Source: Salinibacter ruber DSM 13855
GTDB taxonomy: Bacteria; Bacteroidota; Rhodothermia; Rhodothermales; Salinibacteraceae
Direction of reading: 5' to 3'
DNA: 64,000 nucleotides
Assembly (NCBI RefSeq): GCF_000013045.1
Contig: NC_007677.1
Coordinates: 1,364,001 to 1,428,000 of the forward strand
Shown here one piece after another: positions 1 to 64,000 of this stretch (its first letter is position 1; every line of letters begins with the position of its first letter). The notes beneath the pieces are model-generated. The model saw only the letters and a list, made by a program, of their open reading frames with translations. It did not search any database and had not been told where the DNA came from. The position numbers were made by a program, and so were the translations under genes.

Positions 1-5
1 GAGCT

Positions 6-1181
6 ATGGGAGTATACGACGCAGCGAATGTGCAATCTGAGATGCGGCCAATGGAGCCGCCTATGTGGGTCTGGTACCTTGACTCACCCCAAGATGTGGG
101 AGAGAACACGTTACCAGCTGATCTACGCCGCGAAGCCCTTTCCCCCAAGGAAAGCCAAGATGAGTCCGTCACTGGTATTGGTGACATGCGGCAGTTCGTT
201 CAGCGGCACTGGACGCAGTTTGTTGATCTGCTCCACGGGGAAAACAGAAAGGAAGGAACCGCGACCGGCTACCGGAGGCTGGCTCGACTCCGTGAGGAGC
301 TTCAATTACGGCTAGAGACCCTTACCGAACGGATTGCCATCACGGAAGACCGGATTGATTACGTTGCACTTGTTTTTGAAAGGCTCGTCACCGATTTGGT
401 CGAAGAAGTTGAAGCAAAACCGAGGTGGAATCTCGCATTGAGAGCCGCCGAGTTTGAACCGAAAGACATACGGGCATGGAGTCTCACCGAAAAAACAGTC
501 GAGGACGTTTTCGAAGAAGTGATCGAGGAGAGGATCCTCGCAGATCTGTTCGCAGGAGAAAGTAGGCTGTATCCCCCTCAGATCATCATTTCTGATGAAG
601 AGATTCGAGATGAAGGCATCGAGCCAAAGAATCTCCGCAGTACCCGCGTTGCGCTTGGACAGGGAGTAAAGTATGAAAAGACTTCTCGCGAAGACTTAAT
701 TCCCAGCCGACTTCCACTCGATCCGGAGTATGGGGAAGACGCAACGTGGGGGGGCACCCTCACTGAGTTGATTGATACCCACGAAGTTCTCAAGGAACAG
801 CGAACGGCAGCTTGGCGAGCCAGAGACATGGCTGACTTTCGCCTCTCCGTTCTCGACAACGTGCTCTACCGATTTGAACTTTTTGGCCGTGTAGAAGAAG
901 ATATTCGCAAATTTGTAAATGAAGGCAAATTAGAGGTGGCGGGGGCTGTGGTGCGGGCGTCCAAAGACTCAGATATGGGATGGGGACGGCGAGAAATTAC
1001 GAGGAAGGCTGCCACTATTTGCGACGACGAAACAGCAGAAACGTACCGGACAGTGGAAAGGACGCTGGGGAGCCTCTATCCCAAACAGAGTAGGCGTGGA
1101 AATCCCGGAAGCGACAAAGAAAATCTAGGACGCCTGATGGTGGAACGGTGTAAACGGTACGTGGATGCCTTTACCTATTAG
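6..1181 (+). CDS. Hypothetical protein, possibly 5'-truncated by window edge
   Basis: Reading frame of 391 codons with no stop before the window edge, so the true start may lie upstream. I recognise no family. The product is soluble and acidic. Residues about 80-130 are rich in Glu, Arg and Leu and look helical or coiled-coil (LARLREELQLRLETL). The middle holds another acidic helical stretch around TVEDVFEEVIEERI. The C-terminus is basic. No membrane segment or signal peptide is visible. It is followed directly by transposase debris, so the gene may be a leftover of an interrupted locus. The function is unknown. Confidence 0.6.
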   Translation: MGVYDAANVQSEMRPMEPPMWVWYLDSPQDVGENTLPADLRREALSPKESQDESVTGIGDMRQFVQRHWTQFVDLLHGENRKEGTATGYRRLARLREELQLRLETLTERIAITEDRIDYVALVFERLVTDLVEEVEAKPRWNLALRAAEFEPKDIRAWSLTEKTVEDVFEEVIEERILADLFAGESRLYPPQIIISDEEIRDEGIEPKNLRSTRVALGQGVKYEKTSREDLIPSRLPLDPEYGEDATWGGTLTELIDTHEVLKEQRTAAWRARDMADFRLSVLDNVLYRFELFGRVEEDIRKFVNEGKLEVAGAVVRASKDSDMGWGRREITRKAATICDDETAETYRTVERTLGSLYPKQSRRGNPGSDKENLGRLMVERCKRYVDAFTY

Positions 1182-1286
1182 CTAACCCAAGTTGTGGGGT
1201 ATGTTGGGGCAGCGAGAAAAAGCGGTGCCCATGCCCGATCTTGGAGAAGTTGACCATCACATTTCCTTCTCCCAAACGGATCGACC

Positions 1287-1714
1287 ATGGACACCGCAAT
1301 CATTGGAATGTGCTGCCTTATGGATGATTGGCTCCAGGCCCGCCGGCATCAAGAAAGCTCCCAAAAGAAAGCTCCCGGCGTAGTCTCGTCGACGCAGAGA
1401 TTATCACCATCGTCCTGACGGCGGCCCGCTTTTTGGGCGGCAACTTCCGAGCCGCTCAGTCGATGCTCATCGAGCAGCGCTACCTGACCGATGGGCTTAG
1501 CTGGAGCCAGTACAACTGGCGCCTGCATTGAACCCAGCCGCTTCGGGAGTCGCTCTTCGATTGGCTTAGTCGTGTCCACAGGGCTGCGGCTCGTGAGGAC
1601 GTGTTTCTGATCGATAGCTGCCCGGCAGGGGCTTGCGACAATATCCGCATTCGAGACTGTAGGATCTACCCCTCAGCGGCGACAGAGGACGTTTTTCGAG
1701 GCCAACACCGCTAG
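1287..1714 (+). pseudogene. IS982-family transposase remnant
   Basis: A start at 1287 opens a short frame (MDTAIIGMCCLMDDWL) that breaks near 1370. The reading then moves to another frame with IS982-type sequence (DAEIITIVLTAARF, then SWSQYNWRLH). That frame meets an internal TGA at 1529-1531 and continues with VFLIDSC and NIRIRDCRIY, which match the IS982 pattern of a DDE-fold Asp in IDSxP and an NIRI block. At least one frameshift, one nonsense codon and loss of the C-terminal half make it dead. Family assignment is by motif only. Confidence 0.65.
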
Positions 1715-1781
1715 AACTGCAAATGCAAGTGCTAAAGCTGAACCATATAAAAAAATGAACCAGTGAAAGAAGGGGGCACTC

Positions 1782-1797
1782 TGTCCCAGCGTGGACA
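1782..1797. promoter_or_regulatory. 16-bp palindromic site, copy 1
   Basis: TGTCCCAGCGTGGACA is a near-perfect inverted repeat (TGTCC-A / T-GGACA). Related 16-mers lie at 13362-13377 and 37441-37456, with a half-degenerate one at 34849-34864. This copy lies in the non-coding stretch about 170 bp before the membrane-protein gene at 1970. The shape suits an operator for a dimeric repressor; the cognate protein is not identified. Confidence 0.45.
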
Positions 1798-1969
1798 GCT
1801 GTTGGAGTTGAGCTGGAACGTTTTCGGCTAAATACCTGAGATAGACCCAAATGATGTGCGCCCGAAAAGTGAGAGGTACGGTAGGTTTACTCTCCGACCA
1901 AAGGCATATTTCTTGGGGGTGTACTAATTCAAGCTAGACTGGTCACCCACCTCTTAGATCATCTCTTCC

Positions 1970-2332
1970 ATGTACGTCCTCGGTTTTTTATTCTGGCTCG
2001 CCCTCGCCGGGCTGGTCGGATATGTAGCCAGTGAACGAAATAGAAATCCCTTGGGCTGGGCGTTCATCTCAATGCTCTTCAGTCCTATAATCGGATTTCT
2101 GGCACTGATCGCCGCTGGTGATGCTACCCCTGAGAAGGGGGGTAAGACACGGAGTAGCGGAAGAGGAAAAACGAAGGCTTGGGAGAAGCCAGACGACGGC
2201 TCGAACAGATCTGGTGGCAAAAAGCGAAAGTGCGTGAAGAAAAACGGTGTCCGCCTTCCTGCGGATTACGAGACCTGTCCTGCCTGCCGTAAACCAGTAG
2301 ATAACGGGAAGCATCCTGTGGTTAGAAGTTAG
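1970..2332 (+). CDS. Small two-helix membrane protein with C-terminal Cys motif (paralogue 1)
   Basis: 120 residues. Residues 1-20 and 30-50 are hydrophobic and form two predicted membrane helices. The connecting loop SERNRNPLGW carries the N-R-[ND]-P..W signature shared with five other island proteins (2640, 3267, 6979, 31462 and 33060). Residues 50-85 are a basic, low-complexity linker. The tail has one Cys followed by CPACRKP, which may be half of a zinc-binding site. The ATG at 1970 leaves the first helix at the very N-terminus, as in the paralogues. It is the shortest family member with a Cys tail. I infer a membrane-anchored small metal-binding protein of unknown role. Confidence 0.65.
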   Translation: MYVLGFLFWLALAGLVGYVASERNRNPLGWAFISMLFSPIIGFLALIAAGDATPEKGGKTRSSGRGKTKAWEKPDDGSNRSGGKKRKCVKKNGVRLPADYETCPACRKPVDNGKHPVVRS

Positions 2333-2442
2333 AGGTAGCTCTCTTCACTTATCTGTTGACACGTGGCTTATAGGGGTATGCCGTCCGTTTCTCCATCTCC
2401 GAAAACCTCCGTCAGACCGCTTGAAATACCGATTTTCAGAAC

Positions 2443-2520
2443 TGCGGTAGTAATGAGCCCGACTTCCTCCCCCGATTTTGGGGGTGTATCACCCGTTCAA
2501 CGCCGAAAACCGGGAGTCCT
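2443..2520. repeat. Dispersed intergenic repeat, copy A
   Basis: About 78 bp sharing the ordered blocks TGCGGTAGTAA, CCCGATTTTGGG, ATCACCCGTTCA, GAAAA and GTCCT with copy B at 5961-6037. It lies in the gap 2333-2639, where I see no gene. The GATTTTGGG block is partly self-complementary, so it may form a hairpin. It sits 120 bp before one zinc-ribbon gene, while copy B precedes the nuclease-like gene at 6150. Confidence 0.55.
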
Positions 2521-2639
2521 TGCTGCGACTTGCGAGCGTTCGGAAATCAAGATTGAAACCGTCCGTCGCCTCCCGTAATCTACCGCTACGGAAAGCCCTG
2601 TGGCTCACCTCCTACCCTGAATAGCCTTCATCGTCTGCC

Positions 2640-3233
2640 GTGGTCTTCGGCATCCTCTTCCTTCAGGCTGTCACATTCGGCGTCCTCTCTGCCATCATTG
2701 CCTCAAACAAAAACCGAAGTGCTGGTGGGTGGGGGGCTCTTGGTTTCCTATTTGGGCTCTTCGGCTTCATAGCAACAATCGCTGTCGGCGAAGCTGAAGA
2801 CGACACACGTTCATCTCGCAGGCAGTCTTCCCAGCAGAAGCCCAATTCCTCAGAAAAGAAGCAGACACCAGGCAGCAAAGAGAAGCGATCAGCCGCTCAG
2901 GGCTTTGACCCCGACAATCACGAGAAAAAGTGTCCTGACTGCGCTGAATACATAAAGCTGGAGGCTCAGGTGTGTAAGCACTGCGGGCACAGGTTCTCCG
3001 ATGAGGAGCTAGAGCGGCAGATTGAAGAGACGGAAAGCGAGCTACAAGATGGAAAACAGACCGAGGAGGACAGCGAAACGAAGGGAATTGATACTGAGGA
3101 CTTGTCAAAAGGGATGAGATATATTCTGAACACTCACGATTTCGGCGAGGACAGCGACGAATGTGAAAAGTGTGGCGTATCAAAGTCGTATGTCGTCAAA
3201 CATCAATACAAATGCCGCTACTCAGAGCGCTAA
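2640..3233 (+). CDS. Membrane-anchored zinc-ribbon protein (paralogue 2)
   Basis: 197 residues from a GTG start. Two hydrophobic segments (about 2-18 and 28-48) flank the loop SNKNRSAGGWG. Residues 50-85 form a Ser/Lys/Gln linker. Residues about 97-120 hold KKCPDCAEYI and CKHCGHRF, a classic zinc-ribbon with two CxxC knuckles in the style of UPF0547-like zinc ribbons. The C-terminal 75 residues are acidic and include a further CEKCG and a lone Cys near the end, so a second metal site is possible. It is 33 bp upstream of the paralogue at 3267 on the same strand and probably cotranscribed. I infer that the soluble zinc-ribbon faces the cytoplasm. Confidence 0.75.
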   Translation: MVFGILFLQAVTFGVLSAIIASNKNRSAGGWGALGFLFGLFGFIATIAVGEAEDDTRSSRRQSSQQKPNSSEKKQTPGSKEKRSAAQGFDPDNHEKKCPDCAEYIKLEAQVCKHCGHRFSDEELERQIEETESELQDGKQTEEDSETKGIDTEDLSKGMRYILNTHDFGEDSDECEKCGVSKSYVVKHQYKCRYSER

Positions 3234-3266
3234 TCCGTCAGAGTTGAATAGACGCCCTCACCTATT

Positions 3267-3776
3267 GTGATTACAGGCATCCTTCTGATTCAAGCGGTGA
3301 CGTTCGCCGTTCTCTCAGGCATCGTTGCCAGCAACAAGAACCGAGACCCCGCTGGGTGGGGAATAATCGGTTTACTATTCGGAATCTTTGGCTTTATTGC
3401 GGCAATCGCTGTCGGTGAAGCGGAAAGCGATATACGGTCGCCCGGAAGGCAGTCTTCCCGGCAGAAATCCAGCTCCTCCGAAAAGAAGCAACCCTCCAGC
3501 GAAGAAGACAACCAGCAATCGAGTGCTCAGGGTTTTGACCCCGACGAACACGAGAAGAAATGCCCCGACTGTGCTGAATACATCAAGCTTGAAGCTCAGG
3601 TGTGCCGCTACTGTGGGCACGAGTTTTCCGACGAGGAGGTTGAACAGCAGATTGAAGAGGCAAAGGGGAAGGCAGTAGAGAAGAAAAGTGGATGGGAATG
3701 TCGATGTGGGTCAGTGAATGGCAGTGAGCACGACCTGTGCCCTGAGTGTGGTCGCTCCGCAAATGCGGTTATCTGA
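3267..3776 (+). CDS. Membrane-anchored zinc-ribbon protein (paralogue 3)
   Basis: 169 residues from a GTG start. Same layout as the gene just upstream: two membrane helices around SNKNRDPAGWG, a Ser-rich linker, then KKCPDCAEYI and CRYCGHEF. It differs by carrying a second ribbon at the C-terminus (CRCGSVNG and CPECGRS). The first 125 residues are clearly homologous to the 2640 product, so the two are a tandem duplication with diverged tails. A convergent decayed small ORF (3813-3964) lies 37 bp downstream. The same arrangement recurs at 6979-7642. Confidence 0.75.
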   Translation: MITGILLIQAVTFAVLSGIVASNKNRDPAGWGIIGLLFGIFGFIAAIAVGEAESDIRSPGRQSSRQKSSSSEKKQPSSEEDNQQSSAQGFDPDEHEKKCPDCAEYIKLEAQVCRYCGHEFSDEEVEQQIEEAKGKAVEKKSGWECRCGSVNGSEHDLCPECGRSANAVI

Positions 3777-3812
3777 GATACTTCCTATTGGCTGATTGCT
3801 TAGGGAAAACTG

Positions 3813-3964
3813 TCACCCTTTTTCCTTGCCTCGCCGCTTCTTCGCATACCGGTTCAGGCGGTCATATTTGTTCATCAGCTCAATCCACTCCTTTTCCGCA
3901 AGTGGGCTCCCCTCCGGTGTGCGCTGTGCTCGTTTCGCTTTTCTGACTGCTCTTTGTCGGGCAT
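3813..3964 (-). pseudogene. Frameshifted copy of small protein (EWIELMNK family)
   Basis: Read on the minus strand from ATG at 3964, the frame begins MPDKEQSEKRN and soon hits a stop. A shift of one frame gives GSPLAEKEWIELMNKYDR and then YAKKRRGKEKG before a stop at 3813. Together these match the intact 68-residue protein at 7436-7642 (MPDEKQ... EEEWIELMNKHDR... YAKKRRE) along its length. It is therefore a broken paralogue, converging on a zinc-ribbon gene just as the intact copy does. Confidence 0.65.
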
Positions 3965-4337
3965 CGGGAGGTAGTTGAGAGGAGGGGGCTTTACCGCCTC
4001 TTCCTCAATGGTAGTGAGCCTTCCGTGGATTCCCAGTTTGAAATTTTGAATTTTGGAATTTCAATTTTCCAAGCTCTCACACCATCCACCGTTGAAGGGA
4101 GCCACTGTCAGGATACAGGATTGGGGAGAATGTATTGAGACTGAAGACCGACAGGTTAGAGCAAAATCCCACCCTCTCTCGTTTCATTGGCGGCAAATCC
4201 TCGGCTTCCGATCTCTGTCCTCTTCTTGCGCCTTTGCGTGCCAGCCGTTTACCTTCTTTTGCTTGTGGGGTGTCCGCCTCACAACGAGATTCTCCCACCG
4301 TTGCACCGAGCAGATCTCTTGAATCTTAAGCTTCACT
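3965..4337. other. Non-coding gap before lipoprotein gene
   Basis: No convincing gene on either strand. The stretch 4047-4080 is AT-rich and partly self-complementary (runs of GAAATTTT and AATTTCAATT). That could melt easily and serve as a promoter or upstream element for the lipoprotein gene at 4338. I see no insertion-sequence end here. Confidence 0.35.
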
Positions 4338-5390
4338 ATGTTCAGAGACAGGTTTTTTCTCCTCCCGTTAGTCGCTGTCTTCTTCGTTCTGGGAGCGTGC
4401 CAGAGTGAAGGAAAGCTGACTGGGGAGGTGTTCATCGTGACGGAGGGACGAGAGAACATTGAAATGGGACTGGTTGATGTTAAGGCTATCAGGGCTGACT
4501 CAGTAAAAAACTATCTTCAAGGGCGTTACGGTCGGGCACAACAGGAAGTGAAAGCCAGAGCTTCGGAAGTTGAAACGCTACTCGACTCCCTTGCCAAACT
4601 TTCCAAAAATAGTCTATTGGTTCCTTCGTATGAGGCATATACGCTGGATACACCACAGGGAAGCGCAGATGTCGGAGATCGAGTTGTGGCGATGCCAATA
4701 GGAGAAATAGATTTAGGCAGAGACAGAAAACTCACAAGTAATACGACTGGAATATTAATATCGAAGTTAGAATACGGTTTTTACGAGATAAATTTCGGTG
4801 AGTATAAGGGTCAGGTTAAAAGAGACAGAATAATAAGTATTTCGGATTATAATGAAATTAAAGAGAGAAGAAAGGGTGTGGAAGAGAAAAAAGAGAAAAT
4901 AAAGGAAATAGAAAAGAGCTTTGGAAATATATTTCGAAGGATAGAAAGGTGTGTCTCTCGGAGCTACTACTATCGTGATATGCCCTCTCCCAGCTCCTCT
5001 TCAGAAACTGGCTCCGATGGAAACTACGAGTTGACTGTGGAAGGCGGCGTTCCCTACTATCTCGTCGCACGGGCGAGTCGGTCAGTCGGGGACGAAGAAG
5101 AGCAATACTACTGGATGGTGAAGACGACCGTTGGGGGTGGAGAAGTGAAGGAGGTCAACCTCAGCAACGACAATCTCGGGGGCGTGGTGAACAAGGGATA
5201 TGCCCTAAATGAGCGCACTCTCTCCACAGTTAGAAGGATATGGGAGTCGTCTATTGGCTTGGCGAAAGAGGGAGAAGAGCTGGAATGGGAAAAGCTCATC
5301 TACCGAACGGCATTTCCAGACGATACAACAGGCGTCCCAATTCCTGACGATCTCGACGTGCCAGAAGACGAGTTGCTGAGCGACCGATAA
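4338..5390 (+). CDS. Predicted lipoprotein, unknown function
   Basis: 350 residues. Residues 1-21 form a signal peptide ending in the lipobox LGAC, so Cys21 should be lipidated and the protein exported and membrane-tethered. Residues about 55-85 and 175-195 are charged and helical. Residues about 225-245 (GNYELTVEGGVPYYLVARA) resemble a small beta-sandwich repeat found in many surface proteins. The DNA from about 4735 to 4925 is strikingly AT-rich compared with the flanks, which suggests a patchwork gene. The C-terminal tail is acidic. No catalytic motif is seen. Confidence 0.7.
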   Translation: MFRDRFFLLPLVAVFFVLGACQSEGKLTGEVFIVTEGRENIEMGLVDVKAIRADSVKNYLQGRYGRAQQEVKARASEVETLLDSLAKLSKNSLLVPSYEAYTLDTPQGSADVGDRVVAMPIGEIDLGRDRKLTSNTTGILISKLEYGFYEINFGEYKGQVKRDRIISISDYNEIKERRKGVEEKKEKIKEIEKSFGNIFRRIERCVSRSYYYRDMPSPSSSSETGSDGNYELTVEGGVPYYLVARASRSVGDEEEQYYWMVKTTVGGGEVKEVNLSNDNLGGVVNKGYALNERTLSTVRRIWESSIGLAKEGEELEWEKLIYRTAFPDDTTGVPIPDDLDVPEDELLSDR

Positions 5391-5445
5391 GAACACCAGT
5401 CGTTCGGGCTGATAATCGCCATTCTAAGTGCTCTGAAGGGAAAAA

Positions 5446-5820
5446 TTATGAGAGTCCTGCTTCCTGTTTGATGTAAGCCATCATCATTTTCTGTAGAACA
5501 GCGAACGGGACATTGCTTCCCTGCTCCCGAACGAAGTCCTTCGCCTGCTGCCACGCCGAGGAGTGTTCGGCGGCGTCGAGAAACTCGTGTCCCTTCCACG
5601 TCAAACCACCGACGGCTCCAACCATCCACTCCTTCTCTTTTCCTGTTCGGGTGTTTATTACTTCACTCAGATTGACATCTACGAGGTCGTTCTCCTCCAT
5701 GATTTTGAGGTGATAGATAATCTTCTCTTCGGAGTGTCCGTCGATTTCTTCCTCCACGTGGTAGTTGCCATCTCTGAGCTGGGCGAGAATTTCCTTAACC
5801 AATTCCATATCTCGCTCCAT
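5446..5820 (-). CDS. DUF2513 family protein
   Basis: 124 residues. It begins MERDMELVKEIL, the hallmark opening of DUF2513 proteins, and contains IIYHLKIMEENDLVD and GLTWKGHEFLD, which look like a winged-helix DNA-binding unit. DUF2513 proteins are short, widespread on mobile elements and of unknown function; some are suspected regulators. It converges on the lipoprotein gene with a 55-bp gap. The family call rests on the N-terminal motif and length. Confidence 0.8.
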   Translation of the reverse strand: MERDMELVKEILAQLRDGNYHVEEEIDGHSEEKIIYHLKIMEENDLVDVNLSEVINTRTGKEKEWMVGAVGGLTWKGHEFLDAAEHSSAWQQAKDFVREQGSNVPFAVLQKMMMAYIKQEAGLS

Positions 5821-5960
5821 AGCTGGTTTGTTTCCCTCTTTTCAGGCTGCGAATTACATAAAGTGAGAGCCCACCGGGATGAATACCCAACGGACCACTC
5901 ATCCGTTGTCCCGCCTCCGTAAATCCCACTCAGACGGCGTGAGAGGCAGATCTGGAGAAG

Positions 5961-6037
5961 TGCGGTAGTAAAAGACCTTGCTACCCACCCCGATTTTGGG
6001 CTTATATCACCCGTTCAGTTCGGAAAAACGGGTGTCC
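5961..6037. repeat. Dispersed intergenic repeat, copy B
   Basis: Second copy of the element at 2443-2520, with the same block order and about the same length. It lies in the gap 5821-6149 between the divergent DUF2513 gene and the nuclease-like gene; nothing else is seen in that gap. The central GATTTTGGG and ATCACCCGTTCA blocks are the best conserved. Confidence 0.55.
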
Positions 6038-6149
6038 TCTCAAACCTTTTCCCGGCTGCTACCATTGGGGGCTCGGTCGGTTGGAGCCTTCCCTGCGCTC
6101 GCCTGTCTTAAAGTGTTCTCCTATTCCCCCAATCTCTACCCAGAACCCG

Positions 6150-6908
6150 ATGACAGAAAGAGAGGAAAAGCTGCATCGAACGTGGACTGAACTCCTACTC
6201 GAACGGGGAAACCAAGAACTCGCTTCGATTGCCGTGGAATCGGAAGTTGAGATTTCTGAGGGTGAATGGGGAGTCGAATCGATTGTGTTAGGACTTCCTC
6301 CATCGGCCCACGGAATCGTGAAGGGGAGCGAGGATGTCAGAAACGACTTGGTGAACTATCTTCACGACGTGTGTGCGGGTAATGTATACAATCAGGACGG
6401 CATTGGGGAAAGGGACCCGCACATAGAGGTGAGAATGAAACTACTTGAAGTCGACGAGGACTGGCAGGAGGAGATGCGTCGGCTTATCTCAGAGACGAAG
6501 GGCTCAAATCAGGGCGCAATTTCAGAGAAGGTAGCGAAGCGGGAGGGCAGAGATACTCACACCTATAACGAGATGACCTTCGGGTCGAAGTCGGAAATCC
6601 GAATCGCTCAAGAGTTGGAAGTTCGTGACCTCCTATTCTTTCCGCTTCCGTTGGGAGTGCGAGCAGAAACGGGCGACCGCTGGAAAGACCGCCGTGAACC
6701 TGATTTCCTTGTGTGTCAGGACGGGGCGTGGGGAATCTTGGAGGTGGCGTATCACCCCGACCGCTACGAGAAGGATGCCGAAAAGGCTACTTGGTTCAAG
6801 GAGGCTGGCATTCTATGTGTGGAGCACGCCACGGCTGAACGGTGCTACAACGAGCCTGTCGATGTGGTTGATGACTTCCTGAACGTGCTCTCGAAGCATC
6901 GGAGCTAA
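6150..6908 (+). CDS. Restriction-endonuclease-like fold protein, unknown substrate
   Basis: 252 residues from ATG at 6150; an upstream in-frame ATG at 6081 would add 23 residues of repeat-derived sequence and is less likely. The C-terminal half carries SKSEIRIAQEL, REPDFLVCQDG, WGILEVAYH and a conserved-looking tail (LCVEHATAERCY). This matches a family I recall from cyanobacteria and others in which a PD-(D/E)XK core reads PDFLV...WGILEVDG..H. Here the DG is missing and the catalytic Lys position is not obvious, so activity is uncertain. The N-terminal 130 residues are acidic and helical. Confidence 0.55.
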   Translation: MTEREEKLHRTWTELLLERGNQELASIAVESEVEISEGEWGVESIVLGLPPSAHGIVKGSEDVRNDLVNYLHDVCAGNVYNQDGIGERDPHIEVRMKLLEVDEDWQEEMRRLISETKGSNQGAISEKVAKREGRDTHTYNEMTFGSKSEIRIAQELEVRDLLFFPLPLGVRAETGDRWKDRREPDFLVCQDGAWGILEVAYHPDRYEKDAEKATWFKEAGILCVEHATAERCYNEPVDVVDDFLNVLSKHRS

Positions 6909-6978
6909 ACTTTCGCTCTCGTCGCCACCTTTCCTGCAACCTGCCTCGATTTCTCTCTAACGAAGCCTCTCACGCCCG

Positions 6979-7481
6979 ATGATAGTCGGTATTCTCCTCT
7001 TTCAAGCTGTAGCGTTCGCCGTCCTCTCAGGCATCGTTGCTAGCAACAAAACCTTGACCCTACTAAATGGAGCACTTTGGGCTTCCTCTTCGGTATATTC
7101 GGCTTCGTTGCGGCACTGGTCGTCGAGTCAGCAGAGCTCAAAAAAGGAGAGCCCCAAGAAGCCCAACGCTCCGAGCGAGTTGAGAGACAAACCTCGACGG
7201 CACGGAAGTTTGACCCAGACGAACACGAGAAGAAGTGCCCGATGTGTGCTGAGTATATCAAGTTGGAAGCCCGACGATGTAAGCACTGCGGACACGAGTT
7301 CTCCGAGAAAGAGGTAGAGAACGCTGTGGAAAAGGAGAGGAGGCAGTTTCTTGGGCGCTCCCTGTCAGACGAAGTTGATGAGAGATACTGCCACCTTTGT
7401 GGTGACGTGGCGGAGGAAAACCACGCCCAGTCGCCCTATTGGGCTTGCGAGGACTGTGCTGAGGAAGTTCCAGTGTCCTGA
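6979..7481 (+). pseudogene. Membrane-anchored zinc-ribbon protein (paralogue 4), one-base frameshift
   Basis: Starts at ATG 6979 with MIVGILLFQAVAFAV and SGIVASNK, then changes frame at an A-run near 7048. With one more A the reading becomes SNKNLDPTKWSTLGF and runs into GFLFGIFGFVAAL. The remaining frame (to 7481) carries KKCPMCAEYI, CKHCGHEF, then CHLCG and CEDC, giving two zinc ribbons as in paralogue 3. The rest of the gene is undamaged, so this is a very recent mutation, a sequencing slip or a phase-variable tract. Its neighbour on the opposite strand overlaps its last 46 bases. Confidence 0.7.
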
Positions 7482-7642
7482 CCTTTTTGCTCGCCGTCAT
7501 CACTCTTCTCCCGACGCTTCTTCGCATACTGGCTCAGACGGTCGTGCTTGTTCATCAGCTCGATCCACTCCTCTTCGGTGAGCGGGCGACCGCTGGGCTC
7601 CTTTCGCTTCTCTTCGCTGTTCGGCTGCTTCTCGTCGGGCAT
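7436..7642 (-). CDS. Small charged protein (EWIELMNK family)
   Basis: 68 residues from ATG at 7642. It contains PLTEEEWIELMNKHDRLSQY followed by a Lys/Arg-rich stretch and a Gln/Ser-rich tail. No membrane segment. A frameshifted homologue sits at 3813-3964 in the same position relative to another zinc-ribbon gene, so the pair was duplicated together. Its 3' end overlaps the zinc-ribbon gene by 46 bases on the opposite strand. Conservation of the reading frame in two copies argues that it is a real gene. Confidence 0.6.
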   Translation of the reverse strand: MPDEKQPNSEEKRKEPSGRPLTEEEWIELMNKHDRLSQYAKKRREKSDDGEQKGQDTGTSSAQSSQAQ

Positions 7643-7753
7643 TGAGGACGGGGGAGGGTTGATTGACCGATTTTCTTTTCGGAGTGTGGGGGCTGCGTGC
7701 AATCTGCCGGGGAGTGGTCAGGAAACAGAAGTGAGATTTCCGCTAACAGCGAA

Positions 7754-8512
7754 CTAGTCAGCATACCAGTGGAGTGAGCCAAGAAGCGTTCCAGCAACGA
7801 CAGGAATGATGAGAACCCGATACGCTGGGAGGAAAGAAGAAGGAAAACCGGCAAGCGGGACACCGTAGACGAAGAAGGAAACGCCACTCCACTCCAACCA
7901 CCGTGCTCCCTCGCCAGCATTTACCTCTTTGACCTTCTCCTGCACACCTTGAACTCTCTCTTGAACCGTCTCAATCTCTTCCCCAATCTTGCCCTCCAGA
8001 AATTCAATCTCCTTGTCAACGTGACGGCGATTAGCCTCCACCTCATTTCTCAGGTCTGCGATTGATTGCTCAAGCTCCCGAACACGTTCCGACAGGGTCT
8101 TGGGCAACTTGAGCTCCTTCTTTAAGGTGCCGCCGAATGCATCTATCGCCTCGGCTTCGTCCTCAATCTCCGCTGAACCTCTGATCGTCGTATCAAAGAC
8201 GCTGGGAAACTCGCAGATCCAAGGCAAAATGCGACTGGTGGAGGGCGTCTGCTCAAACTTCTCCAACGTCCGTTCCAATCCGTAGGCGGCAAAAATGAAA
8301 CCGAAGAGCTGGAGGAAGACGCCGGTGCCCCGAACCACGGGCTTCGGCTTCGGAAAATACCCGACGAGATAAAGCCAACCGCAGAGCAAAACCGTAATCC
8401 CCAGAACGGCTCTGACGACAACAGGAGCGTCCTTCAACCACTCCTGTAAGTTGCTTCCGATTTTCCTCCAAAACCAGCCCTTGAATAACTTGCGGTTCAG
8501 CCACCCAGCCAT
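7754..8512 (-). CDS. Membrane protein with central coiled coil
   Basis: 252 residues. A basic, aromatic N-terminus is followed by two hydrophobic helices (about 32-50 and 62-80). A long charged coiled coil spans about 130-195 (heptad-like SERVRELEQSIADLRNEVEA). Two more hydrophobic segments occur at about 205-245. The layout suggests a four-helix inner-membrane protein with a cytoplasmic coiled coil. The 5' end lies beside a weak ORF and an IS256 remnant. No homologue is recognised. Confidence 0.65.
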   Translation of the reverse strand: MAGWLNRKLFKGWFWRKIGSNLQEWLKDAPVVVRAVLGITVLLCGWLYLVGYFPKPKPVVRGTGVFLQLFGFIFAAYGLERTLEKFEQTPSTSRILPWICEFPSVFDTTIRGSAEIEDEAEAIDAFGGTLKKELKLPKTLSERVRELEQSIADLRNEVEANRRHVDKEIEFLEGKIGEEIETVQERVQGVQEKVKEVNAGEGARWLEWSGVSFFVYGVPLAGFPSSFLPAYRVLIIPVVAGTLLGSLHWYAD

Positions 8513-8622
8513 CTCATCCGTCGTCGGACGTACTTGTAAATGTTGTGTGCGCCCAACCTACGGTCCAAGACACCCGCTTGAAAGCCGACGCTGCGCTGCT
8601 CACTCCTCTGCGTCCGTGTCGT

Positions 8623-8850
8623 TCAGGCGTCGTGTCCGTTCCTGCCGTACTCTTCCAGAAACTCCTGACTCGTGAAGAGTGGTTTTCCTTCACGGGCGAC
8701 GACGAAGTGGTCTGGTTTCCGCTCTCGGAGAAAGCGAATAGCACCTTCCGTCGTCAGCGACCACCTAACACAGCTCCGCCCAATGGCGTTCTCGATGTCG
8801 TAGCACACGGCACTTAGCGAGACGGAAGGGGCCTTGCGGGCGTAGAGCAC
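8623..8850 (-). CDS. Doubtful small ORF
   Basis: 75 codons from a GTG at 8850. The sequence has a helical middle (LTTEGAIRFLRERKPDHFVV) and an acidic end, so it reads like protein, possibly a small DNA-binding or accessory protein or a fragment. It lacks a convincing start and lies between a membrane-protein gene and transposase debris. Low confidence. Confidence 0.3.
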   Translation of the reverse strand: MLYARKAPSVSLSAVCYDIENAIGRSCVRWSLTTEGAIRFLRERKPDHFVVAREGKPLFTSQEFLEEYGRNGHDA

Positions 8851-8879
8851 GTCACCAGCGACCGAGATCGTAGTCTCAA

Positions 8880-9589
8880 GGAGGCAATCTGCCAGCAGCT
8901 ACCCGGCGTGATCCAGGCGCCTTGCCATACCGAGGAATCCCTCGGTGTACACCTTCGCCGGAACGTGCCCAAGCGTGTCGCCTAACGAGTGGCGAGACTC
9001 GACGAAGGACCTGATGGATGAGGTTCTTCAAGCTTCCAGTCAGCCGGAGGCGTGGCGGATCTTCGAGGAGATTCTCGGAGGGGAGTGCCGACAGATGGTA
9101 ACCGTTGCAGATAAGGACGGTCAACCTGAAGAGATCGATGCCTATCGGAAGCTTCGGGAGGAGGCGGCCCCTGCCTTCCCTGCCTTGGCTAACCTCAAAG
9201 AGAACCTTGAAGACGCCACCGCAGTCCTTGCGCTGCCCGGCAAGTACCGTCGCCGACTACGGACGACAAGTGTGACCCAGCGCCTGACCGAGGAAGTTCG
9301 TCGTCGGGAGAAAGTCATCCGCATCTTCCCCAACATCGACTCGACCTGGCGGCTGATCGGAGCCGTGCTGGCTGAGAAACACGAGGAGTGGCCCGAGCGG
9401 GCCGGAAGCACCTCGATATGGCTGAGTTCCGCAGTTGGAAGGAGCAAGCCAAAAGGCCCGAATCTGAACCCGACGAGTCAACCGAACGACAACCAGCGAT
9501 GGCTACCTAACCTCATGCAGCGCACCTTTACACAAAAAATGGGACTTGATCGAGAGAGCCGATTAGGGGAATCCAATCGGGTTCAATAG
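8880..9589 (+). pseudogene. IS256-family transposase C-terminal remnant
   Basis: The open frame 8945-9589 contains LPGKYRRRLRTTSVTQRLTEE, RRREKVIRIFPN and WRLIGAVLAEKHEEW, the typical C-terminus of IS256/Mutator transposases. Just upstream, another frame reads GVHLRRNVPKRV, which matches the family motif before it, so there is a frameshift near 8985. The N-terminal two thirds with the first catalytic Asp residues are missing. The last 30 codons are probably read-through outside the transposase. Confidence 0.75.
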
Positions 9590-9829
9590 GAAGTCAGGAA
9601 GCAACTGGAGCATTCATTATACTGAAAATCCGCTCGAAACCTCTCACGTCACACGCCCGCGTGCGGATGTCCATCGTCTGATGTAACTTTCCACTTAGCC
9701 TCGATCTCCCAGCTTCGGTCATGCCGCCCTAATATTTCTGTATCAGATCCGCGAAAACATAGCTTTTGAAAAAAGGAACCCGCCACTCTGCGGCAGGCCC
9801 CTGATCTGGAGTGCTCTCGTCTATTAGAA

Positions 9830-10165
9830 CTACCGGCCAAGCTCGATCCGCTCAAAGAGCCGGGGATGAATCTGCCGGGCGACGGCCTCCGGAGTCCTCG
9901 GGCCGAGACAGTTTAGGTCCGCTCCGGTCCAGCAAATGCCGCTATTATCACGGGAGAACACCGCGCCGAAGCCTTCCAGTTCGGCGGTGCCCACGGGCCG
10001 GTCGTCGAGAAAGACCTCGTCGGGCGCGCCAGTATACCGCTCGGTATTGTCACCGAATAGACCTCGGTTTGTGACGGCGGCGAACACGTTTGCCGCGCCG
10101 GTGTCCTTGTCATAATCGAGGAAGTACGCGTAGCCCTCTGGTTCAGAATCATTGGGATCGGGCAT
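9830..10165 (-). CDS. Hypothetical protein in ArdA cluster
   Basis: 111 residues, acidic, soluble. The N-terminus MPDPNDSEPEGYAYFLDYDK is followed by AANVFAAVTNRGLFGDN. There are two Cys (GICW and NCLG). No family recognised. It is the last gene of a six-gene minus-strand run (13276 to 9830) with gaps of about 30-130 bp. The acidic surface and short length resemble DNA-mimic proteins, but that is only a compositional impression. Confidence 0.55.
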   Translation of the reverse strand: MPDPNDSEPEGYAYFLDYDKDTGAANVFAAVTNRGLFGDNTERYTGAPDEVFLDDRPVGTAELEGFGAVFSRDNSGICWTGADLNCLGPRTPEAVARQIHPRLFERIELGR

Positions 10166-10241
10166 GATATCAGGCTGATCTATTAGATCTATTAGGAAGT
10201 GATCGAAAGCGGAGAACCATCACGGAGGCTGCGCCGCTACT

Positions 10242-10952
10242 TCAGCCGGATTCCTCGCAGTAGATTTCCGGAGAGATCGGCCCGGTCTCATTGGCGGCGT
10301 AGTAGATGTCGATCTCCGACCACTCCTCGCCGTAGTGGCGCTCGTAGTGAGTAGTCACGAACTTGAGGAGGGCGCCGAGCTTGTGGCCCTGCCGGCACGG
10401 ACGGAAGTCGGTGAAGCCGGCGGTCTCCTCGATCCAATCCTCTGGGCCTGTGGAATGCCACGGGTGAAAGCCCGGGTAGCTCGTGTAGCGGTCTTCCAGC
10501 CAGGAGGCAAAGTCCCGCAGGTGTTGGCCCTGCCGCTCGAAGCCAGCGTCCCGGCAGATATGCCGCCGGAGGAAGCGGCAGAAGGTCCGGGTCACCTCGA
10601 CCTGGATGTAAAGGCCGTCCCGACGTTTTCCGCCAACCCCTTCGAGGCGCACCTCGGGAGCAGCCTCCCGGAAAGCGGTCTCCAATCGGCGGCGGGACAC
10701 CTCCAGACAGGCGTTGGCAACGGCCTGTTCGTGGGCCTGGAAGTCGAAGCGATCCGGGTCGAAGTCATCGCCATACCGATCTCCGAGAGACGGCATCGGG
10801 TCGAAAAGTCCCTCCGTGCCCCAGAAGCCGAAGAGCCAGGTCTGATGCACGTGCGGCTCGAAACCAGCAAGAGGGTAGCTGGCGATCAGGTCTTCGCCGG
10901 AAAGCTCTTCGCTGGAGAGACGCTCATTGGAAGTTTTCTGTCGCGTAGACAT
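10242..10952 (-). CDS. Hypothetical protein in ArdA cluster
   Basis: 236 residues, strongly acidic and rich in aromatic residues (HQTWLFGFWGTEGLF, DWIEETAGFTDF). No membrane segment and no catalytic motif that I can name. Cys and His residues around FLRRHICRD and CRQGHK are scattered and do not form a clear metal site. Same strand and spacing as the ArdA gene upstream. Unknown function. Confidence 0.6.
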   Translation of the reverse strand: MSTRQKTSNERLSSEELSGEDLIASYPLAGFEPHVHQTWLFGFWGTEGLFDPMPSLGDRYGDDFDPDRFDFQAHEQAVANACLEVSRRRLETAFREAAPEVRLEGVGGKRRDGLYIQVEVTRTFCRFLRRHICRDAGFERQGQHLRDFASWLEDRYTSYPGFHPWHSTGPEDWIEETAGFTDFRPCRQGHKLGALLKFVTTHYERHYGEEWSEIDIYYAANETGPISPEIYCEESG

Positions 10953-11076
10953 AGTTGGGGTGTGTTTAACCGGAGTAGAGCGAGAGAGGCCTCGCTGCCG
11001 ACATGCAGCCAGGCGGAGAAAATCGTGAGGCAGTGCGACCTCACTTTTCGGGTAGAGGAGATACAGGCGTGGTCAC

Positions 11077-11487
11077 TCAGGCACGGACGGCCCGATACTC
11101 CTCGGCCACCTCGTTTGTGATCTGGTGCACCTTCTCGATCGTGTGGAGGTAGTAGTGCTTTTTGATGGAGCGCGGATCCGGGGCGTAGACGAGATGAACG
11201 CCTCCCGGGCCGGCCAGGACGACAAACCGCCGGAAGGCTGGTTGGAAGTCGAAGGCCCATCCTGACCGCCTGTAGACCGGGCCGCCGGGCCAGAGCGCCC
11301 TTACGAGGCGCGACTTCGCTGTGCGGGAAAGAATCTCACTGGCGTCGGCCCGCCAGTTCCTTTTTCCCAACTCGCGGTGCAAAAGCCGATGGAGGTCGAT
11401 GATTGGCGTATGCGGGCGCTTCCCCGGAGAGACCGAATGCCAGTCCCTCCGTTCGCCCGACGGCTTGTTGAACTCGTAGGGAATCAT
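11077..11487 (-). CDS. Hypothetical protein in ArdA cluster
   Basis: 136 residues, mixed charge and rather basic, unlike its acidic neighbours. The middle (WAFDFQPAFRRFVVLAGPGG and VHLVYAPD) looks like a beta-rich core. The C-terminus is helical (HTIEKVHQITNEVAEEYR). It lies 62 bp downstream of ardA on the same strand. No family recognised. Confidence 0.55.
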   Translation of the reverse strand: MIPYEFNKPSGERRDWHSVSPGKRPHTPIIDLHRLLHRELGKRNWRADASEILSRTAKSRLVRALWPGGPVYRRSGWAFDFQPAFRRFVVLAGPGGVHLVYAPDPRSIKKHYYLHTIEKVHQITNEVAEEYRAVRA

Positions 11488-11549
11488 ACTGGAAAGGTGC
11501 TTTCGTGAGAGGTTCGGATGGGTAAGTCTGTTGAGACTGAAGGCGCGAT

Positions 11550-12125
11550 TTAGTGGCCGAGGAAGACGTGCTTCGTGTCGACGCCGGAGTCGACCAAGAC
11601 CACGTCGCCGCCGAGGCGTGCGTCTTGGGCGTAGGCCTCGAAGTCAAAATACCTGGCCATCGCCTCAGGCACACCCGAGAAGAAACCTGTCGATTCGAGG
11701 TAGCGACGAGCCCACTCTTCCAGGCTGGAGAACGTCCCGAGGTAGCGTTCCTGGAATGCACGGGGCCACTCTTCTGGTGGCGTTTCGCAGTGGAACTCGG
11801 CTTCGATGAAAGCCTTCGCCGCGCCTGTATCTTCCAGGTCACGGAGCCGGACGTATGCCATGACGTTCTCGGTGTCAATTCCGCCGTGACGGGGAATGAG
11901 GGCAGAGGGAATGCCCTCGTAGTCGTCGATTCGAAACTCCTCTATCGGTCCACAGACGCCGCTTAGGGGCTCCTCATCCCAGGTTTCGAGGAGGGACGAT
12001 ATAGCATGGCGAAGGTGTTCGGCGTTTTGGTAGCTGCTCAGGCAAAGCCACTCGCCTCGCAGGTGGCCGGCGTTGTAGGCCGCCAAGTCCGCGACGTAGA
12101 TCTTCGGCTCAGGGAAATCAGACAT
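11550..12125 (-). CDS. ardA: Antirestriction protein ArdA
   Basis: 191 residues, full length for ArdA. The N-terminus reads PKIYVADLAAYNAGHLRGEW, the family signature. IDDYEG, a middle block ending in ERYLGTFSSLEEWARRYLES, and ARYFDFEAYAQDARLGGDV complete the usual three-part layout. ArdA is a dimeric acidic DNA mimic of about 42 bp of B-form DNA that binds and inhibits type I restriction-modification enzymes, typically expressed early when a conjugative element enters a cell. A complete type I locus lies 4.6 kb away on the other strand, so this gene may protect one mobile module against such systems. The flanking genes are unknown but co-oriented. Confidence 0.88.
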   Translation of the reverse strand: MSDFPEPKIYVADLAAYNAGHLRGEWLCLSSYQNAEHLRHAISSLLETWDEEPLSGVCGPIEEFRIDDYEGIPSALIPRHGGIDTENVMAYVRLRDLEDTGAAKAFIEAEFHCETPPEEWPRAFQERYLGTFSSLEEWARRYLESTGFFSGVPEAMARYFDFEAYAQDARLGGDVVLVDSGVDTKHVFLGH

Positions 12126-12256
12126 AGGAGTTACGCTGTTTAGTCGTGTTAATGCGATCAGGCATAGAAAAACCCGCCCTCCGTTTTGGCAGGAGTGGCG
12201 GCAACAGGGAATTCAGAATGGAGGCGTCTTCCGCAGTATGTCAGTACCGCAGCTAG

Positions 12257-12589
12257 TCAGTAGTAGATTGCGCGGCGGCCATGGCGGGCAAACAGGCGAG
12301 CGCCGATGACATCAAGCCAGGGATTGCCCTTTCCGGGCCTGCTCGCCTGAACCGTGCCATCACGGACGCGAACTTCGCGCCTGCTTCCGTTCCAGCCGGA
12401 GGAGGGGTCTCTGATCCCTGCGAGAACGCTTATGGATTCGATCGCGCGCTGATGATAGGCTTCGTAAATGTCTTCACGGATGCCTGATTTGTTTGGCCCA
12501 AAGCCTTGCCGTGCGCTCCACGCAAAGAGCCGTCGTTGTTCTTCCTCGTCTTCAGGAGGGATAATCATGGGGGAAGAAGGGGTAATCAT
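12257..12589 (-). CDS. Hypothetical protein in ArdA cluster
   Basis: 110 residues; the second Met (about residue 8, MIIPPEDEEEQRRLFAW) may be the real start. The centre is helical (EDIYEAYHQRAIESISVLAG) and the C-terminus basic (GARLFARHGRRAIYY). No family recognised. It lies 131 bp before ardA and 30 bp after the next gene on the same strand. Confidence 0.5.
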   Translation of the reverse strand: MITPSSPMIIPPEDEEEQRRLFAWSARQGFGPNKSGIREDIYEAYHQRAIESISVLAGIRDPSSGWNGSRREVRVRDGTVQASRPGKGNPWLDVIGARLFARHGRRAIYY

Positions 12590-12619
12590 GGAAGGAAGAT
12601 GATCATGAAAGTGAAGACG

Positions 12620-13276
12620 TTAGCAGTGGTTATCGACAAGATGCCACACGCGCCGCTCAGCAAGCTCCTGAAGGCGCTCATCGCTGAGGTGGCCCATGCC
12701 CTGGGGCGACCACGACTCTTCAACCTGAAAGCGTTCTCCAAGCTTTAGAATCACGTCTCGGTACGGCGCTTTGCCATTGTGCGGATTGTTTTCCCATACG
12801 TGCATCCATCCGTCATGGCCGAACATGAGTCGCTCTCGAAAGCAATCGACATCCGAGAGATACGCCCGTCGGATGCGGCAATAGTCCAGGCGGAACGGTT
12901 CGCTGGCGTTTCCGAGGCGGATAGCGTCGCGGACATGGCCGTATTCGGCCATCTCTTCTTTCTCGTCTTCAGGAGGCACCCGATGGCCGTCCATCACGCC
13001 CAGGTCGGCAAGCCAATCCAGTCCGGCTTGCTGGCATCGGGCGATGATGACGTAGGAACGGCTATATTCGGACCGCCACAGGTAGAGGGCACTACAGGAA
13101 CTATTCGGTCCCGTGATGAGCCGCGAAAGCGTCTCGTCGCATTCCAGAACGGGGAGACGCTCGTACGTACGGCCATCTAGATTCAGGTCCAGGATGGGCG
13201 GATCGTCGGTCGGGGCGTTCCCCGAAACCTTCGTAGTGGATGAGCTCGATTCAGTAGAAGACTTTGGTTTAGGCAT
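12620..13276 (-). CDS. Hypothetical protein, first gene of ArdA cluster
   Basis: 218 residues. A Ser/Thr-rich leader of 30 residues precedes a folded region with ILDLNLDGRTYERLPVLECD and later AYLSDVDCFRERLMFGHDGW. Acidic overall, no membrane segment. It is the promoter-proximal gene of the minus-strand run; a perfect 16-bp palindrome lies 86 bp upstream (13362-13377). No family recognised; plausibly another anti-defence or element-specific early gene. Confidence 0.6.
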   Translation of the reverse strand: MPKPKSSTESSSSTTKVSGNAPTDDPPILDLNLDGRTYERLPVLECDETLSRLITGPNSSCSALYLWRSEYSRSYVIIARCQQAGLDWLADLGVMDGHRVPPEDEKEEMAEYGHVRDAIRLGNASEPFRLDYCRIRRAYLSDVDCFRERLMFGHDGWMHVWENNPHNGKAPYRDVILKLGERFQVEESWSPQGMGHLSDERLQELAERRVWHLVDNHC

Positions 13277-13361
13277 AGTAGAGCAAGAGCAATTCGGGAG
13301 AACATGACAGGTAGAGGAGTGCTCTCGGCAGGGAACCTGCTTCCGCTGAGTCAGGGAAAGT

Positions 13362-13377
13362 TGTCCCAGGTGGGACA
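13362..13377. promoter_or_regulatory. 16-bp palindromic site, copy 2 (perfect)
   Basis: TGTCCCAGGTGGGACA has two perfectly matched 7-base arms with a two-base centre. It is 86 bp upstream of the first gene of the ArdA cluster, a good position for an operator. The gap 13277-13741 contains no other recognisable feature. Confidence 0.5.
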
Positions 13378-13741
13378 GCTACGGGAAACAGGTCACGGGC
13401 CGATGCGCAGGCGAGATCGACAAAGATACGGCGGTCGCGCCGCTCCGGCTTGCTGGTTAAGACCTCACCGCGCCATAACCATTGTGCCTAAATCTGCGGG
13501 AAATTTGCGGGGCCTAGAGGAAGTGAGGGGGCTCCGGTTGGTTGTGTCCCGATAATTGTGTAACTGATCCGGCTGGATAGACCGAGCCGAGCTGTCTTAC
13601 AACCCTCCTATTTAGACGGACCCCTCTGAGCGACTCCCCTGAGAGCGGATAAATCGGTCGTCTACAGGGGAAGAGCTCGCTCCATCCGATCTGAAAAGGA
13701 CCTATATTCGACGCTCTAGCTGACCTCAACCGCAACCCCTT

Positions 13742-13891
13742 ATGACTGACCGAAGCAACTCTCCCGTTTCTTCTGGTGCCCTGGAGGAACTGACGCGAGG
13801 CATCGAAGAGAAAGCCCGAGACACCAACCCCTCATTTCATCTTGTACCCTCTCCCCCTCACCGGGATGCTCCAGAGCTAGGCACTGTCTGA
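13742..13891 (+). pseudogene. 5' fragment of a gene cut by the IS5 insertion
   Basis: ATG at 13742 opens a frame of 45 codons ([20 protein letters not shown]...) that runs straight into the IS5 left end at 13880 and stops just inside it. The residues look like the N-terminus of a soluble acidic protein. The missing part may lie after the IS, where 14732-14829 reads ENLKTWKERQLKED in one frame after an in-frame stop, but I cannot show continuity. Confidence 0.4.
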
Positions 13892-14729
13892 TAAAAAGCC
13901 TGTATGAACGGGTTGCACAGTCTACCGGACTGATCAGGGCGTTCTGTTATGCCTCGACGCCGCTGGAAGCTGTCGCTGTTGGCTCACTGATAAGCAATAC
14001 GAACGTATCGAACCTCTTCTTCCAGAGGTCGAAGGCCGCGGTTGTCCCTGCAACGATCACCGCAAGGTCACGGGCGGCATCTTCTAGTCCAAAGCGCTCC
14101 GGCGCTCCCTGGCGAGACATGCCTGAGCGGTACGGCAGTTGGTGGGCCGCCCATGACCGCTTCCGACGCTGGCGGACCGATGGGTGACACAAAGGGGCCC
14201 GAACCGGGCGAGACGAAGGTGTAGGCCCGGCGCTCGGCTATGGACCTGTCGGTCCTGCGAGGTGGGTTCTCAACCTCTGGTCTACCTGCCCCGAGACCGG
14301 CAAGGCCTTCCGCTTGGGGCCATCCTGTCGGCCAGACAACGCCACGAATCAGCCTTCTTCACCGACCTTACAGGCGAAGTATCGATACCTCGGTCCCGGG
14401 TACGGCCCCGGAAGCGCCCAGACGCCGTCGCTGGCGATCGAGCCTGCGATGCCGCCTGGATCCGACACTGGCTCACTGGCAAAGGCATCGAGTCGGCTAT
14501 CCCAGCCCGCCAAGGCCTCCGTGGGGGACCCGGACGCCCGCCAACCTGCAATGACCAGAGGTACCGCGACTGAAATACGGCTGAGCGCTGTATTGGACAC
14601 CTCAAGGAGCGCCGCCGCCTGGTGGCCTATGTGAAAAGAAAGCGAGTCACACCGAAGCGACAGCTTCAAGCCATGGTGCTCTGGGCGTTCGCCCGGAAAT
14701 ACCTGAACCGATAATTATCAGACGCAGCC
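13880..14729 (+). mobile_element. IS5-family (IS427-like) element, degenerate copy
   Basis: The left end GGCACTGTCTGATAA and the right end, read on the opposite strand, GGCTGCGTCTGATAA match at 12 of 15 positions. The element is flanked by TA on both sides (13878-13879 and 14730-14731), the target duplication of this group. Inside, a frame from about 13950 reads [20 protein letters not shown], the same opening as the transposase at 55624, but it is interrupted by stops and shifts. No intact transposase remains. Confidence 0.8.
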
Positions 14730-15001
14730 TAGACACCGATCATGTGGAGTTTACCGAATGAGAGAACCTAAAAACGTGGAAGGAGAGACAGCTCAAGGAG
14801 GACTTCACCCTCTTGGTGAAGCACGAGGGGGAATCGTAGATTTTGGTGTCTAATAGTCACTCTTCATTTTTATTAATCTTCTTGGGAACCATTTACACCG
14901 AATCCATATTTGAAGAACCTCAGTCGAAATTTGAATAAGCATTGCATCCAGCTGACTGAGCGCTTCGAAACGCTGATTCAAACTTCCCACGTTTCGACTC
15001 C

Positions 15002-15202
15002 ATGAGTCAAATTAAAGCCTCAACCCTCGCGTCTACTTTAAGCGATAACCACATTCGTATTCTAAAGACAGCAATCGAGAGCGGAGAGACGGCACGGCAA
15101 GCAATTGAAAAGCTACCGCCCAAAGTCAAGGCGGCAATCCTTTCCATAATAGGTACGGCTAGCCTTGGAAGGGCAATCCAAATATTAGTCAGGGAGAACT
15201 AG
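15002..15202 (+). CDS. 66-residue orphan protein between insertion sequences
   Basis: 66 residues. The N-terminal 40 are polar and helical (NHIRILKTAIESGETARQAI). The C-terminal 25 are an amphipathic or hydrophobic helix (VKAAILSIIGTASLGRAI). A strong factor-independent terminator follows 38 bp downstream, which supports a real transcription unit. The upstream DNA (14830-15001) is AT-rich and could hold the promoter. It could be a small membrane-active peptide or a toxin-like gene; that is a guess from composition. Confidence 0.5.
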   Translation: MSQIKASTLASTLSDNHIRILKTAIESGETARQAIEKLPPKVKAAILSIIGTASLGRAIQILVREN

Positions 15203-15240
15203 TGACCCCCTGCGCTTTCATACATCGATAGATACAGTGG

Positions 15241-15273
15241 GCCTCGGCTAGATCAGCCGAGGCTCTTCTGTTT
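15241..15273 (+). terminator. Factor-independent terminator
   Basis: GCCTCGGCT and AGCCGAGGC form a perfect 9-bp stem around the five-base loop AGATC, followed by TCTTCTGTTT. It lies directly after the 66-residue ORF. Confidence 0.75.
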
Positions 15274-15283
15274 GAGTTGACGC

Positions 15284-16258
15284 CAGTCACGGGTTGAATA
15301 AAAGTTGGCCGTCGAAGCGCTCGGTGTGTAGGATGAAGTGACCGCTTTATCCATCACCGACTCGCTCCGGCGGCCATGGACAACCTAAAACACCGACTTG
15401 TCGAATGCTATGTGTTCGTTGATGACTACTTGAAGGCCCATTCTGGATCAGTAAACTGGCGGCGCTCGAACAATGATGATCCGGCCTTTACCGACGCTGA
15501 AGTCATCACGATTGCGTTGATGTAGGGGTACTTTTAAACCGATACGCTCAAACGAACCTACCAGCTTGTCTCAAAGAACGCCCCAGAGGCGTTTCCAACG
15601 CGTCCCGGCTACAAGCAATGGGTCCGCCGTTTGAACCGACTGACGGATTTGGTTGGTCGGTTGGTCAGGGCTGCGGCTCTGCAAGCAGCCGCCAAAACCC
15701 TGAAGCGACTCTACGTGGTTGATTCGTTTCCCATTCCGCTCTGCCAGCCGGTTCGGCACGGTCGAGTGAGGCTTCCGGGAGAAGACGGGGCCTATTTCGG
15801 ACGGTCAGCTAAAGGGTGGTTTTTCGGATTTCAGGTGCATGCCCTCATTCATCAGCCCACTGGCGCAGTGCTCACGGCAATACCTCTTCCTGGCAATTGG
15901 GATGGCCGTCGCAGTTGGGATGACCGTTGGGTTGTTCGGGCTCTCGCTCTTTCTACTGCGGAAGGAATACTTCTCGGCGACCAGGGCTACAGCGGAAAAG
16001 AGACCTTCGACTGGCCGTGCGGCCAGGCCCAGACTCTACGCGCGGGTGCCATCCGATGAGAAAAAAGAAGGCCTCTCCACCGTCAGTCAGGTCCGCCAGC
16101 GCATCGAAAGTAGCTTCTCAGGGCTGTGGCGCCGGTTTGCGGATCGGGTCTACTCCAGGTCATGGCGTGGCCCACAGGCGAGCCTGTTGCTGAAGATCTT
16201 AGATTTTGACATGGAGCGCGCCGGAATCATCGAAACTGTGTGATTCAACCCGCGACTG
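15284..16258 (+). mobile_element. IS982-family element, inactive
   Basis: Terminal inverted repeats CAGTCACGGGTTGAAT (15284-15299) and ATTCAACCCGCGACTG (16243-16258) differ at one position and bound a unit of about 975 bp. This is the expected size for IS982. It contains one broken transposase gene (separate entry). No certain target duplication was found. Confidence 0.8.
15375..16243 (+). pseudogene. IS982-family transposase, stops and frameshift
   Basis: Starts MDNLKHRLVECYVFVDDYLK and reaches FTDAEVITIALM, the family N-terminal block, then meets two in-frame stops near 15524 and 15536. The frame resumes with RTYQLVSKNAPEAF, LYVVDSFPIPLC (first catalytic Asp), ILLGDQGYSGKE (second Asp), then shifts frame near 16030-16060 and ends with VRQRIESSFSGLWRRF (catalytic Glu region) and a stop at 16243. 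Two stops and a shift mean the element cannot move on its own. Confidence 0.8.
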
Positions 16259-16282
16259 AGGTTTGCTCATACTCATAAAACG

Positions 16283-16549
16283 ATGATCGAAACCGACAAC
16301 CCCGTCTCCGGCGACAGTACACCCGACGACGATACAGAGGTCTCCCTCTCGGAAGCCGCCCAGGCCGTTATGGACGTGCTTGTGGAATGCCACGGAAACC
16401 TGGAGGCCGTGCGCCACCGCTTGGACGGAGATGAGATCGACGTGGACATGGATTCCTCTGAGTTACCGACTCCCCGTGAGCAGGTGCTCCACATCGCTGC
16501 CCAGCTGGAATCGTGTGCCGGGGCTTTGCGGGACGCAGAGAGGGGGTGA
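16283..16549 (+). CDS. Small acidic hypothetical protein upstream of hsdM
   Basis: 88 residues, very acidic. Residues 20-45 (SLSEAAQAVMDVLVECHGNL) and the C-terminus (REQVLHIAAQLESCAGALRD) are helical. It lies 134 bp before hsdM on the same strand and just after an IS982 end, so it could be a small regulator of the restriction locus or an unrelated gene. No family recognised. Confidence 0.5.
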   Translation: MIETDNPVSGDSTPDDDTEVSLSEAAQAVMDVLVECHGNLEAVRHRLDGDEIDVDMDSSELPTPREQVLHIAAQLESCAGALRDAERG

Positions 16550-16682
16550 GGACTCAGTTTCGCATACGGTTCCACAGTCCAGAGAGCCTCTGATTCATCC
16601 GATCGGGTCTGCATCTCCGCCCGGTTGGTTTTACGTTCGAAACGCGCTCAACTCTCCGCTGAACTACACTCACACTTGTTGC

Positions 16683-18251
16683 ATGAGCGAACAGCAGAAT
16701 CTCTTTGGCCGGAAGCTCCACGCCGACCTCGAAATCGAAGACGAGCTCTGGGAGGCCGCCGTGGATCTCCGGGGCACCATCGCTCCGGCGAACTACAAGA
16801 ACTATGTCCTGCCGCTTCTCTTCCTCCGGTACCTGTCTCTCCGCTACGAGGAGCGCCGGGAGGAGCTGGAGGAAAAAGCCGAAGATCCGGACTCATACTA
16901 CGTCGAGGAAGACCTGAGAGAAGTAGATGAGTACCGTCAGGAAGGGGCGTTTCTGATTCCAGAAGAAGCCCGCTGGGACTACCTCGTCGAGCACGCCCAG
17001 GACGACGACATCAAGGTGAAGGTCGATCGCGCAATGGAGCTGTTGCAGCAGCGCTACGACGACCTAGAAGGCGTCCTTCCACCGATGTATGCCGGGAGCA
17101 ACTTGACCCAGGAAAACCTTGCCAACCTGATCAACCTGTTCTCCCGGGACATCTTCACCGGCCAGGGCAAGCAGCAGGCCGATGTTCTAGGCCGAGTCTA
17201 CGAGTACTTTATCACCAACTTTGCCGATACCGAAGGCTCGAAAGGTGGGGAGTTCTTCACCCCGCGATCGGTGGTCCAGGCGCTGGTGGCCATGCTAGAG
17301 CCGGAGGATGGCTCGAAGATCTTTGATCCGGCATGTGGGTCTGGCGGGATGTTCGTACAGGCCGCCGAGTTCACCGATGACAAAGAGAGCCTGTCGTTCT
17401 ATGGGCAGGAGAGCGTCGACCAAAACCTCCGCCTCTGCAAGATGAACCTGCTCATGCACGACTTGCAGGGGGACTTGGAATCTGGAGACTCCCTTTTGAA
17501 CGACAAGCATGAGGGCTTGAAGGCGGACTACGTGATCGCCAATCCGCCGTTTAACATCCGGAGTTGGGGCGCAGACGAGATTCCGGGCGATGACCCGCGC
17601 CTCCAGGTGGGCGACCGTCGCCTCCAGCCCACGGACTCCAATGCCAATTACATGTGGATGATGCACTTCCTGCATCACCTGGAGGACGGCGGCACGGCGG
17701 GGTACGTGATGGCCAACGGGTCGATGACGACGAGCCTCACGAATGAGGAACCGGTCCGAAAGGCCCTCGTCGACGAGAGGTTTGTGGACTGCATCGTGCA
17801 GCTCCCCGATAAGCTCTTTTTCGGCACCGGGATTCCGGCGTGCCTCTGGTTTCTCTCCCGAAACCGGGATGGCTCCAACGGGGAGCGGGAGCGGTCCGAC
17901 GAAATTCTTTTTCTCGACGGCCGAGATATGGGGGAGCTTCCCGAGCGGGCCAAGCGAGTCCTTACCGACGACGAGATTGGACGGCTGGAGACAGCATACC
18001 GCAACTTCCGGATGCCCGATGAAAAGGTCGAGGAAGAGCCGGGCTTTTCCGGTGTGGCCTCACTGGAGGAAGTTCGATCGAACGACTACAAGCTCACACC
18101 GGGACTCTACGTCGGCTTCGAGGACGACGATGGGGACCGGGTGCCCTTTGAGGTGAAGATGCCCCAACTCGTCGATGAACTGGAGGATCAGTTTGCTGAA
18201 TCGGAGCGGCTGCAAAGTCAAATAGAGAAGCAGTTAGCTGACCTACTGTAA
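16683..18251 (+). CDS. hsdM: Type I restriction-modification methyltransferase subunit HsdM
   Basis: 522 residues from ATG at 16683; a longer in-frame extension lacks a sensible start and overlaps the upstream gene. Residues 1-150 form the HsdM N-terminal helical domain (YVLPLLFLRYLSLRYEERRE). The SAM-binding motif DPACGSGGMFVQA is at about 216-228 and the catalytic NPPF motif in VIANPPFNI at about 285-293, an N6-adenine methyltransferase signature. With HsdS it methylates the recognition sequence, and with HsdR it forms the restriction complex. It is followed by hsdS after 42 bp. Confidence 0.95.
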   Translation: MSEQQNLFGRKLHADLEIEDELWEAAVDLRGTIAPANYKNYVLPLLFLRYLSLRYEERREELEEKAEDPDSYYVEEDLREVDEYRQEGAFLIPEEARWDYLVEHAQDDDIKVKVDRAMELLQQRYDDLEGVLPPMYAGSNLTQENLANLINLFSRDIFTGQGKQQADVLGRVYEYFITNFADTEGSKGGEFFTPRSVVQALVAMLEPEDGSKIFDPACGSGGMFVQAAEFTDDKESLSFYGQESVDQNLRLCKMNLLMHDLQGDLESGDSLLNDKHEGLKADYVIANPPFNIRSWGADEIPGDDPRLQVGDRRLQPTDSNANYMWMMHFLHHLEDGGTAGYVMANGSMTTSLTNEEPVRKALVDERFVDCIVQLPDKLFFGTGIPACLWFLSRNRDGSNGERERSDEILFLDGRDMGELPERAKRVLTDDEIGRLETAYRNFRMPDEKVEEEPGFSGVASLEEVRSNDYKLTPGLYVGFEDDDGDRVPFEVKMPQLVDELEDQFAESERLQSQIEKQLADLL

Positions 18252-18293
18252 TTAAGCCCATCTACCGAGCAATACTAACCACTCTCTTGTACT

Positions 18294-19520
18294 ATGGCGA
18301 AATGGATTAGGAGGATCCTTGATGATCTACCAGTCGATTTTATTGACGGTGACCGTTCTTCTCGGTATCCGACTAGGGATGAACTGAAAGATGAGGGATT
18401 TCTATTCTTGAGCACTAAAAATGTGACAAAGAAAGGTCTAAGACTTGACGATTTGGATTTCGTTAGTCCTTCTAAGTTTGAAGAAATAAAGAAAGGTAGA
18501 CTTAGGCCCAACGACATACTTATAACTACCCGCGGAAGCATTGGTAAAGTTGCTCTTTTTGAGTCTCCAAAGTATAAGACGGGCCTAATAAATGCTCAAC
18601 TTCTGATACTTCGATCAGACGATGAAAGTCTGAGCCCTTCGTTTCTTTACTACACAATGAAGTCTTCCAGCTTTCAAAAAAGGCTGAAGAACTATGCATC
18701 TGGTTCAGCTCAACCTCAGATTCCAGTGAGGGATTTGAAGGAGATTGAGATTGAGGTCCCACCACTCACCATCCAACACCGAATCGCCAACATCCTCGGG
18801 GCCCTCGACGACAAGATCGAGCTGAACCGCCGGATGAACGAGACCCTGGAGGAGATGGCCCAGACACTGTACTATCACTACTTCGATGGGAGCGTGGAGG
18901 GGGGTGACATCGGACTTGAAGAGCTCGTCGAAATCAAACCCCGAATGCCAGTGCCCGATGACGATGAGGTGCTGACTTACGTGGGGATGGCCGATGTCGA
19001 GCCCAACCGTATGAGCGTCACTGACTATGGGAAGAAGGAATATACCTCTGGTCGGCGGTTTGTGAACCACGACACCCTCATGGCACGGATCACACCGAGC
19101 CTAGAAAATGGGAAAACCGCCTTCGTCGATTTTCTTGACGACGGGGAGATGGCATTTGGATCTACAGAGTTCACTGTCATGCGGGCCCGAGAGGGCACAA
19201 GCCCCTGCTTCGTCTACTGCTGTGCCCGTGATGAGCGGTTCCGAGAGTATGCCATCTCGACGATGACGGGCTCTTCCGGACGACAGCGGGTCCAGGAGAA
19301 TTTGCTTGGCGAGTATGGCTTCGAGGACTTCGATCAGAGCCGAATGGACCAATTCCATAATCGAGTAGAGCCGCTCTTTAAGCTCATCCGGTCCAACACG
19401 TCGGAAAACCAAACCCTCGCCGAAACCCGCGACTACCTCCTCCCGAAGCTGATTTCGGGAGAGATCGAGGTGGAGGCGGCTGAGGAAATGGCTGACGAGG
19501 CTGTCGACGCGTCCGCGTAG
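18294..19520 (+). CDS. hsdS: Type I restriction specificity subunit HsdS
   Basis: 408 residues with two target-recognition domains. TRD1 (about 1-150) ends in SAQPQIPVRDLKEIEIEVPP, followed by the conserved helix HRIANILGALDDKIELN. TRD2 (about 200-370) ends near SENQTLAETRDYLLPKLISG, the second conserved helix. It determines the DNA sequence recognised by the HsdM/HsdR complex. The DNA of TRD1 (about 18294-18745) is clearly more AT-rich than the conserved regions and TRD2, which points to replacement of TRD1 by recombination, the usual way specificity changes in type I systems. Confidence 0.93.
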   Translation: MAKWIRRILDDLPVDFIDGDRSSRYPTRDELKDEGFLFLSTKNVTKKGLRLDDLDFVSPSKFEEIKKGRLRPNDILITTRGSIGKVALFESPKYKTGLINAQLLILRSDDESLSPSFLYYTMKSSSFQKRLKNYASGSAQPQIPVRDLKEIEIEVPPLTIQHRIANILGALDDKIELNRRMNETLEEMAQTLYYHYFDGSVEGGDIGLEELVEIKPRMPVPDDDEVLTYVGMADVEPNRMSVTDYGKKEYTSGRRFVNHDTLMARITPSLENGKTAFVDFLDDGEMAFGSTEFTVMRAREGTSPCFVYCCARDERFREYAISTMTGSSGRQRVQENLLGEYGFEDFDQSRMDQFHNRVEPLFKLIRSNTSENQTLAETRDYLLPKLISGEIEVEAAEEMADEAVDASA

Positions 19521-19557
19521 GCATTTCCCGAACCTTCTGTCTGATTGGTGGTCTGCT

Positions 19558-20331
19558 ATGTGGTATTACGCCGTCGACGGCGAAAAGCATGGGCCCGTTA
19601 CCAAAGACGAAATTCAGGGTTTGATTGACAACGGTGAGTTGGGCCTAGATAATCTCGTGTGGAGCAGAGGGATGGAGGACTGGAAAACTGCCTCTGAGGT
19701 TGAGGACATCCATCCAAGCCCACCTCCGCTTCCCGACGACGAAAAATCCCCATCCCCCCCTCCAATCTCGAAGAAAGAGCATAGCCAGGTAACCAAACAG
19801 CAGGATTCCAAACCTGAGACCGACGAGCCCACTTCTCCGTCTCAAGAGGACGACATCCACACAGACGGAGATGCGACGTTGTCGGCAGAGTCCACCGATA
19901 GAGTTGGCTCCAAGACAGTTGGCATTACCTATGCAGGCTTTGGAAGCCGGCTGGTAGCATACGGGATCGATATACTGATCACTGTCGTCGTGTCTGTCAT
20001 TCTGGGAGCCGTCGCACTCTCTGTGGACTCCTCTGCGGATCCTGATCTTCTGACACGAGGAATTGGATCTCTGGTGACCTGGTTTTACTTCGCAGGGTTT
20101 GAAAGTTCAAAGCGACAGGCTACGCCTGGGAAGCAATTGATGGGATTGAAGGTGACGGACGCGAACATGGGCTACGACGGGATCGGATTTCGGAAGGCTT
20201 CCGGACGGCACTTCGGAAAAATTATCTCGGGAGCACCCTTGCTGCTTGGCTTTATCATGGCCGCGTTTACGGAGAGGCACCAGGCCTTGCATGACAAGAT
20301 GGCCGGGTGTCTTGTTGTTAAAAACTCCTGA
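19558..20331 (+). CDS. GYF_2-like domain / RDD family membrane protein
   Basis: 257 residues. Residues 1-50 form a GYF_2-type module (WYYAVDGEKHGPVTKDEIQ, VWSRGMEDW), a small protein-interaction domain. Residues 50-115 are a Pro/Ser/Glu linker. Residues 120-255 form an RDD domain with R and D in helix 1 (GFGSRLVAYGIDILI), the TPGKQLMGLKV block and HDKMAGCLVV near the end; about three membrane helices. RDD proteins are common but poorly understood. It lies 38 bp after hsdS and is co-oriented with the restriction genes, so it probably rides in the same operon. Confidence 0.8.
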   Translation: MWYYAVDGEKHGPVTKDEIQGLIDNGELGLDNLVWSRGMEDWKTASEVEDIHPSPPPLPDDEKSPSPPPISKKEHSQVTKQQDSKPETDEPTSPSQEDDIHTDGDATLSAESTDRVGSKTVGITYAGFGSRLVAYGIDILITVVVSVILGAVALSVDSSADPDLLTRGIGSLVTWFYFAGFESSKRQATPGKQLMGLKVTDANMGYDGIGFRKASGRHFGKIISGAPLLLGFIMAAFTERHQALHDKMAGCLVVKNS

Positions 20332-20370
20332 ACGGACAGTCTCAATCTTTTCCACAAGAGTGATTCAGCA

Positions 20371-21399
20371 ATGTCGGACCTTGGAACGCTCGAAAAGCTT
20401 GACCTTCGATCTGTCTGGGAGAATGAGGCAAGGGATTTTACGCCCTGGCTTGCGCAGGAGAAGAATCTCAACCTCCTCGGGGACACAATTGGAATCGAGC
20501 TACAACTTGACAGTACAGAGAAGAGCGTTGGGCCCTTCAACGCGGATGTGCTTTGCAAAGATACCATAGATGATCAATGGGTCCTGATCGAAAACCAACT
20601 GGAACGAACCGATCATCCTCATCTTGGTCAGCTCTTGACGTATGCCGCGGGTCTCGATGCCGTCACCATCGTGTGGGTTGCCCGTCAGTTTTCAGACCAG
20701 CACCGAAGCGCCCTCGACTGGTTGAATAAGATTACCGATGAGGACATCAACTTCTTTGGCTTGGAGATTGAGCTTTGGCAAATCGGGGACTCCTCTCCTG
20801 CCCCGAAGTTCAACATTGTCTCGAAGCCGAATGACTGGTCAGAGACTGTCAGCTCGGCGGCCAGGGGTGAAGAGTTAAGTGAAAGCGATAAGCTCCGTCG
20901 AGAATACTGGGCTACGCTAAAGGAACGTCTGGAGAGTCGAGAGAGTCGCGTCCAACCTCGAACACCCAGACCCAACAGCTGGGCTCGCTATGCGGTAGGA
21001 CGCACGAGATGCCGTCTTACTGCACGCATTAGCTCTCGAAATGAAAAGACTTCAGTCGAACTCACGCTAACCGATGAGGAAGAGGCTGAGCCTCTCTTCC
21101 ATCTTCTTCAAGCGGATAGAGAGACCATCGAGGAGGAAATTGGAAAAGAACTTGATTGGCAGCCGAAGCCGGACATGAAGCGATTTGTTGTTGCTTACGA
21201 GTGGCCGGCTAACCCTACTGATCGAGAAGCGTGGCCCCAGCAGCACCGCAAACTTGCAGGGATGTTAGACGCCTTTCACCGTGCCTTTGCTCCTCGGTTG
21301 AGGCAGTCGAACCCGGACGACTGGACGGAAAAGACAGAAGAGTCTTCAATGCAGGAGGCCAACGTACGAGACGAAAATCCAGAGACCACCCACTTATAA
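20371..21399 (+). CDS. DUF4268 protein with nuclease-like N-terminal domain
   Basis: 342 residues. The N-terminal half contains GPFNADVLCKD, WVLIENQLERTDHPHLGQ and LLTYAAGLDAVTIVWVA, a pattern typical of DUF4268-associated PD-(D/E)XK-like domains in which the ENQ segment replaces ExK. The C-terminal half (about 200-310) matches DUF4268 by its WARYAVGRTRCRLTARIS and KRFVVAYEW segments. Such proteins are often found inside or next to restriction loci. It sits 39 bp after the RDD gene and 96 bp before hsdR. Its activity is unproven; it may be an accessory nuclease or a defence gene carried in the restriction cassette. Confidence 0.75.
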   Translation: MSDLGTLEKLDLRSVWENEARDFTPWLAQEKNLNLLGDTIGIELQLDSTEKSVGPFNADVLCKDTIDDQWVLIENQLERTDHPHLGQLLTYAAGLDAVTIVWVARQFSDQHRSALDWLNKITDEDINFFGLEIELWQIGDSSPAPKFNIVSKPNDWSETVSSAARGEELSESDKLRREYWATLKERLESRESRVQPRTPRPNSWARYAVGRTRCRLTARISSRNEKTSVELTLTDEEEAEPLFHLLQADRETIEEEIGKELDWQPKPDMKRFVVAYEWPANPTDREAWPQQHRKLAGMLDAFHRAFAPRLRQSNPDDWTEKTEESSMQEANVRDENPETTHL

Positions 21400-21495
21400 A
21401 TACGAAGTGTGCCCTCATGGTCTTGACTTTGGGCCTGCAACGTAGACATCTCTGCTAGAAGCGTCCCCTCCTCTCAGCTTTCTGCTCGCTCCAGT

Positions 21496-24400
21496 ATGTC
21501 TGACCAACTGCAGATAGCACTTCTGGAAGAACAGCCTCTCGGTGATCCTGACGAGAACCTGTTCGAGGAGACCACCATCGAGCGCCTGGAGAACCTTGGC
21601 TACCGGTCGGTCCACGGGCGAGATCTTCGTGATCCCGAGACCTTTCCGGACACGGAGGTCGTCCACCGGCCCACGCTCCGGCGGTTTTTCCGGGCACAAT
21701 ACCCATTTCTCGATGAGACGGCCCTCACGCAAGCTGTCCAGACGGTAGCCAGTCCCGATGGAGTTGGCCTAGCCCAGCGTAACAAGGAGGCCCACCGGCT
21801 CATCACCGAAGGGTTTGACCTTCCTTATGAGAAGGACGATGGGACGGAGGCTTACGAGCACGTCTACCCCATCGACTGGGAGCGTCCCGGGGAGAACGAC
21901 TTCTGGGTCGTACAACAGCTCTCAATTCACGGGGACAATGACCGCCGCCCGGACCTGATCATCTACGTCAACGGGCTGCCGCTGGTCGTCTTCGAGCTGA
22001 AAAATCCCTACCGGGAGGACGTAGATGTCGAAAACGCGTTCAACCAGCTCCAACACTACAAGCAGGAACTCGGTCGCCTCTTTTCCTTCAACGCGTTTTG
22101 CGTCTTGTCTGACGGCACGGAGACCCTACAAGGTGTCCACTCCGCCTCCCGGGAGTGGTTCAAGCCCTGGATGAGCGCCGATGGGGAGACGATTGCCGAC
22201 GACCGGCGCCAAAGCATCGACACGCTGATTGAAGGCCTCTTCCCGAAGGAGCGGCTTTTGAGTTACGTCCGCAACTTTATCGTTCACGAGACCGTCGGGG
22301 GCGGCATCCGGAAGAAGGGGGCGCTCTACCACCAGTTCTTCGGCGTCCGTCGGGCGGTGGAGGAAACCCTCCGAGCCACCGGCCCGGGCGGGGACCAAAA
22401 GATCGGGGTCATCTGGCACACGCAAGGGGCAGGGAAGAGCCTATCGATGGTCTTCCTGGTCGGCATCCTGCGGCGGCGCCTAGGCAACCCGACCATCCTG
22501 ATCGAGGTGGACCGCAATGACCTTGATGAGCAGCTCTACGACGCCTTTGTGGCAGCGAAGCCCCTCGTCGGGTCCGTTCACCAGGCCGAGGGCATCGAGG
22601 ACCTCCGGCAGCGGCTCCAAACCGAGGGCGGGGAGGTGGTCTTTACGACCATCGAGAAGTTTCAGCTGAAGGGTGAGGAGACCGAGCATCCCCAGCTCAC
22701 AGGCCGAGACGATGTCGTCGTCATTGCGGATGAAGCCCACCGTACGCAGTACGGCTTCGAGGGGGAGGTGCGCTACGACGAGGAAACCGGAGAGCACTTC
22801 ACCGCCTACGGCTACGCCAAGTACCTCCGCGAGGCCCTGCCCAACGCGTCGTTTATCGGCTTCACCGGGACACCGATTGCAGAGGATGACCGGGACACCA
22901 CGGCGGTCTTCGGCGACCTCATCCACTCCTACGACATGAAGCAGGCCAAGAAAGACGGGGCCGTCGTTGGGATTCAGTACGAGCCCCGCCTCATCGAACT
23001 GAAGCTCACCAACGAGAACATCGACGAGGAGCTCAGCGAGATTGCCGAGGGGGAGGACGTGGAGGTCGAAAAGCAGAAGTGGTCGGCCATGGAAGAGGCC
23101 GCGGGCACCGACGAGCGGCAGTCCCAGCTGGCAGAGGATCTGATCGAGCATTTTCAGAAGCGCTGCCAGTCGATCGAGGGGAAGGGCATGATCGTAGGGA
23201 TGAGCCGGGAAAACTGCGTGGGTTTGTATGAGGCCATCGTAGACCAGCGTCCGAGCTGGCATGACCCGGCCCTCGACCAGGGGAAGATCAAGGTTGTCAT
23301 GACGGGCAACATCTCCGAGGATCCCCCGGAGTGGAACGAGCGAGGCCACATCACGACCAAACGGCAGCGGGGACAGCTTAAGGAACGGTTCAAGGACCCG
23401 GATGACGAGCTCAAGCTGGCCATCGTCTGCGACATGTGGCTCACGGGCACCAACATCCCGTGCCTCCACACCCTATACATCGACAAGCCGATGAAGGGGC
23501 ACAACTTGATGCAGGCCATCGCCCGGGTAAACCGGGTCTTCCGGGACAAGCCCGCGGGCCTCGTCGTGGATTACATCGGAATCGGGACCGAGCTGAAGAA
23601 GGCCACGAAGCGCTACACGGACCAGGGCTTCGACGAGCCGACGGAGGAACTCGAAGAGGCGGCCTTCGGGCAGTTCGAGGAGGCCCTGTCTGCGGTTCGA
23701 GAGACGCTCCCCGGCGGCACCGATAAAGATGACATCGCGGGCTGGCGGGACCTCTCGAAGATCGACTTCGAGGACTTCGTAGGGCGCCTGTACGACTTTT
23801 ACTTAGAGACCGACGACCGGCGGGACGACTTCCTCAAAAAGGAGAAGCGGCTCCGGAAGGCCCACAGCCTCATCCAGCACCGAGATGAAGTCGAAGACTA
23901 TGCCGATGAGGTCGCCTTCTACCAGTTCGTGCGGACCCAGCTCAAACGGACGAAGGAAGGCGGAGGCGGTGATGGCCGAGACGAAGATGAAGACCGGGCC
24001 GCGGCCATCCGGGATCTCGTCGAGCGCAGCATCGACGCGGAGGAGGCGGTCGACATCTACGAAGCTGCGGGCCTGGACAAACCCGATATTTCTATCCTCG
24101 ATGAGGAGTTCTTGGAGGAGTTCAAGTCGGGGGATGGGCGAGAGAACCTGCGCATCAAGGTCCTGGAGAAGCTCCTTCAAGACGAGATCCAGGTCCGAAA
24201 GCGGGAGAACCTAGAGAAGTACCGCTCGCTCCAAGAGATTCTGGAGGAGACCCTGGAGAAGTACCGCCGCAATGCCATCACGGCGGCGGAGGTGATGAAG
24301 GAGCTGGTGGAGATCAAGAAGGAGGCGATGGAAGAAGACGACCGGATGGAGGAGTATGATCTCTCCAACGAGGAGATCGCTTTTCTCGATGCCATTGATG

Positions 24401-24645
24401 GGGTCCGCGAGGACGTCTACGACATGGACTTCCTCTGCGACCTCGTGCGGGAGATTGTCGATGTGGTCAAGAGCAACGTGGAGGTGGATTGGACGAAGCC
24501 CCACCGGGAGAACGTCCGGGCTGGAGTCCGAAGTGCCGTCAAGCGCGTTCTCCGCCGAAATGAGGTGGATGGAGACGACATGCAGGCCGTCCAGGAGGAA
24601 ATTATGGAGCAGGCCGAATCGCTGTACGGGGACTGGCCTGAATAA
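21496..24645 (+). CDS. hsdR: Type I restriction endonuclease subunit HsdR
   Basis: 1049 residues, normal length for HsdR. The N-terminal nuclease site reads RPDLIIYVN and VFELKNP (about 152-168; Asp, Glu-x-Lys). The helicase motor follows with Walker A TQGAGKS (about 308), DEAH in VVIADEAHRTQ (about 409), FIGFTGTPI (motif III, about 454) and ARVNRVFRDKPAG (motif VI, about 677). The C-terminus (about 790-1049) is the long helical HsdM/HsdS-binding region. HsdR translocates DNA and cuts unmethylated DNA. The gene is intact, so the locus looks functional. Confidence 0.95.
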   Translation: MSDQLQIALLEEQPLGDPDENLFEETTIERLENLGYRSVHGRDLRDPETFPDTEVVHRPTLRRFFRAQYPFLDETALTQAVQTVASPDGVGLAQRNKEAHRLITEGFDLPYEKDDGTEAYEHVYPIDWERPGENDFWVVQQLSIHGDNDRRPDLIIYVNGLPLVVFELKNPYREDVDVENAFNQLQHYKQELGRLFSFNAFCVLSDGTETLQGVHSASREWFKPWMSADGETIADDRRQSIDTLIEGLFPKERLLSYVRNFIVHETVGGGIRKKGALYHQFFGVRRAVEETLRATGPGGDQKIGVIWHTQGAGKSLSMVFLVGILRRRLGNPTILIEVDRNDLDEQLYDAFVAAKPLVGSVHQAEGIEDLRQRLQTEGGEVVFTTIEKFQLKGEETEHPQLTGRDDVVVIADEAHRTQYGFEGEVRYDEETGEHFTAYGYAKYLREALPNASFIGFTGTPIAEDDRDTTAVFGDLIHSYDMKQAKKDGAVVGIQYEPRLIELKLTNENIDEELSEIAEGEDVEVEKQKWSAMEEAAGTDERQSQLAEDLIEHFQKRCQSIEGKGMIVGMSRENCVGLYEAIVDQRPSWHDPALDQGKIKVVMTGNISEDPPEWNERGHITTKRQRGQLKERFKDPDDELKLAIVCDMWLTGTNIPCLHTLYIDKPMKGHNLMQAIARVNRVFRDKPAGLVVDYIGIGTELKKATKRYTDQGFDEPTEELEEAAFGQFEEALSAVRETLPGGTDKDDIAGWRDLSKIDFEDFVGRLYDFYLETDDRRDDFLKKEKRLRKAHSLIQHRDEVEDYADEVAFYQFVRTQLKRTKEGGGGDGRDEDEDRAAAIRDLVERSIDAEEAVDIYEAAGLDKPDISILDEEFLEEFKSGDGRENLRIKVLEKLLQDEIQVRKRENLEKYRSLQEILEETLEKYRRNAITAAEVMKELVEIKKEAMEEDDRMEEYDLSNEEIAFLDAIDGVREDVYDMDFLCDLVREIVDVVKSNVEVDWTKPHRENVRAGVRSAVKRVLRRNEVDGDDMQAVQEEIMEQAESLYGDWPE

Positions 24646-24702
24646 TATCATCGCTCTGGGGAGATTCGCGCTTCTACTTTTTATCACAGCAGGTCCAGTT
24701 CA

Positions 24703-26334
24703 ATGCTCCGCGAACTTCGCTGTGAGAACTACAAGGCGTTTGGAGACGAGACGCGTTTTCCACTGTCTTCTCTTACGGTGCTGGTGGGCCCGAATAACGC
24801 AGGCAAGAGCACGGCACTCGACCTCGTACGTCTGACGAAGAATGGACACAGCCTGGATCTGACATCGGGCCGCGGGAGACTTCGCAGGTTCGAAAACCTG
24901 TTATGCAACCGGGAGCCAGAATCTCTGACGCTGGGGAGACGAATTTCAACAGAGGTGGCTTCAAGTCCTGGAAAATCCGGTGGTCCAACTTTTCACCTCG
25001 CAGATGATCTCTCGCTTGAGTCTATATTCGTGCCGTTCAGAAATGGATTCGTGCTCAAGCGTTGGGACGTGTTTCTGCATCCGGCAGGAGACCGAGGATC
25101 AGCCGAGCAGAGAATACTTTCGAAAAGTGTCGAGGTAGGTCCCGTAAATGAGGTCGGCGCCGAGCCGGCGAAGCCCGCGCAAGATCCATTGGACTGGCTC
25201 ACTCGGGAAGAGGGTGAGGAGTCCAATAATGACGCCATGCCCAGTGAACTGTGGTTCGGACTACTTTGAGGTGAGCAGTCCGGAATCCGGAAGAAAGACT
25301 CTGACAAAACGACCTCCGGACCGAAAACAATGTTCAGTCCTACTGGCCCATATCGGCGCACGATATCGAAGTCTTATACCGTCGATGCGAGTCTGATCGG
25401 TCTAATTTTCGATATGATACGCACGACTCGGCAGCACAACACCGAAAAGTCCCCGCTCGATTTATCAGCTGGGCCGTTTGAGCTCAGTATGACCGAGAGT
25501 GCAGACGTCAACTCGGAGGAAGAGCCACCCCCCCTCGAATACATCCCACCCATGACGTTTTAGAGAATTGGGTGGGGTCCAGTCCGGCATGGCTCCCCTC
25601 CAACAAGGAAGATATGTGGGACGCGGCACGAATGGCGGTTTTGTCTCCGCTAGTCGAAAAAAATAAATGACAGCTTCGACCGCATGGACTCGACACACTT
25701 GCCTTCCTTCCAGGCCCGCCCGGAGCGGTACTACGGCCCTCAAGACCCGCTCACTCCCCTTCTGGAAAAGCATCAAGACGCACATCCGACGGTCCAGGAT
25801 GACGTGGAGGAATGGCTGGATGTCTTTGACCTTGGGTCCGACCTTGACGTCGAGTCCGTGGCTCCATACCTCTATGCCGCGTCGGTTCGCCGGAACGGAG
25901 GGCGCCGGTACCTGGCAGATCTTGGGTCTGGGACGGCGCAGCTCCTGCCCCTCATTCTGAAGCTCACGGTCGGACATCCCTCCAGCGTTTTGCTTTTGGA
26001 GGAACCGGAAGCGAACCTCCACCCGAACCTCCAGTCCCGGCTTGCCGACCTGCTGGTGGAGCTCATTGGCAGCGGCCATCAGGTGCTTGTCGAGACCCAC
26101 AGCGAGTACCTCGTCCGGCGTCTCCAATACCTGGTGGCGAAAGGCCGGTGTGATCCCGACAGCGCCTCGGTCCTCTACGTCGACGCGACGGACAGCACGG
26201 ACACATCTACGCCTGATGTCCGGTCTATTTTCATTGACGAGCATGGCCAACTAAGCGAACCGTTCGGCGGTGGGTTCTTCGATGAGGCCACAGACCTGAT
26301 GGTTGATCTCTTCAAGTACGGGAGTGAGAACTGA
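24703..26334 (+). pseudogene. DUF3696/RloA-like AAA ATPase, broken by one stop and two indels
   Basis: The N-terminus MLRELRCENYKAFGD and VLVGPNNAGKST (Walker A) is open from 24703 to a TGA at 25267. The same frame continues with GPYRRTISKSYTVDAS to 25560. Here a T-run indel shifts it (ENWVGSSPAWLPSN), and an A-run indel at 25657-25663 shifts it back (NDSFDRMDSTHLPSFQARP). The last part carries LLLEEPEANLHPN (Walker B) and ETHSEYLVRRLQ. This is an OLD/SMC-like ATPase of the kind placed beside type I restriction genes. With the three lesions corrected it would be about 540 residues. Confidence 0.8.
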
Positions 26335-26527
26335 TCCCGCTCAACATCGCTCATCACGATGCCCAATGACCGGTTTTTGACGGCCCACGTCGACCTTCCC
26401 GTTCCTGCACAAACTCTTCCGCGAGAAGCCGGAGGACCTGAGCAAAACGCCAGATGACGACTTGAGCTTTCCCCGATCGAACGGACACTTTAGAAAGGGC
26501 AAGTGTCCGGGTGTTTTTGATCACCCT

Positions 26528-26656
26528 TCAGCCGCCAGGGAGGTTTCCCTGGGGGGATGATGCTGTGCTTCAAACTCCACCGGGCTCACATATCCAAGCG
26601 CTGAGTGGAGGCGTTTTCGATTATACCACACCTCGATGTACTGGAAAAAGTCCCGC
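26528..26656 (-). pseudogene. IS3-family transposase C-terminal scrap
   Basis: On the minus strand the frame reads [20 protein letters not shown] and then SPVEFEA before a stop at 26528. This is the C-terminus of an IS3-family OrfB. Nothing else of the element is recognisable apart from a GGACACTT-like end near 26483 that could be its terminal repeat. The rest of the gap 26335-26770 shows no gene. Confidence 0.75.
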
Positions 26657-26785
26657 TTCGCTGCTGTTTTGAGCGTGGGGCAGGCCTGAGAGGCCTGCAG
26701 GTTACGCGCTGAGAAGTCTTTGGTCTTGCCCGCAATGCTGAGTCATCACTTTCGGTTCTCTTAAGCTATTTTGCCCTGCTACCCT

Positions 26786-27667
26786 ATGGCTAGAAATGTT
26801 AAGCTTGACTACTACCGAGTTTCCGTTCCCGACCCAAATCTGGACTTGTCAGATGCATTAGAAAACCTTTTGGGGCATCCTGAGGATAGCGAGGAGCGGC
26901 TTGTATACGATGGTGAAAATGTGAACTGGGCTTACCAGTTGGAACACGACGGACAGTACTATAAAGGCGACATTGTTCGAGTTGACATGGAGCGGGGTGC
27001 GACGAAAGCTGAAGTATTAGGGGACCTTGAGCCGGTGAAGCTCTCTGAAGGTGAAGGAATGGGGTACCGGACGGCTTTTTTGTACGACCCTCAGCTGAAC
27101 ACTTTGGTGCTGCAGGCAACCAGGCGCGGTATTACTCCATCTCGTTTCGCATTTTTTTTCAATGTTTTTAGCGATGCCAGTCAAGATATTGAACTCTTAC
27201 CCTACATGCGTCAAGACGGAATGGATCGGCTTAACCGGTTAGAAAAAGCACACGTCTTTTCTGTGAAGATCGGAAACACGGGTACGGCGGCGTCTCTTCA
27301 GAACACTGGGCATTCTGCAAAACAAAAAATAGAAGGTCTTGCAGAGCACGTAGAGGCTCCTAAAATGGAAATTCGATTTACCTGTGGCAGGCAGTGGAGA
27401 AGTGAAAATTTGGACCTAGACGCGATCCGCAACTCCATTGCTGAGTTTATTACACCTGACGGGGAGATAGAGGCTGAAGAAATCAGGATAAATGGCAGAG
27501 GCCCGGATGATCAGTCGGAAAAGATACGGCTAGTCGAAGAACATTTTCGGGACGAGATGAGTGTTGAGCCAGGTAACTTCAGGATTCTTCCGTATCAGGC
27601 ACGGGTCCAAAATTTGGAAGCGAGCTATCGCAGGAATCAAGGGGCAATCCGTGAGCTTCGCTCTTAA
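26786..27667 (+). CDS. Soluble protein, tentatively DUF6731-like; first gene of two-gene pair
   Basis: 293 residues from ATG 26786; a TTG at 26771 is a weaker start. It opens MARNVKLDYYRVSVPDP, has YYKGDIVRVDMERG (about 65-78), GYRTAFLYDPQLNTLVLQAT (about 95-115) and then RRGITPSRFAFFFNVF. From memory this resembles proteins annotated DUF6731, but I could not check. The C-terminal half is mixed alpha/beta with no membrane segment. The DNA is less GC-rich than the restriction genes, so it was probably acquired separately. Its last 17 bases overlap a membrane-protein gene, which implies coupled translation. I infer a sensor or regulator whose partner acts at the membrane. Confidence 0.6.
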   Translation: MARNVKLDYYRVSVPDPNLDLSDALENLLGHPEDSEERLVYDGENVNWAYQLEHDGQYYKGDIVRVDMERGATKAEVLGDLEPVKLSEGEGMGYRTAFLYDPQLNTLVLQATRRGITPSRFAFFFNVFSDASQDIELLPYMRQDGMDRLNRLEKAHVFSVKIGNTGTAASLQNTGHSAKQKIEGLAEHVEAPKMEIRFTCGRQWRSENLDLDAIRNSIAEFITPDGEIEAEEIRINGRGPDDQSEKIRLVEEHFRDEMSVEPGNFRILPYQARVQNLEASYRRNQGAIRELRS

Positions 27668-28139
27668 TAGAAAAAATATTGAGTCCTCGTATCCAGTATT
27701 CACTGGTTCAACAATCGGACTATGCCTGATTGGCATTTTTCTACTAACGGATGTTACGGTTAACGAGACCCCACTTGCCTCAAACATCTCTAGCGTGCTC
27801 GCTAGTGCTGCAGCAATCTCTGGTACGATAGTAGGTTTTCTATCTACCGCCCTTTCAATTCTCTTCGTTCTATCAGATAGACCGTATTTGAAGTCGGTAT
27901 CAAGATCTGGGGCATTAGATGACCTCATATCTTACATTGTGAGGTCTATCTTCCATTGGGTCCTTCTTGCCATCTCGAGTATTACAGGCCTGTTGACCCA
28001 GGGTGTGATAGCGGCAGGCTGGTATGATATCTTTCTTGCCGTTGAGGCTGGTTTGCTAGTTGCTGCCTTTCTTAGCTTCTACCGTGCGACCAGTTTGATT
28101 GCATCCCTACTCAGGAAACAAGTAGGCTATCGAGGATAG
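27651..28139 (+). CDS. Four-helix membrane protein; second gene of two-gene pair
   Basis: 162 residues from a GTG at 27651, inside the last codons of the upstream gene (17-base overlap in a different frame). Earlier starts in this frame would only retranslate the other gene. Four hydrophobic segments: about 20-38 (GSTIGLCLIGIFLLTD), 48-75 (ASAAAISGTIVGFLSTALSI), 100-125 and 130-150. The termini are basic. No enzymatic motif. Length and layout match the small membrane effectors of many abortive-infection systems, in which a soluble partner triggers membrane disruption; this is inference from architecture. Confidence 0.65.
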   Translation: MSFALNRKNIESSYPVFTGSTIGLCLIGIFLLTDVTVNETPLASNISSVLASAAAISGTIVGFLSTALSILFVLSDRPYLKSVSRSGALDDLISYIVRSIFHWVLLAISSITGLLTQGVIAAGWYDIFLAVEAGLLVAAFLSFYRATSLIASLLRKQVGYRG

Positions 28140-28255
28140 ATCTGTCGGGACTGAGGCCTTCTGCTAGTTTCTCGGCTCGATATACACATCGCACGACTAG
28201 CCATCGATCAATGCCCTCCGTTTGTCAGCACTTGACGGCCTGTATGGAGGCGTGG

Positions 28256-28370
28256 ATTTGAAGCGGCACTGAACCATTTCCCGAGAATAAAGCAGGCGTA
28301 TGAGACCCGGAACGACTTCCTGAAAATCTTTGAGATCAAAGACTGCCAGAAGGCCGGCAAGACTCTTCGA
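28256..28370 (+). pseudogene. ISL3-family transposase scrap
   Basis: One frame reads EAALNHFPRIKQAYETRNDF followed by LKIFEIKDCQKAGKTL, which resembles the ISL3 transposase segment where the family has FP.l..AY.lr..F...W. Only about 38 codons remain, without start or end. The remainder of 28140-28409 shows no gene. Confidence 0.5.
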
Positions 28371-28409
28371 GGTGCGCCCGAAAAGTTGGACTGGCAGGTC
28401 GACTAAGAC

Positions 28410-29677
28410 TGAGGCTGAGACGCAGGACGTTTGGTTTCCTGTGAACCGTAGCCAATCCAACGATACGCACCATGGGACAACGCACCTACAGCCGGAGAAT
28501 TTAAGCTCCAAGTCGTACCCGAAGCGCTCCAGTCCGAAGGAACCGACGCGGAGGTCGCCAGGGCCTACGACGTTCATCCTGTTACGCTCTCCGGCTGGAA
28601 GACGAAGCTGAAAGAAAACGGCTCCAGAGCCTTTGGCGGCTCCGACGAGTTGAAGGAGAAGAAGGAGAAAATCGCCAAACTCGAACGCATGGTCGGTCAG
28701 AAGGAAGTCGAAATCGCCCTGCTGAAGAATTTTTTGGGCGAGAGCTGACCACCGCCGAAAAAGTCCGCCTGGTGGATCAGCACAAAGAAGAACACGGACT
28801 GAACCGGTGCCTTGAGGCGATTGATCTGCCGAAAAGCACCTACTACTACCGGAAGAACCGCTCGGATGAGCCTTCCGAAGAAGAGCAAGAGCTGATGGAC
28901 CACATTCGTGAGATTATCGGCGAGCACCCAAGCTACGGCTACCGCCGGATTCTGCCGGAGCTTGAGGAGCGCACCGGTCAGGCGGTCAACCATAAGCGGC
29001 TCAGACGGCTTCTTAGCGAGCATGAGTTGGGGTTGGCCCGTCAGGTGTCGGGGCACAGCCCCTCACCCGTGCAGGAGATTCTCGGCGATGCTGCCGGGAA
29101 CCTCAACCTTGTAGCCGGCCTCGATCCGGGGCCGCTTGAGGCCTTTTCAACCGACTTTACGGAGCTGTCGTACGCGGAGGGAAACCGCAAGGCGTACCTG
29201 ATGGCCGTGGCCCGTCTGGAGAGCTTCTGCGGGTCCGGGTTGGGCGGTCGGGCCGAGCGGGAATCGCAAGCTCGCCATGCGCTGCTGGAAGCAGGTTCGC
29301 GAACGGATGGCGAGCCTGGACGAGAAGCTCGGCGGGAAGATCATTCATCATGACCCAGGCAGCGTCTACACCAGCTATCGGTGGCTACGGGCGATCCTCC
29401 TCGATGACGAAATGCGCATCAGCTACTCCGAAAGCGGGGCGAAAGGCAATCCCTGGATCGAGTCGCTCTGGGGACGGACGAAGGGTGAGGTCGGCTCACG
29501 GATCACGGAAGCCTCGTCCTTGCCGGCCCTGCGAACCGTCTTTGACGAGCGGTTCATCTGCTATAACTAGGAGCGGGGGCACTCCTCGATCGGGCAGATT
29601 CCACCCCAAAAACATCTCGGGCAAACTCTCTTTGCTTACGAATCAGAACCTTAAATCGCTGCTGCGTCTTAGCCTGA
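28410..29677 (+). mobile_element. IS3-family element, inactive
   Basis: Terminal repeats TGAGGCTGAGACGCAG (28410) and, on the other strand at 29677, TCAGGCTAAGACGCAG match at 14 of 16 positions and enclose 1268 bp, a normal IS3 size. OrfA starts at about 28471 (MGQRTYSR) but one inserted A near 28490 breaks it; the rest reads EFKLQVVPEALQSEGTDAEV, SGWKTKLKENG and ALLKNFLGES. OrfB (28772 onward) has the catalytic Asp in STDFTEL, then a frameshift near 29250, then HHDPGSVYTS and PWIESLWGRTKGE (second Asp and Glu). A TAG at 29568 ends the frame early. Confidence 0.85.
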
Positions 29678-29731
29678 AATAGTCGCTCAACTGGCCCAAA
29701 AATTCGGGCACGCATCCGGATAGCTGATAGC

Positions 29732-30787
29732 TCATAAGCTTTGGAGTGTCTCCAAGTTTTTGCGGAGACGAGCGTTCTGATGAGTGACCAGTTCAGCATG
29801 ATCAGCACGCTTCGCGAAATCACCCAGTACGGTTCGAACGGCAATGCTAGACCCGAAGGTGATGGCCATAGTGGTCGGCTCGCCGACAAGAGCAGCCTCC
29901 CGGAGTGCCGACTCTACGACAAACCCAGCTCCCAAGCTTCCGCCGGAAAGTGCTGTTTCCTCAGCAGCGTCCTCAAAGGCCTGCTGGGTGTTCTTTGCAC
30001 CCTTGTAGACCTGAAAGCCTTCCCTCATACTATGAAGGGCACTGGCTGTGAGCGTACCGACAAAGATCTCCTCGAACAGATGCTCAAAAGCCTCGGGGCC
30101 TACTGCGTCAACTCCAGCTTCAACAATCTCCGTAGCGTGCCATGAGGGAGAATCGATAGGGATGAGATTCAGATCCAATCCTTGCTCTGCCGCCTGGCTC
30201 TGAACCTCCTCAAAGACGTTCGATGGGACAGCAAACTCTATGTCCGCAACGACCTCACCGTCCGGAGTTGTGATCTCACTAGCCTCAAGCTCGGCCTGTG
30301 TTTCTGCCATCTCGCTCGTGATATAGTCCGGGTCGCCGGATGTCTTAACATCGATGTACCGAGTGTCGCCGCCTGGGGGCTGATACACGATGTCATATCC
30401 CTTCTGGTCACTTAACTCAGCAAGCTGAACCTTCCCTTCGACCTCTTCGGAAGCGGCTTCCAGGAACTGGTTTTCTCCAACTCGCCCCTTAATCGTGCTG
30501 ATCCATTGCTGACTGACGCCGCTCCCACCTTCACGGAGCGCTTCCGCGATGCGTTCTCGCGCCTCCTGGTATGAATGGACCTCACCACTCGTCAAATTTC
30601 GGAAGGCATCCCGCAGCTCTTCAGAGACCTGATCATTCAGTCCATCCTCGTGAATGAGATCGGCCAGAACGACGCCCGGCCCTATCGAGCCATGTAGCAG
30701 ATCGTCGGCCTTCCACCGGTGGAAGATACCGTCGGCGTCTCCGGCGTCGTACCTGTCTGCAAACTCTTCAATGGTAGTTTCAGGCAT
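29732..30787 (-). CDS. Putative nuclease-domain protein with hydrophobic C-terminus
   Basis: 351 residues. The first 95 are acidic and helical. Residues about 100-150 carry GRVGENQFLEAA, QKGYDIVYQPPGG and YIDVKTSGDPDY, which fits a PD-(D/E)XK-like core: Glu in the first helix, Asp in YDIVY and D-x-K in IDVKT. The C-terminal 120 residues contain Gly/Ala-rich, weakly hydrophobic helices (GGSLGAGFVVESALREAAL and TMAITFGSSIAVRTVLG), possibly membrane-inserting. The combination suggests a nuclease delivered to or anchored in a membrane, but no known toxin family is recognised. It is preceded by a coiled-coil gene on the same strand (52-bp gap). Confidence 0.6.
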   Translation of the reverse strand: MPETTIEEFADRYDAGDADGIFHRWKADDLLHGSIGPGVVLADLIHEDGLNDQVSEELRDAFRNLTSGEVHSYQEARERIAEALREGGSGVSQQWISTIKGRVGENQFLEAASEEVEGKVQLAELSDQKGYDIVYQPPGGDTRYIDVKTSGDPDYITSEMAETQAELEASEITTPDGEVVADIEFAVPSNVFEEVQSQAAEQGLDLNLIPIDSPSWHATEIVEAGVDAVGPEAFEHLFEEIFVGTLTASALHSMREGFQVYKGAKNTQQAFEDAAEETALSGGSLGAGFVVESALREAALVGEPTTMAITFGSSIAVRTVLGDFAKRADHAELVTHQNARLRKNLETLQSL

Positions 30788-30839
30788 ACCGAAGTCCGAG
30801 AAGCTTTTTCAAAGAAACAGCTCAGGAAGAAAGCGTAAG

Positions 30840-31205
30840 TCAGTGTGTTTTCCTGAGCTGCTCCACTTCATCCTCAAGTTTGTCGATCCGATGTAGGGCT
30901 CCCTCCAGCTTTGAGGCAAGCAGATCGTTGTATTCCTGCTGCTTTTCTAAGCGCTGAAGAAGCTCCTGGATGAGCTTCTCCCCGGTAAGCTCTCGCTTCT
31001 TTTCGCTCGCTCGATCTACACCGGACTGCACGGTTTCAGCCGCCTTGCCAGCAGCGGACTCGATATTGGAGCGGGCCTCTTCTGAGAAGTTTTCTTTATA
31101 CTTATCCTTTGCTTTCTCTGCACTTTTTTCGGCCTTTTCCATACTCTCCTCTACTTCATCAGGTGCCTTTTCCTTCAAATTTTTCCATTTGTCTTTCAGT
31201 CCCAT
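30840..31205 (-). CDS. Coiled-coil protein, partner of the nuclease-like gene
   Basis: 121 residues, almost entirely charged helix. Residues 1-75 are Lys/Glu-rich with Ala periodicity (EKAEKSAEKAKDKYKENF), similar in feel to apolipoprotein-like or YtxH-type stress proteins. Residues 80-120 form a heptad coiled coil (LQRLEKQQEYNDLLASKLE). No membrane segment. It lies 52 bp upstream of the gene at 29732 on the same strand and is likely cotranscribed, so it may be a structural partner or neutraliser of that protein. Confidence 0.6.
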   Translation of the reverse strand: MGLKDKWKNLKEKAPDEVEESMEKAEKSAEKAKDKYKENFSEEARSNIESAAGKAAETVQSGVDRASEKKRELTGEKLIQELLQRLEKQQEYNDLLASKLEGALHRIDKLEDEVEQLRKTH

Positions 31206-31461
31206 GGCGTTGGTAGATTAAGAGAATGGATCGAGTGAATCTCAGAAGTTGTTTAGCGGAATGTCTGTGGCCTGCGACTTCGCAGATCATGCGTAGAACG
31301 GGTTCGGCACTCGCACGGTAGCGCTGCTACAGGGGTTGCCTGGGCCCCGTTTGTGCACGTCGCCCGCTGTGTCTCGGCTGAATATCTATCCGCAAAACAG
31401 CTTCTCAGCTCTTCAAGTCGGCCTGTTAGAAAAACGGTCGGAGACGGACAGACCGAACGGT

Positions 31462-31917
31462 CTACAGGACCATTGACTTAATTTCATGTACGTCCTCCTC
31501 CGAAAGTGATCCACTGTCGCGCATTTCACGGGCTTCGAAAAGGACTTCTTCGACACTGTCGTCCTCTATTCCATGAATCAAACGTTTCAAGAGACTTTTC
31601 TTCACGTCTCTGAACTCTTCCTCGTCTATCATTTCGGTTTCTCGAAGCTCTTTGTAGTCTCGTACTTTTTTGGAGAACTCCTCTATACTCAAGGGATTAG
31701 CTCTTTCACCGTCGTGGCCTCCCTGTCGTCTCCAGTTCATCTCCGCCCGTGGAGAAGGTTCCACTCCATTCTCGATTATATTAATTGCTGCGAACCCCAA
31801 TACTGGACTTACGAGCAGGGAGATTGCAAACCACTTGATCGCGCCTCGATCCATTCGGTTCGCGTAGTAACCCATCGCTACGCTCAAGGATAACCAAAAT
31901 AGAAGGGCTGGAATCAT
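31462..31917 (-). CDS. Membrane-anchored SHOCT-type protein (paralogue 5)
   Basis: 151 residues from ATG 31917; the longer frame starts with TTG. Two membrane helices flank the loop ANRMDRGAIKW, the same N-terminal module as the zinc-ribbon proteins at 1970-7481. The C-terminal half has FSKKVRDYKELRETEMIDEE and EFRDVKKSLLKRLI, a SHOCT-like helical hairpin, and a second similar hairpin (EMRDSGSLSEEDVHEIK). It is a clear homologue of 33060-33533. The two are separated by RNase H and IS1 debris, consistent with a segmental duplication. Confidence 0.7.
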   Translation of the reverse strand: MIPALLFWLSLSVAMGYYANRMDRGAIKWFAISLLVSPVLGFAAINIIENGVEPSPRAEMNWRRQGGHDGERANPLSIEEFSKKVRDYKELRETEMIDEEEFRDVKKSLLKRLIHGIEDDSVEEVLFEAREMRDSGSLSEEDVHEIKSMVL

Positions 31918-32053
31918 ACTCCTAGTGTGGGTTTGCAAGTAAAAATTTAGTTAGTAAATTCAAATTGTAAAAACGGTAGAATAAATGTACGAAGGTCCCA
32001 AAAAGCTATGATTATTTGGGTGTTCGACAGTTCCACCGACATCTGCGGGCCTT

Positions 32054-32093
32054 TGCTTATGCTAGATCATCAGTGCTTATGCTAGATCATCAG
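32054..32093. repeat. 20-bp perfect tandem repeat
   Basis: TGCTTATGCTAGATCATCAG occurs twice without a gap (32054-32073 and 32074-32093). The second copy runs into the RNase H fragment, whose sequence starts with the same AGATCATCAG, so the repeat marks a duplication junction. Confidence 0.8.
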
Positions 32094-32200
32094 CCTCCTC
32101 GTTTTCTGAGTCGCCGGAGCGCCCTTTTACTTTTGTCCACTGGATACAATGCTTTTCGACCTGACTGTGGACTGCTCTGACGAGATTTTTGGTAGTGGCT
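32082..32200 (-). pseudogene. Fragment of RNase H gene (duplicate of 33735-34658)
   Basis: On the minus strand the frame reads QVEKHCIQWTKVKGRSGDSE and NEEADDL, matching QVDRHEVEWTKVEGHSGDPE and NEEADDL of the intact RNase H protein. About 35 codons remain. The conserved His of GHSGD is changed to Arg, as expected for relaxed selection. It lies upstream of one SHOCT gene exactly as the intact RNase H gene lies upstream of the other. Confidence 0.8.
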
Positions 32201-32274
32201 CAACAAGTAGTGAACTTCTCTATTTGAACCAAGCCGCGTCTGGCTCATCAGTACATCCGGCCCGGTGATCAAAG

Positions 32275-33010
32275 AGACCTATGAGTGCAGAGGATGCGGC
32301 TCCTCCTGTGTCGTCGAAAAACGGCCACAGCGCTAGTGGCTCCCAGTAGCAAGATTGAAAGGATTGGGGGGCGCACAAGGTGTTTGGTTTTAGAACCTCG
32401 AGGCTACCCAGAAGAGGAGAAAGAGAAGATTCTTCGGACCTACTGCAAACGCGATTCAGAACGGGCGATTAGCCGCATCTTTTGAGTCAGTCGCTATCGC
32501 CTTAAACCGATGGCTTGAAAAAGGGACGCGAAGCCGATCCATTAATCGATGGGGTCAAGCTGGCCGAAGGAAACGATATCCTTGATCCCGATGAATGCTA
32601 CGCATATGTCCGAAAACGGTCAAATAAACGATGGCTCAAGGCCCAACTCTGTCGCAGGACCCGACAAGTCGTGGCGTTCGTGATCGGGGACCGTTCGGCC
32701 ATAACCTGCGCCCGGCTCTGGAGCCAAATTCCGGAAGGTTACCGCCAAGCCAAAAGCTTCAGCGACTTCTGGAAGCCCCCTGAAGCGACAGCTTCTCCCA
32801 GCGTTTGAGAACGATCCTGGCCATCAACAGGTCGGAAAGTGCGGTGGCGAGATGGCCCACGTCGAAAGACTCTTCGGACGACTTCGGCAGAAGTTGGCCT
32901 GATACCTCAGGCGGACGTGAGCAGCCCTTAGTCAGAAATATTGCTCTATCTGACGACGAAACTGTTCGCGGGGTAGCACAATGAACAAGCTCATGATGTC
33001 CAACCGATAG
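32275..33010 (+). pseudogene. IS1-family transposase remnant
   Basis: Scattered across frames are YECRGCGSSCVV (the N-terminal zinc-finger block of IS1 InsA), LDPDECYAYVRKRSNKRWLK, LCRRTRQVVAFVIGDRSAIT and SQIPEGYRQAKSFSDFWK (InsB), and GEMAHVERLFGRLRQKLA (catalytic Glu region). At least four shifts or stops separate them. The order and spacing are those of a whole IS1, so this is a full-length but dead copy inserted between the two SHOCT/RNase H units. Confidence 0.75.
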
Positions 33011-33059
33011 CGATCGCCTTATCTCGTACGGTGAGCATATCATTACCCTTCGGGATAGG

Positions 33060-33533
33060 CTAAAGCACCTCCGACTTGATTTCAAGCACATCCTCTTCCG
33101 AAAGTATCCCGTTGTCTCGCATCTCTCTGACCTCAAATAGAACTTCCTCTGGACTGTCTCCCTCCATTCCATGGGTTAGGCCCTCAAGAAGCCTCGACTT
33201 CACGTCTTTGAACTCTTCCTCGTCTATCATATTGGTCTCTCTGAGCTCTTTGTAATTACCCACCTTCTCGGAGAACTCGTCTACGGTGAGGGGGTCGACT
33301 CTCTTCACTTCAATACCAGTGTCTTCTGGTTGTCCGCTCGAACTATCAATAGGTGCCTGGTTTGACGAAGGTGAAAAATCCGACTCGCTCTCCAAAACAA
33401 CGAGTGTTATGAATGCAATGAGTGGACTTATCAATATGGCTATTGCAAACCATTTGATCGGGCCTCTATCCCTTTCTCGCGCGAAATATGCAATTCCGGC
33501 GCTGAATGCTATCCAGAGTAAAAAAACGACCAT
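33060..33533 (-). CDS. Membrane-anchored SHOCT-type protein (paralogue 6)
   Basis: 157 residues. Helix 1 (about 2-18), loop ARERDRGPIKW and helix 2 (about 28-50) form the shared membrane module. A Ser/Gln/Pro linker (about 50-80) is followed by the SHOCT-like hairpin YKELRETNMIDEEEFKDVKS and a second hairpin (EMRDNGILSEEDVLEIK). The C-terminal half is close to identical in layout to 31462-31917. It lies 201 bp downstream of the RNase H gene on the same strand, perhaps in one transcript with it. Confidence 0.72.
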   Translation of the reverse strand: MVVFLLWIAFSAGIAYFARERDRGPIKWFAIAILISPLIAFITLVVLESESDFSPSSNQAPIDSSSGQPEDTGIEVKRVDPLTVDEFSEKVGNYKELRETNMIDEEEFKDVKSRLLEGLTHGMEGDSPEEVLFEVREMRDNGILSEEDVLEIKSEVL

Positions 33534-33734
33534 GAGTCTGAATCGGGCGTTGAGGGGGAAGCAACCGAAATAACTGATGTCAGAATTTCACGAATGGATT
33601 GGGTGGGTATGTGGTTCTGAAGTGAAGAGCTCTGGTCGTGCCCACCGTTTTATTTTTCCTCATCCTTCCTCTCTGTTCGATCAATCCAGTCTCGATGGAT
33701 CTGTCCTCCTGAAATATGCACCACTACCGATGTC

Positions 33735-34658
33735 TCAGATAGCATCTGGACAATAGGAGCGTCCTTCCGGAAAGCCACGAACTGCTGCTTCGGCCAGATC
33801 ATCAGCCTCCTCATTTTCTGGGTCGCCGGAGTGCCCCTCCACTTTCGTCCACTCAACTTCATGCCGGTCGACTTGCCTGCGGACAGCTTCGACGAGGGCA
33901 CGGTTCTCACTGGCATTCCATTCGCCCGAAGCAATTTTGATCGCGTATCGGGAGTCTGAACGGATCTCGACCTCCGAATCGCTTGGAATCTCAGACAGGG
34001 CCTCTCCAATTGCCCACAGTTCCATACGGTTGTTGGTCGTGTCGTCCACTCGGCCCATGATGCGCCGAACCTCTCCATCATGGACGATGACAGCGGCCCA
34101 TCCGCCAGGTCCCGGATTACTGATGCAGGCCCCGTCGGTTGAGATGCGATAGCGACCCTCAGGAGTGGAGGATGGGATAAGAGAAGGGGTGATGCACTTG
34201 GGAATTTTGATTCGTCGGTTGGTCTGCTGAATCGCGATCACGGGACCGAACACTTGGTCCCATTTCTCCGGATCCCAGGTGTACCAAATCTCCTCTTCGG
34301 CGTCCCATCGGAATCCGATCTGCTTGAGAGCTTTTCTGATGGGATAGGTGTTACCTGCCACCTCGTACCGCTGTCCACCGCTGGGTTCTGGAATCTCGCC
34401 ACCGGTCGTTTCCTGCTCACGCCCGACGAGCCGAATGATCTCCTCTTCGACCTCGGAAGCAGTCCTCTCGATATCGATGACGGTTCCGCCGTGCTTATCG
34501 ACCAGTTTCGTGAGGGTCGAGTACCGCTGGTGGACAGGCTTGAGAACGAGCCGGCAAACGCCGCCGGGAAGGTCGGTAACCACCCCAAGTTCATGTCCAT
34601 TGAAACGGATTGTATTCGGATCTAACTCGTTTGGGTCTATGTCATCTATGTCGGCCAT
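33735..34658 (-). CDS. RNase HI-domain protein with DUF5710-like N-terminal unit
   Basis: 307 residues. The C-terminal 140 residues are an RNase HI domain with all four acidic catalytic residues in place: Asp175 (STDGACISNPGPGGW), Glu213 (NRMELWA), Asp235 (RSDSRY) and Asp286 (EADDLAEAA), plus the His of EGHSGDPENE. It should cleave RNA in RNA-DNA hybrids. The N-terminal 160 residues are extra: residues about 100-135 (YPIRKALKQIGFRWDAEEE, WYTWDPEKW) resemble the small DUF5710-like module seen in plasmid proteins. It is about twice normal RNase HI length. The polymerase-like gene is upstream on the same strand after 342 bp. Confidence 0.85.
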   Translation of the reverse strand: MADIDDIDPNELDPNTIRFNGHELGVVTDLPGGVCRLVLKPVHQRYSTLTKLVDKHGGTVIDIERTASEVEEEIIRLVGREQETTGGEIPEPSGGQRYEVAGNTYPIRKALKQIGFRWDAEEEIWYTWDPEKWDQVFGPVIAIQQTNRRIKIPKCITPSLIPSSTPEGRYRISTDGACISNPGPGGWAAVIVHDGEVRRIMGRVDDTTNNRMELWAIGEALSEIPSDSEVEIRSDSRYAIKIASGEWNASENRALVEAVRRQVDRHEVEWTKVEGHSGDPENEEADDLAEAAVRGFPEGRSYCPDAI

Positions 34659-35000
34659 ATCATAAACTGTATCCTATTAGTGTCCATCGATCTATGTCTC
34701 CTCGTCAATTTAGGAGAGCGAAAATATAGGGTTGGTAGTGAACCGAGACTAGTACTCCCTCCTCCGAAGTCGTTTTTCAAACGCCGTTATGCAGGTCCAC
34801 TAAACGAGGTTAGAAGCGATGAGCGGAGGCGAGGATCTAATGTCCGGTTGTCCCAGCATGGAAAACGTATACTGTCAAATTGTCATAATTTAGGTTTTAT
34901 CAAGACGGGTCTAGGTCAAAGTGATCCGTCACTATCGAGTCTCTCACAGTGCCTCCCCTAATTTCGAAAGGTTCCATTCGGAGCGGGAGCAGGCTGTCTG
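34659..35000. other. Non-coding gap between RNase H and polymerase-like genes
   Basis: 342 bp with no convincing gene. It is less GC-rich than the polymerase gene. A degenerate version of the island palindrome (TGTCCCAGCATGGAAA, 34849-34864) lies about 190 bp upstream of the RNase H start. The space could hold a promoter or a small RNA, but I see no strong hairpin. Confidence 0.4.
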
Positions 35001-37115
35001 CTATTCCAGAAATTCAGAGCCATAGTCCACCGTCAAGTCGGTTTCGATGGGAGGGCCCTCCAACTGGGCGGATAGTGCGCTGCAACCCTTCTGGAGGGCC
35101 TCACAGGCTTTCTCGTAGGTGTTCCGATACTTCCTGGACTTGTGTCGTTTTGGTTTAATCGTGACGCCGTCGTGCTGCCAAAGGCCGAATCGCAGTTCGT
35201 CGTCTTCCAGGACAGCTTCTCCTACTGGTAGCATGACCCGCAGCTCCGCGTTCTGCATATGCTCCGCGAGCACGCTTTTCGCGTCCCGCTCGTCGCTCGT
35301 CTCGATGCGTCGGCCAAAGCAGTCCTCGATTCCGCCCTGTGTGTCGATCCGACTGAGGATCTCCTCGCGCTTCTGGAGGAGCTGGCCCACGAGTGGGTGG
35401 CGGAAGAGTGCCTCACCAATCTTGCTCACTGCCTTCTTCGGCTCCGAACGGTTACCGAGGAAAAGCCTGACCATCATCCTCGCTGATTCAAGGTACTCGG
35501 CGCGGTCGGTAGAGTCCGCATATGGAGTGCCGAGTGTGCGTAGGTTCTGCTTCCTCATGCCGAAGAAGAGACCGTACGTGAAGCCCTTGAGCACACTCTT
35601 TACCTGTTCAAAATCTTGTTCGGGGTTGTACCTGTGGGCAGGTAGCTCTCGGCTGAGCCATCCGGTCAGTTCGTGCCACCAGTCCCTATCGATTGATTTC
35701 CAGTCGGCGTTAACAGACTGTGGTTGCTGTGGGCCCTGCGACTGTCGGGCGTCGAGACTAGCGGTATCGGCGGGCGAGGAGAGGAAGTCCCGCAGATTTT
35801 CCAAGTCGCCCCACGACGAGGCAGCTAGGGCCAAATGGGCAGAGGACATGTCGACTTCCAGGTAGTCGTCGAACACGGCCTGCCGCATCTCCGTCGGCAG
35901 CGAAGCGAGACTCGGGCCGGCGGGCGTGAGGCGAAGTGTCCTGCTTGTGAACTTATAAAGCGGTTTCGGTCGATCTGCGATGGTCCGCAACTGGCTCTGG
36001 TACGGAATCCCGCGTCCATCGGTGGAGCTTTTGCGCTGGCGGGCTAGCCTGGCTAGTTCGGACTTCGCCCTCTTGACCAGTCGCGTAAAACGCTGCTTTG
36101 GCAGCTGGTTGAGACGCTGCTGTAGTTGCTGGACGCGGACGGGCACGTCCCGGTGGTGCGTAGTCCGATCGGCTTTCTGCCGGGTGTCCTTCCGCCGATC
36201 GCTGCGGTGCCTTGGGTGATCCAGGGTCCACTTCTGGAGGTTTGCCTTGTCTCCCTGTATGAACACCTCAGCGCATTCTGCCTCGAACGCTCGCTCTACT
36301 GGTGCCGGGAGGCTCAGGTCGCGTATCTGCGTGCAGTTTCTCCCTTTCCGGTGACTAACGATCTCGAACGGGGGATCTGCATCGGTATCCTCTCTGAGCG
36401 TACCCTGTAGGCGGCAAGCAAGCTGGTACACTTTTGCCTCACCCCTACTCGCTAAGCTCGGGGCCTGGCGGATGTGGGCGACCGCCTGCTGGTGGAAGGG
36501 CAGATATCCCGAGCGGTCGTCGGGTCGGGCGACCAACCCAAGGTAAACCAAGGCCCGGCGAAGCGTCTCGTCGCGGGCTACATGCGGCAGGTGACTGTCG
36601 ATTGCGCGGTAGAGGTCCTCGGAAATGAGGTTCGGGATCGTCAGACGCCCTTTCTCATCCCCGTGACGGCTTCGATATCGCCAAAGTCGTACGACCTCTA
36701 CACTGGTTGCACAACCGGTTTCGTCCAAAAATTCCGCCCCAAAAGTAGCCATGAGTCGGCTTCGACCCTCTTGAACCTCCGCTAAGGCCCGTCTTGCTCT
36801 TTTATGCTTCGTTCTTTCGGTATGCCATGTTGAAATACCATGTGGGGTATATGCCCGCCCCAAAGAACAGCTTTCGTTCGAGGAGTGGGTGGCATACCGT
36901 GTCTTGGTAGAAGAAGGTGGGGAAGTACGAGTAGTAGAAACAGGTATAACCGGATGAGACGTATCTTCAGGATCAGGATTTAAAAGCTCTGAACCCGTGT
37001 TACTGGCAGGACGGTGTAGATTGGCGGGAGGTAAGGATGCGGGGAGTTGCCAGCGAGATACGTCCTCGGTTGAGTGGCCGGTGTCGCTTAAAGGGGATCG
37101 ATGATCGTCGTGCAT
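35001..37115 (-). CDS. Divergent family-A DNA polymerase-like protein
   Basis: 704 residues; an internal ATG at 36752 (Met122) may be the true start because the first 120 residues are low-complexity. The C-terminal 300 residues show the palm motifs of family-A polymerases: motif A EVDMSSAHLAL (Asp422), motif B KSVLKGFTYGLFFGM (Lys506, Lys510, Tyr514) and motif C QHDGVTI (Asp649). Compared with E. coli Pol I, Arg754 is Lys, Phe762 is Tyr, Tyr766 is Phe, and the steric-gate Glu710 is His427. I find no 3'-5' exonuclease motifs. The N-terminal region is of unknown fold. It may be an element-encoded replication, primer-making or RNA-copying enzyme. Confidence 0.68.
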   Translation of the reverse strand: MHDDHRSPLSDTGHSTEDVSRWQLPASLPPANLHRPASNTGSELLNPDPEDTSHPVIPVSTTRTSPPSSTKTRYATHSSNESCSLGRAYTPHGISTWHTERTKHKRARRALAEVQEGRSRLMATFGAEFLDETGCATSVEVVRLWRYRSRHGDEKGRLTIPNLISEDLYRAIDSHLPHVARDETLRRALVYLGLVARPDDRSGYLPFHQQAVAHIRQAPSLASRGEAKVYQLACRLQGTLREDTDADPPFEIVSHRKGRNCTQIRDLSLPAPVERAFEAECAEVFIQGDKANLQKWTLDHPRHRSDRRKDTRQKADRTTHHRDVPVRVQQLQQRLNQLPKQRFTRLVKRAKSELARLARQRKSSTDGRGIPYQSQLRTIADRPKPLYKFTSRTLRLTPAGPSLASLPTEMRQAVFDDYLEVDMSSAHLALAASSWGDLENLRDFLSSPADTASLDARQSQGPQQPQSVNADWKSIDRDWWHELTGWLSRELPAHRYNPEQDFEQVKSVLKGFTYGLFFGMRKQNLRTLGTPYADSTDRAEYLESARMMVRLFLGNRSEPKKAVSKIGEALFRHPLVGQLLQKREEILSRIDTQGGIEDCFGRRIETSDERDAKSVLAEHMQNAELRVMLPVGEAVLEDDELRFGLWQHDGVTIKPKRHKSRKYRNTYEKACEALQKGCSALSAQLEGPPIETDLTVDYGSEFLE

Positions 37116-37775
37116 TGATAAGCAGTCTTTCTGGCAGGTGCTTCGAGTCGGTTTGAATGGTGCTTGGTCGAAGATGCTGTATCAACAATCACAGCAAGTA
37201 AGAGGGAAAGTACCAGCGGTTAGAAGTGGATTTGTCCGTTTTACACCGCTGAGAGGGGGTTTTTCGTGCGTGCTACCGGTGTGCTTCGAAGCAAGAGAAA
37301 AAGGTGAGGCGCACTGAATCCACACCTCAATCCCTGATCTGTGTTACCAGGGGTGGCATCCGCTATCAAACTGAGAAGCTCGGCTTTGGAGGTGAGAAGA
37401 AGGAGGAGGAAGAAAAGGCCAACTAACCCTCTATCCGAGTTGTCCCATGGTGGACAATATCAGATCAATCACCGAGAAGGCTTCCAGGAGGAGGTCGGGT
37501 CGGAGTAGGCATTGAAAAGAAATGCTTCCGGGAAGTAGAGAAGTGGGGCATACCGACTGTTGGCATCTCTTGGAATACCTCCTGCGTCAGCACCCATGAT
37601 CACAGACTATGCTTCGGCCTGGCGTTGGTCGGGATGTCATTCTGAGGCTTCCCGGTGCTCAACAGGTCCCGCCAGTTCGCCTCGCACTTCAGAGAAGGTA
37701 GCAGACTAGAAAAGCCAGAAGTATTAATGCCATATTCGAGGATGTCTACGAATGCACCCAAAAATGCACCCAAGC
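37116..37775. other. Non-coding island margin with palindromic site
   Basis: About 660 bp without a convincing gene. A third island palindrome, TGTCCCATGGTGGACA, lies at 37441-37456, 326 bp upstream of the polymerase-like gene. Near 37700-37790 one frame reads KARSINAIFEDVYECTQKC; it could be the last codons of a lost integrase reading towards the tmRNA gene, but that is weak. The segment also has an internal direct repeat (AATGCACCCA twice, 37751-37772). Confidence 0.4.
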
Positions 37776-37815
37776 CAAAAAGAAAACCCCGTAAGCCGTT
37801 GGGCCTACGGGGTTT
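37776..37815 (-). terminator. Terminator of tmRNA gene
   Basis: On the minus strand AAACCCCGTA pairs with TACGGGGTTT around a loop containing GGCCCAACGGCT, and the stem is followed by a T-rich run (TTCTTTTTGG). It starts 16 bp after the tmRNA 3' end, the expected place for the ssrA terminator. Confidence 0.8.
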
Positions 37816-37830
37816 AGGGAGAGAGCGTTG

Positions 37831-38196
37831 TGGAGATGCCGGGAGTCGAACCCGGGTCCGTGTAGCCGCACAGGCAAACCTCTACCTGCATAGTGAATGC
37901 ATTGGCGGTTCACGTCGCCCGTCTGCCCATTCACAAGGCCAGGGCGGCGCTGAGACTGATTAGATTTCACCGGCGCATCCGCAGTCGGAGAACGCGGCGG
38001 CTACACCCTTTTTGTCGATGTCTCACGCTCCCCAAGGGCCAGGAGCGACGCGAGACAGATGGGGGCTGTTACGCCGCCATCGCGTACGAATAATCGTCCG
38101 CAGTTACAGTTCCTGACAGGTTTTACGAAGCGAATCAGGCTGCTCGGCAGGTCAGTCTGCTGCACGCTTACTACACGTCGAAGCCGTGTCATCCCC
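37831..38196 (-). ncRNA. ssrA: tmRNA (ssrA)
   Basis: 366 nt. The 5' end GGGGATGACACGGCTTCGAC and the 3' end GGTTCGACTCCCGGCATCTCC-A form the tRNA-like part with a 7-bp acceptor stem; CCA is not encoded. The tag frame ends at TAA (38069-38071) and reads ...TADDYSYAMAA, a tag with the usual small hydrophobic C-terminus that targets proteins to ClpXP-type proteases. The resume codon is not certain (GCG at 38101 or one a few codons earlier). tmRNA rescues stalled ribosomes. The 3' end is a common integration target, and the island to the left begins right after it. Confidence 0.95.
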
Positions 38197-38395
38197 ATAT
38201 GTGAAAGAGCGGTGCGCAGAGCAGTCCACATGCCTTGGACTGTGCATTTGCGCATCTATTTCGACGCAACGTTGCTGGCGATGTTCCCGCGGGGGAGGAG
38301 GCCGCCGACCCGACACACAAACACGCGGCGCTTCCGCCGGTAGGGATTCTAGAACCAATTGCTGTTGCAGCAACCCTTCGGCACCGCTTGCATCC

Positions 38396-39241
38396 ATGCC
38401 CGACCCAGACGCGTCCCCTGCCGGCAAGATCTACGAATCTCAGTTCGCCGAGCCCGCCGAGCGGCTGGAGGCGTACGCGGACCTGGCGGCCATCGTTAAA
38501 CAGCTGCGGCGCGACTGCCCGTGGGACCGGGAGCAGACCCACGAGTCGGTAAAGCACCTGCTTATTGAGGAGGCCTACGAGGTGGTGGCGGCCATCGACC
38601 ATGGAGACTGGGACGAACTGGCGGAGGAGCTGGGCGACGTGCTTCTGCACGTGCTCTTTCACGCCGTTATTGCGGAGGAGGGCGGGCGATTCACGCTCGC
38701 GGACGTGATTGAGGCAGAAACGGATAAGCTTGTCCGGCGCCACCCGCATGTCTTCGGGGACGCGGCGACGGGCGACGCGGATGCGGTGGCGGCCTCCTGG
38801 GAGGAGATCAAGCAGCGGGAGAAGAACGGCGAGGCGGAGGAGGCCTCGGTGCTCGATGGGGTGCCGGCCCAACTACCGGCTTTGCTGCGGGCCCAGCGGG
38901 TGCAGGAAAAGGCAGCGGGCGTGGGGTTCGAGTTTCCGGACCGAGACGAGGCCTGGGACAAGGTCCAGGAGGAGTTGGGGGAGTTTCGGGAGGCCGTGGC
39001 GGACGACCGGTCCCCGGAACGGCGGCAGGACGAGTTTGGCGACCTGCTGTTCGCCCTGGTGAACTACGCGCGGTACACGGACGTGACGCCGGAGAACGCC
39101 CTGCGGGAAACCACCGATCGGTTCACCCGACGCTTTCAGGACGTGGAGTCGCGTCTGTCGGGACAGGGGACGTCCATCGACGAGGCGGACCTCGCGGAGC
39201 TGCGTCGGCTCTGGAGGGACGCGAAGACGCGGGAGGAATGA
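38396..39241 (+). CDS. mazG: Nucleoside triphosphate pyrophosphohydrolase MazG
   Basis: 281 residues from ATG 38396; an upstream in-frame extension would run back through the tmRNA 5' end. Two MazG domains are visible: EEAYEVVAAID and EELGDVLLHVLFHA in the N-terminal one, EELGEFREAV and DEFGDLLFALVNYA in the C-terminal one. The Glu/Asp metal-binding pattern is complete in both. MazG hydrolyses NTPs and dNTPs to monophosphates, cleaning damaged nucleotides and affecting ppGpp. It is divergent from ssrA with about 200 bp between. Confidence 0.93.
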   Translation: MPDPDASPAGKIYESQFAEPAERLEAYADLAAIVKQLRRDCPWDREQTHESVKHLLIEEAYEVVAAIDHGDWDELAEELGDVLLHVLFHAVIAEEGGRFTLADVIEAETDKLVRRHPHVFGDAATGDADAVAASWEEIKQREKNGEAEEASVLDGVPAQLPALLRAQRVQEKAAGVGFEFPDRDEAWDKVQEELGEFREAVADDRSPERRQDEFGDLLFALVNYARYTDVTPENALRETTDRFTRRFQDVESRLSGQGTSIDEADLAELRRLWRDAKTREE

Positions 39242-39334
39242 ACCGCGCGAGGAACGAGCCGCAACCCTGCCCTGGGAAATACATACGCCTGAGACGCAGG
39301 CGCTTCTGGTTTTTGGAATAACTGTGCGCACACG

Positions 39335-39937
39335 ATGGCCGACGAGACCGCCGCGGTGGGAGAAGTGATTGAGGCCACGACCCGACAATTTGTGGCCGAG
39401 GTATACGAGGAGGCCGACGCGCCGGACTTTGGGGCCTGGGTGCGGGTGGAGCCGGACGGGGCGCCGACGCTCTACGGGCTGGTAAGCCACGTGGAGACGG
39501 GAAGCTACGACACGAACCGGCAGGCCGTAGCGCTCGGCCTCTCGCCCGAAGAGCGGGCCCAGGAGATGCCGATGGTCGATGAGCTGCTCCGCACCACCGT
39601 CCGCGCCCAGATGCTGGCCTGCCGGGGGCCCGACGGGGACATCCGGCAGACCCTCCCGCCACAGCCCCCGGACATCCACGACTTCGTCACGCCCTGCACG
39701 GACCCGGAGGTTCGGGCCTTCGCGGCGCCCTACGATTTTCTCCGTACCCTCGTCGAGCACCCGGACCCGGACGTGCCCGTCGACGACCTTCTCGTGGCGG
39801 TGCTCCGCGGCATCCACGCGGCCCACGGCGGGGAGGAGGGCGGCCGCGAACCGGTCGTGCGGGCCGGACGTGCCCTAAGCCGGCTTCTGGACGACGACCA
39901 CGAGCGCCTGCAGTCCATTCTCCGGCGGGTGCTGTAA
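39335..39937 (+). CDS. HAS-barrel domain protein
   Basis: 200 residues. The N-terminal 100 residues (GEVIEATTRQFVAEVYEEAD, then FGAWVRVEPDG and LYGLVSHVETGSYDTNRQAV) match the HAS-barrel domain found at the N-terminus of HerA-like helicases and in stand-alone proteins. The PPDIHDFV segment and a helical C-terminus follow. No ATPase motif is present, so it is a stand-alone barrel. It lies 93 bp after mazG and 91 bp before the next gene on the same strand. Role unknown. Confidence 0.65.
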   Translation: MADETAAVGEVIEATTRQFVAEVYEEADAPDFGAWVRVEPDGAPTLYGLVSHVETGSYDTNRQAVALGLSPEERAQEMPMVDELLRTTVRAQMLACRGPDGDIRQTLPPQPPDIHDFVTPCTDPEVRAFAAPYDFLRTLVEHPDPDVPVDDLLVAVLRGIHAAHGGEEGGREPVVRAGRALSRLLDDDHERLQSILRRVL

Positions 39938-40028
39938 CCCCCGTCGCGGTGCGGGGTCGTAACTTCCTCGGGGAGAGGCCGTTATTCCATCGTCTCGTAG
40001 TGTCCGATGGACCCTCCTTGCACATCCC

Positions 40029-40433
40029 ATGTCCGAATCGCCCGCCCCGCCGGACGAGCCGTCCCGGTCCGAGGTCGTCCGGGACGTGGTGATCTTTCAG
40101 GCCAAGCTGTGGCTTGAAGGGTTCAAAGACGTGGCCCTGATGCCCCTATCGTTCGGCGCGGCCGTTCTGGACTTCGTCTTTGGGAGCTCCACGCTCTACG
40201 CCGTGATGAAGCTCGGCGACCGGTTTGAGCGATGGGTTCACCTGTACGGCGCGCTGGGGGACGAGGCCGGGACCGAAGGGCCCGAGGGCGACCTGCGATC
40301 GCTCGATCACCTTCTGAACGAGGCCGCAAACGGGATTGAGGACCAGGCACTGGGGGCGAGGGCAGCGCCCGACCCCCCACCGGCGTCGGAGGACGACGCC
40401 GCGGCACCTTCCGACTCCCGGTCGGGCGGCTGA
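40029..40433 (+). CDS. Hypothetical protein with one hydrophobic region
   Basis: 134 residues. Residues 20-55 (IFQAKLWLEGFKDVALMPLS, FGAAVLDFVFG) form a hydrophobic or amphipathic region that could be membrane-associated. The N-terminal 18 and C-terminal 50 residues are acidic and Pro/Ser/Ala-rich, typical of disordered tails in halophile proteins. No family recognised. Probably in the same unit as the HAS-barrel gene. Confidence 0.6.
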   Translation: MSESPAPPDEPSRSEVVRDVVIFQAKLWLEGFKDVALMPLSFGAAVLDFVFGSSTLYAVMKLGDRFERWVHLYGALGDEAGTEGPEGDLRSLDHLLNEAANGIEDQALGARAAPDPPPASEDDAAAPSDSRSGG

Positions 40434-40490
40434 GCCCAACATCCGGGCGGCAGGCCTGGTCGGGGTCGAGGCGCACCAATCAGAGACCAA

Positions 40491-40994
40491 TCAGAGGATG
40501 ACCCCAACCCGAATCGGGAGGACCAGGGTGGTCGACTCCTGGCCGACGAGGAACCCAGGGTTGAACTCGACGAACAGCGAGCTTTCGTCGAGCAGCCACG
40601 CCCGGCCGACGCCCAGGTTGAAGGTCGGGCCGCTCTCGGTGTTCGTGTCGCCGAACGGGACGTAGGCGCCCGCCCCAGCGTGCACGTACATGTTTTGGGC
40701 GCGAGCGGTGGAGAACGATACGATGGCCGACACCTGCGGGTCGAGGGCGAAGGCCGCCTGGTCGCGCCCCCGAAAGATAAAGCCCGTCAGGCCGGATCCC
40801 AGCGCCAGTGATACATCGGAGTTCAGGGGCGTGGACGCCCGAAAGTGAAGGCCGGGGCCCACGTTGCCGCTGGCCGTACTTCCGAGCATCTGGATGCCGA
40901 GTCCGAACCGAGAGGGGCGGTCGTCCTGGGCCTGTGCCGGGGCCAGAGAGAGCGTGAGCCCGAGAAAGAGCAGGAGACACGAGAGGCGTCGCAT
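40491..40994 (-). CDS. Outer-membrane beta-barrel protein
   Basis: 167 residues from ATG 40994, which places a signal peptide at the N-terminus (MRRLSCLLLFLGLTLSLAPA, cleavage after AQA). An upstream ATG at 41018 would add 8 residues. The mature part alternates polar and aromatic or aliphatic residues (LALGSGLTGFIFRG, YVHAGAGAYVPFGD, SLFVEFNPGFLVG), as in small OmpW/OmpX-like eight-stranded barrels. It ends in a hydrophobic strand. The exact family is unclear. Confidence 0.7.
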   Translation of the reverse strand: MRRLSCLLLFLGLTLSLAPAQAQDDRPSRFGLGIQMLGSTASGNVGPGLHFRASTPLNSDVSLALGSGLTGFIFRGRDQAAFALDPQVSAIVSFSTARAQNMYVHAGAGAYVPFGDTNTESGPTFNLGVGRAWLLDESSLFVEFNPGFLVGQESTTLVLPIRVGVIL

Positions 40995-41201
40995 GGAAGA
41001 ACGAGGGGGTGGAATCAAGGAGAAGGGTGCGTCGTAGCACGTACCAGTCCGAAGGGACAGAGACTGCCGAGATCCTCTCGACTGCCTTTCGGAACGTACG
41101 TTTCCGTGAGGCGATGATCAATAGGAACGGCACGCGGCCGGCCGCGTGCCGCCCTTCCTCCGCGTGTATTCGCCGTTCTCTCATCTTTCGACGCGACAGT
41201 C

Positions 41202-42449
41202 ATGCCTCAGCCCGCTCCGCCCGATCCTAAGACGGCGCCGTCTGCCCCCGACGTGTCCACCTCCGAGACGTGGGACCCGACCGCCTTCGATCCGCCCGAC
41301 TTTTACGACCTCGAAGCGCTTTTGTCCGAGGAGGCCAGGCACGTCCGGGACGACGTGCGAACCGTCGTGACGGAGGAGGTGATGCCCATCATTGAGAAGT
41401 ACGCCCAGCGCGGCGAGTTTCCCCGTCACCTGATTTCGACATTCGCCGAGCACGGCCTCTTGGGCTCCACGCTTCCCCCCGAGTACGGCGGCGAGGGGCA
41501 CAGCAACATCGCCTACGGCCTGATCATGCAGGAACTGGAGCGGGGCGACTCCGGCCTCCGGTCGTTCTGTTCGGTCACGGGTGCCCTGGTGATGTACCCC
41601 ATTTGGCAGTACGGCAGCGATGCGCAGAGGGAGCGCTGGCTGCCGGCCCTGGCGAATGGCGAGGCCATTGGCTGCTTCGGGCTTACGGAACCGGACGTCG
41701 GCTCCAACCCCGCCGAGATGAAGACCCGCGCCCGGCGCGACGGAGACGGCTGGGTGATCGACGGACACAAGCGGTGGTCCACCAACGCCACCATCGCCGA
41801 CGTCGCCGTAATTTGGGCGAAAGACGAGGACGACACGGTGCGCGGCTTTCTGGTGGAGACGGACCGCGACGGCGTCGAGACGCCCCCCATCGACGATTCA
41901 TGGTCGCTACGGGCGGCGGTGACGAGTGAGGTGGTGCTCGATGACGTGCGCGTTCCGGATGCGGCCCGCCTGCCGGAGGTGTCGGGGTTGAAGGGCCCCC
42001 TCTCGTGCCTGACCCAAGCCCGGTACGGCATCTGTTGGGGCACCATCGGGGCGGCCATGGCCTGCTTCGATACGGCCCGGCAGCATGCGCAGAACCGCGA
42101 ACAGTTTGGGGGGCCCATCGGCCGGTTCCAGCTCATGCAGGAGCGCCTCGTCGACATGGTGCAGGAGATCACGAAGGCGCAGCTCTTGAACTGGCGCCTG
42201 GGCACGCTCAAGGAGGCCGGCACGATGCGCCCGCAACAGGTCTCCCTCGCCAAGCGCAACAACTGCCAGACCGCCCTGGACGTGGCCCGGTCGGCCCGGC
42301 AGGTGCTGGGGGGGAACGGCGTCACGAGCATGTATCCGGTGATGCGCCACATGAACAACCTGGAGAGCGTGGTCACCTACGAAGGCACCCACGAGGTACA
42401 CACCCTCATCGTGGGGGAGGACGTCACGGGACTGAACGCCTTCACGTAG
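41202..42449 (+). CDS. Acyl-CoA dehydrogenase, glutaryl-CoA dehydrogenase-like
   Basis: 415 residues. Full three-domain acyl-CoA dehydrogenase: FAD-binding segments CFGLTEPDVGSNP (about 159) and RWSTNATIADVAVIWA, then ARQVLGGNGVTSMYPVMRH, and the catalytic Glu in VVTYEGTHEVHTL (about residue 393), a position and context typical of glutaryl-CoA dehydrogenase. The Arg in the QARYGI segment also fits GcdH. The predicted reaction is oxidative decarboxylation of glutaryl-CoA to crotonyl-CoA in Lys/Trp breakdown. A lysine 2,3-aminomutase-like gene at 62204 is in the same window but not linked. Confidence 0.85.
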   Translation: MPQPAPPDPKTAPSAPDVSTSETWDPTAFDPPDFYDLEALLSEEARHVRDDVRTVVTEEVMPIIEKYAQRGEFPRHLISTFAEHGLLGSTLPPEYGGEGHSNIAYGLIMQELERGDSGLRSFCSVTGALVMYPIWQYGSDAQRERWLPALANGEAIGCFGLTEPDVGSNPAEMKTRARRDGDGWVIDGHKRWSTNATIADVAVIWAKDEDDTVRGFLVETDRDGVETPPIDDSWSLRAAVTSEVVLDDVRVPDAARLPEVSGLKGPLSCLTQARYGICWGTIGAAMACFDTARQHAQNREQFGGPIGRFQLMQERLVDMVQEITKAQLLNWRLGTLKEAGTMRPQQVSLAKRNNCQTALDVARSARQVLGGNGVTSMYPVMRHMNNLESVVTYEGTHEVHTLIVGEDVTGLNAFT

Positions 42450-42697
42450 GAAAGCGGCCCGCCCGCGCGATGACGAACGCCGACGCCGATGGGGGCCGTT
42501 ACAACGACGCAACGGACGACACACCGGTCGGGTCTGGCACCGGATTTGTGCATTACTATAGTGCTATGGAACGGCCGGATTTGCCCTCTGAGATGAGGCC
42601 AGCCGTCAGTCTGTCACGGGGCATTGGTGATGGAGTGACGGCCCCGACACGACACTCCGACACCGCATCCGCTGAATAAACCAATATCCTGACCCAT

Positions 42698-43279
42698 ATG
42701 CCTACGACCAAGACGCAAACGACCGACACTGCACACGGCGAGCCCTGGCGCCCGCAGCAGATGATCGAGGACAACCCAATCGGGCTGGACGAGGAGGTTG
42801 TCGAGCAGTTGATCCCGAAGCTCGACGAGATCCAGTGCACGCTCTGGACCCTGTACCACCAGTACCAGAAGCACCACTGGCTCGTTGAGGGACCGCAGTT
42901 TAACGACCTCCACCTCTTCCTCGAGGAGAATTATGAGGAGGTCCACAAGTACCTCGACCGTGTGGCCGAGCGCATCACGGCCCTGGGCGGCATCCCGACC
43001 AGTGCGCCGGACGCGCAGGCGGAGCTGTCCCACGTGGAGCACGAGCCGGAAGGCACCTATCGCGTCCGACAGATGCTCCAGCACGACCTGGACGCGGAGC
43101 GCACCCTCGCCGAGATCCTGCGGGAGGTTATCTCGGAGGCGCAGGACCTCGGAGACCCGGGGACCGAGCGCACGCTCAAGAAGGCACTGACCAAGGTTGA
43201 GGATCGGGCCCACCACCTCGATCACTTCCTGGGTGAAGACAGCCTGGAGCACGGGCGTCCGAACGGCGAAACCGCCTAG
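42698..43279 (+). CDS. dps: Dps family ferritin-like DNA-protection protein
   Basis: 193 residues. The four-helix ferritin-like core carries the Dps ferroxidase signature: TLYHQYQKHHWLVEGPQFND and HLFLEENYEEVHKYLDRVAE (His, Asp and Glu ligands), with an N-terminal tail of about 40 residues that may bind DNA or partners. Dps forms 12-mers that oxidise and store iron and shield DNA. The 248-bp gap before it (42450-42697) shows no gene; a strong terminator follows at 43323. Confidence 0.88.
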   Translation: MPTTKTQTTDTAHGEPWRPQQMIEDNPIGLDEEVVEQLIPKLDEIQCTLWTLYHQYQKHHWLVEGPQFNDLHLFLEENYEEVHKYLDRVAERITALGGIPTSAPDAQAELSHVEHEPEGTYRVRQMLQHDLDAERTLAEILREVISEAQDLGDPGTERTLKKALTKVEDRAHHLDHFLGEDSLEHGRPNGETA

Positions 43280-43322
43280 CCCACCCCCGCGTGCCCGCAT
43301 CCGTGGGGACGAACACACGCAC

Positions 43323-43360
43323 GAGCCCGGTGTCGGCCTGTCCGGCACCGGGCTTTTTGT
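43323..43360 (+). terminator. Terminator after dps
   Basis: GAGCCCGGTG pairs with CACCGGGCTT around a short loop (TCGGCCTGTCCGG region) and is followed by TTTTTGTG. It is placed 44 bp after dps and before the topA leader. Confidence 0.75.
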
Positions 43361-43571
43361 GTGCGTGGGGGCCGTGTGGGGACACAACGACCCGGCCGAG
43401 GGGGCTCATCCGGGTCGCCGTGCCGGATTCAAAACACATCGATCACAAAGTCCCTCGGAACGACCGTCCCGTAGCGAGCGTGATCTACCGGCGCTCTTTT
43501 CCCAACGGGTCGCCGTGTCATCTCGCCGTCGACCGCCTGCCTCTTTGTCACCTCCGAATATTCTAGTTTCT

Positions 43572-46160
43572 ATGAAGCGTTTGGTTGTCGTTGAGTCCCC
43601 GACCAAGGCCCGGACCATCCGAGAATTTCTTCCGGAAACCGGGTATCGCGTCGAGGCGAGCATGGGACACATTCGGGACCTTCCCGCGTCGGCGGACCAA
43701 ATTCCCTCGGAGTACAAGGACGAAGACTGGTCGCGGCTCGGGGTGAAGGTGACCAATGGGTTCGAGCCGCTCTACGTGGTGCCGCCGGACAAAAAGGAGG
43801 TCGTCCGGGACCTGAAACAGGCCGTGTCGGACGCGGACCGGCTCTACATCGCGACGGACGAGGATCGGGAGGGCGAGTCGATCGGATGGCACCTCATCCA
43901 CACCCTCGATCCCGACGTGCCGGTCGAGCGGATGGTTTTCCACGAGATTACGGAGGACGCCATCCAGCGGGCCCTGGACGACACGCGCGACATCGACCAG
44001 CACCTCGTCGAGGCGCAGCAGACGCGTCGCATCCTAGACCGGCTCGTGGGGTATTCGATCTCGCCGCTGCTCTGGCGCAAGATTAAGCCGAAGCTCTCGG
44101 CGGGCCGCGTGCAGAGCGTGGCGGTGCGGCTGCTGGTGCAGAAGGAGCGGGAGCGCATCACGTTCGTGCCGGCCACCTACTGGGACCTCGACGCGCAGCT
44201 GGCCAAGCAGGGTATTGGGGTGGAGGCCGAGATGACGCACCTGAACGAGGTGCGGCTCGCGTCCGGCAAGGACTTCGACGAGGACACCGGGCGGCTCAAA
44301 GAGTCGCTGACCGAAGGGGAGGACGTGGTCCTGCTCGACGAGGAGCAGGCCACAGCCCTTGCCGAGGGGCTCCCGGAGACGAGGTGGCGCATCGACGACA
44401 TCAAAGAGCGGACGCGCACGAAGTCGCCGTTCCCGCCGTTCATCACGTCCACCCTCCAGCAGGAGGCCAACCGGAAGCTCAACCTCTCCTCGAGCCGGAC
44501 GATGAGCGTCGCGCAGTCGCTCTACGAGAACGGCTACATCACCTACATGCGGACCGACTCGACGAACCTGTCGTCCGAGGCGGTGGAGGGGGCCCGGCGC
44601 ACCGTCGCCCAGCGGTACGGCGACGAGTACCTGAGCGACGGGGTGCGCCAGTACAGCTCCTCGGACAGCGCCCAGGAGGCGCACGAGGCCATCCGGCCGG
44701 CCGGGTCGGAGATGAAAACCAAGGACGAACTCGGGCTGAGTGGCATCGAGGCGGCGCTCTACGACCTGATCTGGAAGCGGATGCTGGCCACCCAGACGGC
44801 GGACGCCAAGGTCCGCTACACGAATGTGTATTTCGACGCCGAGGTGGACGGGGACGTGGCCCGCTTCCGCGCCTCCGGCAAGCGGCTCGACTTTCCCGGC
44901 TTCTTCCGCGTGCTGGTGGAGGGGAGCGAGGACCCGGAGGCGGCCCTGCGGGACCAGGAGCGCCCCCTGCCGCCGCTCGAGGTGGGGGAGACCGCGGCGC
45001 AGTCGGCCGACGACGATGGATTCCAGGTCCGGTCGGTCGAGCCGCTCGGGCACGAGACGAAGCCGCCGTCCCGCTACACGGAGGCCTCCCTCGTCGAGAC
45101 CCTCGAGGAGGAGGGCATCGGCCGCCCCTCCACGTACGCCTCCATCATCGGCACCATTCAGCAGCGCGGCTACGTGCGGAAGAAGGGCAGCGCGCTCGTG
45201 CCCACCTTCACGGCCTTCGCCACGAATAACCTGATGGAGACCCAGTTTGAGCCGCTGGTGGACGTCCACTTTACGGCGGAGATGGAGGACGTGCTCGACG
45301 ACATCGCCCGGGGGCGGAAGGACCCGACGCCGTACCTAAGGGACTTCTACAAAGGAGAGGAGGGCGTTGAGACGCGCGTGGAGCAGGGGCTCGACGACAT
45401 CGACCCCAAGCAGATCAGCGAGATGTCGTTCCCCGACCAGTGGGGCGAGTACGTGGTGCGCGTGGGCAAGTACGGCGCCTACGTCGAGGGCGAAATGGAC
45501 GGGGCCACCGTCACGGCCTCGATCCCCGACGACCTGGCGCCCGGCGACACCACGGAGGAGCGCCTGCGCGAGATTCTGGAGGAGGCCAACCGGGGCGACC
45601 GCGTGCTTGGCATCCACCCGGAGGCCAGCCTCCCGGTGCTGCTCAAGTCCGGCCCCTACGGCCCGTACGTCCAGCTCGGCGACGACGAAGAGGAGGACGA
45701 CCCGAAGCGCGTCTCGCTCCCGCCGGACGTGGAGCCCGAGGACGTTGATTTCGACCTTGGCGTCCGGATCGTCGACCTGCCCCGTACCCTCGGCGAGCAC
45801 CCGGACACCGGGAAGGAGATTGAAGCCGACATCGGCCGCTACGGGCCGTACGTGCGGCACGAGGGCACCTTCGCGTCGCTGCAGAAGGGCGACGATGTGC
45901 TGGAGGTGGGGCTGGAGCGCGCCCTAGAGCTGATTCGGCGCAAGGAGGCACGCAACGAGCCGGATCGGGTCCTCGGCCCGCACCCCGGATCGGACGAGCC
46001 GGTGGAGGTATGGAATGGCCGCTACGGGCCGTACGTGAAGCACGACGGCACCAACGCGTCCCTCAAGGACGACCAGTCGATCGACGACGTGACGATGGAC
46101 GACGCCCTCGACCTGCTGGCGGAGAAGGGGGACGAGGCCACCCAGAAGGTGCGGGAGTAG
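43572..46160 (+). CDS. topA: DNA topoisomerase I
   Basis: 862 residues from ATG 43572; the open frame extends upstream but the TOPRIM domain begins exactly at this Met (MKRLVVVESPTKARTI). TOPRIM acidic residues are in YIATDEDREGESIGWHL (about 93-110). The catalytic Tyr is in GYITYMRTDSTNLS (about 324). The gate domains follow to about 590. Instead of Cys4 zinc fingers the C-terminus has four repeats built on G.YG.YV (GKYGAYVEG, GPYGPYVQL, GRYGPYVRH, GRYGPYVKH). The enzyme relaxes negative supercoils. Confidence 0.95.
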   Translation: MKRLVVVESPTKARTIREFLPETGYRVEASMGHIRDLPASADQIPSEYKDEDWSRLGVKVTNGFEPLYVVPPDKKEVVRDLKQAVSDADRLYIATDEDREGESIGWHLIHTLDPDVPVERMVFHEITEDAIQRALDDTRDIDQHLVEAQQTRRILDRLVGYSISPLLWRKIKPKLSAGRVQSVAVRLLVQKERERITFVPATYWDLDAQLAKQGIGVEAEMTHLNEVRLASGKDFDEDTGRLKESLTEGEDVVLLDEEQATALAEGLPETRWRIDDIKERTRTKSPFPPFITSTLQQEANRKLNLSSSRTMSVAQSLYENGYITYMRTDSTNLSSEAVEGARRTVAQRYGDEYLSDGVRQYSSSDSAQEAHEAIRPAGSEMKTKDELGLSGIEAALYDLIWKRMLATQTADAKVRYTNVYFDAEVDGDVARFRASGKRLDFPGFFRVLVEGSEDPEAALRDQERPLPPLEVGETAAQSADDDGFQVRSVEPLGHETKPPSRYTEASLVETLEEEGIGRPSTYASIIGTIQQRGYVRKKGSALVPTFTAFATNNLMETQFEPLVDVHFTAEMEDVLDDIARGRKDPTPYLRDFYKGEEGVETRVEQGLDDIDPKQISEMSFPDQWGEYVVRVGKYGAYVEGEMDGATVTASIPDDLAPGDTTEERLREILEEANRGDRVLGIHPEASLPVLLKSGPYGPYVQLGDDEEEDDPKRVSLPPDVEPEDVDFDLGVRIVDLPRTLGEHPDTGKEIEADIGRYGPYVRHEGTFASLQKGDDVLEVGLERALELIRRKEARNEPDRVLGPHPGSDEPVEVWNGRYGPYVKHDGTNASLKDDQSIDDVTMDDALDLLAEKGDEATQKVRE

Positions 46161-46235
46161 ATCGTGGGGTGCATGTGGGACACGGGAGAACCCAAGACCA
46201 CGCACCACCACGCATCACGTTTCACGCAGCACGCA

Positions 46236-47210
46236 TCAATACTCCGGCGCCTGCTCTTCCCGGAGCGACTCCAGGATGGCCAGGTAGCTCTCGTGCCGCT
46301 CCGCGTGGACGTCGCCCCGCTCCACGGCGGCCTTCACGGCGCAATTGGGCTCATGGTCGTGCGTGCAATCCGGAAACTGACAGGCGTTGACGTAGGGGGA
46401 TAGGTCGGGAAAGTAGTGGGCCAGGTCCTTCGGGTGCACGTCGCGCACCCCAAACTCGCGAACGCCGGGGGTGTCCACCACGTAGCTGTCGTCCGAGAGG
46501 GCATGCAGCTCGGCATGGGTGGTGGTGTGGGTGCCCTTCTCGGTGGTGGAGCTCACGGAGCCCGTTCGCAGCTCCAGGTCCGGCTCCAGGGCGTTGAGGA
46601 GGGTGGACTTGCCGGCGCCGGAGGGGCCAGTGATGGCGTTGACCTGCCCGTCGAAGGCGTCGCGGAGCCGGTCGAGCCCGAGTTCCTCCGTGGCGCTCGT
46701 CGCAAGCACCGGATAACCAAGGTCGGCGTACCGCAGGTGCAGGTCCATGACGTCCGGCAGGTCGTCCTGCGTCATGAGGTCGATCTTGTTGATGATCAGG
46801 CCCGCCGGGACGTCCTGCGCGGCCGCCCCGACGAGCAGGCGGTCGAGGAACCGCGGGTTGAGGGCGGGCCGCCGCACGGCCTGCACGCTCCAGATGCGAT
46901 CGACGTTGGCCACGAGGACGTGCTCCTGACCCTCCCGCGGCCCCGCGGCCCGCCGGCTCAGCTTGTTCGTCCGCTCGTGGATGTCCGTGATGAAGCCGGT
47001 CTGGTCCTCGTCGGCCACCCGGAGCGTTACTCGATCCCCGACGGCAATCGGGTTGGTGACGTCCTGTCGGGTCAGCCGAAACTTGCCCCGCATGCGCGAG
47101 GGAATGGTCCGGTCCCCGACCTGCACGTCGTACCAGCTGCCGGTCGAGCTCGTCACGACCCCTTCGAGAAGGGGGCCATCGGACGTGTCCGTCGGGGGGG
47201 GAGAGGTCAT
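46236..47210 (-). CDS. rsgA: Ribosome small-subunit assembly GTPase RsgA
   Basis: 324 residues. N-terminal OB-fold (GVVTSSTGSWYDVQVGD), then the circularly permuted GTPase with motifs in the order NKIDL (G4, about 140), GPSGAGKSTLLN (G1, about 194), the TTTHAEL segment (G2 region) and DTPGVREFG (G3, about 244), which is diagnostic of the RsgA/YjeQ family. The C-terminal zinc site is CQFPDCTHDHEPNC. It acts late in 30S maturation and is stimulated by the ribosome. It converges on topA with a 75-bp gap that carries a short CACGCACCA/CACGCATCA repeat. Confidence 0.95.
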   Translation of the reverse strand: MTSPPPTDTSDGPLLEGVVTSSTGSWYDVQVGDRTIPSRMRGKFRLTRQDVTNPIAVGDRVTLRVADEDQTGFITDIHERTNKLSRRAAGPREGQEHVLVANVDRIWSVQAVRRPALNPRFLDRLLVGAAAQDVPAGLIINKIDLMTQDDLPDVMDLHLRYADLGYPVLATSATEELGLDRLRDAFDGQVNAITGPSGAGKSTLLNALEPDLELRTGSVSSTTEKGTHTTTHAELHALSDDSYVVDTPGVREFGVRDVHPKDLAHYFPDLSPYVNACQFPDCTHDHEPNCAVKAAVERGDVHAERHESYLAILESLREEQAPEY

Positions 47211-47331
47211 ACCTGAACGTTTGATCGGGAAACCATCTGTTCCTGCTGCACGTCAGCGTGACGCCGACACTCGGCACTTCCGTGTAAATGCTGTCTTCCA
47301 AACGAGGCCTCGCGCCCAACAGTTCGTTCCC

Positions 47332-47610
47332 ATGCCGACCGATGACGACTACGAGCAGACCCGCCGCCGCTTCGACGAGCTCGAGGTGGAGCAGCAGGCT
47401 CAGTTCCTCATTGAGGCCTCTGCCTCGGCCCTGGCGAAGGGCATTGAGCAGGCGGGGAAGGCGCTTGCCGATGGACTCGAGGACGCTGTTCGGCGTCCGC
47501 ATCGGTCGTCGTGCGCGTCTCGGCCCGCCGGACCGGGCGCCGCGGAGCCGGAAACGGCCCAGCGACAGGCCCCGAAGGACGGAGGGGCGTCCGCCGACGC
47601 GGACGCCTAG
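47332..47610 (+). CDS. Small helical protein
   Basis: 92 residues from ATG 47332. Residues 8-60 form one long amphipathic helix (RFDELEVEQQAQFLIEASAS then KGIEQAGKALADGLED), followed by a disordered Arg/Pro/Ala tail. The helix looks somewhat phasin-like or like membrane-associated stress proteins, but no family call is made. It is divergent from rsgA and 56 bp before another small helical protein. Confidence 0.6.
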   Translation: MPTDDDYEQTRRRFDELEVEQQAQFLIEASASALAKGIEQAGKALADGLEDAVRRPHRSSCASRPAGPGAAEPETAQRQAPKDGGASADADA

Positions 47611-47666
47611 CCCCGGGCAGAGGGCCCGTGGCAGCAGACGCCTTTTCCATCGACACGCCCCGACAC

Positions 47667-47909
47667 ATGTCCCAGGAACGTTCTTCGGAGCGCCGCGAAC
47701 CCCACAACCTGAACTGGCTCGGGAAGACGGTCTATGCGGGGGGCACTGTGCTTCGCCTGACGGCCAACCTGGTGGAGGCGACCGCCGACCGGGTCTCGAG
47801 TATCGCCGCCGAGTCCAAGAAGGCGTTCGACCGTGAGCTTGACCCGAACATCGAGGAGGCCCGTGTGATCGAGGAAACCCCGCGCCGGGATGCCGAGCCT
47901 GAAGCGTAA
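47667..47909 (+). CDS. Small helical protein
   Basis: 80 residues from ATG 47667. The middle (WLGKTVYAGGTVLRLTANLV then EATADRVSSIAAESKKAFDR) is an amphipathic helix with a small hydrophobic face; the ends are acidic and polar. It is similar in character to the preceding gene. No family recognised. Confidence 0.6.
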   Translation: MSQERSSERREPHNLNWLGKTVYAGGTVLRLTANLVEATADRVSSIAAESKKAFDRELDPNIEEARVIEETPRRDAEPEA

Positions 47910-48100
47910 CGGGCCCACGTCCACTTCTCTTTTCGGCACTTCTCCCTTCGGTGGAGAGCCGGGCCCACCCCCCGTCCGCTTCCGCTGAAGGCCGGGCCGC
48001 ACTGACAGAGGGCATCTCGATGGCCTCAGTCCGCCCTTCCACGGTCGCTGCGGACGCACCAGCAGGCCTGTCTCGCGTCCGGCAGCAGCAAGCGGGCTGG

Positions 48101-50080
48101 TCAGGACGACGAGAAGACGTGCTTCTGGATGGCGGTGTCGAGCTCGTCGCGCTTGAAGGGCTTGGAGAGAATGCCGTCCACCTCGTCGTGGGCAGATTCG
48201 GTCTCGGTGTAGCCGGTCAACAGCACCACGGGAAGGGCGGGGGCCTCGTCCTTCAGGGCGTGGGCCAACTCCGCCCCCGTCATCTCGGGCATGCCGAAAT
48301 CGGTAAACACGATGTCGTACGCGCCGGCGGAGAACATCTCCAGTGCCTTCGCCCCCGATGCGGCCCGATCCACCTCGTGGCCGCTGAGCGTGAGGAGGCG
48401 CGTGACGGTGGAACGGACCATCTCCTCGTCGTCCACCACGAGGATGGACACCCCCTCGGGCGCTGCCGGCTCGTCCGACGGCTCGTCCACGGGATCCTCG
48501 GCGGCGGGCGCCGGATCGCCCTCGGCGGGCGGGAAGGTGAGGGTAAACCGCGTGCCCTCGCCGGGCTCGGACGACACGTCGATGGTGCCCTCGTGCTCCT
48601 GCACGATGCCGTAGCTGGCCGCGAGGCCCATGCCGGTGCCGTCGTCGCCCTTCGTGGTGAAGAGGGGCTCGAAGATGTTCTGCTGCACCTCGTCGCTCAT
48701 GCCGATGCCCGTATCGCCGACGTCCACGCAGACCTGCCCGGCCCGGTCCGTGTAGGTGTCGAAGCGGAGCGTGCCGCCCTCCGGCATGGCCTGGACGGCA
48801 TTCAGGACGAGGTTGACGAACACCTCGCGCAACTCGGACGCGGCCCCCAGAACGTCCGGGACGTCCGCCAGGTCGGTCTCGACCGAAATTTCGATGCCCT
48901 GGCGGCGGGGCTCGTTGTACCAGTACGGCTCGGTGAGGGTAATGCAGTCCTCGATCAGGTCCGTCAGGCTCAGGGGCTCGAAGTGCTGCTGCGTGTCGTG
49001 ACGGATGTAGCGCTGGAGCTTCTCGATAAGGGCCGCGCCGTCCTCCGCCGTCGTCTCGATGGTTTCGATGGAGGGGCGGATCGAATCGGTCAGCGAGGCG
49101 CGCTCCACCTGGTCCTTGAGAAGTTCAATGTGGCCGATCAGGCCGCTCAGCAGGTTGTTCAGGTCGTGGGCCACGCCCATCGTCATGCGGCCGAGGGTTT
49201 CCATGCGGTGCCGCTGGGTCTGACTCAGCATCCAGGACGGCGGCTCGGCCAGCACCTCCCCGCTCGCCGTGACGGCACGGGGGCTGTCCCCCCCGGAGGC
49301 GTCGTCGTGCACGGGAATGAAGTTGAGCAGGACGGGAAGGGGCTCCTCGCGGTGATGGGTTTGGGCGGACACGAGCCGGTTGGTGACGAGGGCCCCCTTT
49401 CGGGCCCGGAGCACCGCGGACTCGGCCACCTCCTGGTCCTCGTCGGACAGGCGGGCCCAGGGGCGATCGGGGGTGCCGAGGATGGAGGTCCACGGGTCGT
49501 TGCAGTATCGCGCGTCGCCCGACAGGGAGAAGGTGGCGGTGAGCAGTTCGGGCTCTACGGTGGGAACCGGACCAGACGCATTCTCGCCGGGCGAGGGATG
49601 GCCGTTGCCCGAGGGCAGCGAGTCTGGGTCGAGGTCGCGTTCCGTCATCGGAGAATCGGCGGACGGTGAGTCGTGCTCGTCCGGCCGGTCGGGCGCATCG
49701 GGGAGGGGCTCCCTGTCGGGGGAGGGCTCCGTGTTGAGGTGCTCCTCCAAGGCGTCGAGAAGGCGTTCGGCGTTCTGGGGCGGCACGATGACCCGGCTTT
49801 TCAGGCGGGCCTGCACCGTCCCGGGGACGATCCGAACGAAGTCCACCACGACCTCCTCGGGCGACGACCGGACCAGGACCGAATTTGCGTAGGTGCCCTC
49901 GGCCATCTCCTCGTCCACGTCGAGGGGAAGCTCCTCCGGACCGTCCCGGAGGCCGTCGAAGTCCGGCATGCGCAGACGGCTCGTGCGGACCGTCTGGTCG
50001 GGGGCGTCGTCGGGGGGAGGGGCGGAAAACGCCTCGGCAATCTCCCGGGACGACTGAGGCGGCGACTCGACGTCAGACAT
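48101..50080 (-). CDS. Hybrid histidine kinase with N-terminal DUF3467 domain and receiver
   Basis: 659 residues. Residues about 57-115 match DUF3467 (AEGTYANSVLVRSSPEEVVV then SRVIVPPQNAERLLDALEEH). Residues about 170-265 look PAS-like (YCNDPWTSILGTPDRPW). The dimerisation box GRMTMGVAHDLNNLLSG gives the phospho-His at about 305. The ATPase domain has NLVLNAVQAMP (N box), VGDTGIGM and GTGMGLA. A C-terminal receiver domain has the phospho-Asp in DIVFTDFGMP (about 593) and KPFKRDEL. No membrane segment, so it is a cytoplasmic NtrB-like sensor. No DNA-binding response regulator is adjacent. Confidence 0.9.
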   Translation of the reverse strand: MSDVESPPQSSREIAEAFSAPPPDDAPDQTVRTSRLRMPDFDGLRDGPEELPLDVDEEMAEGTYANSVLVRSSPEEVVVDFVRIVPGTVQARLKSRVIVPPQNAERLLDALEEHLNTEPSPDREPLPDAPDRPDEHDSPSADSPMTERDLDPDSLPSGNGHPSPGENASGPVPTVEPELLTATFSLSGDARYCNDPWTSILGTPDRPWARLSDEDQEVAESAVLRARKGALVTNRLVSAQTHHREEPLPVLLNFIPVHDDASGGDSPRAVTASGEVLAEPPSWMLSQTQRHRMETLGRMTMGVAHDLNNLLSGLIGHIELLKDQVERASLTDSIRPSIETIETTAEDGAALIEKLQRYIRHDTQQHFEPLSLTDLIEDCITLTEPYWYNEPRRQGIEISVETDLADVPDVLGAASELREVFVNLVLNAVQAMPEGGTLRFDTYTDRAGQVCVDVGDTGIGMSDEVQQNIFEPLFTTKGDDGTGMGLAASYGIVQEHEGTIDVSSEPGEGTRFTLTFPPAEGDPAPAAEDPVDEPSDEPAAPEGVSILVVDDEEMVRSTVTRLLTLSGHEVDRAASGAKALEMFSAGAYDIVFTDFGMPEMTGAELAHALKDEAPALPVVLLTGYTETESAHDEVDGILSKPFKRDELDTAIQKHVFSSS

Positions 50081-50130
50081 CGAAGGGCGGAGGCGGTGCG
50101 GGAGAAGGGGAGAGGCGAATTCGAGCGTCG

Positions 50131-51558
50131 CTACGCGGCCCCGTTGCCGTTGCTCTGCCCCACATCGGCGAGCGCGCTGATTAGGTCGCTCTTGGTCAGA
50201 ATCGAGTAGCTGCCTTGGCTCTCCGGGCCGTGATCGACCAGCACGGCGCCCGCGTCTTCTTCTAGGTAGGCGGAGAGGTGCTCGAGGTGTAGGGAGGCAG
50301 GAACCACCGGAAACGGCGTGCCCATGATTTCACGAACGGGGGCTTTGCGGGACTCCGGGTCTTCGATGAGCTCGTTGAGGACGCGTGTTTCGGTAATGCT
50401 GCCGACAACCTCCTGGTCCGCGTCCAGGACGGGCATCTGTGAGATGCCCTGGTCGGTCATGGTTTCGATGACGTTGCCGAGGTTGTCGTCCGGCGCGGCG
50501 GCGATCACGTCCGTCTCTTCCTGCTGCACGTTGAGGACCTTGTCGGCCGTTACGTCGGGGCTCTTCTCCAGGAAGCCGTGGTTCTGCATCCAGTCGTCGT
50601 TGTAGGTCTTCGACAGGTAGCGGAAGCCCGAATCCGGAAGCAGGACGACCACCACGTCGTCCGGCGTGAGCTCGTCGCGATGGGCTTTCACCCACTGGAG
50701 GGTGCCGGCAACGGCCAACCCGCAGGATTGTCCGATGAAGAGGCCCTCCTCCCGCGCCAGCCGGCGCGTCATCTGCATGGACGCCTTGTCGTTGACCTCC
50801 ACGAAGTCGTCGACGATGTCGAAGTCCATGTTGTCGGGAAGAATGTCCTCCCCCACCCCCTCGGTGAAGTAGGGATAGATCTCGTCCTCGTCGAAGACAC
50901 CCTCGTGGAAGTACTTGTGAAAGACCGACCCACAGGGATCCACCCCAATCACGCTAATGTCGTCGTCCTGCTCCTTCAGGTAGTTCGCCGTGCCGCTGAT
51001 GGTGCCCCCTGTTCCGGCCCCCGCCACAAAGTGCGTGATTTGGCCCTCCGTCTGCTCCCACAGCTCCGGCCCCGTCGTCTCGTAGTGGGCCTTTGCGTTG
51101 GCGGGGTTGTCGTACTGGTTCAGGTAGATCGAATTGGGGATCTCTTCGGACAGGCGGCGGGCGACCGAGTAGTAGCTGCGGGGATCGTCCGGCTCCACGT
51201 TGGTGGGGCACACCAGCACCTCGGCGCCCAGGCCCCGGAGCACGTCGACCTTCTCCTGGCTCTGCTTGTCCGTGGTGGTGAAAATGCACCGGTACCCCTT
51301 GGCGATGGCGGTGATGGCGAGCCCCGCGCCCGTGTTGCCGCTGGTCCCTTCGATGATGGTGCCGCCCGGTTCGATGCGCCCCTCCTTTTCGGCCTCCTCA
51401 ATCAGCGCACGCCCAATCCGGTCCTTCACCGAGCCCCCCGGGTTGAAAAACTCCACCTTCGCGAGAATCGTAGGCGGGAGGTCACTGCCAATTTCATTCA
51501 GCCGAACCAGGGGCGTGTCTCCGATCGTGCCGAGGACGCTGTCGTGCCACATAGGCAT
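50131..51558 (-). CDS. Cystathionine beta-synthase (PLP fold plus CBS pair)
   Basis: 475 residues from ATG 51558 (MPMWHDSVLGTIGDTPLVRL); a second Met two codons on is equally possible. The PLP Lys is in FFNPGGSVKDRIG (about 44), the substrate loop in EGTSGNTGAGLA and the phosphate loop in GAGTGGTISG. The KQSQEKVD segment favours cystathionine beta-synthase over cysteine synthase. Residues about 345-465 hold two CBS motifs (ISQMPVLDADQEVVGSIT and GAVLVDHG), a likely nucleotide- or SAM-sensing regulatory pair. The reaction joins serine and homocysteine. Confidence 0.88.
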   Translation of the reverse strand: MPMWHDSVLGTIGDTPLVRLNEIGSDLPPTILAKVEFFNPGGSVKDRIGRALIEEAEKEGRIEPGGTIIEGTSGNTGAGLAITAIAKGYRCIFTTTDKQSQEKVDVLRGLGAEVLVCPTNVEPDDPRSYYSVARRLSEEIPNSIYLNQYDNPANAKAHYETTGPELWEQTEGQITHFVAGAGTGGTISGTANYLKEQDDDISVIGVDPCGSVFHKYFHEGVFDEDEIYPYFTEGVGEDILPDNMDFDIVDDFVEVNDKASMQMTRRLAREEGLFIGQSCGLAVAGTLQWVKAHRDELTPDDVVVVLLPDSGFRYLSKTYNDDWMQNHGFLEKSPDVTADKVLNVQQEETDVIAAAPDDNLGNVIETMTDQGISQMPVLDADQEVVGSITETRVLNELIEDPESRKAPVREIMGTPFPVVPASLHLEHLSAYLEEDAGAVLVDHGPESQGSYSILTKSDLISALADVGQSNGNGAA

Positions 51559-51696
51559 AGGAAGGAAAGCAGGTGAGCGGACGGGGGGTGAGAACGAGGG
51601 CAGGGAAGTCCATAGGTGAGACTCCGCCGCCACTCGTAAAAATAACACGACGGGCAACGGTTTCGGGGCGGACGACGCACGCCTGGACCGGAGCCG

Positions 51697-52782
51697 CTAT
51701 TTGCGGGCCCACCAGAGCACGAGCAGGGCCACCACGGCGAACGTGAGGTGGGGAAGCCAGGCGGTCCAGGCCGGGCTGAGGGTGCCGGCGTACCCGAGCG
51801 GCTCCGCGAGCTTCTGAACGGAAAGGTAGACGAAGGCGATGAGCAGCCCGATGGCGAACCGAACAGCCTGCCCGCCGCGGCGGCGGGTGGAGGCGATGGG
51901 CACCCCAATCAGAACCAACAGTAGGTTGGCGAAGGGGTACGCGAACTTATTGTAGTAGGCGACCAGCGGCCGCGTGAGCCCCCCAACGCCGGACCGGCGC
52001 AGGGCCGCCAGGTACTCCGCGGCCGCCGGAATGGTCATGGCCGCCACGTCATTTTTTGAACGGGCGAGGTCGCGGGGGTAGACCTGAAGGGTCGTGTCCA
52101 GCGAGGCGATGGTGCGTTTGCGCTGCGTCTCGCCCTTCACGAACGTGCGGCGTGTTACGTCGTCCAGCCTCCACACCTCGAGGGAGTCGTCCCATTCCAT
52201 CCGGTTGGCGTCGACGCGGCGGGCCAGGCGGGCGTCCCCCGCCAGCTGCTGGAGGGAGACGGTGTGGGCCCGCTCGCGGTCCGCGTCGTAGTAGCCCACC
52301 GAGAGGATGCTATTGGGGCCGTTTCGGCGGTGAATCTCGCTCGTCTGGACGCTCTTTTGGTTGCCGGGCAGGTATTCGTTCTCGTAGCGCACCACCACCT
52401 CATTTGTCTTGGGCACCACCCACCCGTTGAACCCGAACATGAAGACGGTGACGAGCAGTCCCACCCCCAGGTACGGCCGCATGAGCTGGTAGAGGGACAC
52501 CCCGGAGGTCTGCAGGGCCACGAGCTGGAGCTCCTGCGCGAGGGTGCCGGTCAGGTAGATGCAGGACAGAAACAGCGCCAGCGGGGAGGTGAGCCGGATG
52601 ATTTCCGGGACGTAGTTGGGGTAGAAGACCGTAAACACCTCCCAAATGGTGGCCCCGCCGTCGAGGAAGTCGTCGCTGTACTCGACCCAGTGCAGCACGA
52701 TGAAGAAGACGAGGAGGGCCCCCACGAACAGCACGAAGCCCTTCAGCAGCCGCTTGATGATGTGCCGTTCGAAGGTCGACAT
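51697..52782 (-). CDS. LptF/LptG-type (YjgP/YjgQ) permease
   Basis: 361 residues from ATG 52782 (MSTFERHIIKRLLKGFVLFV), the standard opening of the family. One membrane helix at about 15-36, two more around 60-125 (RLTSPLALFLSCIYLTGTLA), a large periplasmic domain (about 125-265), then three C-terminal helices from about 280. LptF and LptG form the membrane part of the ABC exporter that extracts lipopolysaccharide from the inner membrane. The partner subunit is not in this window. It is followed by the cystathionine synthase gene on the same strand. Confidence 0.88.
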   Translation of the reverse strand: MSTFERHIIKRLLKGFVLFVGALLVFFIVLHWVEYSDDFLDGGATIWEVFTVFYPNYVPEIIRLTSPLALFLSCIYLTGTLAQELQLVALQTSGVSLYQLMRPYLGVGLLVTVFMFGFNGWVVPKTNEVVVRYENEYLPGNQKSVQTSEIHRRNGPNSILSVGYYDADRERAHTVSLQQLAGDARLARRVDANRMEWDDSLEVWRLDDVTRRTFVKGETQRKRTIASLDTTLQVYPRDLARSKNDVAAMTIPAAAEYLAALRRSGVGGLTRPLVAYYNKFAYPFANLLLVLIGVPIASTRRRGGQAVRFAIGLLIAFVYLSVQKLAEPLGYAGTLSPAWTAWLPHLTFAVVALLVLWWARK

Positions 52783-52927
52783 GGCGGCGGGGGGGCGTGA
52801 GGGAAGAAGGCGGGGCGGACGGGACCGCTTGCGAACACCCCGCAAAAATGAGCAGCCTGCTAGACCTTGTCCTCCCCGACCGTTTACTTGCCAGCAAATC
52901 TGACGTTCATCCAATCCGCCCCACTCC

Positions 52928-54106
52928 ATGAAGCTCCACGAATACCAAGCAAAAGGTCTCTTTCGCGACTACGGCGTATCGGTTCCGGACGGCATCGTGG
53001 CCGAGACGGTCGACGCGGCCGTCGACGCGGCGCGCCGGCTGGAGGAGGAGAACGACGCCACCCTGTTTATCGTGAAGGCGCAGATCCATGCCGGCGGGCG
53101 CGGCAAGGGGGGCGGCGTCAAGCTCGCCCACAGCGTCGAGGAGGTCCGCGAGCACGCCGACAACATCTTGGGCATGGACCTGGTGACCCACCAGACCGGC
53201 CCGGAGGGCCAGACGGTCCGCAAGATTCTCGTAACCGAGGGCGTCGACATCGATCAGGAGTACTACCTGGGCGTCACCCTGGACCGGGAGACGAGCATGA
53301 ACGCCATCATGGTGTCGACCGAGGGCGGCGTCGACATCGAGACGGTCGCGGAGGAGTCCCCCGAGAAGATTCAGCGGGTGTGGGTGGACCCGTCGATTGG
53401 CCTGCGGCCGTTCCAGACCCGCCAGCTCGCGTTCGCCATGGGGCTGGAGGGCGATGCCTTCAAGCAGGCCGTCGCGTCGATTCAGGGCCTGTACGAAGCG
53501 TTCGAAGAGAACGACTGCACGCTCGCCGAGATCAACCCGCTCGTGCAGACGCCCGGCGGCGACATCGAGGCCGTCGACGCGAAGGTGAACCTCGACGACA
53601 ACGCGCTCTTCCGCCACCCGGACCTGGAAGAGATGCGCGACCTCCACGAAGAGGACCCGACGGAGGTGAAGGCCGGCGAGCACGGCCTGAGCTACATCAC
53701 GCTCGACGGCAACGTGGGCTGCATGGTCAACGGCGCCGGCCTCGCCATGGCGACGATGGACATCATCAAGCTGGCGGGCGGGGAGCCTGCAAACTTCCTC
53801 GACGTGGGCGGGGCGGCAAGTGCCGAGACGGTGGAGGCGGGCTTCCGCATCATTCTGGAGGACCCGAACGTGGAGGCCCTGCTCCTCAACATCTTCGGCG
53901 GCATCGTGCGGTGCGACCGCGTGGCCCAGGGCGTCATCGAGGCGGCCAAGAACATCGACATCGACGTGCCGCTGATCGTCCGCCTGCAGGGCACCAACGC
54001 CGAGGAGGGCAAGCGCCTGCTCGACGAGAGTGACCTGTCGCTCCGGTCGGCGGTCCTGCTGAAGGAGGCGGCCGACGAGGTGACCGCGGCGCTGGGGGAA
54101 GACTAG
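52928..54106 (+). CDS. sucC: Succinyl-CoA synthetase, beta subunit
   Basis: 392 residues. Opens MKLHEYQAKGLFRDYGV, the family start. ATP-grasp segments include VKAQIHAGGRGKGGGVKLA (about 49-68) and AEINPLVQTPGGD. The C-terminal ligase domain has VGCMVNGAGLAMATMD, FLDVGGAA and LNIFGGIVRCD. With SucD it makes ATP or GTP from succinyl-CoA in the TCA cycle. The alpha subunit is not in this window, so the two genes are apparently unlinked here. Divergent from the LptF/G gene. Confidence 0.95.
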   Translation: MKLHEYQAKGLFRDYGVSVPDGIVAETVDAAVDAARRLEEENDATLFIVKAQIHAGGRGKGGGVKLAHSVEEVREHADNILGMDLVTHQTGPEGQTVRKILVTEGVDIDQEYYLGVTLDRETSMNAIMVSTEGGVDIETVAEESPEKIQRVWVDPSIGLRPFQTRQLAFAMGLEGDAFKQAVASIQGLYEAFEENDCTLAEINPLVQTPGGDIEAVDAKVNLDDNALFRHPDLEEMRDLHEEDPTEVKAGEHGLSYITLDGNVGCMVNGAGLAMATMDIIKLAGGEPANFLDVGGAASAETVEAGFRIILEDPNVEALLLNIFGGIVRCDRVAQGVIEAAKNIDIDVPLIVRLQGTNAEEGKRLLDESDLSLRSAVLLKEAADEVTAALGED

Positions 54107-54130
54107 TGCAGGCCCGCAGGACGGGGCGCG

Positions 54131-55237
54131 CTACTCCTGCGCGGCCGCGCCGCCGAACCGAATGCGGAGGCCAATCCCGAGAAGTTGATTCACCGAGTCG
54201 AAGGGGCCGGTGATGCTTCCCTTGGGCGAGCGTTCTACTTGAACGTCCTCGGGATAACTTGTGCCGTCGATGGCGTTGTCCGGAAGAGTGAAATTGAAGC
54301 GGGATTCCACGAAGAAGGACCACGTGCTGCTCAGTGGAATGTCGATCCCGCCGCCCACGGAGGGGCCAAACCCCGGACTGGCAATGCCCTCGCCCCCAAA
54401 GGTAACGTTAGCGCCTGCGTCCAGGTATGCCGCAACCGACTCGCCCGCAGCCCCAAACGTATAGCGAACCAGAAGTTGCGGCGTGTGTCGCCAAGAGTCC
54501 GAGATGTCGTTACTCCCCGTCGAGTGTCCAACAATTGGGTAGTTGCCGGTCTGAACACCGAGCACGAGGGCTAGGTTTGAAGGGAATTCGTAGCCGATCT
54601 CGGCCGTGAAGAGGTACGGGGCCCCAGATCCGGTGCTTATTTCCTGGAAGTCAAAGGGATGACCGGTGTTTCCAATCGGAAGGTCGCCGGTGTAATCCGA
54701 GAGTCCGACCCCAATGAGTTTAAGAAAGGGCCCGCCCTCGTTGCGTCGCGGGGGAGCAGGAGAAGGCTCTTCTGTCTCCGTCTCCGCGTCTGCTGTACCT
54801 TCGGTATCTTCTTCTTGCCGCACCAGAGAAATAAACAGGTCGTAGGCGGGCGGGTCGTTGACCGGATCGGCCGTGTACTCGGGATCGATGTGGAGGATAT
54901 TGGTGACCGCGGAACGGGCCTGCACGAGGGCGCCCTGTCGCAGTGACGCCAGCGTGATGAGCCGATACGCCTGGATCACGATCTCGTCTTCGAAGGCCGA
55001 CCGGTCTGTGCACTGAGAGGCGAGTGTGACTGCCTCCTGGTAGTTGCGGTTCAAGTACGCCTCCTCCGCGGCCGATACGGTGTCGGTGCACGGGGACGTT
55101 GCGTCTTGTGCGTAGGCCGCGCTTGGGGGAAGCGCCGCGAGAACACCACAGGTGATCAGGGCGAGCGCGAGGTGGCGTCGTGCCGTGATGCTACGAAGTG
55201 CACGTTGCCACGTAAAAGCAACGGAGGGACGAGACAT
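54131..55237 (-). CDS. Outer-membrane protein with TPR-like N-terminal region
   Basis: 368 residues. Signal peptide at about 20-44 (HLALALITCGVLAALPPSAA ending AYAQ). Residues 50-125 are helical and TPR-like (AEEAYLNRNYQEAVTLASQC), then an acidic linker (about 135-160). Residues 165-368 form a beta-barrel (LFTAEIGYEFPSNLALVLGV; SFFVESRFNFTLP) ending IGLRIRFGG. The N-terminal part likely sits in the periplasm. It converges on sucC with a 24-bp gap. Substrate unknown. Confidence 0.72.
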   Translation of the reverse strand: MSRPSVAFTWQRALRSITARRHLALALITCGVLAALPPSAAYAQDATSPCTDTVSAAEEAYLNRNYQEAVTLASQCTDRSAFEDEIVIQAYRLITLASLRQGALVQARSAVTNILHIDPEYTADPVNDPPAYDLFISLVRQEEDTEGTADAETETEEPSPAPPRRNEGGPFLKLIGVGLSDYTGDLPIGNTGHPFDFQEISTGSGAPYLFTAEIGYEFPSNLALVLGVQTGNYPIVGHSTGSNDISDSWRHTPQLLVRYTFGAAGESVAAYLDAGANVTFGGEGIASPGFGPSVGGGIDIPLSSTWSFFVESRFNFTLPDNAIDGTSYPEDVQVERSPKGSITGPFDSVNQLLGIGLRIRFGGAAAQE

Positions 55238-55555
55238 TTACGCTAGGGCGTTAGGAGGTAAACTGTTCGGCACTTAGCGAAAGGGTCACTTGGCGAAGGA
55301 AGCTCTCAGCGAGAGAAAATGGGACCTGTCTCGGCAATAGGAGAGGGCCCGAACCGCGTCACCCCGCAGGGCACAGGCACGGATCCATGCCATCCAGTCG
55401 ATGCTGCTCAATCAAAACTTCGTGCTTGCTGTATCTCCCTGCTCCGAAGACGATGCCGACCGTAATTCTTGAAGACGATCGCGGCGACGGGGTCTGTCAT
55501 TGGTTGAGTACGGGTGCCTCGTCGTCTGTCTGACCCAATATCGCGTTATGATCTA

Positions 55556-56498
55556 GGCACTGTCTGACAAAAAGCCGGTATCAAGCAACCGAGTCGCAAG
55601 TGGAGCTGTTCTGATCTGAAGCTATGGCCCGACGTCGTCGCTACGAACTGACCGACGAGCAATTCGAACGGATCGAAGAGGCGCTTCCTGAAGTCGACGG
55701 AAGAGGTCGGCCTTACGAGGATCATCGGAAGGTCGTGAATGGCATCTTCTGGGTGCTCCGTTCGGGGGCGCCTTGGCGGGATCTTCCGGAGCGTTATGGG
55801 TCATGGAAAACCGTCTACGACCGATTCCGACGATGGGCCGAAGATGGCACTCTACAGTCGATTGTCGAGAAGCTCCAGGGAGAACTTGACGCTGAAGGCC
55901 ATATCGACTGGGAGCAGTTCAACGTGGACAGCACCACGATACGGGCGAGCCGCTCTGCGGCTGGAGGACCGACCGACGATAAAAAGGGGACCGAGCCGCC
56001 CGAGAAGACGAGGGAGTAAGCCCTGCTCTCGGATACGGTCGGGGAGGGTTCTCCACCAAAATCCATCTTGTTACCGATGGCAACGGACTTCCGATGGGTG
56101 CTCTTCTCACGGCGGGGCAGCGCCACGAATCAGCTTTTTTCACCGACGTGATGGACCAAGTTCGGGTGCCTCGGCCCACCGGGCGGCCCAGAAAACGGCC
56201 TGAGGCGGCCTAAAGGGACCGAGCCTACGACTCGAAAGAAAACCGAAAGTGGTGCTGGAAGCGGAATATCGAATCGGTAATTCCGGCCCGAAAGGGAATG
56301 CATACCGGGCCCGGACGTCCCCCAACTTGCGATGAGCAAAAATATGAACGCCGGAATGTTGTCGAGCGCCTGGTGGGCCGTCTGAAGGAGCGAAGGCGAA
56401 TCGCAACCCGATATGAGAAGAAAGCCAGCCACTACCGGGCGATGCTCCAGTGGGCCTTCATCGGCGAGTATCTGAGGCGATAATTCTCAGACAGAGCC
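55556..56498 (+). mobile_element. IS5-family (IS427-like) element
   Basis: Ends GGCACTGTCTGACAA and, on the other strand, GGCTCTGTCTGAGAA match at 13 of 15 positions. TA lies on both flanks (55554-55555 and 56499-56500). The length, 943 bp, is normal. This is the better-preserved relative of the element at 13880-14729, and the only IS in the core half of the window. Confidence 0.88.
55624..56483 (+). pseudogene. IS5-family transposase in two frames, one nonsense codon
   Basis: OrfA (55624-56019) reads [40 protein letters not shown] and FNVDSTTIRASRS (first Asp). OrfB continues in the -1 frame with SPALGYGRGGFSTKIHL, DGNGLPMG and GQRHESAFF, as usual for this group, where a -1 slip joins the two. 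A run TAAAAAGG at about 55980-55987 in the overlap is a candidate slip site. A TAA at 56211-56213 interrupts OrfB before the RDRAYDSKENR and RRNVVERLVGRLKERRRIAT (Glu) blocks, so the fused protein would be truncated. Confidence 0.8.
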
Positions 56499-56800
56499 TA
56501 AAAGCTCTCATCGACGCGTGCACGCCACCAAAGTAGCTTCGGTGTCCTCCAGAGAGACGGAGAAGCCGCTCGTGCGGTGATTCACAACCTTCGACGCCTT
56601 CCCCCTCAGCCCAAGCGCTCGGCGTCCGGTTCGGTTTAAACTTGGAGGGCTTTTCCAAAAAGAAAGATAGAAGGGGCGGATGCATGCTCTTCTCCCCAGA
56701 CTGCCGCGCCGTCTTTGGCTCGCTTGCGAGTGCGAAGGGCACGTCATACGTTTTATAAATCCAGCGCAACTTGTCTTTTTCGAACCGTCCTCTGTTTCGC

Positions 56801-58093
56801 ATGCGGACTGCCCTTCTCCTCCTGAGCCTCGCGGGACTGTACCTTTGCGCGCCCGCCCAGGCTCAAGACCGGCCTCACGTCTTCCGAAACGCCACCCTTT
56901 ACCCGATCAGTGAAGAGCCCATCGAGCAGGGCGTCTTGGTGGTGGAGGGGGGCACAATTCAGGCCGTCGGGCCGGCCGGGTCGGTCGACGTGCCGGCGGG
57001 GGCGGTGGAGCACGACGTGGCGGGGAAGGAGATCATGCCCGGCCTCGTGGACACGCATTCCCACATCGGGGAAGTGGGCGGCGGGGATGGGTCCGCGGCG
57101 ATGCATCCGGACGCCCGCACCATCGATGCCATCAACGTGCGCCACCCGTCGTTGAACCGGGCCCGCGCCGGCGGCATCACGACCGTCCAGCTGATCTCGG
57201 GCTCCGGCCACCTGATGAGCGGCCAGACCACCTACCTCAAGTTGCGTGAGGGGGGCACGGTGTCCGAACTGTCGGCCTGTGAGGAGAAACCGGTCGAGGA
57301 CTGCGGCGGCATGAAGATGGCCAACGGCACGAACCCCCAGCGGGCAAGCGGGGCCTTCCCCGGCACCCGGGCCCGGGCCGCGGCCATGGCCCGCGAGCAG
57401 TTCGTGGCGGCGCAGGAATACCAGCGCAAGAAAGAACAGGCCGACGATCCGTCCGAGGCCCCGGACCGAAACCTTCGCATGGAGGGCCTGATCGACGTGC
57501 TGGAGGGGCGGCGGACGGTGCACTTTCACACGCACCGGCACGACGACATTCTCACCGCGATCCGGCTGAGTGAAGAGTTCGGCTTCGACCTCGTGCTGCA
57601 CCACGTCAGTGAAGGATGGAAGGTGGCCGACGAGATTGCCGAAGCCGACGTGCCGGCCTCCATTATCGTGCTCGACTCCCCAGGCGGCAAGCACGAGGCC
57701 GATGAGCTCGTGTACCGCACGGGGCGTGTGCTCGAGGAGGCGGGCGTAGACGTGGCCTACCACACCGACGACCCCATCACCGACTCCCGGCTGTTCCTCC
57801 GGTCCCCGGCCTTCGGGGTGCGGGCGGGCATGTCGCGGGCGGCGGCGCTCGAATCGGTGACCCTGGCGGGGGCGCGCATGCTGGGGCTGGAGGACGAGGT
57901 GGGATCACTGGAGGAAGGCAAGGACGCCGACTTCATCGTTCTGTCCGGCGACCCGCTTAGCGTGTACACCAAGATCGAACAGACCTGGGTCGAGGGCACG
58001 CCGGTCTTTGACCGGTCCGACCCCGATGACCGCGAGTTTGCCACCGGCGGGTACCGGGTCTACGACGGGGCGGCTCAGCACGTCCATGAGTAA
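56801..58093 (+). CDS. Exported amidohydrolase family protein
   Basis: 430 residues from ATG 56801, which gives a signal peptide (MRTALLLLSLAGLYLCAPAQ, cleavage after AQA). Metallo-dependent hydrolase features: GLVDTHSHIGE (the HxH metal pair, about 89), HFHTHRHDD (about 243), LVLHHVSEGW (about 265) and HTDDP (about 323, usual Asp position), followed by the composite beta domain (GSLEEGKDADFIVLSGDP). Probably a periplasmic imidazolonepropionase- or dipeptidase-like enzyme; substrate unknown. It is followed 61 bp later by a paralogue. Confidence 0.85.
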   Translation: MRTALLLLSLAGLYLCAPAQAQDRPHVFRNATLYPISEEPIEQGVLVVEGGTIQAVGPAGSVDVPAGAVEHDVAGKEIMPGLVDTHSHIGEVGGGDGSAAMHPDARTIDAINVRHPSLNRARAGGITTVQLISGSGHLMSGQTTYLKLREGGTVSELSACEEKPVEDCGGMKMANGTNPQRASGAFPGTRARAAAMAREQFVAAQEYQRKKEQADDPSEAPDRNLRMEGLIDVLEGRRTVHFHTHRHDDILTAIRLSEEFGFDLVLHHVSEGWKVADEIAEADVPASIIVLDSPGGKHEADELVYRTGRVLEEAGVDVAYHTDDPITDSRLFLRSPAFGVRAGMSRAAALESVTLAGARMLGLEDEVGSLEEGKDADFIVLSGDPLSVYTKIEQTWVEGTPVFDRSDPDDREFATGGYRVYDGAAQHVHE

Positions 58094-58154
58094 CGCCTGT
58101 CTCGCATCCTCCCTCTTGTCCGTCTGCTTCCGTCTCTCAACTGAGCGTTCTGCC

Positions 58155-59375
58155 ATGTCGACGTCGCGTCTTCGCCCCCGCTGCCTATCCGTTCTGCTCG
58201 CCGCGCTCCTGCTGTGGGGCGGCCTGCCCACGGCCTCCGCCCAGCCGCAGCGGGCCGTGCGGGCGGACACCCTGTACACCATGACCGGCGACCCCATCGA
58301 AAATGGAGTGGTGCTCATCGAAAACGAAACGATCGCGGCCGTCGGGCCCACCTCGGAGGTCGACGTGCCGGCGTCCGCCGAGGTGCACAAGGCGTCCGTC
58401 GTCACCCCGGGCCTGATCGACCCGCGGGGCACGGTGGGCCTGTCGGGCATCTACAACGTGCCTGCCGACCAGGACCAGCTCGACACCTCCGAGCCCATGC
58501 AGCCTGCGCTCCGGGCCCTCGACGCGTACAACCCACGGGAGCAGCTCGTGTCCTTCGTCCAGCAGCTGGGCTTCACCACCGTCCACACCGGCCACGCGCC
58601 GGGCGCCCTCATCAGCGGGCAGACGGCCACGTTCTCGACCGCCGGCACGACGGTCGAGGCCTCCCTGCGCGATTCGATCACCACGGTCGCCTTCACGCTA
58701 GGGCCCGACGCGCAGGCCCGCTTCGAGAGTCCGGGGACCCGGGCCAAGGGCGTCGCGATGCTCCGGCAGGCCCTGCACGACGCGCAGGCCGCGATGGACG
58801 GGGGCGAACCGGAGGGAGGGGATCTGGGGCAGGACGTCCTGCAGGATGTGCTGCGCGGCGAGGTGCCGGCCCTCATTACGGCCCACCGGGCCCACGACAT
58901 CCAGACGGCCCTGCGCCTGCAGGAGGAGTTCGGGTTTGACCTGATTCTGGACGGGGCGGCGGAGGCGTACCTGATGACCGAGGAGATCGCGGAGGCCGAC
59001 GTCCCCGTCATTCTGCACCCGACCATGGCCCGCCCCTCGGGCACCACGCAGAACGCCGCCTTCACCACGGCGGGCGTCCTGCACGACGCGGGCGTCCCCG
59101 TTGCCATCCAGACCGGCTGGGAGCCCTACGTGCCGAAAACGCGCATCGCGCTTTACGAGGCGGCCATCGCGATGGCCCACGGCCTGCCCCGCGAGGCGGC
59201 CCTGGCCAGCATCACCCGCGAGGCGGCCGAGATCCTCGGGTTGGACAACGTCGGGACCGTGGCTCCGGGGCAGCGCGCCGACCTCGCGCTCTTCGACGGC
59301 GACCCGTTCGAGTACACCACGCACGTCTGCACCGTCCTGAGTGGGGGAGAGGTCGTGAGCGACGAGTGCAAGTAG
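58155..59375 (+). CDS. Exported amidohydrolase-like protein lacking key metal ligands
   Basis: 406 residues from ATG 58155. Signal peptide about 1-29 (LLAALLLWGGLPTASAQ). It has the same fold as the preceding gene (VLIENETIAAVGPTSEVDVP; TVAPGQRADLALFDGDPFEY), but the HxH motif is replaced by GLIDPRGTVGLSG. The segments equivalent to HFHTHR and LHHVSEG read LITAHRAHD and LILDGAAEA, and HTDDP reads IQTGWEP. Several metal ligands are therefore missing, and the protein is likely a non-catalytic partner of its neighbour, as seen in other paired amidohydrolases. Confidence 0.8.
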   Translation: MSTSRLRPRCLSVLLAALLLWGGLPTASAQPQRAVRADTLYTMTGDPIENGVVLIENETIAAVGPTSEVDVPASAEVHKASVVTPGLIDPRGTVGLSGIYNVPADQDQLDTSEPMQPALRALDAYNPREQLVSFVQQLGFTTVHTGHAPGALISGQTATFSTAGTTVEASLRDSITTVAFTLGPDAQARFESPGTRAKGVAMLRQALHDAQAAMDGGEPEGGDLGQDVLQDVLRGEVPALITAHRAHDIQTALRLQEEFGFDLILDGAAEAYLMTEEIAEADVPVILHPTMARPSGTTQNAAFTTAGVLHDAGVPVAIQTGWEPYVPKTRIALYEAAIAMAHGLPREAALASITREAAEILGLDNVGTVAPGQRADLALFDGDPFEYTTHVCTVLSGGEVVSDECK

Positions 59376-59403
59376 GCGGGGGACAAGTGGGGGAACAGGG
59401 GCC

Positions 59404-60183
59404 TCATTCGGCCGACCGCGTCACGATGTCCGTCGCGTCGACCCAGGAGACCGGGGAGGGCATCGTGCCCTTCCGCACGATCGCCCCGAGGACGCCGTCC
59501 GTCGCCGAGAAGGGCCGAACCGACCACTCATCTGCGGGGGCGGAAGAGGGGGCGCTGGAACCGGGCGCGTCGCGGAGTGCCACGACCGTGGAGCCGTCGG
59601 CGATGCTCTCGACGGTCGTCGGCGCACGACGTAGGCCCTCGCCGGTCGCTTTGAGAAACGCCTCCTTGCACGTCCACAGGTGCAGGAGGGCCGCCTGTCG
59701 GCAAGAGGCGGGCCGGGACCGCCATCGGTCCCGCTCCGAAGCGGTAAGGACCCGTTCCGCGAGCGACGGGGCGTCGACCGATCGGGTGTGGGGCTCCACG
59801 TCGATTCCTACGGGCTGAGCCTCGCTGACGGCCGCGACGACCACGGGGCCGGTGTGGCCGATGTTGAAGTGGAGGCGGGGGCCATCGGCCGGCGGGTCCT
59901 GCAGTCTGGGCTTGCCGTGAGGGCCCTCCGCGATTGCGAGCGAGGCGGGCGTGCAGTTCTGCCAGCGGGACAGGACGAGGCGGACGAGGGCACGGCCGGC
60001 GAGGTGGCGGTGCCGGTCGGCCGCGAACGCATAGCGACGAGCCCGGTCGTGCTCGGACGGAACGGTCAGCCGGCGCAGCACCGCTTCCGGATCGCCGCCG
60101 AGGGCATTCAGGCGAAGCCGCCAGACGCCCACCGGGCGCCCCGTCGGCCACGACGACGTCCATGTGGGGGCGGGCAGGTGCAT
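59404..60183 (-). CDS. 4'-phosphopantetheinyl transferase, Sfp type
   Basis: 259 residues from ATG 60183. Family motifs: GKPRLQDPPADGPRLHFNIG (P1 region), PVGIDVEPHTR (GIDxE, Mg and CoA binding, about 130) and WTCKEAFLKATGEGL (WxxKEA, about 179). It transfers the phosphopantetheine arm to carrier proteins of fatty-acid, polyketide or peptide synthases. Length fits the Sfp rather than the shorter AcpS type. The next gene on the strand is only 14 bp upstream. Confidence 0.9.
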   Translation of the reverse strand: MHLPAPTWTSSWPTGRPVGVWRLRLNALGGDPEAVLRRLTVPSEHDRARRYAFAADRHRHLAGRALVRLVLSRWQNCTPASLAIAEGPHGKPRLQDPPADGPRLHFNIGHTGPVVVAAVSEAQPVGIDVEPHTRSVDAPSLAERVLTASERDRWRSRPASCRQAALLHLWTCKEAFLKATGEGLRRAPTTVESIADGSTVVALRDAPGSSAPSSAPADEWSVRPFSATDGVLGAIVRKGTMPSPVSWVDATDIVTRSAE

Positions 60184-60197
60184 GTCGGGGCGCCGTG

Positions 60198-60590
60198 CTA
60201 GCAGGTGGAATGAAAGAGGCCCGCGACGGCCTCGTCGGCGGCCTGCAGCTCGTTGTACCGGTCCACGGCCGAGTCGGTCGGAAGCACGTGGATGTCCACG
60301 CCCGCGTCGTCGAGCCGATCGAGGGTCTTCGGCTGTACCTGGAGCCGCTCGTTCATGCCGCGGGACAAGACCACGACCGAGGCCCCATGCTCCAGCAGTT
60401 CCTCCACGTCGGCCGGTTGAATGCCCGGCGTGTGGGACGTGCCGGTCTCGTTCCAGTCCCATGTGCGCGCCCCGCCCGGATACAACTTGGCATCCTTGAA
60501 CGACCGGGTGCCGTCGTCAGATGCGCATTCGACCTCAAGGCGGCCCCACGACACGTGCGTGATGCGCGGCGACGAATCGAGCTCTGGCAT
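60198..60590 (-). CDS. MTH938/NDUFAF3-like domain protein
   Basis: 130 residues from ATG 60590 (MPELDSSPRITHVSWGRLEV). The segment FKDAKLYPGGARTWDWNETG followed by PADVEELLEHGASVVVLSRG is the MTH938 family pattern, also found in the human complex I assembly factor NDUFAF3. The bacterial role is unclear. It lies 14 bp upstream of the phosphopantetheinyl transferase and is likely cotranscribed with it. Confidence 0.8.
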   Translation of the reverse strand: MPELDSSPRITHVSWGRLEVECASDDGTRSFKDAKLYPGGARTWDWNETGTSHTPGIQPADVEELLEHGASVVVLSRGMNERLQVQPKTLDRLDDAGVDIHVLPTDSAVDRYNELQAADEAVAGLFHSTC

Positions 60591-60688
60591 GGCGACGAAA
60601 GGGCGCGTGACGGAAGCGACGTGTGACGTATCCCCCAATGAGGAGACCATTCCCAAAACGCCACTCTGGGGGGCAGGTTCACGCCCGA

Positions 60689-62104
60689 CTACGTCACGAT
60701 CGTGCAGGTGCCCGTCTCGTACGCCTCCCGCAGGGCCTCCGTGGCGGCGGTCCGGAGTGCCTCGGGGGTCTCGTCGGTCCACAGGGCCACGCCGACGCTC
60801 GCTCCGCCTTCGAGCTGTCCCTGCTCCTGCGCCATTGCCGCCTCGAAGTCTGCGATCCAGGGCTCGATGGTGTCGGGCCCGGCCCGGAAGAAAACGCCGT
60901 ACGTGAGCTCACCGAAACGTTCGACCCGCTGGCTGGGGGCTTTCTGTTCCAGGCGGGCCTCAAACAGGCGCTCGGCAGAGGCGACGGCCTCCTCGCCCTG
61001 GCGGGCGATGGATTCGGCCCGGTTGAGGTGGACGAGGGCCAGAGCGAGCGGCTCCGACGATGAGCGGGCGGTTTCCATCTCCTCCGCGATGAGTTCGCGG
61101 CGGGGACGGGGCGACGCCTCCGGGTCCTCGTCCGCCTCGAGGTCGGCCTCCGGTGTGCCGTTTGCATTCGGGGCCAGCAAATCGGCGTCCTCAACCTCGT
61201 GGGCGCCTTCGGGCGAGGAGGTTGGCTCCGGCCCGTCGGGCGACCGGTCCGTGTCGAGCAGGAGGGCCACCGTGTCGGCGAAGTGGGACAGCACAGTGCG
61301 CGCCCGAGACGCCCCGAGGTCGACGTCCGAGGAAGCGTCCGCCACGAGAAACGTCGTGGAGGACGAATCCGGCTGGGCGACGGGGGCGAGGGCCAGGTGG
61401 TCTACCGTCGGCGGATTGTCGTAGTAGCCCAGGTCTTCGACCGCCACCTCAGCCCCGGTGAGGGACCGGTAGGCCACCGATTCCCGCGACATTGTGGCGG
61501 TCAGAAGGGGCGTCTGGGTGTCGAACGAGCCGCTTTTCCGAACCGACGGGTGGCGGCTGGCGAGGGCCTCAATCCGGTAGGTCAGCGCCACGTCTTCCTG
61601 GACGAGAAGACCGACCGTTCGGGCGTCCAGGGCTGCGCGCGCGGCTTCAAGCAGAGGCGCGAACACGGAATTCTCCTCTCCGTCCGTATCCTCCTGTGCC
61701 GGTGGGTCCGTGGCGGACGAGGGCTGAGGCGTGTCGACGGATGTCGGAGGGGGCCCGGAGGATGCGTCCGATTCAGCGGGGGCGGCCGTGTTTGGGGGCG
61801 TCCGGGGGCCGCTGTGCTCGGCCGCCTCGTCCGAGGGGGGCTCCGACGCGTCGGGCCCTGCCTCCTTCGGCTGGATGTCCATGATTCCGAGGTCGTCGAG
61901 CGACGGGTCCTCGGTGTCGGGCGCAGGGCTGGGGGGCTCTGGGGCCGCCTGGTCCTGCCCGAACGCGGTCCAGAGCCACCAGCCAAACCCCCCGAGGCCG
62001 CCGACGAGGATCAGACCCGTCGCGACGTAGAGCCACGGACGGCCGAACAGAACGGCAAGTCCGACGACGAGGACGGCCAAAAGCACGAGCAGGAAACGGA
62101 CCAT
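60689..62104 (-). CDS. Membrane protein with GAF-like and degenerate GGDEF domains
   Basis: 471 residues from ATG 62104. Two N-terminal membrane helices (MVRFLLVLLAVLVVGLAVLF and YVATGLILVGGLGGFGWWLW). An acidic Pro/Ser linker covers about 50-145. Residues about 145-300 are GAF-like (LLVQEDVALTYRIEALASRH). The C-terminal 150 residues look like GGDEF (LALALVHLNRAESIARQG; SVGVALWTDETPEALRTAA), but the active motif is replaced by RFGELTYGVFF. It should not make c-di-GMP; it may bind a nucleotide or act as a scaffold. Confidence 0.68.
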   Translation of the reverse strand: MVRFLLVLLAVLVVGLAVLFGRPWLYVATGLILVGGLGGFGWWLWTAFGQDQAAPEPPSPAPDTEDPSLDDLGIMDIQPKEAGPDASEPPSDEAAEHSGPRTPPNTAAPAESDASSGPPPTSVDTPQPSSATDPPAQEDTDGEENSVFAPLLEAARAALDARTVGLLVQEDVALTYRIEALASRHPSVRKSGSFDTQTPLLTATMSRESVAYRSLTGAEVAVEDLGYYDNPPTVDHLALAPVAQPDSSSTTFLVADASSDVDLGASRARTVLSHFADTVALLLDTDRSPDGPEPTSSPEGAHEVEDADLLAPNANGTPEADLEADEDPEASPRPRRELIAEEMETARSSSEPLALALVHLNRAESIARQGEEAVASAERLFEARLEQKAPSQRVERFGELTYGVFFRAGPDTIEPWIADFEAAMAQEQGQLEGGASVGVALWTDETPEALRTAATEALREAYETGTCTIVT

Positions 62105-62203
62105 TCGGGGCGGGACGGAACTCCCTGTGCGAGTGAAAAGTGACGGGGAATAGAAGGTATCTCGACCCACCGGTAATGTCAACAGAATGAATCCCGATTC
62201 GCA

Positions 62204-63409
62204 CTACGCGCTGGCAGGGCGTGCCTCCAGCGAGCCGTTCGTCGGAATGGTATCGACGTCGGGAGGCAGGTCGACCGGCGGGAGCCGGAACGGGAGATCG
62301 CGGCCCTCGGGCACCGGATTCGGCTCGGCCCAGAGCGTCCCGTCGTAGCTCTCCATGAGCACGTGGTCGCCGGCTCGGCCCTTCACATAGCTGCGGTTGA
62401 GGGGCACTTTGCCGTGGGGCGTGTCGAGGACGTAGTCTGGAATCGCAAACCCGGACGTTCGTCCCCGGAGCTGTCGCATGATGTGCATGCCCACCTCGAT
62501 GGGTGTACGCAGGTGGCCGGTGCCGCCAATAATCTGTGCCTGGTAGAGGTAGTAGGGGCGCACCCGCATGCGGACGAGCCCTTCGTTGAGGGCTTTCATT
62601 GTGTCGGGGTCGTCGTTCACGCCCCGCAGGAGCACCGTCTGGTTGCCCACGGGGATGCCGGCGTCCTTGAGGCGGCCGATGGCCGCGGCGGCATCGCCGG
62701 TACACTCCTTCGGATGGTTGAAGTGGGTGTTGATCCAGAGCGGGTGGTACTGGGCCAGAAGGTCGCAGAGATCGTCGGTAATCCGGTACGGAAGCTTCAC
62801 CGGCATGCGGGAGCCAAAGCGGATGAGCTCTACGTGGTCGATCGCCCGCAGCCTGCTGAGAAGCCACTCCAGGTTGGCCTCGTTGAAGGTGAGCGGGTCG
62901 CCGCCCGTGAGTAGCACGTCGCGAATCTCGTCGTGGGCGGCGATGTAGTCGATCGCCGCCTGGTGCTCATCGGTGCGCATGAAGTACTCGGCGTCCCCCA
63001 CCATCCGCTTGCGCAGGCAGTAGCGGCAATAGATGGCGCACTCGGCGGTGACGCAGAAGGCCACCCGGTCCTCGTAGTTGTGAATCAGGTTTTTGACCGG
63101 CTCGTGCCCGGTCTCGTCGAGGGGGTCGAGCTCGTCGACGATGTCGGGCCCGAACTCGTCCATCGTGGGCACGGCCTGGCGCCGCACCGGGCACGACGGG
63201 TCGTCGGGGGCCATCAGGTGGGCGTAGTACGGGGTCACGTTCCACCGAAACGCGTCCCCGGCCCGCTTGATGGCCGCGCGCTCGTCGTCCGTCGGGCGAA
63301 TCCACTTCCGAAGCGCCTCGGCACTGTGGATGCGGTTTTGCATCTGCCAGCGCCAGTCGGTCCACTTGTGCCGAGGAACAGACCCCGAGCGGGATGGGGA
63401 AGAAGACAT
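62204..63409 (-). CDS. kamA: Lysine 2,3-aminomutase-like radical SAM enzyme
   Basis: 401 residues. The CxxxCxxC iron-sulfur motif is CAIYCRYC (about 123-130), followed by LLTGGDPL (SAM binding) and the PLP-Lys region IPDYVLDTPHGKVPLNRSYV near 325. The family normally has a run of Gly before this Lys (DAPGGGGK); here it is DTPHGK. It converts L-lysine to beta-lysine in breakdown pathways or, in halophiles, as the first step of N-epsilon-acetyl-beta-lysine osmolyte synthesis. The acetyltransferase partner is not adjacent. The halophilic context makes an osmolyte role attractive. Confidence 0.85.
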   Translation of the reverse strand: MSSSPSRSGSVPRHKWTDWRWQMQNRIHSAEALRKWIRPTDDERAAIKRAGDAFRWNVTPYYAHLMAPDDPSCPVRRQAVPTMDEFGPDIVDELDPLDETGHEPVKNLIHNYEDRVAFCVTAECAIYCRYCLRKRMVGDAEYFMRTDEHQAAIDYIAAHDEIRDVLLTGGDPLTFNEANLEWLLSRLRAIDHVELIRFGSRMPVKLPYRITDDLCDLLAQYHPLWINTHFNHPKECTGDAAAAIGRLKDAGIPVGNQTVLLRGVNDDPDTMKALNEGLVRMRVRPYYLYQAQIIGGTGHLRTPIEVGMHIMRQLRGRTSGFAIPDYVLDTPHGKVPLNRSYVKGRAGDHVLMESYDGTLWAEPNPVPEGRDLPFRLPPVDLPPDVDTIPTNGSLEARPASA

Positions 63410-63489
63410 ACGGCGCGATCATTTTGTGAATGAATCCGCGAAGCGTTCCCTAAACGCCGTCAATTCAGGCATCGACGCCGTCCCGATAA

Positions 63490-63513
63490 TGCACACGTAG
63501 CTCAGTCGGTTGA
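63490..63513 (+). other. tRNA D-arm-like fragment
   Basis: GTAGCTCAGTCGGTTGA (about 63497-63513) is the classic D-arm sequence of a tRNA, but no anticodon stem or T-arm follows. It looks like a piece of a tRNA gene left by a rearrangement, or chance similarity. The rest of the gap 63410-63631 shows no gene. Confidence 0.3.
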
Positions 63514-63631
63514 TTCACCTTCCCCGAGGCAGAAGTCCACAGCGGGAGGCGAGAGGGAACCAGTGGGATCTACGGTGATGTACACAGCTCGCGGTGCTCA
63601 ACAAACCCTTTTCTTCTGGAGAGATAGTGTC

Positions 63632-63850
63632 ATGGTAAATGACTTTATTGAGGTAACTCCTGAGAAGCTAGGGGGAACACCCGTGTTCCGGGGGACGCGG
63701 ATTCCCGTGCGGGTTCTTTTCGATTATCTTGAGGAGAGCTACACGGTCGATGCTTTCCTCGAACAATATGAGATTGACCCCAATCTGGTGCATGGGTTCA
63801 TCGAAGCACTTCGGGACTCATTTACGACAGACAGAAAGGCTGAAGTGTGA
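63632..63850 (+). CDS. DUF433 family antitoxin
   Basis: 72 residues from ATG 63632. It matches DUF433: IEVTPEKLGGTPVFRGTRIP, then VRVLFDYLEESYTVDAFLEQ and a final helix. DUF433 proteins are small winged-helix antitoxins paired with PIN-like DUF5615 toxins. Its stop overlaps the next start by four bases (GTGA), the usual arrangement of such a pair. An upstream in-frame start at 63563 adds unrelated sequence. Confidence 0.9.
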   Translation: MVNDFIEVTPEKLGGTPVFRGTRIPVRVLFDYLEESYTVDAFLEQYEIDPNLVHGFIEALRDSFTTDRKAEV

Positions 63851-64000
63851 GGGTTCTGCGTGACCACAACATTCCGCATGAGCTTCGTCGACTGTTCCCA
63901 AAAGACCACGATGTCTACACTGCCCAGTTTCTCGGCTGGGAAGACTACGAAGACGATGAGCTTCTGAATGCGGCCATGGACAACAATTTCGCAGTTTTGG
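63847..64000 (+). CDS. DUF5615 PIN-like toxin, cut by window end
   Basis: Starts with GTG inside the antitoxin stop. The first 51 residues read MRVLRDHNIPHELRRLFPKD, then YTAQFLGWEDYEDDELLNAA and NNFAVL, matching DUF5615: an N-terminal Asp of the PIN-like nuclease site and the helix before the second acidic residue. The C-terminal half lies outside the window. It is probably an RNase toxin neutralised by the DUF433 protein. Confidence 0.85.
   Translation, partial: MRVLRDHNIPHELRRLFPKDHDVYTAQFLGWEDYEDDELLNAAMDNNFAVL

Follow-up and report, generated by a model that had tools for sequence, protein, structure and literature searches.

The self-synthesizing mobile elements described in the literature searched, namely polintons, casposons and pipolins, use family-B polymerases, and in pipolins this enzyme is a primer-independent PolB (PMC7385651). 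For Thermus ICETh2, loss of the element's primase-polymerase is reported to have left element replication unaffected, and the title of that work places the enzyme in defence against environmental DNA (PMC7693054). The polymerase of phage vB_Tt72 has Ser616 at the Glu883 position and is still an active DNA polymerase; the same work describes Glu710 as highly conserved and as a block to ribonucleotides (PMC9324360). The same literature contained no description of a self-synthesizing element built on family A; because most subscription papers lie outside it, this silence is weak evidence of novelty.

Here we describe a gene of Salinibacter ruber DSM 13855 whose product, by sequence profiles and a predicted structure, is a family-A DNA polymerase that has diverged strongly and lacks an exonuclease; its activity is predicted. 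The gene lies in a stretch of 64,000 nucleotides, hereafter the window, of a 3.59-Mb genome made up of two contigs, of which the larger has 3,551,823 bases.

The polymerase gene and its motifs

A 704-codon ORF at positions 35001-37115 of the window is open from end to end on the minus strand. The following features were assigned to it:

35001..37115, minus strand: gene for a family-A-type DNA polymerase of 704 aa in the called frame, with Met122 (at 36752) as a possible start
36261..36641, minus strand: predicted winged-helix DNA-binding-like domain (residues ~159-285; AlphaFold)
35991..36260, minus strand: helical linker or thumb-like region (residues ~286-375; model secondary structure)
35004..35990, minus strand: palm-fingers-palm polymerase core (residues 376-704; profiles, predicted fold)
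35826..35858, minus strand: motif A EVDMSSAHLAL, with catalytic Asp422 and with His427 at the steric-gate position (+5)
35559..35600, minus strand: motif B (O-helix) KSVLKGFTYGLFFG, Lys506-Gly519
35157..35177, minus strand: motif C QHDGVTI, with catalytic Asp649

The original prediction, made from the DNA alone, had recognized motifs A, B and C of Pol I with His427 at the Glu710 position, and all three were found at these places in the minus-strand frame. In motif B, Lys506, Lys510, Tyr514, Phe518 and Gly519 are equivalent to PolA Arg754, Lys758, Phe762, Tyr766 and Gly767, respectively; in motif C, His648-Asp649-Gly650 is equivalent to His881, Asp882 and Glu883. Two more family-A landmarks, absent from that prediction, are Arg395 (~Arg668) and Gln621 (~Gln849).

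Relatives and active-site residues

We gathered relatives from Rhodothermales genomes, one Deinococcus plasmid and one viral contig, which gave a family of 15. S. altiplanensis, of the same genus as the S. ruber of the window, is one relative; the Deinococcus member (L011:4095-5501), annotated as a hypothetical protein, is encoded on the 556-kb plasmid pDEIPE01 of D. peraridilitoris.

Residues R395, D422, K510, G519 and Q621 (window numbering) are invariant in the 15 aligned relatives, and an equivalent of D649 is present in all 14 alignment rows that reach motif C. To judge from the alignment, the active site of the family is unusual. The predicted His at the steric gate holds for the window copy, but the family mostly has Gln at this position (11 of 15, with His only in 4), and never Glu. 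The Arg754 position is occupied by Lys in 13 of 15 relatives, the Phe762 position by Tyr in 14 of 15, the Tyr766 position by Tyr or Phe, and the Glu883 position by Gly in 12 relatives and by Glu in two. Glu710, absent from the family, concerns sugar selection in PolA and not the catalytic fold. A Tyr at the 762 position lowers discrimination against dideoxynucleotides in T7 DNA polymerase; the host PolA of the window genome also has Tyr in its Phe762 stretch.

Assignment to the family-A polymerases

As a single sequence, the window protein has no polymerase match in Pfam, PHROGs or PDB, and single-sequence searches retrieved nothing from phages or two contig collections and one weak match from plasmids. 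Pfam, PHROGs and NCBIfam miss nearly every member of the family, and Pfam DNA_pol_A detects one of the 15, weakly. In the window's genome the same Pfam profile found one canonical polA and did not match the window gene, which is thus distinct from the host PolA.

Alignment-based searches reached further. A seven-sequence profile of the C-terminal core, searched against PDB with hmmsearch, matched Taq Pol I with an E value of 5e-6, followed by Pol theta and Pol nu; all significant matches were family-A DNA polymerases, and these three span the Arg668 motif plus motifs A, B and C. A near-full-length profile of 15 sequences retrieved the same PDB family more weakly (E 0.0013). In hhalign comparisons with 12 host PolA sequences, E values were 1.8e-6 to 1.6e-5 with scores of 45-56; the 15 decoys with shuffled columns scored 11-21 (maximum 21.4), and the reversed profile scored 15. 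The Taq match and the PolA scores above the decoys indicate that the motif agreement goes beyond chance.

The predicted structure points in the same direction. An AlphaFold model of 610 aa, built with 14 input sequences (the Deinococcus sequence was left out), has a mean pLDDT of 77.5, mostly above 90 in the C-terminal third, and shows a palm-fingers fold. Each of the 50 Foldseek matches listed from PDB is a family-A DNA polymerase, with a best E value of 4e-7, and the viral list is headed by phage family-A polymerases. The TM-scores, at 0.30-0.39, are no more than modest; such values would be expected if the correspondence covers only about 350 of the 610 residues. Profile searches and structure prediction thus bear out the family-A-like character that had been proposed, and a model lacking the palm-fingers fold, which the original prediction had named as contrary evidence, was not what was obtained.

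T7-type single-subunit RNA polymerases belong to a related palm superfamily. Kinship with them was rejected, as the hhalign matches (E 0.26-0.41) cover motif B only.

Downstream of the polymerase gene and on the same strand lies a further gene:

33735..34658, minus strand: RNase HI gene with an N-terminal extension (Pfam RNase_H 2e-29, PDB RNase HI 1.7e-20)

The original prediction went on to suggest an enzyme with altered substrate choice, perhaps able to use rNTPs, prime or copy RNA, and in such a reading the His/Gln gate would relax sugar choice, so that the polymerase makes primers or RNA or copies RNA. The absence of Glu from the gate throughout the family and the RNase HI gene beside the window copy would fit. 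Yet the residue at the gate, Gln or His, is still bulky and polar, in contrast to the Gly542 that is invariant in an alignment of T7-type RNA polymerases; the Tyr at the Phe762 position is DNA-polymerase-like, T7 RNA polymerase having Met635 there; no profile match to RNA polymerases was obtained; and no RNase HI counterpart was noticed beside other family members. We consider an rNTP-using or RNA-copying enzyme very improbable.

The N-terminal part

The original prediction described about 400 residues of unfamiliar N-terminal sequence in place of the exonuclease domains. The lack of an exonuclease was upheld: there is no Pfam match to one, and the model has a winged-helix-like domain there instead. 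The length is less secure. Over the first ~158 codons GC2 is 0.54-0.60 and GC3 is 0.43, compared with 0.43-0.46 and 0.70-0.75 from codon 159 onwards; this non-coding-like composition makes the called start doubtful and Met122 a candidate. The base composition suggests that translation may truly start at Met122, which would leave an N-terminal part nearer 250 than 400 residues. Similarity to the protein of the nearest relative nevertheless begins at about residue 98.

Residues ~159-285 are modelled with pLDDT mostly above 85 and with the order H-H-E-H-H-H-E-E. In a Foldseek search with this domain, MarR proteins lead the matches, which include RepE54 and other plasmid Rep initiators; as the E values (0.4-3) are not significant, we infer a winged helix from the model. 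Residues ~286-375 are likewise read as a putative thumb.

Integrated elements in related genomes

Four family members sit between direct repeats made of tRNA ends, which delimit elements of 6.1-14.7 kb:

L016: tRNA-Leu repeat of 69 nt, element of 9,367 bp
L041: tRNA-Lys repeat of 53 nt, element of 6,509 bp
L015: tRNA-Leu repeat of 43 nt, element of 6,071 bp
L014: tRNA-Leu repeat of 36 nt, element of 14,729 bp

Such att repeats were sought but not found in L040 and L037, and the L039 and L017 loci run out at contig borders in this search. In 8 of the 11 non-plasmid Rhodothermales loci, a related tyrosine recombinase is encoded no more than about 8 kb from the polymerase. These recombinases form a coherent family (Pfam Phage_integrase, E about 1e-28) with about 60 matches in 99 genomes. 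Proximity by chance amounts to ~0.003 per locus, a figure to be taken as a guide and not as a test, six of the eight nearby integrases having gone into the integrase profile. The same integrase family is also found without the polymerase.

The remaining gene content varies between loci. Cargo genes include a fused PARIS AriAB in L015 (L015:10254-11924, E 4e-118), the sole recognizable cargo gene there; a type IV restriction enzyme (Mrr, E 5e-53) in L041; a SIR2-APAZ protein and a short Argonaute next to the polymerase in L040 (L040:5859-9037, E 2e-176 and 4e-186); an AbiJ-like protein (PDC-S32, E 2e-103) in L016; a cytosine methyltransferase in L014; and type I restriction genes in L026. As the polymerase and the integrase recur and the defence genes change, the polymerase behaves as part of the element backbone and not as cargo. 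In the L015 element only the integrase, the polymerase and PARIS are recognizable, so that the polymerase is the only candidate for a replication function there. The comparative context of the relatives thus agrees with the earlier proposal that the polymerase is element-encoded.

A DnaE-like DNA polymerase III alpha ORF with an intein (Intein_splicing, LAGLIDADG) lies at L014:4474-7923, between the integrase and the family-A polymerase inside the 14.7-kb element. In L039, a DnaQ-like exonuclease (L039:8538-9212; RNase_T, E 7e-12) adjoins the exonuclease-less polymerase and possibly proofreads for it in trans.

Plasmid and phage forms

In a 39.8-kb Salinibacter contig (L013), the reading frame of the polymerase runs on from one contig end into the other, and the contig is therefore circular. 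On this plasmid, parA and a ribbon-helix-helix-like gene directly follow the polymerase, and type I restriction genes are present as well. A DUF4268 protein is encoded beside type I restriction genes both here (L013:9115-10119) and in the window (20371-21399). An ORF also crosses the ends of a 55.3-kb contig (L036/L043, G310:C3), which carries a family member, parA and BrxA. The same circular contig also has additional BREX-like genes, a NACHT/TPR protein and a CoiA nuclease domain. Known replication initiator (Rep) families were absent from the 20 proteins scanned, a part of the ORFs on the two plasmid contigs. No iterons beside the polymerase gene stood clearly above shuffled controls, and no origin was found there.

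A contig of the viral collection (L018) encodes another member. A terminase and a portal protein were recognized by eye and were not confirmed by the PDB sequence search; we regard L018 as a probable phage contig.

In the phylogenetic tree, the window copy groups with the L014 element and the 55-kb plasmid (support 100/100), and the 39.8-kb plasmid groups with L018 (support 100/100). Core identity is 63% between the window copy and its nearest relative and 53% between the 39.8-kb plasmid member and the L018 member. As plasmid, integrated and phage members intermingle, the forms appear to interchange.

The window copy and its island

At the 3' end of the tmRNA gene, G+C content drops from about 0.66 to 0.50-0.59, and the polymerase gene of the window lies just within the region of lower G+C. 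Two further features were assigned here:

37830..38196, minus strand: tmRNA (ssrA) gene, whose 3' end is the border of the low-G+C island
16380..24645, plus strand: type I restriction-modification locus within this low-G+C region, with HsdM, HsdS, DUF4268/PDC-S11 and HsdR

The tag peptide of this tmRNA is ADDYSYAMAA. We take ssrA to be the presumptive integration site of the island. The 3' end of ssrA occurs only once in the genome, so the element of the window cannot be delimited, and no related integrase was found in this genome; for both reasons the mobility of the window copy is deduced from its relatives. The restriction-modification locus is a possible cargo of the element, and whether the RNase HI gene belongs to it is uncertain.

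Other genes of the window include an AAA/OLD-type ATPase in the low-G+C region, split into two ORFs of 188 and 216 aa (24703-26334) and apparently a broken defence gene; an HTH_21 transposase in shifted pieces (28772-29682), probably an inactive insertion sequence; a 351-aa protein with a weak C-terminal NO VEIN (NOV_C) match (29732-30787); and a pair of small membrane-like proteins, related to each other and ending in SHOCT-like segments, that derive from a local duplication with 71% DNA identity (31462-33533).

The island is without a recognizable recombinase of the family kind, which was either lost or never present, and its polymerase gene, at the ssrA end, is intact. The window copy could thus be a decaying remnant with no current role, a reading compatible with a replication role of the family. 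The missing integrase and second att copy, the weak coding signal of codons 1 to ~158 and the broken ATPase ORF in the same island would agree with decay. The full-length open frame, the retention of all family-invariant residues and the 63% core identity to the nearest relative argue against it, and we hold decay to be unlikely.

Proposed role of the polymerase

The polymerase travels on integrated elements, plasmids and a probable phage, usually near an integrase and defence genes, and therefore probably copies element DNA. We consider it fairly probable that the enzyme serves a family of integrating plasmid-like elements as their replication polymerase, devoted to the element's own DNA. Under this model, the recombinase would excise the element, the winged-helix-like N-terminal domain would bind its origin, and the palm core would copy its DNA, making the element independent of the host PolA; the copied element would then reintegrate at a tRNA gene, with variable anti-phage defence genes as its cargo.

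The polymerase of a mobile element may also be dispensable, as is reported for the Thermus ICETh2 primase-polymerase, whose loss did not affect element replication (PMC7693054). By that precedent the family-A enzyme could be accessory or linked to defence, for instance repairing incoming DNA, filling its gaps or acting as a barrier against foreign DNA, with host enzymes replicating the element. Such a function would fit the presence of defence genes near the polymerase in most loci. It accounts less well for the exchange of these genes from locus to locus around a recurring polymerase and integrase, and for a polymerase that adjoins parA on a circular plasmid; in our judgement it is unlikely.

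The replication role may be extended to self-replicating integrative elements, whose family-A polymerase would find its own origin via the fused winged helix and start synthesis independently of host PolA and perhaps of a separate primase as well, with an altered gate that helps to lay or extend a ribonucleotide primer. It can be speculated that the elements work in this way, to which we assign a low probability.

If the replication role is correct, a family-A equivalent would mean that self-synthesis of elements arose more than once. It would also name a replication protein that current annotation (Pfam, PHROGs, NCBIfam) misses and provide a marker by which small elements with anti-phage defence systems could be found in Rhodothermota, Deinococcus and phages. 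With its natural Gln/His gate and its Gly at Glu883, the family would allow sugar selection by family-A enzymes to be tested directly.

Comparison with known systems

With bacterial PolA (PF00476) the family shares the palm-fingers core and fold, the order and spacing of the motifs, and equivalents of Arg668, Asp705, Lys758, Gln849 and Asp882. It differs in the absence of exonuclease domains, the predicted winged-helix-like N-terminal domain, and the replacement of Glu710 by Gln/His, of Arg754 mostly by Lys and of Glu883 mostly by Gly. T7-type RNA polymerases share the Lys and Tyr of motif B and the HD of motif C, but they give no significant profile match and have Gly at the gate in place of Gln/His. 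The polymerase of phage vB_Tt72 is likewise a diverged family-A enzyme encoded by a mobile genome, and another residue takes the place of Glu883; unlike the present family, it has kept a 3'-5' exonuclease and, as Glu389, the equivalent of Glu710 (PMC9324360).

Among element-encoded enzymes, ICETh2 provides another DNA polymerase of a bacterial mobile element, which is reported to be a primase-polymerase and is not a family-A enzyme (PMC7693054). The relatives share with pipolins the tRNA att direct repeats, the tyrosine recombinase, a common polymerase with variable cargo and an occasional plasmid form (PMC7385651); the att repeats, recombinase and plasmid form are features of the relatives and were not seen with the window copy. 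Their polymerase is of family A and not of family B, and primer-independent synthesis is a feature of pipolins. The family-A element is thus not a pipolin, but by analogy it would work like one if the proposed replication role is right.
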